Source: Campylobacteraceae bacterium (GTDB lineage Bacteria > Campylobacterota > Campylobacteria > Campylobacterales > Arcobacteraceae). From it: a DNA stretch of 33,250 nt. This document shows positions 1-33,250 of this stretch, piece by piece. Each line of letters begins with the position of its first letter. Positions within the stretch are counted from its first letter, which is position 1. The stretch spans positions 1 to 33,250 of the forward strand of contig JABSOL010000009.1 of the NCBI GenBank assembly GCA_013215985.1, read 5' to 3'. Made by a program: the position numbers and the translations under genes. The notes under the pieces are model-generated. The model saw only the letters and a list, made by a program, of their open reading frames with translations, made no database searches and was not told the origin of the DNA.

Positions 1-245
1 ATGTTTCTCTGGTAATCTTCGCCTGTGATGATTGTTGTTGCATCAAGGTTTCCTCTGAAGGTAGAATGCGCATTCCACTGGTGGTAACATATGAAGATGT
101 GCATCTTGAGGCGAGGAAGTAATTCAATAAATTCATCAACAGCCTCCCCAAGTGTTGAAGTTGTTGGAAATAAGCTGTACTGCTTTTTCTTTCCCTTCTT
201 GTGCTTACTTTCGCTTGCTGCCTGCTGTCGATACTCCATTCTCCA
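1..245. other. Compositionally foreign block at left edge
   Basis: Bases 1-240 are about 42% G+C by my count, while the next 120 bases are about 23%. The switch is abrupt near 240-250. Two of the three minus-strand frames are open across the block, so the coding frame is not certain. The frame joined to the kinase contains a Lys-rich stretch and then LGEAVDEFIELL, HIFICYHQW and FRGNL. None of this belongs to a histidine kinase. It vaguely recalls uncharacterised transposon-like proteins of animals. It could be a mobile element, recombined foreign DNA or an assembly join. Confidence 0.6.
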
Positions 246-2675
246 AGTTGAATAACTAACTATATTATCCTTATTTTCTACTTCTATATTTACATTAATA
301 TTAACATTAATAGGCAGTATAATTGTAAAAGTAGCACCAATGTAATTTATACCTTCATATACATATTCTTTATTATTAACAAATATAATACCATCCATAT
401 GTTTTTTAATAATTTCTTCACTCATGTATAAACCAATACCTGTGCCTTCATTCTCTTCTTTAGTGGTGAAATAAGGTTCAAATACTCTATTAATGATATC
501 CTCATTTATTCCTCCAGCGTTATCAGATATTTTTATAATGATTTTATCTTTATCTTTTTTAGCACTTACAAAAATTAATTTTTTCTCAATTGAAGATGAT
601 AATAATTCATATTTTGCGTTATTTATTAAATTAATTAAAACTTGTACCAATTCATTTTCTAAAGTAAATAATTTAATTTCATCAATATCTTTAATAACTT
701 CAATATCATTTTTAATAAACTGAGAAGACATTATTCTAAGTGTTTTGTTAAATACACTTTTTAAATCAAATAATTCACATTGACTATTTGGTTTGAAAAA
801 GTCACCAAAGTCATCAATTACTTTTGACATATAAGATATTTGAAGAAATATATCATGCACATAAGAAGAAAAATCTTTTTTAGTAAATGCTTTATTTTCA
901 TAATTATCTCTTAGGAAATGAACTAATAAATTAATATTATTTAATGGTTGTCTCCATTGGTGTGCAATATTAGCAAGCATTTCACCCATTGAAGCTAATT
1001 TACTTTGCTGTGCCAAAATCTTATTTTTTCTAATGTTTTTATTAACTTCTTTATCTACTTTTTCTCTTAAATCTTTATTCATTGATACTTGTTCAATATT
1101 TTTTTGAACAATTTCTTTTTGAAGTTTTTTATTTTTATTAATTAAACTTATTAATATGTAGAAAATAAATATAAAAATAATAAGAACAATTATTAGAATT
1201 TCACTTATTAATTTATAATCAATATATTTTTCATATTGTGTTGTCATCCATTTATTTAATATATTTTTTGTAATGTGAGGATCAATACTTATTATTGTTT
1301 TATTAATAATATGAAATAAAATTTTATTACTTTTTAGAACTGCGACTGAAAAATCTCTTGTATTTTCTAGTTTTCCTGAAATTTTAAGTCTTATATATTT
1401 TGTTCTTTGTAATAACTTCCATGTTAAAGCGATAGAATCAAGGTGTCCAAATATCTCACTATTAAGGACTTTATTAAAACCATCATCAATACTTTTAACT
1501 TCCACAAATTCTATATTTGGATATATCACTTTTATTTTTTCTAATAAAGAATAACCTTTTTTAATACTTATTTTTACATTTTTCAATGAATATAAATCAT
1601 CTAAATATACAACAGTATTTTTTGTAGTTAGTACAAATGGAACTTTTAAATAAGGAAGTGTAAAATTAAATATTTTTTCTCTATTCACAGTTTTTGATAA
1701 TGAAGCAATAATATCACATTTATTAAGTTTAATATTATTTTTTAATTCTTTAATTGAGTTTGTTTTAACCAAAGAAAATTTAATTGATATTTTTTTTTCA
1801 ATCATTGAAATATAATCTGCCACAAAACCTATAAACTTACCATTTTCCAAATCACTATAAGGATAAGCATTTGATATAATACACATATTTATATTCTTTA
1901 TTGTTTTAAGATATTTAATTTCTTCTTTCGTAAAATCTAAATTTGTATGATTAGATTTGTATATAAATGAATTTATGTTATTCACTTTCTTTTTTTCATT
2001 TAAAAAAATTGCATTTTCTAGAATTTTAAAATTAATTTCACCTAATGGATCAAAATAAAGATATGACAATTTCTTTAATATCAAAGCTTCTTGAATTAAT
2101 AATTCTTTATTTAAATTTTGTTCATTATATTTGTTCAAAATTAATATAGAAGTTTCTTCAATATTAGAATAAGCATACTTCCAACCTCGTAGTGAAGCTT
2201 TTTTAAAGTTATCAACTAGTTGTTCATTAGATGCAATTAGATCTTTATTTGTAAATAAGTAATCACTATAAGTATTTATTCTATTTAGTTTTAATGATTT
2301 AAATAAATCACTTTCTTTTATATTTGTTATTTTAGATTTATCTAAAGAAAGATAAGAGTAAGGTGACGATTGGAATAAAGCATATAAAACAGAAATATTT
2401 TTGTTTCTATTTAACAATAAAGATTGGTTAGCTATTGAAAAATCAATCTCTTTATTTATAACTTTTTGAAGAAGATTTAAATCTTTTTCATAAGGGATAA
2501 TATCTACATCAAGTCCTACTGCTCTATAAAAACCTTTTTCTTTAGCAATATAATAACCTGCAAATTGAAATTGAGAATACCAAGATAATTGTAAAGTAAC
2601 TTTTTGAAGGTGGGCAAAAGAAGAAGTACTTAATATACATAACATGAAAATTGAAAATAAATATTTTGGAAACAA
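1..2675 (-). CDS. Sensor histidine kinase with two periplasmic binding domains (C-terminus beyond left edge)
   Basis: Membrane sensor kinase read from 2675 to the left edge with no stop, about 891 codons in the window. I chose TTG at 2675: it follows AAAGGG and gives a signal peptide ending SSFA near residue 21; ATG at 2645 is in frame but cuts that peptide short. Residues about 25-250 resemble NMT1/THI5-type binding proteins (LQLSW, FAGYYIAKEKGFY). Residues about 255-475 resemble SBP_bac_3. A membrane segment lies near 488-510, then a Lys/Glu-rich coiled coil. The H-box is IAHQWRQPL with His572, the N-box LINLINNAKYEL near 685, and the G-boxes DNAGGI and GTGIGL near 720-750. The kinase domain normally ends at FTIILPI, near residue 789. 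Here the frame continues about 100 residues into sequence of different composition. No response regulator is visible. The ligand is unknown; thiamine-precursor-like or amino-acid-like compounds are only family guesses. Confidence 0.85.
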   Translation of the reverse strand, partial: MFPKYLFSIFMLCILSTSSFAHLQKVTLQLSWYSQFQFAGYYIAKEKGFYRAVGLDVDIIPYEKDLNLLQKVINKEIDFSIANQSLLLNRNKNISVLYALFQSSPYSYLSLDKSKITNIKESDLFKSLKLNRINTYSDYLFTNKDLIASNEQLVDNFKKASLRGWKYAYSNIEETSILILNKYNEQNLNKELLIQEALILKKLSYLYFDPLGEINFKILENAIFLNEKKKVNNINSFIYKSNHTNLDFTKEEIKYLKTIKNINMCIISNAYPYSDLENGKFIGFVADYISMIEKKISIKFSLVKTNSIKELKNNIKLNKCDIIASLSKTVNREKIFNFTLPYLKVPFVLTTKNTVVYLDDLYSLKNVKISIKKGYSLLEKIKVIYPNIEFVEVKSIDDGFNKVLNSEIFGHLDSIALTWKLLQRTKYIRLKISGKLENTRDFSVAVLKSNKILFHIINKTIISIDPHITKNILNKWMTTQYEKYIDYKLISEILIIVLIIFIFIFYILISLINKNKKLQKEIVQKNIEQVSMNKDLREKVDKEVNKNIRKNKILAQQSKLASMGEMLANIAHQWRQPLNNINLLVHFLRDNYENKAFTKKDFSSYVHDIFLQISYMSKVIDDFGDFFKPNSQCELFDLKSVFNKTLRIMSSQFIKNDIEVIKDIDEIKLFTLENELVQVLINLINNAKYELLSSSIEKKLIFVSAKKDKDKIIIKISDNAGGINEDIINRVFEPYFTTKEENEGTGIGLYMSEEIIKKHMDGIIFVNNKEYVYEGINYIGATFTIILPINVNINVNIEVENKDNIVSYSTWRMEYRQQAASESKHKKGKKKQYSLFPTTSTLGEAVDEFIELLPRLKMHIFICYHQWNAHSTFRGNLDATTIITGEDYQRN

Positions 2676-2699
2676 AAAAACCCTTTAAATTAGTGTTTA

Positions 2700-2705
2700 A
2701 TTATA
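2700..2705 (-). promoter_or_regulatory. Putative -10 box of the histidine kinase gene
   Basis: The minus strand reads TTTTGGATATAATT, a perfect TATAAT preceded by T-rich sequence, as in campylobacterial housekeeping promoters. It lies about 25 bases before the TTG start at 2675, giving a short leader with AAAGGG. A 14-base palindrome (AAATACTAGTATTT, 2741-2754) sits just upstream, next to the purH stop, and could be an operator or a weak terminator stem. Confidence 0.5.
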
Positions 2706-2757
2706 TCCAAAATATTTCCTAAAAAGCACATATAATCAGCAAATACTAGTATTTATA

Positions 2758-4290
2758 CTAATGTAAAAAATGTCTTTTACCTGAAAAATATAAAGCCATA
2801 CCAAATTCATCAGCAGCCGCAATAATTTCTTCATCTCTAATTGAACCACCTGGTTCTATTACACATTTAACACCTGCTTCTTGTGCAGCGTCAATAGAGT
2901 CTCTAAAAGGAAAAAATGCTTCGCTAGCTAGAACTGATCCACTTACATCAATACCTAAGTCTTCTGCTTTTCTTAAAGCTGCTTTAGCAGCATCTACCCT
3001 TGAAGTCATACCCATACCAACTGCAACCATTGCAGAGTTTTTAACATAAACTACACAATTTGATTTAGTTAAAGAAGCTAATTTATAAGCAATTTCCATA
3101 TCTTTTATTTCTTGAGTACTGGCAGATCTTTTTGATTTCAATTCAGAATTTACTACTTCGTCATCTTCAACTTTATCAGCATCTTGATATACAAAACCAC
3201 CATCTAAAATTTTAAAATTAAATTCATCATTAGACATTTCTATTTTTTTTCTACCTTGTTTAAATAACTTAATTCTTTTTTTCTTATTTAACTCTACTTC
3301 AGCTTCTTCTGTAAAATCAGCTGCAAATACAACTTCTAAAAAGATTTCATTCATTTTAATAGCAAGGTCTAAATCAACTGTTCCATTTACTGCAACTACT
3401 CCACCAAAAGCAGAAATAGGATCACATTTTAAAGCTTCAACATAAGATTCTAATAAAGTATCTTTAATTGCAAATCCACAAGGATTGCCATGTTTTACAA
3501 TACATACAGCATTAGCTACTCCAAATGCTGATGCAATTTTACTAGCTCCTGTGATATCTCCCATATTATTAAAACTAGCTTCACCTTTTAAAGTGATGAA
3601 ATTCTTTGATAAGTGTTTATCAAATTCATATAAAGCACCTTTTTGATGTGGGTTTTCACCATATCTAGTATCAAATACTTTTTCACCTACAATAAATTGT
3701 TTAGCGCCCATTCCATTGTTAAATCTTTTATTCATATAATTTGCAATCATAGAATCATAAGCAGCTGTATGCTCATAAGCTTTAATCATTAAATCTCTTC
3801 TAAACTCTTGTGTATTAGTATTATTTTTTAAATTATTTAAAGCTAAATCATAATCAAGTACATCAGTTATAATAATCACGCTATCGTGATTTTTAGCAGC
3901 AGATCTAACCATAGCAGGTCCGCCTATATCAATATTTTCAATAATCTCCTCAAAATCATTTGTTTTTTCAATTGTAGCTTTAAAAGGATATAAATTAACA
4001 CATACTAAATCAATTGATTCAACACCTAATTCTTTAGCTTCTTTTAAATGTGATTCTTTATCTCGTCTAAATAAAATACCACCATGAATATATGGATTTA
4101 ATGTTTTAACTCTTCCTTCAAAACACTCAGGAAATTTTGTAACTTCATTTGCTTCAATAACAGATATTCCTGCATCTTGAAGTTTTTTATATGTTCCACC
4201 TGTAGATATAATTTCATAACCCAATGATACTAATTCTTTTGCAAAATTTTCAACACCACTTTTATCACTTACGCTAATTAATGCTCTCAT
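2758..4290 (-). CDS. purH: Bifunctional AICAR formyltransferase / IMP cyclohydrolase
   Basis: Catalyses the last two steps of de novo purine synthesis in the cytoplasm: formylation of AICAR by 10-formyl-THF, then ring closure to IMP. The N-terminal cyclohydrolase domain begins [10 protein letters not shown] and carries STGGT and the GRVKTLNP motif. The C-terminal transformylase domain has the Lys266-His267 pair within KHGNPCG and the DPISAFGG motif. The protein ends GKRHFLH, typical of the family, and 510 residues is a normal length. It lies downstream of purL on the same strand, but a strong terminator stands between them, so it probably has its own promoter in the A+T-rich gap at 4291-4342. 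The start ATG has an AGGA sequence about ten bases upstream. No key residue appears to be missing. Confidence 0.97.
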
Positions 4291-4342
4291 TTAATATTAT
4301 CCTGTATTTTTAATATATATTTATAAGTATTTTTTGATTAAA

Positions 4343-4374
4343 AAAAAGCTAGACTCTTTTGAGCCTAGCTTTTT
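4343..4374 (-). terminator. Rho-independent terminator of purL
   Basis: Stem arms AAAAAGCTAG and CTAGCTTTTT are extended, after one A/C mismatch, by CTC/GAG around a four-base loop. On the minus strand the stem is followed by a run of T (the seven A at 4341-4347 on the plus strand). The hairpin overlaps the purL stop codon (4373-4375). Confidence 0.85.
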
Positions 4375-6586
4375 ATAAATCTTGTTCGATTACTCTTTGA
4401 AACTTATTAAAATAAGTATCAGAGACAACTTCAAGTGATATATTTATATCATTGATTTTTATATTATCACCTTTTACTTCACCTAAAATCATAGATGAAA
4501 TTCCCATCTCAGCACTTAGACTCATAAATTCATCAATTTTTGATTTATCAAGCTCTACAATTGCCCGTGATAAGGACTCAGAGAAAATATCTTTTGAATC
4601 ATCTAAAGAAATACTAGCCTCTACTCCTTTAGCACCAACAACTGACATTTTTGCTAAGGATATAGCAATTCCACCTAAGTTAACATCTTTTGCAGATTTT
4701 AAAAGTCCTAATTCATTAGCTTTAATTACAGTATTCCATAAAGCCAATTCTTTTTCAAAATTTACTTCAGGATGTATTCCTGCAATTTTTCCATACATTT
4801 TTTTCATATATAAAGATGCACCAAATTCAGATTTTGTATCACCTAATAAGATTAAAGTACTACCTTGTTCTTGTATACAAGAAGGTAAAATTTTATTAGC
4901 ATCTTCATTAATTCCAACAGTTGCAATTGAAGGTGTAGGAAATATTCCAACTCCATTTGTTTCATTATATAAAGAAACATTTCCCCCAATTACAGGAGTA
5001 TTTAGTGCTTTACAAGCAGATTTAATACCATCACAAGAAGCTGCAAATTGCCACATAACTTCAGGATTTTCAGGATTTCCAAAATTTAAACAATCAGTAA
5101 TTGCCTTAGGAACAGCACCTGTCATTGCTACATTTCTACCAGATTCCATAACAGCAGCAGCAGCTCCTAATTCTGGGTTAATATAACATAGTCTTGTATT
5201 ACAATCAGCAGACATAGTTAATGCTTTTCCTGTTTCTTTAATTCTAATACTTGAACCATCTAATGTTCCAGGACCTTTTAAAGTATTAGTTTGAACCATA
5301 GAATCATATTGTTTATAAACCCAAGATTTATCTACAATTTCCATATCACTAAACATATCTTCAAAAGCTTTTTGATTTGAAATATTTTTATCTAAAATAA
5401 TATTTTCAATTTCATTTAAATACTCAGGTTTTGAAGTTGGTCTATCTAAAATAGGAGCTTGTTCACTTAATTCTTGAATAGGAATCTCTGCACATAATTC
5501 GTCATGCCAAAATAATTCCATTTTACCAGTATTAGTAACTTCACCAATTACAGCTACATCTAATTCCCATTTTTCAAAGATTTCGATAATTTTATCTTCA
5601 CAACCTTTTTTAGCACAAATTAACATTCTCTCTTGTGATTCACTTAACATAAAGTCGTAAGGAGTCATTCCTTCTTCTCTTGAAGGAACTTTATCTAAAT
5701 GCATAATCATTCCAGAGCCAGATCGTCCAGCCATTTCAAATGATGAAGAAGTAAGACCTGCTGCTCCCATATCTTGAATACCAATAATATAATCTTCTTT
5801 AAATAATTCTAAACAAGCTTCTAATAATAATTTTTCTGTAAAAGGATCTCCAACTTGAACAGTTGGTCTCTTAGACTCATTATCTTCAGTAAAAGCAGCA
5901 GAACTCATAACAGCTCCACCTAAACCATCTCGTCCAGTCTTACTTCCTACATACATAACAGGATTTCCAAGACCTTCTGCAAGACCTAAAAATATCTCAT
6001 CTTTTTTTGCAAGTCCTATCGTAAATGCATTAACAAGATTGTTTCCAGCATAACACTCTTCAAATGTAGTCTCACCACCAATAGTAGGAACACCCATACA
6101 GTTACCATATCCACCAATACCAGATACAACACCACGTAATAAGAATCTATGTTTTTTAGCTGTTTCACTATTACCTTCAATAGAAGCAAATCTAATTGAA
6201 TTCATATTAGCAATTGGACGTGCTCCCATAGTAAATACATCTCTTAAAATTCCACCAACACCAGTAGCAGCCCCTTGATAAGGTTCTATAAATGAAGGAT
6301 GATTATGTGATTCCATTTTAAAAACAGCAGCATAACCATCACCAATATCAATTACTCCAGCATTTTCACCAGGACCTTGAATAACCCATGGTGCTTTAGT
6401 TGGAAAACCATTTAAATACTTTTTGCTTGACTTATATGAGCAGTGCTCAGACCACATAGCAGAGAAAATTCCAATTTCAACATAGTTGGGATCTCTTCCT
6501 AAAATCGCTTTAATGTTATCAAATTCTTCAAGTGTTAAAGAATGTGCTAACGCCACCTCTTGTAAATTCATCTCTTCTTTTTGCAT
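4373..6586 (-). CDS. purL: Phosphoribosylformylglycinamidine synthase, large subunit (PurL)
   Basis: Uses ATP and glutamine-derived ammonia to convert FGAR to FGAM in purine synthesis. Its 737 residues match the short PurL type, which works with separate PurS and PurQ subunits; neither is in this window. Near the N-terminus are the family motifs WSEHCSYK (residues 45-52) and ESHNHPS (92-98), followed by the ATP-binding stretch with TGVGG. The second half carries the AIR-synthase-like C-terminal domain with ADCNTRL and GGNVSLYNE. The ATG at 6586 is supported by AAGG about eight bases upstream and a TATAAT box at 6618-6623; the Met at residue 6 is a weaker alternative. It is divergent from the M23 peptidase gene and ends in its own terminator. 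Confidence 0.97.
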
Positions 6587-6617
6587 TTTCGACCTTAGTA
6601 TTTTATAAGATAAGGCG

Positions 6618-6623
6618 ATTATA
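6618..6623 (-). promoter_or_regulatory. Putative -10 box of purL
   Basis: The minus strand reads GATATAATCG, a perfect TATAAT 32 bases before the purL ATG, which leaves a leader of about 25 bases. I see no purine riboswitch or operator around it. Confidence 0.5.
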
Positions 6624-6742
6624 TCAAAGATAAATTTAAAAAATGTTTTAATTAATTAAAATATTATATATTGTTTCACTATAAATTATATATTTGTTCT
6701 AAAATGACTCATTGTGGAAATAATTTTTTAAATATTATTTGG

Positions 6743-6748
6743 TATAAT
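6743..6748 (+). promoter_or_regulatory. Putative -10 box of the M23 peptidase-mgtE operon
   Basis: TATAAT lies inside TTTGGTATAATATG, 30 bases before the TTG start at 6778, with the purine-rich AAAAAGAG between them. The T-rich sequence upstream fits campylobacterial promoters. Confidence 0.5.
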
Positions 6749-6777
6749 ATGTATTATTAAAATTAAAAAGAGTCAAT

Positions 6778-7947
6778 TTGAAATTATTATTAGTATTAAG
6801 CTTATTATTATCATCATTTTATGCAAATGAAGTGAAAACATTAGTCTGGCCTCAAGGTGAAAGTTTTTTAGTATTTTTGGAAAAAAACAATATTCCTAAA
6901 AAATTATATTTTGACAAAGACAACCAGGATAAGGAGTTCTTAGCTGAAATTAGAGCTGGAATTGAGTATACAGTTATGTATAATGAAGATAATGAAATTA
7001 AACAAGTTTTAATTCCTGTTTCTGAAGAATTACAAATTCATATTACAAAAGTTAAAAATGAATATTCTTTAAAGTTTTCACCTATATCATATCAAGAAGT
7101 TGAACAAACAATTGCTTTAAAAATTAAATATTCGCCTTATCAAGATATTTTAGATTCAACAAACAATAAATTATTAGCAAATGAATTTATAAGAGCTTAC
7201 CAAAAGAGTGTAAACTTTAGAGGTATTCAAAAAGGTGATAATTTAGTTTTAAAATATAAACAAAAAATTAGAGAAGGTAAATATTTTGGAACACCAGAAT
7301 TATTAGCTGCTTTAATTGAAGTTAATAAAAGACAATTCTTTATTTTTAAAAATGTTAATGATGGAAAATATTATAATGATAAAGCAAAAAGTTTAACATC
7401 ATACTTTTTCAAAATACCATTAAAGTATAGAAGAATTTCATCTAAATTTACAAAAAAAAGATGGCATCCTATATTAAAAAGATATAGAGCTCATTTAGGA
7501 GTAGATTTAGCAGCTCCAAGAGGAAGAAATATTTATGCATCAGCAGCTGGAAGAATTACTTTTAGAGGTAAAAAAGGTGGATATGGAAATGTTATTAAAA
7601 TCAAACATAAAAATGGATACTTAACTTTATATGCACATATGAAAGGTTTTAAATCTGGACTTAAAAGAGGATCACGTGTAAGCCAAGGTACTTTAATTGG
7701 ATATGTGGGAAGTACAGGAAGAAGTACAGGTCCCCACTTACACTTTGGATTATATAAAAACGGAAGACCTTTAAATCCTTTTAAAGTAGTTAGAATTACA
7801 AAAACAAAATTAAAAGGTAAGAATAAAAGAATATTTATGAAAAAAACAAAAATATTAGCAAAAGAACTTTTATCAACAGTATCTAAAAAAGATGTAAATA
7901 TTTTAAACTTAAAAAATATAGAAAAACATTCAATACTTTCTAATTAG
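6778..7947 (+). CDS. Periplasmic M23 (LytM) peptidoglycan peptidase, Csd3/Pgp3-like
   Basis: A zinc peptidase that trims or cleaves peptide cross-links of peptidoglycan in the periplasm. The start is TTG, which follows AAAGAG and gives a signal peptide ending SSFYA at residue 16. The C-terminal LytM domain has the zinc motif HLGVD (His239, Asp243) and HLHFG (His320, His322). The N-terminal half (about residues 20-220) matches what I recall of Csd3 of Helicobacter and Pgp3 of Campylobacter, where it acts as an inhibitory or spacer region. The 389 residues are close to those proteins in length. A basic tail of about 50 residues follows the peptidase domain. mgtE follows after eight bases, so the two are cotranscribed, though no functional link between them is obvious. 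Family assignment is firm; the shape-determining role is by analogy. Confidence 0.92.
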   Translation: MKLLLVLSLLLSSFYANEVKTLVWPQGESFLVFLEKNNIPKKLYFDKDNQDKEFLAEIRAGIEYTVMYNEDNEIKQVLIPVSEELQIHITKVKNEYSLKFSPISYQEVEQTIALKIKYSPYQDILDSTNNKLLANEFIRAYQKSVNFRGIQKGDNLVLKYKQKIREGKYFGTPELLAALIEVNKRQFFIFKNVNDGKYYNDKAKSLTSYFFKIPLKYRRISSKFTKKRWHPILKRYRAHLGVDLAAPRGRNIYASAAGRITFRGKKGGYGNVIKIKHKNGYLTLYAHMKGFKSGLKRGSRVSQGTLIGYVGSTGRSTGPHLHFGLYKNGRPLNPFKVVRITKTKLKGKNKRIFMKKTKILAKELLSTVSKKDVNILNLKNIEKHSILSN

Positions 7948-7955
7948 GAGAACTT

Positions 7956-9308
7956 ATGTTTAATGAAAATATAATAAGAGACCCAGAAGTTTTATTAAAT
8001 ACCTTTGAAGACTTACACCCTTCAGATATTGCGAACTCATTAAAAAAAATAGAAAATGATTCAAAAGAAGAATTTATTAGAGTTTTAAAATCTTTACCTG
8101 AAGATATTCTAGGTGAAGTTTTATTAGAACTTCCAGAGAATCTAAGAGAAAATGCTTATGAAGAATTATCTTCTAAGAAACTATCAGGTGCATTAGATGA
8201 ACTTGAATCAGATGATCAAACAGATATTATTCAAGAATTAGAAGAAATAAATCAAATAAAAGCAAAAGAGATCTTTGATGGTTTAGAAGAAGAAGATCAA
8301 GAAGAAATTAAATGGTTAAAACGATATGATGAAGATGAAGCTGGTTCGTATATGCAAACAGAACTATTTTCTGCAAATATTAAAGATACTATTGGTGAAT
8401 CTATATCATTTTTAAAAAAAGCAAAAGCTAATGATGAACTGGAAAATATTCATCAAGTTTTTATTATTAATGATGATAAAATATTATTAGCTTCTATACC
8501 TTTAGAAGATTTAATTATTTATGATTTTGATAAAACATATGAAGAAATTATAAAAACACATGAAGAAAACAAATTTAAAGCTTTTAAAGTAAATGATGAT
8601 GATCATATAGATGAAGTAGCTAAAGATTTTGAACAATATGATTTATCTGTTATTGCAGTAGTTGCTTATGGCGGAATGTTAATAGGAAGAATTACCGCAG
8701 ATGATATTTTAGATGTAATTGAAGATAATGCAACTGAACAAATGTACCAATTAGCTGGTGTTGATGAAGAATATGAACATGAAGACAGAATTTCTACTAC
8801 AGCTAAAAAAAGAGCTTCTTGGTTATTCTTAAATCTTTTTACAGCTATATTAGCTTCACTTGTAATTGGGTATTTTGAAGAAACAATTCAATCTTATGTA
8901 GCATTAGCTATATTGATGCCTATCGTAGCTTCTATGGGCGGAAATGCTGGAACGCAAACACTAACAGTAATGGTTAGACAAATGGCTCTAGGTGACATTG
9001 ATTTAGAGAATGCAAAAAATGCAATTAAAAAAGAAGTTTTAATATCTTTGTTTAATGGATTTTTATTCGCATCTATTATGGGTGTAATTGCATATTTATG
9101 GTTTAATATTCCATTATTAGGTTTAGTAATTGCAATATCTATGCTGATTAATCTTTTCTCTGCTGGCTTTTTTGGAGCATCAATTCCTTTATTATTAAAA
9201 AAATATGATATAGATCCAGCTGTAGGAAGTACAGTTTTATTAACAACTGTTACTGATATAGTAGGTTTTTTCTCATTCTTAATGTTAGCAAAAGTAATAC
9301 TTTTATAA
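7956..9308 (+). CDS. mgtE: Magnesium transporter MgtE
   Basis: An inner-membrane Mg2+ channel gated by cytoplasmic Mg2+. The order is typical: an acidic helical N-domain (residues about 10-130), two CBS domains (about 130-255), a connecting helix, then about five membrane segments from residue 280 to the end. The family signature GGNAGTQ lies at 328-334, inside the pore region. Length 450 is normal. Its Shine-Dalgarno AGGAG overlaps the TAG stop of the preceding peptidase gene, which points to one mRNA and possibly coupled translation. I see no Mg2+ riboswitch leader upstream. Confidence 0.95.
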   Translation: MFNENIIRDPEVLLNTFEDLHPSDIANSLKKIENDSKEEFIRVLKSLPEDILGEVLLELPENLRENAYEELSSKKLSGALDELESDDQTDIIQELEEINQIKAKEIFDGLEEEDQEEIKWLKRYDEDEAGSYMQTELFSANIKDTIGESISFLKKAKANDELENIHQVFIINDDKILLASIPLEDLIIYDFDKTYEEIIKTHEENKFKAFKVNDDDHIDEVAKDFEQYDLSVIAVVAYGGMLIGRITADDILDVIEDNATEQMYQLAGVDEEYEHEDRISTTAKKRASWLFLNLFTAILASLVIGYFEETIQSYVALAILMPIVASMGGNAGTQTLTVMVRQMALGDIDLENAKNAIKKEVLISLFNGFLFASIMGVIAYLWFNIPLLGLVIAISMLINLFSAGFFGASIPLLLKKYDIDPAVGSTVLLTTVTDIVGFFSFLMLAKVILL

Positions 9309-9320
9309 AAGTATTACTTT
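9291..9320. terminator. Bidirectional palindromic terminator between mgtE and the inositol operon
   Basis: A near-perfect inverted repeat with 14-base arms (AAAGTAATACTTTT and its complement) around AT. It covers the last codons and stop of mgtE. Genes converge here (mgtE plus, aldolase minus), so one hairpin can serve both. The stem is A+T-rich and the following T-tracts are weak. Confidence 0.6.
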
Positions 9321-9327
9321 ATAAAAA

Positions 9328-10113
9328 TTAATAAGAAGAACCTTCTTCTATTTTGCTATTTTTAAAACTTGATACAACTTCTGAAGCAGCTTTTATAATA
9401 AAATTTGCGTCAGAACCTACTGTTACAAAATCAAAACCTAAATTTTTCATTCTTAAAGCATATTCCACACTTGCATTATGAATACCTGCAAATTTATTAT
9501 GTTTTTTTGCGGTTTTTAATATATATTTTATTTTTTCAAGTACATATGGCTCTTCTTGATCAAATTTAGGCTCATATCCTAAATTAAAAGATAAATCAGC
9601 AGGACCTATATAAACAGCATCAATCCCATCAACACTTAAAATCTCATCTAAATTATCTAAGGCTTCTTTAGTTTCAATCATTGCTATAATTAATAAAGAT
9701 TCATTTGCTACTTTTGCATAATTACCTTCATAAACATACTTAGCTCTTATGGGACCAAAACTTCTTTTTCCAAAAGGAGGATAATATGAATATTCAACTA
9801 ATTTTTGGGCTTCTTTTTTATTATTTATCATTGGACAAATAATTCCATTAACACCTGCATCTAAAATCTTCATAATGTGAGCTGGATCTAACCAAGGAAC
9901 TCTTACCATTGTTACAGTATCTGTTGTATTAATAGCTCTTAGCATATCAACAGTTTTTAAATAATCATTAACACCATGTTGCATATCAATAGTAATTGAA
10001 TCAAAACCAGTATGCGCCATTATTTCTGCAGAAAAAGCTTCAGGAATAGACAACCAAGCATTTAAGCTTGTTTGTTTATTTGTCCATTTTTGTATTAATT
10101 TATGATTTTTCAT
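9328..10113 (-). CDS. HpcH/HpaI-family 2-oxo-acid aldolase
   Basis: A class II pyruvate aldolase that splits 4-hydroxy-2-oxo acids into pyruvate and an aldehyde. The metal and catalytic set is visible: DMQHG with His46, Arg71 in MVRVP, metal ligand Glu147 in MIET, and Asp173 in GPADLS. The usual DxEHG is DMQHG here, a variant I believe occurs in parts of the family. It has 261 residues, a normal length. It is the last gene of a ten-gene operon with iolD, iolE and iolG. HpaI itself cleaves 4-hydroxy-2-oxoheptanedioate to pyruvate plus succinate semialdehyde. In this context the one-carbon-shorter 4-hydroxy-2-oxoadipate, giving pyruvate plus malonate semialdehyde, is a plausible substrate. Macrophomate-synthase-like or 2-keto-3-deoxy-sugar-acid aldolase activity is the alternative. 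Confidence 0.9.
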   Translation of the reverse strand: MKNHKLIQKWTNKQTSLNAWLSIPEAFSAEIMAHTGFDSITIDMQHGVNDYLKTVDMLRAINTTDTVTMVRVPWLDPAHIMKILDAGVNGIICPMINNKKEAQKLVEYSYYPPFGKRSFGPIRAKYVYEGNYAKVANESLLIIAMIETKEALDNLDEILSVDGIDAVYIGPADLSFNLGYEPKFDQEEPYVLEKIKYILKTAKKHNKFAGIHNASVEYALRMKNLGFDFVTVGSDANFIIKAASEVVSSFKNSKIEEGSSY

Positions 10114-10121
10114 AATAAAAC

Positions 10122-11564
10122 TTAGGCAAATTGTGTAGTAATTATTTTAGAATTCATGTATTCATACATTCCTTCTTCACCACTTTCTCTTCCAAATCCA
10201 CTAGCTTGAATTCCCCCAAATGGAACTTCTGCAGCAGCTAGGGCAAATGAATTTACACCAACCATTCCTGAAACTAAATCATTAGATGTTTTATTTGCAA
10301 GTTTTAGCGATGTAGTAAAAGTATAAGATGCTAAAGCATATTCGGTTGAATTAGCTTTTTTAATAACTTCATCATATGTTTTAAAACTTTGAACTAAAGC
10401 AATTGGTCCAAATATCTCATTACATAATAAAAAGGATGTATTAGGTAAGTCTCTTATAACAGTAGGCTCAAAGAAAAAACCTTTATCAAAACCTTCTGGT
10501 CTTTTTCCACCTGTTAAAATTGTTCCACCTTGTTCATGTACTTTTTTAATAAATACTTCTATTTCATCTCTTCTTCTTGAATGAACCAAAGGTCCCATTG
10601 TAGTTTTATCATCTAAACCAGAACCTAAAACATGTTTTTCAACTTCTAAAACCATTGTTTCACAAAACTCATCCATTTTACTTTCATGAATATAAAATCT
10701 TGTAGGAGATACACAAACTTGTCCTGCATTTGCAAATTTAACAGCTGCACAAAGAATAGCTGCTTCTTTAATATTTGCATCAGCGTGCACAATAACAGGA
10801 GCATGTCCACCTAATTCCATTGTTACTTTTTTCAAAGTAATTGCAGATGATTCAATTAGTTTCTTCCCTACTTCTGTTGAACCTGTAAGTGATAATTTTC
10901 TAACACGAGGATCGTTCATAATTCTAGGACTAAGAACTCTAGCACTTCCACAAAGAAAAGATACTAAACCTTTTGGAAGATCGGCATCATGACAAGCTTG
11001 AACTAATTTCATTCCTGTTAAAGGAGCTACATCAGTTGATCTTAAAATCATAGGACAACCAGCAGCTAAAGCAGGTGCTAGTTTTCTAGCCATTAATAAA
11101 ATAGGGAAATTCCAAGAAGAAAATGCTGCAACTGTACCTATTGCACTATATTCAACTTTAACGCTAGTATTTGGGTTTCTACTTTGAATAGTTTTTCCAT
11201 ATATTCTTTTAGTTTGCTCAGAGAACCAAATAAATTGGTCAATTGATAAAACAACTTCTCTTTTTGCCTGAGACAGCGGTTTACCTGTTTCTAAAGAAAT
11301 AGTTCTTGCTATATCATCTTCATTAGCTTTTAAATTATCTGCAATTTTTAATATCTTAGCTGCTCTATCCCAAGAATGCATCTCATTCCATTCTTTTAAA
11401 GCATTCATCGAAGAATCAATACATAAAGTCACCTGATCAGTTGAAGCAATTGGAGCTTGTCCAATAACAGATTCATCATAAGGATTAATTACATCAAATT
11501 CACCCTTATCCCCTTTAACCCATTCATTATTAATATATAAACCATAATCATTGTACATTTTCAT
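10122..11564 (-). CDS. NAD(P)-dependent aldehyde dehydrogenase, succinate-semialdehyde-dehydrogenase-like
   Basis: Oxidises an aldehyde, probably one carrying a carboxylate at the far end, to the acid. Catalytic residues are present: Asn152 in SSWNFP, Glu250 in MELGGHAP and Cys284 in GQVCVS. The sequence resembles GabD and related semialdehyde dehydrogenases. The lysine usually found in the KPA/KPS cofactor loop is Arg175 here (ILRSTDVAP), which may alter cofactor preference. Its start overlaps the stop of iolG in TAATG, so translation is coupled. It differs from the MMSDH-type iolA across the divergent promoter, which has its own signature. In this operon 5-deoxyglucuronate is a good candidate substrate. 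Glycolaldehyde or 2-oxoglutarate semialdehyde are alternatives if the operon serves pentonic acids. Confidence 0.9.
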   Translation of the reverse strand: MKMYNDYGLYINNEWVKGDKGEFDVINPYDESVIGQAPIASTDQVTLCIDSSMNALKEWNEMHSWDRAAKILKIADNLKANEDDIARTISLETGKPLSQAKREVVLSIDQFIWFSEQTKRIYGKTIQSRNPNTSVKVEYSAIGTVAAFSSWNFPILLMARKLAPALAAGCPMILRSTDVAPLTGMKLVQACHDADLPKGLVSFLCGSARVLSPRIMNDPRVRKLSLTGSTEVGKKLIESSAITLKKVTMELGGHAPVIVHADANIKEAAILCAAVKFANAGQVCVSPTRFYIHESKMDEFCETMVLEVEKHVLGSGLDDKTTMGPLVHSRRRDEIEVFIKKVHEQGGTILTGGKRPEGFDKGFFFEPTVIRDLPNTSFLLCNEIFGPIALVQSFKTYDEVIKKANSTEYALASYTFTTSLKLANKTSNDLVSGMVGVNSFALAAAEVPFGGIQASGFGRESGEEGMYEYMNSKIITTQFA

Positions 11565-12580
11565 TATTTTTCTCCTATATTAAATTCTTGTCTAATTTCA
11601 TTGATTTTTACTACTCTATTTTCATCATAAGATTTTTTAGCAGCAACTGCTAATAAAGCAGATTCTAAAGCATCATCTATTCCAACTACAGATTTAGTAT
11701 TATTTTTTAAAGATTGAACAAAAGCAAATGTTTCATTTTCATAAGCTTTTGAATATCTCTCCAAAAAGAAATCCAAAGGTTTCCCATAAGAAGTCCCATT
11801 AGCTCCTGTTTTAACAACACAATCTTCAAAAATATTCTCAAATTTAATATTAGATTCTGTACCAAAAACTTCTACTCTTTGGTCATAACCATATGTTGTT
11901 ACTCTACAATTTTCAATTAATGCAAAAGCACCTGATTTTAATTTTAAATGAATCATTGCGGTATCTATATCTTTATCACCAAAATTACTTACAAAATTTC
12001 CTGCGTTCACATTTAATTCTTCAACTTCTTCATTTGAGATAAATCTAAGAATATCAAAATCATGAATAGTCATATCTAAAAATAATCCTCCTGAAGCTTC
12101 AACATATTCTAATGGTGGAGCACTTGGATCTCTTGATACTATTTTTAAAGTAATAAGATTTCCTAATTCGCCATTATCAACTAATTGTTTTAGTTTTTTA
12201 AAGTTAGAATCAAATCGTCTATTAAATCCAATTTGGAATAATACTTTTGTTTTATCTAATACTTTTTTAACTTCTAATATTTTGTTAATATCTAAATCAA
12301 CAGGTTTTTCACAAAATATTGCTTTACCTTTTAAAGCACATTTAATAATTAAATCTGAATGTGTATCAGTTGGTGTACAAATATAAACAGCATCAATACT
12401 TTCATCATTAATAATGTCCTCAACATTTTTATATAAATTCTCAATTCCTAAGTCTTTTGCCCATTTTTCATCTAAATAAGGGTCTGCTATACTTTTTAAG
12501 TTTACATTATTATAATTTTTAACAGCTGCTGCATGAATCTTCCCTATTCTTCCAGCGCCTAAAATTCCTATATTTATCAT
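11564..12580 (-). CDS. iolG: myo-Inositol 2-dehydrogenase-like Gfo/Idh/MocA oxidoreductase (IolG)
   Basis: Expected to oxidise myo-inositol to 2-keto-myo-inositol (inosose) with NAD+. The N-terminal Rossmann fold starts with GILGAGRIGKIH. The catalytic triad of inositol dehydrogenases is intact: Lys92 in CEKPV, then Asp169 and His173 in LDMTIHDFD. It has 338 residues, matching known IolG proteins. It lies inside the operon between the IlvD/Edd dehydratase (9 bases upstream) and the aldehyde dehydrogenase (TAATG overlap). Of the three Gfo/Idh/MocA proteins in the locus, this is the best candidate for the main inositol dehydrogenase. Closely related enzymes may also accept D-chiro-inositol or glucose, so exact specificity is open. 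Confidence 0.88.
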   Translation of the reverse strand: MINIGILGAGRIGKIHAAAVKNYNNVNLKSIADPYLDEKWAKDLGIENLYKNVEDIINDESIDAVYICTPTDTHSDLIIKCALKGKAIFCEKPVDLDINKILEVKKVLDKTKVLFQIGFNRRFDSNFKKLKQLVDNGELGNLITLKIVSRDPSAPPLEYVEASGGLFLDMTIHDFDILRFISNEEVEELNVNAGNFVSNFGDKDIDTAMIHLKLKSGAFALIENCRVTTYGYDQRVEVFGTESNIKFENIFEDCVVKTGANGTSYGKPLDFFLERYSKAYENETFAFVQSLKNNTKSVVGIDDALESALLAVAAKKSYDENRVVKINEIRQEFNIGEK

Positions 12581-12589
12581 TAGTTTTCC

Positions 12590-14308
12590 TTAAAATATTT
12601 TAGGCTCTAAGCCTGCTCTATTACCACGTGCCAAAAACCCAAAATCACAACCTTCATGTGCTTGTGTTACATTTTGAGTATATAAGTGTGTATATCCGCT
12701 TGAGTAATCTCTTTTTTCTTGTATATATTTTTCTCTTCTGTTATCTAATTCTTCATCAGATAATAAAACTTCAATAATTCTATTTTTTACATCTAAATGA
12801 ATCATATCACCAGTTCTAACAAGTCCTAAGTTTCCACCTATATAAGACTCAGGTGAAACATGTAAAACACAAGTTCCATATGATGTTCCACTCATTCTTG
12901 CATCTGAAATTCTTACAATATCAGTAATTCCTTGTTTTAAAAGTTTTTTAGGAACTGGTAATTGTCCCCATTCTGGCATTCCTGGAGCTCCAATTGGACC
13001 GGCATTTTGTAAAATCAAAACTGTATTTTCATCTACATCTAAATCTTCATTATCTATTTCTTCTTTTAGCGTTTTAATATCTGAATAAACTAAAGCTTTT
13101 CCTGTATGTTTTAGTAAGCGTTCTTCACAAGCAGTTTGTTTAATAATTGCACCATTTAAAGCTAAGTTACCTCTTAAAACTGCAATTGAACCTAGAGGAT
13201 TAAGAGGATTATCAAGGCTCATAATTACCTCATCATTATAATTAACGCTATTTTCAATATTTTCATAAAAACTCTTTAAGTTTGCAGTTTTTATATTATG
13301 TAATTTTGATTTAAGTTCTGTAAATAAAGCATTAGTTCCACCAGCATAATAAAAATCTTCCATTACATATGCCCCTGAAGGTTTTAAATTTAAAATCAAA
13401 GGGACATCATTTGAAATTCTCTCAAAATCTTCTAAAGTAATATCAATATTAGCTCGTTTAGCCATTGCTACTAAATGTATAATTCCATTTGTTGAACCAC
13501 CAATTGCATTTAAAACAACAATTGCATTTTCAAAAGATTCTTTTGTAAGCATATCTTGAGGTTTAAAATCTTGTTTTACTAATTCTAATATCTGAATTCC
13601 ACAATTTCGCGCCATTCTTACATGAGAAGAATCAACAGCTGGAATAGTAGAAGATCCAGGCAAAGCAAATCCCAAAGTTTCAGCCATTATCATCATAGTA
13701 GCAGCCGTTCCCATAGTCATACAAGTCCCAGCAGATCTAGCAATTCCAAACTCTAAAGCTCTCCATTGACACTCACTTACATTCCCCGCTTGTTTCTCAT
13801 CCCATACTTTCCATACATCAGTACCAGATCCTACAACTTTACCTTGATAATTTCCACCAAGCATTGCACCTGCTGGCATATATACAGTAGGAATATTAAA
13901 AGAAATAGCTCCCATTAAAACACCAGGAGTTGTTTTATCACAACCTCCCATAACAACACATCCATCAACAGGATGTGCTCTTAAAACTTCTTCCACTTCC
14001 ATAGCTAAAAAATTTCTAAACATCATTGAAGTTGGTTTAATTAACTGCTCACCTAAACTTAAAACTGGTATTTCAACTGGAAAACCTCCAGCTTGAAGAA
14101 TTCCTCTTTTAATATCTTCAACTCTTTGAGGAAAATGAGTATGACAAGTATTAAATTCATTCCAAGGATTAATAATTGCAATAATAGGTTTTCCGATATA
14201 CTCTTCTGGCTCATATCCCATTTGATTAACTCGAGATCTGTGGCCAAAACTTCTTAAATCATCTTTTTCAAACCATCTTAAACTTCTTAGTTTTTTCTTT
14301 TCAGCCAT
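12590..14308 (-). CDS. IlvD/Edd-family sugar-acid dehydratase (arabonate dehydratase type)
   Basis: Dehydrates a 2,3-dihydroxy sugar acid to a 2-keto-3-deoxy acid using a [2Fe-2S] cluster and Mg2+. The N-terminus (SLRWF, DDLRSFGHRSR) is that of the sugar-acid branch (L-arabonate/D-xylonate dehydratases), not of the branched-chain IlvD. Three cysteines are placed for the cluster: Cys55 in NTCH, Cys123 in GGCDKTTP and Cys196 in SAGTCMTMG. As far as I recall the family, their 68 and 73 residue spacing equals that of L-arabonate dehydratase. Length is 572 residues. It sits nine bases from its neighbours in an inositol operon, where such an enzyme is not part of the classical pathway. A likely substrate here is 5-deoxyglucarate; pentonates, fuconate or gluconate are alternatives. 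Confidence 0.92.
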   Translation of the reverse strand: MAEKKKLRSLRWFEKDDLRSFGHRSRVNQMGYEPEEYIGKPIIAIINPWNEFNTCHTHFPQRVEDIKRGILQAGGFPVEIPVLSLGEQLIKPTSMMFRNFLAMEVEEVLRAHPVDGCVVMGGCDKTTPGVLMGAISFNIPTVYMPAGAMLGGNYQGKVVGSGTDVWKVWDEKQAGNVSECQWRALEFGIARSAGTCMTMGTAATMMIMAETLGFALPGSSTIPAVDSSHVRMARNCGIQILELVKQDFKPQDMLTKESFENAIVVLNAIGGSTNGIIHLVAMAKRANIDITLEDFERISNDVPLILNLKPSGAYVMEDFYYAGGTNALFTELKSKLHNIKTANLKSFYENIENSVNYNDEVIMSLDNPLNPLGSIAVLRGNLALNGAIIKQTACEERLLKHTGKALVYSDIKTLKEEIDNEDLDVDENTVLILQNAGPIGAPGMPEWGQLPVPKKLLKQGITDIVRISDARMSGTSYGTCVLHVSPESYIGGNLGLVRTGDMIHLDVKNRIIEVLLSDEELDNRREKYIQEKRDYSSGYTHLYTQNVTQAHEGCDFGFLARGNRAGLEPKIF

Positions 14309-14317
14309 GTTTTATCC

Positions 14318-15469
14318 TTATAAATTTACTACAGTTTTATTTTCATTAGATTCAATAATTGCATTTAATACTAATGCAACATTTTTTGCATCTTCAAAAT
14401 TAACTTTTTTACTATTATCTTTATTAGCTATTACATTTAAAAAATTTGATACTTCAATTGCTTTTAAATCTTCATATCCTAATCCTGAACCATCTGATGG
14501 ATTAAAATTACCATGATTTGAATACTCAGGCGAAGAATATATTTTTTTATAACCATTCTTTCCATTTTCATCATGAGTATATAAATGCATAGTATTCATC
14601 TCTTCAAAGTTCCATTTAATACTTCCCTTAGATCCATGAACTTCAAATGTCATTTCAGATGTTGGACCATAAAAAGCTCTTGATGAATCAATATAACCTC
14701 TTGCTCCATTTTTAAACTTCACAATTGCATTTACATAATCATCATTAGTAACAGCTTTCATTTCATCATCTTTTGAGCCCTTAGCATAATGAGAAGCTCC
14801 AGCAGGTGCAATTGGACGCTCTTTTATAAAAGTATCCATTACCCCTTGAACTTCTTTTACTTCACCCATTAAATTAATAGCCATATCAACAGCATGAGAC
14901 ATAATGTCTGTTAAAGCTCCATGGCCATTTTCTTTTTCAAAGCGCCAAGAATAAAAACCTAATTCATCAGCTGCATAACAAGAAAAGAATCTTCCTCTAA
15001 AATGTCTAAGTTCTCCTAAAGTACCCTCTTCTATTAGTTTTTTAGCTTCTTGAACAAGTGGAGACCATCTATAGTTATATCCCACAAAAGTCTCTTTCTC
15101 ATAATCTTTAACTAACTCATAAGCTTTTATAGTATCATCAGGAAAAGCCCCTACTGGTTTTTCACAATTTATATGTTTTTTATGTTTAATACAATATTTA
15201 ATCATTTCTAAGTGTAATGAATTTGGTGCTGTAATATCTACAATATCAACAGCAGGATCTTCAACTACTTTTTTCCAATCTGTTGTATATTTTTCAAAAC
15301 CAAATCTTTCTTTTGCTGCTTTTGCACGTTCTTCTATTATTTCACTACAAATAATTAAGTTAGGTTTTACATTAATTTGAGAAAATTTTGCTTGTATGCT
15401 ATTATATGCATTCGAATGAGCTTCACCCATCCAACCCATTCCGATTACTCCAATTCCTAATTCTTTCAT
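14318..15469 (-). CDS. Gfo/Idh/MocA-family dehydrogenase, possibly for another inositol isomer
   Basis: An NAD(P)-dependent oxidoreductase with the Rossmann motif GVIGMGWMGEAH at the N-terminus. The catalytic residues are kept: Lys104 in CEKPV, Asp188 and His192 in TDIMSHAVD. At 383 residues it is longer than the neighbouring IolG, mainly through an insert near residues 205-235. It lies between iolE (9 bases upstream) and the sugar-acid dehydratase (9 bases downstream), both in the same operon. Several inositol loci carry extra members of this family that interconvert scyllo- or chiro-inositol and inososes, which is the simplest role. A sugar or uronate dehydrogenase feeding the dehydratase is the alternative. 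Confidence 0.85.
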   Translation of the reverse strand: MKELGIGVIGMGWMGEAHSNAYNSIQAKFSQINVKPNLIICSEIIEERAKAAKERFGFEKYTTDWKKVVEDPAVDIVDITAPNSLHLEMIKYCIKHKKHINCEKPVGAFPDDTIKAYELVKDYEKETFVGYNYRWSPLVQEAKKLIEEGTLGELRHFRGRFFSCYAADELGFYSWRFEKENGHGALTDIMSHAVDMAINLMGEVKEVQGVMDTFIKERPIAPAGASHYAKGSKDDEMKAVTNDDYVNAIVKFKNGARGYIDSSRAFYGPTSEMTFEVHGSKGSIKWNFEEMNTMHLYTHDENGKNGYKKIYSSPEYSNHGNFNPSDGSGLGYEDLKAIEVSNFLNVIANKDNSKKVNFEDAKNVALVLNAIIESNENKTVVNL

Positions 15470-15478
15470 AATAGGCCC

Positions 15479-16351
15479 TTATATAATTTTTGATAAATAT
15501 GAATATGCTTTTTTTGCATACTCTAATGGATTAGCTATTTTTGGATCTTGTTCAGCTTCTACAACTATCCAACCCTTATAATTAATCTCTCTTAAAACAT
15601 CAATAATTGGCTCAAAGTCAATTACTCCATCACCTGGAACTGTATAAACACCTTTTAAAACTGAATCTAAAAAACTTTCATCATTTTTTATAACCAAAGC
15701 TCTTACATCTTCTCTTACATCTTTAAAATGTACATGAGATATTCTATTTTTATGTTTTTTGATTTCTTCTAAGGGATTTGCACCTGCAAAATACATATGC
15801 CCTGAATCATAAGCTAAACCAACTTCATCATCACAAAAAGATAAAAACATGTCAATTTCATCTGAATTCTGAATAATTGTTCCCATATGATGGTGATAAG
15901 CTAAAACTACACCTCTTTGTTTTGCATGAAAAAATAATTTTGTATAATCAGATGCAAATTCTTTCATTTCATTTTTAGATAAAACAGGTTTTTTACTTAA
16001 TGCAATTTCTTGATTTCCTTGAATAGTATTTGAACACTCACAATAAACAACAATATTACAATTTACATATAATCGTTTATCTATTTCTTTATCTAATCTT
16101 TTGATTTCATCTTCAAGTGAATCAACTAATAAATTACCAGAGAACCATCCACCTGCTAGTTCTAAATCATATTTTAAAAGAACTTGTTTTAATTCTTCTT
16201 TATCTTGAGGAAATTTTCCTCCAAGTTCAGTCCCTATAAACCCAGATTCTCTTAGTTCTTTTAAACATACGTCTAAAGGAGTATCTCCTCCTAATTGAGG
16301 TAAGTCGTCATTTGTCCAGGCAATTGGCGCTGTTGCTAGTTTTACTTCCAT
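15479..16351 (-). CDS. iolE: myo-Inosose-2 dehydratase
   Basis: Dehydrates 2-keto-myo-inositol to 3D-(3,5/4)-trihydroxycyclohexane-1,2-dione, the second enzymatic step of inositol breakdown. It is a xylose-isomerase-like TIM barrel, 290 residues, matching IolE. The opening KLATAPIAWTNDDLP is characteristic. Probable metal ligands are Asp182 in YDSGH, His in HVHFKD (206 or 208) and Glu265 in VVEAEQD; the HHHMGT segment near 153 is also typical. Its ATG follows the iolD stop directly with no bases between, so translation is coupled to iolD. No oddities are visible. Confidence 0.95.
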   Translation of the reverse strand: MEVKLATAPIAWTNDDLPQLGGDTPLDVCLKELRESGFIGTELGGKFPQDKEELKQVLLKYDLELAGGWFSGNLLVDSLEDEIKRLDKEIDKRLYVNCNIVVYCECSNTIQGNQEIALSKKPVLSKNEMKEFASDYTKLFFHAKQRGVVLAYHHHMGTIIQNSDEIDMFLSFCDDEVGLAYDSGHMYFAGANPLEEIKKHKNRISHVHFKDVREDVRALVIKNDESFLDSVLKGVYTVPGDGVIDFEPIIDVLREINYKGWIVVEAEQDPKIANPLEYAKKAYSYLSKII

Positions 16352-18199
16352 TTATACTCCTTTTCTTTGTTCTTTTACGTTTACTTCATAATTTTCTCTA
16401 GCTTTTCTAATACTTTCTTTTTCATTTACTTCTGGAACTCCAACTTCCCACCAGGCATCTGAATCTTCTGTCCAGTTATATTTTGAAACTTCAATATGAA
16501 TTAAATACGTTTTATCAGATTCAACGGCTCTTAAATAAGCCTCTTTTAAATCTTCTATTTTTTCTACATACTCAGCATTTGCACCCATAGCTTTGGCATG
16601 CTGTACATAATCAACACCAAAAGCTTTATCTTTTAATTTACAATCTTCAATTAAATTATTAAAAGGCTTGGCCCCTTGATTAATTTGTAATCTATTGATT
16701 ACTGCATATCCTTGGTTATCACAAACAATAATTATCATTTTATCACCAGATAAAACAGAAGAATATATCTCAGAATTTAACATCATATAAGAACCATCTC
16801 CTGTAAATACAATGTTTTGGCCTTCTTTATTTGCAATAGCTGATCCATATCCACCTGATACTTCATAACCCATACAAGAAAAACCATATTCATTATCAAT
16901 AGTGTTAATTCCAAGACTCTGCCAAATAGTATTAATTTCACCTGGTAATCCACCAGCTGCTGCGATTAATCTATCTTTTGGACTTACTAATTTATTAATA
17001 GCACCTACAATATTTGCATATGAAGTGATTTGATTTTTTTCATTAATTTTATTTTCTACAAATTCTAAATATCTTTTTTTATTTTCTTTTGCTTCTATTA
17101 TTAATTTTTCATCTGCTTTATAATCTTTAAGACCCTCAATTAATTCTATTAAAGTCTCTTTTGCATCACCTACAACAGATAAACTTGTATGCTTAGTAGC
17201 ATCAAATCTTGAAGTATTAATTGAAACAAATTTTGCTTCTTTATTTTTAAATATACTCATAGATCCAGTTGTAAAATCTTGTAACCTCGTACCTATATTT
17301 ATAATTACATCTGCTTTATTTATTAAAGAATTAATTGCTTTAGTTCCAGATACTCCAACAGGACCTATATTTAGCTCATCTTGGGCTAAAAAAGCTGTTT
17401 TTGCTGAAACTGTAGTTCCAAAAGGAATATTACATTGAAGTGCTAAAACATTTACCTCATCTCTAGCTTTAGAAAATAAAACCCCTCCACCTGCAATTAT
17501 CACAGGTCTTTTTGCATTTTTAATTATTTTGATAGCTTCATTTATTTCATTTTTATCAGCTCTTGGTTTTGCCATTTTGTGAATAGTTTTCTTAAAAAAT
17601 GTTTCTTCATAATCATAAGCTAAGCTTTGAGTATCTTGACAAACACTTATATAAGCAGGACCACAAGTTCGTGGATCCATCATCATAGCTATTGCCTGAG
17701 GAAAAGACTGCATAATTTGCGCAGGATGAGTTATTCTATCCCAGTACTTAACTATTGGCTTAAAACAATCACTAGCAGAACTTGTTGAGTCACTCTCAAC
17801 TTCAACTTGCTGTAAAACAGGATGAGGAAGTCTTGAATTAAATACATCTCCACTTAACATTAATAAAGGTAATGAATTTGTATATGCAACACCAGCTGCT
17901 GTTATCATGTTTGTGGCACCTGGTCCAACGGATGTAGTAACAAGCATAATTTGCTCTCTGTTTTTAACCCTTGAATAAGCAATAGCAGCTAAAGCCATTG
18001 CTTGTTCATTTTGTCCTCTATAAGTAGGGAATTCGTCTTTAATATCATATAAAGCTTCAGCAATACAAGTTACATTTCCATGCCCAAAAATTCCAAAAGC
18101 TCCATTAATTAACTTCTCTTGGCCTTTTGATGTTTGTATATATTGATTATTTAAATATTTTACAATAGCTTGACCTACTGTTAATCTAATTGTTGCCAT
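16352..18199 (-). CDS. iolD: 3D-(3,5/4)-trihydroxycyclohexane-1,2-dione hydrolase (IolD)
   Basis: A thiamine-diphosphate enzyme that opens the inositol ring, giving 5-deoxyglucuronate. Length 615 is normal. The N-terminal Pyr domain has the cofactor-activating Glu65 in RGQNEQA. The C-terminal PP domain has the Mg-TPP motif GDGSYMMLNSE near residue 466, with a following conserved Asn in CDNQGY. The start MATIRLTVGQA is typical of IolD. It is the fourth gene of the operon, 12 bases after the ABC ATPase gene. It is the strongest single marker that this operon degrades inositol, because I know no other common role for the family. Confidence 0.96.
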   Translation of the reverse strand: MATIRLTVGQAIVKYLNNQYIQTSKGQEKLINGAFGIFGHGNVTCIAEALYDIKDEFPTYRGQNEQAMALAAIAYSRVKNREQIMLVTTSVGPGATNMITAAGVAYTNSLPLLMLSGDVFNSRLPHPVLQQVEVESDSTSSASDCFKPIVKYWDRITHPAQIMQSFPQAIAMMMDPRTCGPAYISVCQDTQSLAYDYEETFFKKTIHKMAKPRADKNEINEAIKIIKNAKRPVIIAGGGVLFSKARDEVNVLALQCNIPFGTTVSAKTAFLAQDELNIGPVGVSGTKAINSLINKADVIINIGTRLQDFTTGSMSIFKNKEAKFVSINTSRFDATKHTSLSVVGDAKETLIELIEGLKDYKADEKLIIEAKENKKRYLEFVENKINEKNQITSYANIVGAINKLVSPKDRLIAAAGGLPGEINTIWQSLGINTIDNEYGFSCMGYEVSGGYGSAIANKEGQNIVFTGDGSYMMLNSEIYSSVLSGDKMIIIVCDNQGYAVINRLQINQGAKPFNNLIEDCKLKDKAFGVDYVQHAKAMGANAEYVEKIEDLKEAYLRAVESDKTYLIHIEVSKYNWTEDSDAWWEVGVPEVNEKESIRKARENYEVNVKEQRKGV

Positions 18200-18211
18200 A
18201 CACTTTTCCTT

Positions 18212-19006
18212 TTATAGATTTTTAGAGTCTTCACCTAACTCTTCACTTAAATCTTGAATTACTTTTCCACCAGCCATTTTTTCTTGTAGTTCAGCAACTG
18301 TTACACCTGATTTATCATATGTTCCAAATGTTTGACCTCTGTTTAAAATAGTAAATCTATCTCCAACTGCAAAAGCATGATATACATTATGAGTAATAAA
18401 AATTACAGCTAATCCTTTTGAACGTGCTTGTAAAATATATTTTAATACCATAGAAGATTGAGCAACACCTAAAGCAGATGTAGGCTCATCTAAAATTAAT
18501 ACTTTTGCTCCAAAATAAACGGCTTTAGCAATTGCAAGACATTGCCTCTCACCACCTGAAAGTGTTCCAACAGCTTGTGAAGCTTCTCTAATATTAATAC
18601 CAATTTCTCTCATCGCATCAAATGCAATTTTGTCAGCTTTTTTAAAATCCAAGAATTTAAAGGGGCCCCATTTTTTTTCAATTACATCTTCTCTTCCTAA
18701 AAAGAAGTTTCTTGAAATTGACATTAATGGAATAGTTGATAAATCTTGATAAACAGTAGCAATTCCTGCATTTAATAATTTCTCAGGACTTGGATTTACT
18801 ATATCAACACCATCAATTTTATATACACCTGATGTTTTTGCATGAACACCTGCCAAAGTCTTAATTAGCGTTGATTTTCCAGCACCATTGTCACCTAATA
18901 AACACATTACTTCACCTGGATATAAATCCATAGATATTCCATTTAAAGCAATAATATTCCCAAAATGTTTTGTTACATCTTTAATTTGAATAATAGGTTT
19001 TTTCAT
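18212..19006 (-). CDS. ABC transporter ATP-binding protein of the sugar/inositol importer
   Basis: Drives import through the permease encoded just upstream. A single nucleotide-binding domain of 264 residues carries Walker A GDNGAGKST (38-46), the signature LSGGERQ (149-155) and Walker B LILDEPTS (170-177). Many CUT2 sugar importers have a doubled ATPase of about 500 residues. This short form resembles FrcA-like proteins, found with fructose or inositol transporters in marine bacteria. One base separates it from the permease gene. Substrate is inferred from the operon: myo-inositol. Confidence 0.94.
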   Translation of the reverse strand: MKKPIIQIKDVTKHFGNIIALNGISMDLYPGEVMCLLGDNGAGKSTLIKTLAGVHAKTSGVYKIDGVDIVNPSPEKLLNAGIATVYQDLSTIPLMSISRNFFLGREDVIEKKWGPFKFLDFKKADKIAFDAMREIGINIREASQAVGTLSGGERQCLAIAKAVYFGAKVLILDEPTSALGVAQSSMVLKYILQARSKGLAVIFITHNVYHAFAVGDRFTILNRGQTFGTYDKSGVTVAELQEKMAGGKVIQDLSEELGEDSKNL

Positions 19007-19007
19007 T

Positions 19008-20087
19008 TTAGCTTCTCATAATCTTTTTTCTAACACTATTACTTAACATAACAGCAGCAAGTAACATCAGACCTAAAAATACTCTAAACCAATCACTATC
19101 AATTGAAGTATAAGAAATTCCAATATTAACAATTCCAAAAATTAAAGCTCCTAAAGATGCTCCAATAACTGTTCCATAACCACCTGTTAATAAGGCTCCC
19201 CCCATAACAACTGCAATAATTGCTTCAAATTCTTTTAATAAACCTCTTTGTGCATCAGCTGAACCATAATCAAAAACTTGACAAGCAGCAAATACAGTAG
19301 CACAGAATGCTGTTCCCATAAATAATAGAATTTTTACTTTATCAGTTGGAACTCCCATATTTTTAGAAGCTTGTTCATCTCCACCCGTAGCATAAATCCA
19401 GTTTCCATATTTTGTTAATCTTAAAATAACAACACCTACAATAGTAAGTCCAAACCACCATACTAATAACATTTTTATACCAGTAACAACAGGTGTACCG
19501 TCATCAAAAGTATCAATAATTCCCATATTCCCCAAGTAAATAAATACAGAAGTAAAAGCTTCTCCACCAAATAACGATGCTATCCAGTCACCTTCTGCGG
19601 CTTCTTTTACACCACCAACTAAAGTTTGATCTGTTAAAAGTCTTGAAACTGCAACTGTTAATCCTCTTAGTACAAATAAAGAAGCTAAAGTAACAATAAA
19701 TGAAGGTAATTTTGTTTTAACAACGATATAACCATTTATAAAACCAATTCCACAAGCTATTACAAAAGCTGTCGTAATTGAAATCCATGCGGGAAATCCA
19801 TACTCTACTGTCATGATTGCCATTATTATTCCTGAAAATCCAATCATTGAACCAACTGATAAATCAAACTCTCCACCAATCATTAATAAACAAGCTCCAA
19901 CTGCTAGTATTCCAATTAAGGCAGCTTGTTCAGTCCAAGATAAAACACCCTCAAGCCTAAACATTGATTCATCAGCAATTCCAAAAAAAACTAAAAATAC
20001 ACCTATAACTCCAACAACTGAAGTAAACTCTGGTTTTTTAAAAACCTTTGAAAAAAACGATTCTTCACTTATTCTTTCATCTACCAT
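19008..20087 (-). CDS. ABC transporter permease of the sugar/inositol importer (CUT2 type)
   Basis: Inner-membrane channel of the importer, 359 residues, with hydrophobic segments spread through the protein as in the RbsC/FrcC family. The family motif is recognisable in GGEFDLSVGS near residue 72, and GALLTGGYGTVIGA lies near the C-terminus. The start ATG has a Shine-Dalgarno (AAAGGG) on the minus strand. It follows the binding-protein gene after 52 bases that contain a strong hairpin, and it precedes the ATPase gene by one base. Confidence 0.93.
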   Translation of the reverse strand: MVDERISEESFFSKVFKKPEFTSVVGVIGVFLVFFGIADESMFRLEGVLSWTEQAALIGILAVGACLLMIGGEFDLSVGSMIGFSGIIMAIMTVEYGFPAWISITTAFVIACGIGFINGYIVVKTKLPSFIVTLASLFVLRGLTVAVSRLLTDQTLVGGVKEAAEGDWIASLFGGEAFTSVFIYLGNMGIIDTFDDGTPVVTGIKMLLVWWFGLTIVGVVILRLTKYGNWIYATGGDEQASKNMGVPTDKVKILLFMGTAFCATVFAACQVFDYGSADAQRGLLKEFEAIIAVVMGGALLTGGYGTVIGASLGALIFGIVNIGISYTSIDSDWFRVFLGLMLLAAVMLSNSVRKKIMRS

Positions 20088-20101
20088 TTTTTACCCTTTA
20101 T

Positions 20102-20124
20102 AAAACTAGGGAAACCCTAGTTTT
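20102..20124 (-). terminator. Intergenic hairpin between binding-protein and permease genes
   Basis: A perfect 10-base stem (AAAACTAGGG / CCCTAGTTTT) around a three-base loop lies just after the binding-protein stop. It probably acts as a partial terminator or as a 3'-end stabiliser of the binding-protein mRNA, as in many importer operons. The genes downstream still need read-through, since no other promoter is obvious. Confidence 0.6.
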
Positions 20125-20139
20125 GTATTTCAAATATTT

Positions 20140-21045
20140 TTATCTATATTTACCAGCGTATTTTTCTACATTAGAAACATTTGCTTTTGTAATATATCCA
20201 GGTCCTGAGTTAATATCACCACTTTGTAAAACTCCATATTTAGCCATTTGAGTTAATACAACAATTGGCATATAACCTTGTAAATATTGTTGTTGATCAA
20301 TTGCAAAATCAATTACTCCACTTTTAATACCTTTTAAAATATCTTTACTAACATCAAAAGTAACAAAATAAGTATGCTTACCTAATCTTGCTTTTTTAAT
20401 TGCTTTCATTGTTGGACTTGCACCTGTTGGTCCAAGTGTTAAAACAGCATCAACATTTTTTAATTTAGGTTTAACTTTTCTCTCAATTTCAGAAGGATCA
20501 GTATTTACATCTAACATATTATTTTTAACACCTAATGCATCTGCAAAACCTTGACATCTTTTTTCTAATGATACATTTGTAATTTCATGATTTACACATA
20601 AAAAAGATTTTACACCTGCTTTTTTTGCTCTTTTACCAGCTTGCAATCCAGCATCGTACTCAGACTGTCCAATATGCATTAATGTTCCAATTGATTTACC
20701 AAAATCTCCACCTGAGTTAATTGTAATAACTGGAATTCCTAATTTAATCGCTTTTTTAATAGCTCCACCTAAAGCATCAGAATCTGGAATTGAAACAACT
20801 AGACCATCTGGTCTTTTCGCAATTGCTGAATTAATCAGTCTTGCCATTTCAGTTAAATCTCCAGAGGCAGGATTTCTGTAATTTACATTAACTCCCATAT
20901 CTTTTTCTGCGTTGTTAACACCATTTTTAACAACAGACCAAAATGTATCTGTATCTGCACCATGCGTTATAACAGCAATGTTTATATCTTTAGCCATGAT
21001 TAAACTTGATGCACATAATAAACCACACACAATTTTCTTTAACAT
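20140..21045 (-). CDS. Periplasmic sugar/inositol-binding protein of the ABC importer
   Basis: Captures the substrate in the periplasm and delivers it to the permease. 301 residues with a clear signal peptide (MLKKIVCGLLCASSLIMA, cleavage near residue 18). The body is a Peripla_BP_4/RbsB-like fold: VITHGADTDTFWSVVKNG near the N-terminus is typical of inositol- or fructose-binding members, and GPTGASPT lies near residue 220. It has a strong Shine-Dalgarno, AAAGGAG, and is the first gene of the ten-gene operon. Binding of myo-inositol is inferred from iolD/iolE/iolG downstream. Confidence 0.93.
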   Translation of the reverse strand: MLKKIVCGLLCASSLIMAKDINIAVITHGADTDTFWSVVKNGVNNAEKDMGVNVNYRNPASGDLTEMARLINSAIAKRPDGLVVSIPDSDALGGAIKKAIKLGIPVITINSGGDFGKSIGTLMHIGQSEYDAGLQAGKRAKKAGVKSFLCVNHEITNVSLEKRCQGFADALGVKNNMLDVNTDPSEIERKVKPKLKNVDAVLTLGPTGASPTMKAIKKARLGKHTYFVTFDVSKDILKGIKSGVIDFAIDQQQYLQGYMPIVVLTQMAKYGVLQSGDINSGPGYITKANVSNVEKYAGKYR

Positions 21046-21320
21046 AATAGACTCCTTTAATTTGTCTTTCTACATTCCAATTCTAAATCAAAAGAGTAGC
21101 AATTGAATATCATTTGTTCAAAATATAGAAAAAATCTTTAAACATGTGTAGTTATGTAACATAAATAAACAATTCTTATTTTTTTGATATTACAATTAGA
21201 ATTTTGTTATTTTATGAGTATAAAAGTTACATATATTGCCTTATTTTATCTACAATCTATAAAAGTATTGTAAAATTGTTAAAAATCTTTTATAGTTATC
21301 TAAACTTTATAGGATAAATA
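21046..21320. promoter_or_regulatory. Divergent promoter region of the two inositol transcription units
   Basis: This 275-base gap holds no gene I can support. For the minus operon, TATATTT at 21121-21127 after a T-run is a possible -10 box. A 13-base palindrome, TTATGTAACATAA, sits at 21152-21164. Its half TATGTAAC (21153-21160, plus) recurs in inverse orientation at 21226-21233. These may be sites for a regulator that controls both sides. I could not choose a single -10 box for the plus operon; several A+T-rich candidates exist. Confidence 0.4.
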
Positions 21321-22430
21321 ATGAAAAAAGAGCTAATTATTATTGGTGGTGGTTATGCAGGTACAACTTTAATCAATAAACTTGAAAGTAAATTTACTAT
21401 TACTTTAATAGATGAAAATAAATATCATATAGAACAAACTGAAATTCATAGGTATTTAGGTGGTCAAATACTTTTAGATGATCTTATTTTTAAGTATGAA
21501 AACTATTCAAAGAAAAAAAATTTTAATTATATAAATAAAACTGTTACTAAACTTGATTTCGAGAATAATATAGTTTTTATGGATAATGAGTCTTTAAAAT
21601 ACGATTATTTAGTTATTTCAAATGGTTCTAAAACATTTTTTCCTAAACAAATTAAAAATCTTGATTTTCATAAAAAGGACATAAAACTTCTTGAAGTAAT
21701 TAAAAACTTTAAAAATGATTTTGATTCATTATTAAAAATAAAAAATAAAAAAATAAATATTGTAATTGCAGGAGCTGGATTAAGTGGTGTTGAAATTGCC
21801 ATTGAATTAGCACAAAAAATAAAAGATAATAATATCAGTCCAAATGATATGAAAATTACTTTAGTAGAGCAGCAAAAAACAATTTTACCTGGAAATAATG
21901 ACTTCTTAATAAATAAAACAAAAGAAGTATTAAATAATTTTGATGTTACTTGTGTACATAATGAATTTATTACTCAAATAGAAGATAATAAAATAATCTT
22001 ATCAAATAATGAAGAGATATTTTATGACTTATCATTATTTGTTTTAGGTGTAAGTACAATTAATATTAAAAATGAGAACAATATTGAAGTAAATATTAAA
22101 AATCAATATATTGTAAATGATTATTTTCAAATAAATGATTTTTCTAATGTTTTTTGTATTGGAGACGCAGCACAAACACTAAGTCCTGAAGGTAAATATA
22201 ATTTACCAACAGCTCAAATGGCAAATCAACAAGCAGAAGTTTTAAGTTCAAATTTAAAAAATATTTTAAAAAATAAAACATTTATTATAAAAGAATTAAA
22301 ACTGAAAGGAGTATTAATAGATTTAGGAAAGAATAATGCAGTTGGTCTAATTGGTAATTTAAAATTAAATGGATATATTGCGTTTATATTAAAAAGGTTT
22401 ACTAGTTATTTGCATAAAATAAAATTTTAA
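21321..22430 (+). CDS. NDH-2-like FAD/NAD(P)-dependent oxidoreductase
   Basis: A flavoprotein of the type II NADH dehydrogenase/pyridine-nucleotide-disulphide family. The FAD-binding motif GGGYAG is at residues 9-14, the NAD(P)-binding motif GAGLSG near 151 and the second FAD motif IGDAA near 281. The C-terminal part (VGLIGNLKLNGYIAFILKR) resembles the membrane-attaching end of NDH-2 enzymes. At 369 residues it is slightly short for NDH-2 but complete. It is the first gene of the plus operon with the IolG paralogue (18 bases) and iolA (10 bases). A sensible role is re-oxidising NADH made by inositol catabolism and passing electrons to quinone. A sulfide:quinone or other reductase role cannot be excluded. 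Confidence 0.82.
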   Translation: MKKELIIIGGGYAGTTLINKLESKFTITLIDENKYHIEQTEIHRYLGGQILLDDLIFKYENYSKKKNFNYINKTVTKLDFENNIVFMDNESLKYDYLVISNGSKTFFPKQIKNLDFHKKDIKLLEVIKNFKNDFDSLLKIKNKKINIVIAGAGLSGVEIAIELAQKIKDNNISPNDMKITLVEQQKTILPGNNDFLINKTKEVLNNFDVTCVHNEFITQIEDNKIILSNNEEIFYDLSLFVLGVSTINIKNENNIEVNIKNQYIVNDYFQINDFSNVFCIGDAAQTLSPEGKYNLPTAQMANQQAEVLSSNLKNILKNKTFIIKELKLKGVLIDLGKNNAVGLIGNLKLNGYIAFILKRFTSYLHKIKF

Positions 22431-22448
22431 ACAAAAAAAGGGTTCTCT

Positions 22449-23471
22449 ATGAAAATATTAAAAATTGGTATTGTTGGTCTTGGAAGAATGGGACAAGAGC
22501 ATTTACAACTTATATCTGAGTATATTCCAGGTGCAAAAGTAAAAGCTGTATGTGACATTGAGTTTAATGATAATGCAAAGAAATTGATTAAAAAGTATGG
22601 AATTAGAGAGAAATACAGTGATTATAATAATATGTTAAAAGATAAATTACTTGATATTATTTATATTTGCACACCTATTGACGATTTAACAAGAATCTCA
22701 ATTGCATGTATAAAAGCGAATAAACATACATTTTGTGAAGAAAACTTGTCTAAGCGTCCACAAGATATAAAAGACTTAATGAAAGTTCTTGAGAGTTCTA
22801 AATCAAAATTTTTTGTTGGATTAAATAAAAGGTTTGATAATAATTTTAATTCTGTAAGAGACACAGTATTAAAAGGAAAAATAGGAGAACCTCAAATTAT
22901 AAAAATAACTTCAAGAGATCCAGATTTTCCATCATTGGAATATCTAAAGAGCTCAGGAGGTCTATTTTTTGATATGACTGTTGATGATTTTGATATGTTA
23001 AGATATCTAACTGGAGCAGAAATTGAAGAAGTTTACGCAATGGGTGCTGTATTAATTGATCCAAGAATTAAAGAGTTTAATGATATTGATACAGCAACAT
23101 TAAATGTAAAACTTTCAAATGGTGTTTTATGTGTAATTGATAATTCAAGAAGAGCTTTATATGGTTATGACCAAAGAATAGAAGTACATGGTTCTCTAGG
23201 AATGGTTACAACTTCAAATGAATTACAATCAAAAGCAAAAATTTATACAGGATATGGGGTTATTGAAGAAAAACCTCAGTATCTAATGTTAGAGAGATAT
23301 AAGTATGCTTATATTAAAGAAACTGAACATTTTATTTCATGTATATTAGAAGATAAAGAACCCCTAACAGGTTGCAATGATGCTTTAGAAACATTATATG
23401 CAGCACAAGCGGCTATGAAATCTTTAACTGAAAATAGACCAGTAAAGATTTCAGAAATTAAATTAAATTAA
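22449..23471 (+). CDS. Catalytically degenerate IolG paralogue (Gfo/Idh/MocA family)
   Basis: 340 residues, clearly similar to the IolG at 11564-12580 over its length (shared [27 protein letters not shown]). The Rossmann motif [12 protein letters not shown] is kept. However, the catalytic Lys of CEKP is Glu98 here (CEEN), and the catalytic His four residues after Asp175 is Asp179 (DMTVDDFD). Loss of both should abolish normal alcohol oxidation. The reading frame is intact and sits between the flavoprotein and iolA genes with good ribosome sites, so it looks retained, not decaying. Possible roles are ligand sensing, partner binding or different chemistry. Calling it an active inositol dehydrogenase would be risky. 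Confidence 0.85.
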
Positions 23472-23481
23472 AGGGAAAAAA

Positions 23482-24984
23482 ATGAGTAATGTAATTAAAG
23501 CGTTAATAGATGGAGTATTAGTTGAAAGTAAATCTACTCAGTTTGTAGATATGGTATCACCTCTAACAAATGAAGTTATTGGAAAAGTTCCGTGTATGTT
23601 AAAAGAAGAAATAGATGAAGCTGTGCAAAAAGCTCATCAAGCATATTTATTATGGAGATTTACTCCGGTAATGACAAGAACTAGAGTAATGCTTAAATAT
23701 CAAGCGCTTGTAAAAGAAAATATGGAAGAGTTGGCTACTATTTTATGTAAAGAATCTGGAAAAACTTTTGCTGACGCAAAAGGTGATTTAGTAAGAGGTT
23801 ATGAAGTAATTGAATTTGCTTGTTCTGCTCCTACTCTTTTAATGGGTGAAACAATTGAAAATGTTGCAAATAAAGTTAATACTTACTCATATAAACAAGC
23901 GATTGGAGTTTGTGCAGGAATCACACCTTTTAACTTCCCAGGAATGATTCCTTTATGGATGTTTCCATTATCAATTGTCGCAGGAAATGCATTTATTCTA
24001 AAACCTTCTGAAATGGTTCCAAATACTGCTTTAAGATTAGCAGAACTTTTATATGAAGCGGGAGCTCCTAAAAATATCCTACAAGTTGTTCATGGACAAA
24101 AAGAACAAGTTGATATGTTATTAGATCATGATTTAGTTAGATCATACTCATTTGTAGGAAGCCCTGCAGTAGGAGGATATATTTATTCACGTGCAACTGC
24201 TAATTTAAAAAGAGCACAGGCTTTAGTAGGAGCTAAAAACCATATGGTAATTATGCCAGATGCAAATAAAGAGAATGTAATTAATGCACTTGTTGGAGCT
24301 TCAATGGGAGCAGCTGGGCAACGATGTATGGCTATATCTGTTGCTTTATTTGTAGGATCTTCAAAAGAATGGATTCCTGAATTAGTAGAAAGATTAAAAA
24401 AAGTAAAACCTGGTGTTTGGGATGATGAAAGTGCTGATTATGGTCCACTTATTACTAAAAAAGCTCAAGAAAAAGTTGAAAGATTAATTCAAGAAGGTGT
24501 AGATGAAGGTGCTAACTTAGTATTAGATGGAAGAGGAGCTACAGTTGAAGATTATCCAAATGGAAACTGGGTTGGTCCTACTGTATTTAGAGATGTTAAA
24601 GTTGATATGAGTATTTATAAAGAAGAAATCTTCGGACCTGTTATTTCACTTTTAGAGCCTAAAACATTAAATGAAGCCTTAGATATTATTAATAATAATA
24701 TGTTTGGGAATGGAACTTCTATCTTCACATCAAGTGGGGCATCTGCTACTAAATTTAGAAGAGAAGTACTTGTTGGCCAAGTTGGTATTAATATTCCAAT
24801 TCCTGTTCCTTTACCATTCTTCTCATTTACAGGTTGGAGAGGATCATTTTATGGTGATTTACATGCTTATGGAAAACAAGCTATGACTTTTTATACTGAA
24901 ACTAAAACAGTTACAGAAAAATGGTTTGAAAATGAAGAACATGAAGAAATTGCGTTTAACTTCAAAGAAAATCACTCTAAATAA
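23482..24984 (+). CDS. iolA: (Methyl)malonate-semialdehyde dehydrogenase (CoA-acylating)
   Basis: Converts malonate semialdehyde plus CoA and NAD+ to acetyl-CoA and CO2, the last step of inositol breakdown; methylmalonate semialdehyde is the other family substrate. Length 500. It shows the MMSDH signature: Asn in [12 protein letters not shown], Cys283 in GQRCMA, and Asn instead of the general-base Glu in GAKNH. The C-terminal [13 protein letters not shown] stretch is typical. It closes the three-gene plus operon and ends before a strong palindromic terminator. Its presence beside iolD/iolE fits inositol use and supplies an outlet for malonate semialdehyde whichever upstream route makes it. 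Confidence 0.94.
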
Positions 24985-24990
24985 TATCTA

Positions 24991-25022
24991 GTTTAATAAA
25001 AGAATTTATTCTTTTATTAAAC
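24991..25022. terminator. Bidirectional terminator between iolA and the BKACE gene
   Basis: Perfect 14-base arms (GTTTAATAAAAGAA and its complement) around a TTTA loop. The genes converge here, and T-rich sequence follows on the plus strand. The stem is A+T-rich but long. Confidence 0.7.
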
Positions 25023-25026
25023 TTTC

Positions 25027-25863
25027 TTATTTAAAAATACCCAATACTTCTTTCATTGTAATATTATCTATACTTTTAATATTTAGATTATCTAAGCACA
25101 TTTTTAAATATTTAACTTGAGAAGAATTATTAGAAGCTAGTTCTCCACTTGGTAAAACAATTGAATTCTCAAAACCAATTCTCAAATGCCCACCTAAACA
25201 AGCAGCCATTACTAAAGAAGGTATTTCCATTTGTCCAAAAGCACATACCATCCAATTAATTTGACTGTTAAGTTTAAGTTTTTCAAGAGTGTTTAAAAAA
25301 ACTAATAAATCTTTTGGATTTGATTCTTTATTCTTTGAATATCTTCCTAAAACAAATAAAATACTATGTTTTTCACCACAAATGATTTCTTGTTCTAATA
25401 ATTTATTAAATTTTATTAAATCTTCATAAGAATATAAAATATGCTGTATTCCAATATTTTCAGCTCTCGAAAAAAAGAAAAAATCTTTTATTTCTTTTAA
25501 TGTTTTTACTGAGTCATTTTCAATTATTTCTTTTATACTAATTGAAGCACACTCTGGTTTTAAATTCTTTATTAACCTTCTTATATCAGAAGAGTTATAC
25601 TCTCCTAAAGTTTCACTTGTAACTTGAACTATAAAATCATCATGCAAATCTTTTTTTAAAAAGTGCAGCGTTTCTTTGTATTTATTTAAATCTAAACTAT
25701 GTTTATTTTTATCATCTCGTATATGCAAATGAATAGCTTGCGCACCTTCCTTAGCGCATAATTTTGCAGTTTTTAATAAATCATATTTATTTAAAGGTAC
25801 TTTTTTATGGTCTTTAAGTGATAATCTAGCCCCATTTGCGGCTATCATTATTCCAGTTTTCAT
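25027..25863 (-). CDS. BKACE (beta-keto acid cleavage enzyme, DUF849)
   Basis: A zinc TIM-barrel enzyme of the family founded by Kce, which condenses a beta-keto acid with acetyl-CoA to give acetoacetate and a new acyl-CoA. Zinc-binding His45 and His47 lie in IHLHIRD, and Glu232 in LRIGFENS takes the place of the third-ligand region of Kce. The opening AANGARLSLKDH is the family start. Length 278 is normal. The start overlaps the aminotransferase stop as TAATG, so the two are translationally coupled. The aminotransferase partner suggests the beta-keto acid comes from an amino compound. The real substrate cannot be read from sequence alone. Confidence 0.9.
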   Translation of the reverse strand: MKTGIMIAANGARLSLKDHKKVPLNKYDLLKTAKLCAKEGAQAIHLHIRDDKNKHSLDLNKYKETLHFLKKDLHDDFIVQVTSETLGEYNSSDIRRLIKNLKPECASISIKEIIENDSVKTLKEIKDFFFFSRAENIGIQHILYSYEDLIKFNKLLEQEIICGEKHSILFVLGRYSKNKESNPKDLLVFLNTLEKLKLNSQINWMVCAFGQMEIPSLVMAACLGGHLRIGFENSIVLPSGELASNNSSQVKYLKMCLDNLNIKSIDNITMKEVLGIFK

Positions 25864-27206
25864 TAAAAACCTTTCATTTTTAAAGAAATATTTATAGCTT
25901 CTTCTAATTTATCTACAAGCTCAATAATTTCTTTTTTATTAATAATAAATGGAGGTGCTAATAAGATATGATCACCTTCAATTCCTAAATTACTTCCTGA
26001 ACTTGGATAACATAATAGTCCCAAATCTTTAGCTGTTTTTTTTATTTGTACATTTATTTTTAATGAAGTATCAAAGCATTTTTTACTTTCTTTATTTTCT
26101 ACAAGTTCAATTCCTACAAAAAGTCCTTTTCCTCTAATATCACCAATATAATTATGGTTTTTAAAACGTTCTTTTAATTCATTTTTTAAGAATATCCCCA
26201 TTTTTTTAACATTTGAAAGTAAATTATTTTTATCTATTTCTTCTAAAACTGCTAATCCTGCAGCACAAGCAGTTGCATGTCCTATATAAGTGTGTCCATG
26301 AGAGAATGAACCTGAGCCATTTTTAATTTTATTAAATATATTTTTTGAAATAAGAGTAGCAGCTAGTGGCTGATATCCACCTGCTATTCCTTTAGCAATT
26401 GTTATAATATCAGATTTAACACCTGTGTACTCAGAAGTAAACATATAAGCAGTTCTTCCCATTCCACACATGATTTCATCAAAAATTAGTAAAACTCCAT
26501 ATTTATCACAAATCTCACGTATTTTTTTATAATATATTAAAGGTGCTCCAACTGCACCTAATGCAGAACCTACTATTGGTTCCATTATAAAAGCACTAAC
26601 TGTTTTAGAGCCAAGTTCTAAAATCTTTTTTTCTAAGTATGAAGCAGCTCTAAGTGCATATTCATCTAAACTTTCTTCTTTTGTTTTTAATCTATAAGCA
26701 TACATAGGCTCAATATGATGCATACAAGAAGATAAATATGGTGAAAAAGCCTCTTTTCTTTTTAAACTTCCTCCAACACTTAAAGTACTAAGAGTATTGC
26801 CATGATATGATTGAAGTCTTGATATTATATTTATTCTCTCAGGCTCATTATTTTCAAGATGATATTGCCTTACAAGTTTTAATGCTGTTTCAACTGCTTC
26901 GGAACCTCCTGATAAAAAATAAACTTTGTCTATATTAGAAGGTGCTTTTTTTACTAAAATGGCCGCTAATTCTTCAGCAGGTTTATTTGTCATAAAAGAA
27001 GTATGAGCATAAGCCAAAGTATCTACTTGTTTTTTAATAGCATCTCTTACTTTTTTATTACTATGTCCTAAACAAGAAACAGCAGCTCCAGATGATCCAT
27101 CTAAATATTTTTTTCCGTTTTCATCAAATATATATATACCCTCACCTTTTACAGCAACTGGTAAAACTTCATTTAAATCTCTATGTAAAATGTAACCTGT
27201 ATCCAT
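25863..27206 (-). CDS. Class III PLP-dependent aminotransferase
   Basis: Transfers an amino group, usually from an omega- or beta-amino acid or an amine, to pyruvate or 2-oxoglutarate. It is an ornithine/omega-amino-acid aminotransferase-type protein of 447 residues. PLP-binding features are present: SGGSEA near 99-104, Asp243 in FDEIMCGMGR and Lys272 in AKGIAGGY. It lies 9 bases after the GntR gene and overlaps the BKACE gene. Together these suggest a short catabolic operon in which the transaminase makes the keto acid that BKACE cleaves. Beta-alanine, beta-glutamate, beta-lysine-like or diamine substrates are all possible. Confidence 0.93.
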   Translation of the reverse strand: MDTGYILHRDLNEVLPVAVKGEGIYIFDENGKKYLDGSSGAAVSCLGHSNKKVRDAIKKQVDTLAYAHTSFMTNKPAEELAAILVKKAPSNIDKVYFLSGGSEAVETALKLVRQYHLENNEPERINIISRLQSYHGNTLSTLSVGGSLKRKEAFSPYLSSCMHHIEPMYAYRLKTKEESLDEYALRAASYLEKKILELGSKTVSAFIMEPIVGSALGAVGAPLIYYKKIREICDKYGVLLIFDEIMCGMGRTAYMFTSEYTGVKSDIITIAKGIAGGYQPLAATLISKNIFNKIKNGSGSFSHGHTYIGHATACAAGLAVLEEIDKNNLLSNVKKMGIFLKNELKERFKNHNYIGDIRGKGLFVGIELVENKESKKCFDTSLKINVQIKKTAKDLGLLCYPSSGSNLGIEGDHILLAPPFIINKKEIIELVDKLEEAINISLKMKGF

Positions 27207-27215
27207 AATTTTTCC

Positions 27216-27848
27216 TTATCTTAATAAAACTATTTTAGAACCTGTTTCAAAATAATGATCTTTTATTGTATTTTCTATATTTTCTTTATCTAGTGATTTT
27301 AAAACATCAAGAATCTTTTTATGTCTATTTTTGATTTCTTCTAATGTATATAATTTAGACCAATTCTGTGAAAATAAAAGCAAAGACTTTTTATTTAGTT
27401 TTTCTAAAACATCCAGTAAAACCGTATTTTTCGCATATTTTAAATAATATTTATGAAATTTTTTTCCAAGTTCTGCAACTTCTTTTGCATTATTATCTTT
27501 ACTGCACATTAAATATAAGTATTCTTCTAAAACAGAAATATCTTTTTCATTAGCATATGAGGCAAAACTTCTTGCTAAAAAACCTTCAATCAAACCTTTT
27601 GATTCATAAGTGTTTAAAATATCAGAAGATGAAATATTCTTAAGAAACACACCCCTATTTTGAACTTGTTCTAAAATTCCTAAAGAAACTAATTCAGATA
27701 AAGCTTCTCTAATTGGTGCACGACTAACTTCTAACTTTATTGCAATAAAATTTTCTTTTATTTGTTCATTTTGTTTGTACTCATTGTTTAAAATAGCTTC
27801 ATAAATATATTCTATGATTTTGTTTTTTAAAGATATATTTTTTATCAT
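27216..27848 (-). CDS. GntR-family (FCD/FadR subfamily) transcription regulator
   Basis: A repressor or activator with an N-terminal winged helix (SRAPIREALSEL is the canonical recognition region) and an all-helical FCD ligand-binding domain. The frame is open upstream to a TTG at 27887, but that TTG is part of an operator palindrome and lies at the expected transcription start. ATG at 27848 has AAGG six bases upstream and gives a 210-residue protein starting MIKNISLKN, normal for the family. It is the first gene of the operon with the aminotransferase and BKACE genes. Two copies of TTGTCGACAA lie between its promoter and start, so autoregulation is likely. FCD regulators usually bind an organic acid related to the pathway. 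Confidence 0.9.
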   Translation of the reverse strand: MIKNISLKNKIIEYIYEAILNNEYKQNEQIKENFIAIKLEVSRAPIREALSELVSLGILEQVQNRGVFLKNISSSDILNTYESKGLIEGFLARSFASYANEKDISVLEEYLYLMCSKDNNAKEVAELGKKFHKYYLKYAKNTVLLDVLEKLNKKSLLLFSQNWSKLYTLEEIKNRHKKILDVLKSLDKENIENTIKDHYFETGSKIVLLR

Positions 27849-27856
27849 TTTGAACC

Positions 27857-27866
27857 TTGTCGACAA
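27857..27866. promoter_or_regulatory. GntR operator, proximal copy
   Basis: Perfect 10-base palindrome TTGTCGACAA, of the form known for FadR-subfamily regulators (TTGT...ACAA). It lies 8 bases before the proposed GntR start codon, exactly 21 bases from an identical copy. Confidence 0.75.
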
Positions 27867-27877
27867 TTTCTTCTTTA

Positions 27878-27887
27878 TTGTCGACAA
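27878..27887. promoter_or_regulatory. GntR operator, distal copy
   Basis: A second TTGTCGACAA, identical to the first and 21 bases away, about two helical turns, so two dimers would bind the same face. It covers the expected transcription start just downstream of the -10 box, which fits repression. Confidence 0.75.
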
Positions 27888-27891
27888 TTTT

Positions 27892-27897
27892 ATTATA
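27892..27897 (-). promoter_or_regulatory. Putative -10 box of the GntR-aminotransferase-BKACE operon
   Basis: A perfect TATAAT on the minus strand, five bases before the distal operator. Upstream, over the -35 position, lies a 26-base inverted repeat (12-base arms AATAACTTATAA and complement, 27899-27924). Confidence 0.6.
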
Positions 27898-27898
27898 A

Positions 27899-27924
27899 AA
27901 TAACTTATAAAATTATAAGTTATT
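27899..27924. repeat. Inverted repeat upstream of the GntR promoter
   Basis: Perfect 12-base arms (AATAACTTATAA) separated by two bases. It lies where the -35 region would be, between the TRAP-operon hairpin and the GntR -10 box. It may be a second protein-binding site or part of a tandem terminator. Confidence 0.55.
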
Positions 27925-27930
27925 AATATT

Positions 27931-27959
27931 AATAAATTCTCTTAAAAAGAGAATTTATT
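27931..27959 (-). terminator. Terminator-like hairpin at the end of the TRAP operon
   Basis: Perfect 13-base arms (AATAAATTCTCTT and complement) around a three-base loop, overlapping the stop codon of the last TRAP-operon gene. No clear T-run follows on the minus strand, so termination may be incomplete. Confidence 0.6.
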
Positions 27960-28197
27960 TTTTATGTTTAGGAGGAGAAGCGTACCAGATTTTTTCTAGA
28001 TGATTATAATGCTCATCTAGTTTTTTAGAATTTTTTTCTATTCTTTTATTTGTATCATTTATATTTTCTTTATTAGAAGATATGTTATTTTTATTTTCTT
28101 CAATTAATTCTTGAAGTTTATCCATTTTTTTCTCATATTTATATACAAGTAAATACATAAGAACAACAATACCTCCTATTATAAACCATTCAATCAT
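27955..28197 (-). CDS. Small single-pass membrane protein with cytoplasmic coiled coil
   Basis: 80 residues. One membrane segment at residues 4-20 (FIIGGIVVLMYLLVY) is followed by a Lys/Glu/Asn-rich coiled coil to about residue 70 and an end rich in Pro and Lys. I do not recognise a family. It starts three bases after the end of the TRAP permease gene and ends in the operon's hairpin, so it is made together with the transporter. It could be an assembly or regulatory partner of the permease. The Shine-Dalgarno AAAAAAGGAG belongs to neighbouring TRAP expression; its own start ATG lies at 28197 and is the only sensible one. Confidence 0.7.
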   Translation of the reverse strand: MIEWFIIGGIVVLMYLLVYKYEKKMDKLQELIEENKNNISSNKENINDTNKRIEKNSKKLDEHYNHLEKIWYASPPKHKK

Positions 28198-28200
28198 ATT

Positions 28201-30792
28201 TTACTCCTTTTTTAAATCAATGCTTTCAAGTCTTTTTTTCCTTTTTATTTGAATCCAAGCCATGAAAAACACGAGCATAAATACAGGTATTAAAACAATT
28301 TGTTTAGGAAGTCTATCTCTTTTAACTCTAACTGTTTCAATAATCCAACCACTCTCAACACCAGCTGTTTTAATAGCTTCTACTTGTTTATTATTACCAG
28401 GAATAATCATTGAAACTTCCATAGGACCAAACATACTATCAAGTCTTAAACCTGTTCCATCAATTTTTTCTTTTCCATCTTTACCTTGGGCTAAAGGAAG
28501 TCCAAAAGTAAATGTTCTCTCCACTCCTTCTAGAGTTTCTCCTTTTACTACAAACTCTAAAGTATCTCCTGCTTTCATAGTATCAGCAACTTGGAAAATC
28601 TCAATTCCAGGTTTATAATCAAATGGAGCTTCAATTTTATCCCAGATGTAACCAGGTCTAAACATTAAAAAAGTAACTAATAATAATAAAATAGTTTCCC
28701 ACCATTTATTTTTAGTAAGCCAGAAACCTTGTGTTGCTGCTGCAAACAGAAGCATTCCCACAATTGCCGTAACAACAACAACTACAAAATCAAAAACATT
28801 TTCAATTCCTATCATTAATAATTGTGTATTAAAAATAAACATAAAAGGTAATAAAGCTGTCCTTATATCATAAGTAAAACCTTGAATACCAGTTTTAATT
28901 GGATCTCCCTTGGATATGGCGGCGGCCGCAAAGGCGGCAAGACCCACAGGCGGGGTGTCATCAGCTAAAATTCCAAAATAAAATACAAACATATGAGCTG
29001 CAATTAATGGAATAGTAATATCATTAGCAGCCCCTAAACTTACAATTACAGGTGCCATTAAAGAAGAAACTACAATATAGTTAGCAGTTGTAGGCAGACC
29101 CATGCCAAGAATTAATGAAATAATTGCAGTTAAAAGCAAAATCAAGAATATATTTCCACCTGATACTGTTTCAACTAAAGCAATTACAACTTGTCCAACT
29201 CCTGTTAGGGTTACAGTTCCTACAATAATACCAGCAACGGCAGTAGCAACTCCAATACCAATCATATTTTTAGCTCCATTAATAAGACCTTCTTTTAAAT
29301 CATATAAACCTTCAGATATTCTAATGAAAGGATCTTTATTCCTAAAAAAGTCTAAAAGTGGCTTTTGAGTTAAAACTATAAATATCATAAAAATACTCGC
29401 CCAAAAAGCGGATAAATCAGGTGATAGTCTTTCAACTGTTAATAACCAAACAAGTACTACAACAGGTAATAAATAATGTAAACCTGACTTAACAGTAGGA
29501 CCTACTTCGGGTAAAGTAACAATTTCATCAGTACTTAAATCAGGTACACGTGAGGAATAATATAATAAAGCTAAATAAGTAATACATATCATTAATAAAA
29601 TAGCCATAAAAGTATACTCACCTGCTACACTTTTAATAAAAGCAATAATAGGAGGTAAAACCCACATTAGAAAACCAAGTACAATTAATACAGATAAAAA
29701 TCCAAAAGCTTTTGCTTTTTTACTTAATAAATGTACTCTTGGCATTCCTTTCATACCCATTTTCAAAGCTTCTAAATGTACAATATAAACTAAAGCTATA
29801 TATGAAATAATAGCTGGTAAAAATGCATGTTTAATAATTTCAACAAAAGGAATTCCTACATACTCAACCATCAAAAATGCAGCAGCACCCATAATAGGAG
29901 GAGTTAGCTGTCCATTTGTAGAAGCCGCAACTTCAATAGCTCCTGCTTTTTCAGCAGAAAATCCTACTTTTTTCATTAAAGGAATTGTAAAAGTTCCTGT
30001 AGTTACTACATTGGCAATTGAAGAACCAGAAATCATTCCTGTCATTGCAGATGATACAACAGCTGCTTTCGCAGGTCCGCCTTTAAAATGCCCCATTAAA
30101 GAAAAAGCTACTCTAATGAAATAATTCCCAGCTCCTGCTTGTTCAAGCAAAGAACCAAAAAGAACAAATAGAAAAACCATAGTAGCCGATACACCAATAG
30201 CAATACCAAAAGTACCCTCAGTTGTAATCCACATATGAGATACAATTTTATTAATTGAAGCCCCACCATAATCACCTAAACCAAAAAATGCATAAGTTAA
30301 AGCAAAAAGTGCAACAACCATTAAAGGGGGTCCAAGTGACCTTCTTGTAGCTTCAAGTAAAAGAGCTAAACCAATTAAACTTGTTACTAAATCTAGCGTA
30401 TTTGGAACTCCTAATCTCATTTCAAAATCTTCTGAATTCCATACTTGATTATAAATTAAATAAGCAATACAAGAAAGCAAAACTATTCCCATAATCCAAT
30501 CAGTAATAGGAACATAGTTTTTAGGCGAGTTTTTAAAAGGTAAATAAGATAAATAAGCTAAAAAACCAGCAAACATTAAGTGAATTCTTTTTACAACATC
30601 GGCATTCATCCAAGGTGTGAATTCTAAAACCAGAGGTGACGATACATATAATTGAAATATTGACCAAGATAGTGCTAAATATATTATAAACTTAGCAATA
30701 ATTGGATTTGAAGGACTACGTCCTCCTGACTCAGCTTCTGATGCAATATCTTGAGCAGAAACATTTTGTTTATTATCATTTTCCATAAACAA
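28201..30792 (-). CDS. TRAP transporter permease, fused small and large membrane subunits (TAXI type)
   Basis: Secondary, ion-driven uptake permease in the inner membrane. 863 residues, as expected for the fused 4TM/12TM permeases that pair with TAXI binding proteins. The N-terminal part carries the small-subunit-like helices. The DctM-like core follows, with STNGQLTPPIMGAAAF and, later, MGLPTTANYIV and DDTPPVGLAAF. A hydrophilic C-terminal stretch (about residues 720-835) with its own helices ends the protein, resembling the DUF3394 tail of this group. It lies 56 bases after the TAXI gene, with a hairpin between. Substrate is unknown; known TAXI systems carry organic acids and amino acids such as glutamate. 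Confidence 0.93.
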   Translation of the reverse strand: MFMENDNKQNVSAQDIASEAESGGRSPSNPIIAKFIIYLALSWSIFQLYVSSPLVLEFTPWMNADVVKRIHLMFAGFLAYLSYLPFKNSPKNYVPITDWIMGIVLLSCIAYLIYNQVWNSEDFEMRLGVPNTLDLVTSLIGLALLLEATRRSLGPPLMVVALFALTYAFFGLGDYGGASINKIVSHMWITTEGTFGIAIGVSATMVFLFVLFGSLLEQAGAGNYFIRVAFSLMGHFKGGPAKAAVVSSAMTGMISGSSIANVVTTGTFTIPLMKKVGFSAEKAGAIEVAASTNGQLTPPIMGAAAFLMVEYVGIPFVEIIKHAFLPAIISYIALVYIVHLEALKMGMKGMPRVHLLSKKAKAFGFLSVLIVLGFLMWVLPPIIAFIKSVAGEYTFMAILLMICITYLALLYYSSRVPDLSTDEIVTLPEVGPTVKSGLHYLLPVVVLVWLLTVERLSPDLSAFWASIFMIFIVLTQKPLLDFFRNKDPFIRISEGLYDLKEGLINGAKNMIGIGVATAVAGIIVGTVTLTGVGQVVIALVETVSGGNIFLILLLTAIISLILGMGLPTTANYIVVSSLMAPVIVSLGAANDITIPLIAAHMFVFYFGILADDTPPVGLAAFAAAAISKGDPIKTGIQGFTYDIRTALLPFMFIFNTQLLMIGIENVFDFVVVVVTAIVGMLLFAAATQGFWLTKNKWWETILLLLVTFLMFRPGYIWDKIEAPFDYKPGIEIFQVADTMKAGDTLEFVVKGETLEGVERTFTFGLPLAQGKDGKEKIDGTGLRLDSMFGPMEVSMIIPGNNKQVEAIKTAGVESGWIIETVRVKRDRLPKQIVLIPVFMLVFFMAWIQIKRKKRLESIDLKKE

Positions 30793-30806
30793 CTCCTAAT
30801 AATTTA

Positions 30807-30835
30807 TTAACAAAAGAGCTAAGCTCTTTTGTTAA
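30807..30835 (-). terminator. Hairpin between TAXI and TRAP permease genes
   Basis: Perfect 14-base arms (TTAACAAAAGAGCT and complement) around a single base. It sits after the TAXI stop and before the permease Shine-Dalgarno, AGGAG. It likely limits read-through or stabilises the binding-protein mRNA. Confidence 0.6.
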
Positions 30836-30848
30836 AATCTAAATATTT

Positions 30849-31802
30849 TTATAATAAGCCTGCTTCTTTATAATATTTAAGGGCACCTCTATGTAAAGGA
30901 GCAGATAAACCATCTTTTATCATTTCAGATTTTTTAAGATTTGCGAATGCAGGATGAAGTTTTTTAAATGATTCAAAGTTTTCAAATACTGCTTTTACTA
31001 CATTATAAATTACTTTTTCAGAAATATCAGATGATGTAACAAATGTTGCAGCAACACCAAATGTTACTACATCTTTATCATTACCTTTATACATTCCAGC
31101 AGGAATAGATGTCATTTTGTAATAATCATTAGCTTTTACAAGTTTTTTAATATCAGCATCATTTACATTAACTAATACACTCTTACAAGTAGTTGTTGCT
31201 TCTTTAATAGATCCAGATGGATGACCAACTACATAAACCATAGCATCAATTTTATTATCACAAAGTGCTTTTGATTGTTCTGATGCTTTAAGTTCACCTG
31301 CTAATTTAAATGAAGACTTAGTCCATCCTTTTGCTTTCATAACTACTTCCATAGTCTTTTTCTGTCCTGAACCTGGATTTCCTATATTAACTCGTTTTCC
31401 TTTTAAATCATCTAGTCTCTTAATTCCTGAATCAGCACGAGCTACAATCGTAAAGGGCTCTCCATGAATAGAAAAAATTGCTCTTAGTTTTTTAAATGGA
31501 CCTACTTTTGTAAACGGACCTGTACCATTATACGCATGATATTGCCAATCAGACTGTGCAACACCCATATCTAATTCACCAGCTCTAATTGTATTAATAT
31601 TATATATCGAACCACCAGTTGATTCTACAGAACACCTAACACCATGCTCTTTTTTACCTTTATTAACTAATCTACAAATTGACCCACCAGTTGGATAATA
31701 AACACCAGTAACACCACCAGTTCCAATTGTTACAAACTCAGCTGCAAAAACTGGCATACTTATGGCACTTGCCATTACGATACTTGCTATTTTTTTATTC
31801 AT
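30849..31802 (-). CDS. TAXI-family TRAP transporter solute-binding protein
   Basis: Periplasmic receptor of the TRAP system. 317 residues with a signal peptide ending MPVFA at residue 20. The mature start ([19 protein letters not shown]) is the hallmark of the TAXI family, and [10 protein letters not shown] and [13 protein letters not shown] follow in the expected places. AAAGGA lies about seven bases before the ATG. It is the first gene of the operon with the permease and the small coiled-coil protein. The neighbouring aminotransferase and BKACE suggest an amino- or keto-acid ligand, but that is inference. Confidence 0.94.
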
Positions 31803-31840
31803 AATTAATCCTTTAAATATTATTATTAATAATTAAATAA

Positions 31841-31846
31841 ATTATA
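31841..31846 (-). promoter_or_regulatory. Putative -10 box of the TRAP operon
   Basis: TATAAT on the minus strand, 38 bases before the TAXI ATG. The region is so A+T-rich that chance matches are likely. The rest of 31803-32020 shows no gene, no TTGTCGACAA operator and no other structure I can support. Confidence 0.35.
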
Positions 31847-32020
31847 ATATATTTTTATGGCAATAATATGATTTTAAAAAGTATTTATTTAATTTAAGTA
31901 TTTCTTTAATTTTGAGATTTTGAAATTAATTTAGTTTTACTTTGAATATGTAGATGTGAATATTTAAAATTAGAAAAGAATAAAATAAATAGTTTTAGAA
32001 TTAGTAAGAGTTTAGTGTGT

Positions 32021-32055
32021 TAATAAATAAAAAGTATTAAACTTTTTATTTATTA
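32021..32055 (-). terminator. Terminator-like hairpin after folE
   Basis: Perfect 15-base arms (TAATAAATAAAAAGT and complement) around a five-base loop, overlapping the last codons and stop of folE. The stem is all but free of G+C and no T-run follows on the minus strand. Confidence 0.55.
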
Positions 32056-32615
32056 AATGAAGAAGAAATTATAGATAAGAATTCATCTTTTGTAGTTTTT
32101 TCTTTTTTAAACAATCCTCTTAAAGCAGAAGTAACAGTAGTTGAACAAATCTTTTGAACACCTCTCATTTCCATACACATATGTCTTGCATCAACAACAA
32201 CAGCAACACCTTTAGGTTTTAAATGTTCATTTATTGAATCACATATTTGTTCAGTAAATTGTTCTTGAATTTGTAATCTTCTGGCAAATACATCTACAAC
32301 TCTTGGAATTTTAGAAAGTCCAACAACTTTTCCATTTGGAATATAAGCTACATGAACTTTTCCAATAATAGGAAGCATATGATGCTCACAAAAAGAATAA
32401 AATTCAATATCTTTAACTACTACCATTTCATCATTAGTTGAAGTAAATAAAGCTTTTTGTAAAATCTCTTTTGGATTTTCTTTATAACCTTTAAACATAA
32501 ACTCATACGCTTTTCTAACTCTTTTAGGAGTATCAGCTAAACCCTCTCTATTTATATCTTCACCTACATACTCTAACATGTTTTTTACAGAGTCTTCAAA
32601 TAATTTTTCGCTCAT
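32046..32615 (-). CDS. folE: GTP cyclohydrolase I
   Basis: Converts GTP to 7,8-dihydroneopterin triphosphate, the entry to folate (and, in some bacteria, queuosine) synthesis. 189 residues, normal length. Zinc ligands Cys76 and His79 lie in FCEHHMLP and Cys147 in [10 protein letters not shown]; catalytic His78 and His145 are present, as is the GLSKIPRVV motif. The ATG is preceded by AAAGG. It begins nine bases after the end of the GspF-like gene, so both probably share an mRNA without a clear functional link. Confidence 0.97.
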
Positions 32616-32624
32616 AGTTTACCT

Positions 32625-33250
32625 TTAATTAATAATCTCAGTAATATTCCATATTGGCTGGAATATTGCTAATACAATCCATATAATAAATAAGGAAAGA
32701 ATAATAAAAAAAATAGGTTCAATTAATAAAGAAATATTCTTTACAATTTTATTAAAATCTTTTTTATATATTTTTACAATATCTTTAATTATAAAATCTA
32801 ATGTATTAGAATTTTGCCCTAAATCTAACAAACTTAATGTTGTTTCATCAAATATTTTTGTTTTTTCAAATGCTTTGCTTATGCTTAGCCCATTTTCTAA
32901 GTCTTCGTTTATAGATGACATTCTATCTAAGAAATATTTGTTTTTAATTAAAGCGAGTGAAGATTTGATTGCAATATTAATCTCATAATTAAGTTTTTGC
33001 ATTGTATTTACTGCTTCAAAAAAAATAAACATATTTTTATAATATATTAATTTCCTAAATATTGGGAAATATAGAAATAAAATTTTATCAAAATATAGAA
33101 TTATTTTATCATTTTTTTTAAGTAAAATGATTAATAAAAGAATAAAAATACATATACTTAATAAAACAAATATTGAATAATCTAGAAAAATGTTTTTTAT
33201 TAAAAAAAGCATTTCTGTTGAAAAAGGAAGGTTTTCATATGATTGAAATA
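32625..33250 (-). CDS. Type II secretion/type IV pilus inner-membrane platform protein (GspF/PilC-like), N-terminus beyond right edge
   Basis: C-terminal part of a T2SF-domain platform protein. The frame is open to the right edge: the residues before Met at 33212 read FQSYENLPFSTE, the normal linker before the second T2SF repeat, so that Met is internal. Visible are a membrane segment (about 33130-33190), a helical cytoplasmic stretch with the family pattern NGLSISKAFEKTKIF and LLDLGQNSNTLDF (the usual GE.SG.L site), and a second hydrophobic segment near the C-terminus. The protein may belong to a secretion, pilus or transformation system; other components are outside the window. Confidence 0.85.
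   Translation of the reverse strand, partial: FQSYENLPFSTEMLFLIKNIFLDYSIFVLLSICIFILLLIILLKKNDKIILYFDKILFLYFPIFRKLIYYKNMFIFFEAVNTMQKLNYEINIAIKSSLALIKNKYFLDRMSSINEDLENGLSISKAFEKTKIFDETTLSLLDLGQNSNTLDFIIKDIVKIYKKDFNKIVKNISLLIEPIFFIILSLFIIWIVLAIFQPIWNITEIIN

Follow-up and report, generated by a model that had tools for sequence, protein, structure and literature searches.

An Arcobacteraceae genome encodes a relative of inositol 2-dehydrogenase (IolG) which has lost both the catalytic lysine and the catalytic histidine, and is likely incompetent for normal inositol oxidation judging from its residues. The gene (positions 22449-23471, forward strand) is an intact open reading frame of 340 aa within the window, i.e., the 33,250 nucleotides analysed here, which are one entire contig of a 2.78-Mb draft genome; the window has no Rfam matches and no tRNA. 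The protein is conserved in related genomes, and our tentative preference, with chances close to even, is that it is a canonically inactive protein that would act by binding a ligand and/or a partner.

The start and stop codons and both altered motifs given in the preliminary description are confirmed. In the paralogue, the motif C96-E97-E98-N99 has Glu-Asn (codons 98-99, 22740-22745) in place of the catalytic lysine and the proline of the EKP motif, with GAA as codon 98 (22740-22742). In D175-M-T-V-D179-D-F-D, an aspartate (codon 179, GAT, 22983-22985) replaces the catalytic histidine, and the triad aspartate, Asp175, is kept. Both catalytic residues are present in all 20 canonical IolGs of the alignment, which come from five phyla (Campylobacterota, Fusobacteriota, Bacillota, Mycoplasmatota and Pseudomonadota). 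The locus has two more family members, both on the reverse strand, and these also keep the pair, as was claimed: the canonical IolG (11564-12580; CEKP and DMTIHDFD; TIGR04380 388.6 bits) and a second Gfo/Idh/MocA paralogue (14318-15469; CEKP and DIMSHAVD). The nearest NCBIfam model of the latter is levoglucosan dehydrogenase, which it matches below the cut-off (325 bits against 650), and it is found in the clusters of 10 of 10 Campylobacterota genomes.

In B. subtilis IolG the catalytic triad is Lys97, Asp172 and His176 (PMC9603128), and only the aspartate of the three is retained in the five orthologous sequences. Position 179 is aspartate in all five and position 98 reads E, E, E, E and S, with serine in the most distant sequence. 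Therefore, of the two acidic replacements that were expected to be conserved, Asp179 is universal, but Glu98 holds in only four of the five sequences (two of three lineages), although the lysine is lost in every one. The change also extends further than the two residues originally noted. Canonical IolGs have 56 invariant or almost invariant columns. In the paralogue clade, 48 of these hold the family residue (E291, one of the 48, with a single deviating sequence), and eight differ: H80L, K98E/S, P99N, F125L, R127K, H179D, I73 (mostly V) and F280 (M/I). The active site is thus remodelled, as H80L, P99N, F125L and R127K are fixed in addition to the catalytic pair; codon 80 (22686-22688), for instance, encodes leucine in place of a histidine found in 20 of 20 canonical IolGs. 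Positions 80, 98, 99, 125, 127 and 179 are presumably all at or near the catalytic centre. The net effect is the removal of two histidines and one lysine and the addition of one or two carboxylates.

Much of the remaining site is unchanged. The NAD motif, GxGxxG with its acidic residue, is invariant (G10, G12, G15 and D36), and N126, R156, D157, D175 and Y240 are kept. The substrate-binding positions reported for B. subtilis IolG are F125, N126, R127 and Y235 (PMC9603128), the last of which is Y240 in the paralogue. In a scyllo-inositol dehydrogenase from Paracoccus, single alanine mutants of the lysine, the aspartate or the histidine have lost activity (PMC5969746), which makes normal inositol oxidation unlikely for the paralogue. 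The cofactor can still bind when the lysine is lost, since one of the K97V mutants of B. subtilis IolG in the PDB has NAD bound (3ntq). With its catalytic residues gone and its fold kept under purifying selection, the paralogue has the features of a pseudoenzyme. That label is likely right for the canonical reaction, but coordinated changes in an active site are also what a new reaction would produce.

By score, the protein is an ordinary member of its family. It reaches 369.7 bits with the NCBIfam model for inositol 2-dehydrogenase (TIGR04380, cut-off 355), and its orthologues score 373.6, 368.7, 365.2 and 341.3, the last below the cut-off, i.e., the paralogue passes in four of the five genomes. 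Pfam families PF01408, PF02894 and PF22725 (the GFO_IDH_MocA N- and C-terminal domains) are all matched above their cut-offs. The AlphaFold model (pLDDT 86) has as its best PDB match 3ezy, T. maritima TM0414 (39% identity, E 9e-37), and also matches 4hkt from S. meliloti (38% identity, E 4e-33), as well as NAD-dependent glycosidase-type structures (sulfoquinovosidases). Domains and fold together place it in the Gfo/Idh/MocA family, with an N-terminal Rossmann domain and a C-terminal alpha/beta domain.

The paralogue is present in 5 of 104 Arcobacteraceae genomes, the other four copies being 99, 83, 81 and 65% identical to the one in the window, and the canonical IolG is found in exactly the same five. 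In these genomes, which in effect represent three lineages and are mostly metagenome assemblies (those relatives that carry names are Arcobacter-type metagenome assemblies), it sits in one conserved divergon. Searches at the order and class level, each covering about 400 evenly sampled genomes, gave no additional copy. A contig scan for wider distribution returned three loci, all of them orthologues from the five genomes, a viral scan gave no copy, and all plasmid relatives are below 60% identity. In the tree, the five paralogues form one clade (support 100/100) with a long stem, which falls within the IolG family but separate from the canonical IolGs of Campylobacterota. This rules out a recent duplication of the canonical IolG of the cluster. 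The nearest neighbour of the clade is IolG from M. hyopneumoniae (90/91), a placement that is not firm. The same changes in four orthologues from separate genomes exclude an assembly error or chance. Read from the tree, the paralogue is an old, separate protein of the IolG lineage.

Purifying selection, which the preliminary description had proposed to look for, is seen among the orthologues: dN/dS (NG86) is 0.02-0.25 for the paralogue, compared with 0.14-0.34 for its canonical counterpart in these genomes, with dS near saturation for distant pairs. Between species the paralogue is 82-83% identical where the canonical IolG is 64-65% (83% and 65% for G000 against G088). In the same species pairs, the identity of its N-terminal, NAD-binding domain is lower and that of its C-terminal domain higher than in the canonical IolG. 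This domain contrast has z = -3.6 and -4.0 in the two distant pairs and -1.5 in the nearer pair, and at the level of domains some canonical pairs shift as far (their minimum log odds is -0.79).

The contrast is sharper in two short stretches. The nicotinamide loop (residues 65-87, including P76 and H80) is relaxed in the paralogue, being 48-52% identical against 78-87% in the canonical IolG. For residues 241-279 (23169-23285, forward strand), identity across species is 87-100% among the orthologues, compared with about 49-56% in the canonical protein; the distant pairs have 87% against 49-51%, and nearer species 100%. In distant pairs, the difference between these two stretches is greater than in all 117 canonical pairs, where the stretches were picked post hoc and the pairs are non-independent. 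In the AlphaFold model, residues 241-279 fall in strands of the C-terminal sheet; confidence is low at 258-260 and 275-279. In a relative, the subunits of the oligomer touch mainly through the C-terminal sheet, and a loop late in the C-terminal domain extends to the neighbouring active site (PMC5969746). As read from these alignments, the constraint has moved from the nicotinamide loop to the C-terminal stretch when compared with the canonical paralogue. The proposal that the gene is kept for a new role is supported, given the purifying selection, the co-occurrence with a canonical IolG in the family and the shifted constraint.

A gene for an NDH-2-like flavoprotein (21321-22430, forward strand) precedes the paralogue, which begins 18 bases past its stop and ends 10 bases ahead of mmsA/iolA (23482-24984, forward strand). 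The product of mmsA/iolA is a CoA-acylating (methyl)malonate semialdehyde dehydrogenase (TIGR01722, 739 bits against 448.5). From these short gaps, the three genes look like one operon. In each of the five genomes mmsA/iolA follows the paralogue, and the NDH-2-like gene adjoins the paralogue in G089 and G070. G087 and G088 (L033:4311-8981 and L034:13890-18558) lack the NDH-2-like gene; there, a hydroxypyruvate-isomerase-like TIM barrel lies between the paralogue and mmsA, and another Gfo/Idh protein and a PhyH-type dioxygenase follow; these extra genes are possibly for modified inositols. In the window, the opposite arm of the divergon (9328-21045, reverse strand) is an inositol operon with the order SBP-permease-ATPase-iolD-iolE-Gfo/Idh-IlvD/Edd dehydratase-iolG-ALDH-HpaI aldolase. 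Outside the divergon, 25027-31802 encodes a beta-keto acid cleavage enzyme, an aminotransferase-like protein, a GntR/FCD regulator and a TRAP/TAXI-type transporter.

The divergent promoter region (21046-21320) contains two direct ATGDGTANNNAAGTWACA boxes, at 21144-21161 and 21214-21231. The boxes, about 70 bp apart, recur at matching positions in G000, G088 and G070, i.e., in the divergent promoters of three lineages, and are not clear in related clusters that lack the paralogue; their statistics are optimistic, as the boxes were derived from comparing these same regions. They suggest an ordinary DNA-binding regulator, which would be encoded elsewhere and unlinked. It had been pointed out that the locus lacks a regulator, and indeed no HTH protein is encoded inside the inositol cluster. 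However, no linked regulator is found in five related Campylobacterota clusters without the paralogue either, so a missing regulator does not require the paralogue.

The cluster suggests an inositol route without phosphorylation. None of the 10 Campylobacterota genomes that carry this cluster has IolB (PF04962) or an IolC that scores over its cut-off (the loci are 9328-20087 and 23482-24984 in the window, and L033-L036 and L062-L067). Yet genes for ALDH, the IlvD/Edd dehydratase and the HpaI aldolase accompany the inositol genes in every stretch long enough to include them, and so does MmsA where seen; the G088 stretch ends before the dehydratase and the aldolase. These genes suggest that 5-deoxyglucuronate is oxidised to 5-deoxyglucarate by ALDH, which the dehydratase would convert to 2-oxo-4-hydroxyadipate; the HpaI-type aldolase would then yield pyruvate and malonate semialdehyde, and MmsA would turn the latter into acetyl-CoA. 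A literature search of partial coverage found no published description of such a route. A published survey demanded at least three of iolB, iolC, iolD and iolE (PMC9430895), and would for that reason miss these clusters.

We suggest that the paralogue could have been retained for binding. The loss of the general base, the histidine, together with the polarising lysine would leave it without NAD-dependent inositol oxidation. It may still bind an inositol-type ligand, perhaps NAD(H), and could act via protein contacts at the C-terminal sheet. The most likely partner would be the canonical IolG, with the paralogue as a non-catalytic subunit or an allosteric partner of the usual tetramer; less likely, a separate regulator would be informed of inositol by it. 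We infer every step beyond the inability to perform the canonical reaction. The five related clusters without the paralogue retain the other inositol genes, so the paralogue would be accessory to the pathway, and the idea that it fills a missing step is unsupported. The narrower claim, that it is a ligand-binding, non-catalytic controller, either an allosteric IolG subunit or an inositol sensor for the divergon, is possible, if rather doubtful.

A new catalytic function would explain the coordinated and largely fixed changes in the active site about as well. It is a quite plausible alternative that the paralogue is active and uses its remodelled site for another reaction, for example as an amino- or substituted-cyclitol dehydrogenase or a redox-assisted lyase or epimerase with tightly bound NAD, in the manner of NAD-dependent glycosidases that share this fold. 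A carboxylate-rich site suits a cation, the changes cluster at the catalytic centre rather than at random, and Asp175 and most pocket residues are kept. Catabolic operons hold mostly enzymes, the neighbours in G087 and G088 are metabolic, and the fold has yielded other chemistries, e.g., the sulfoquinovosidases (PMC10755693) of the type seen among the fold matches. However, every pathway step seems already covered, and the choice of Glu or Ser at position 98 together with the relaxed nicotinamide loop is unexpected if hydride transfer is needed, which favours a protein without it.

It is improbable that the paralogue is still an inositol dehydrogenase, using Asp179 or Asp175 as the base with a weaker or altered substrate preference. 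The family score and the intact NAD motif and pocket residues are consistent with this, but two of the three triad residues are lost along with H80, P99 and R127, alanine mutants of any one triad residue are inactive in a relative (PMC5969746), and a canonical IolG is always co-present. Gal80 of yeast has a Gfo/Idh/MocA-type fold that serves regulation and not catalysis, and was named as a precedent in the preliminary description. A Gal80-like role, in which the paralogue senses inositol or NAD and controls the divergon's transcription factor by binding to it, would agree with the location of the gene at the divergent promoter, with the operator-like boxes in genomes that carry it and with the lack of an HTH protein in the cluster. 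Nevertheless, this is very improbable: the paralogue has no DNA-binding domain, related clusters without it lack a linked regulator too, and the Gal80p C-terminal domain (PF22685) does not match it, and instead matches the 14318-15469 paralogue. The analogy thus has no specific support, and whereas the earlier interpretation as a whole is partly supported, its regulator part is weak. A recently inactivated gene in decay would explain two lost catalytic residues, but is scarcely credible, as the frame is intact in five genomes, dN/dS does not exceed 0.25 and the same residues are lost at 65% identity; this conservation refutes recent decay.

Known systems resemble the paralogue in part. It shares with IolG (TIGR04380; 3ezy and 4hkt) homology over the whole length, the fold, the NAD motif, Asp175, most pocket residues and the inositol cluster, and differs in the replaced lysine, histidine and invariant H80, P99, F125 and R127. 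OxiC and IdhA3 of C. glutamicum are likewise annotated as inositol dehydrogenases, have an altered triad and lack this activity in complementation (PMC9603128). However, there the triad aspartate is changed (to Ile or Glu), and in OxiC also GxGxxG (PMC9603128), whereas the window paralogue keeps both and loses the lysine and histidine. The TbPRMT1 ENZ/PRO heterotetramer pairs a catalytically dead paralogue with an active one (PMC10211241), in a different protein family; the corresponding complex would here be with IolG. GH188 sulfoquinovosidases and GH109 have the same fold and another reaction, but GH188 keeps Lys107 and His193 at its catalytic site (PMC10755693), the equivalents of which are both lost here.

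Annotation pipelines based on NCBIfam would name the paralogue "inositol 2-dehydrogenase", because it exceeds a curated equivalog cut-off, and wrongly imply a normal dehydrogenase; it thus exposes a weak point of score-only annotation. It is also a clean and small natural case of an oxidoreductase minus its catalytic pair, still in its operon and with an active paralogue alongside for comparison. New chemistry, if that is what it has adopted, would give a very large family a new activity. Should it be a controller, it would be a prokaryotic counterpart of the step from enzyme to regulator seen in Gal80, and the transition would be testable in bacteria.
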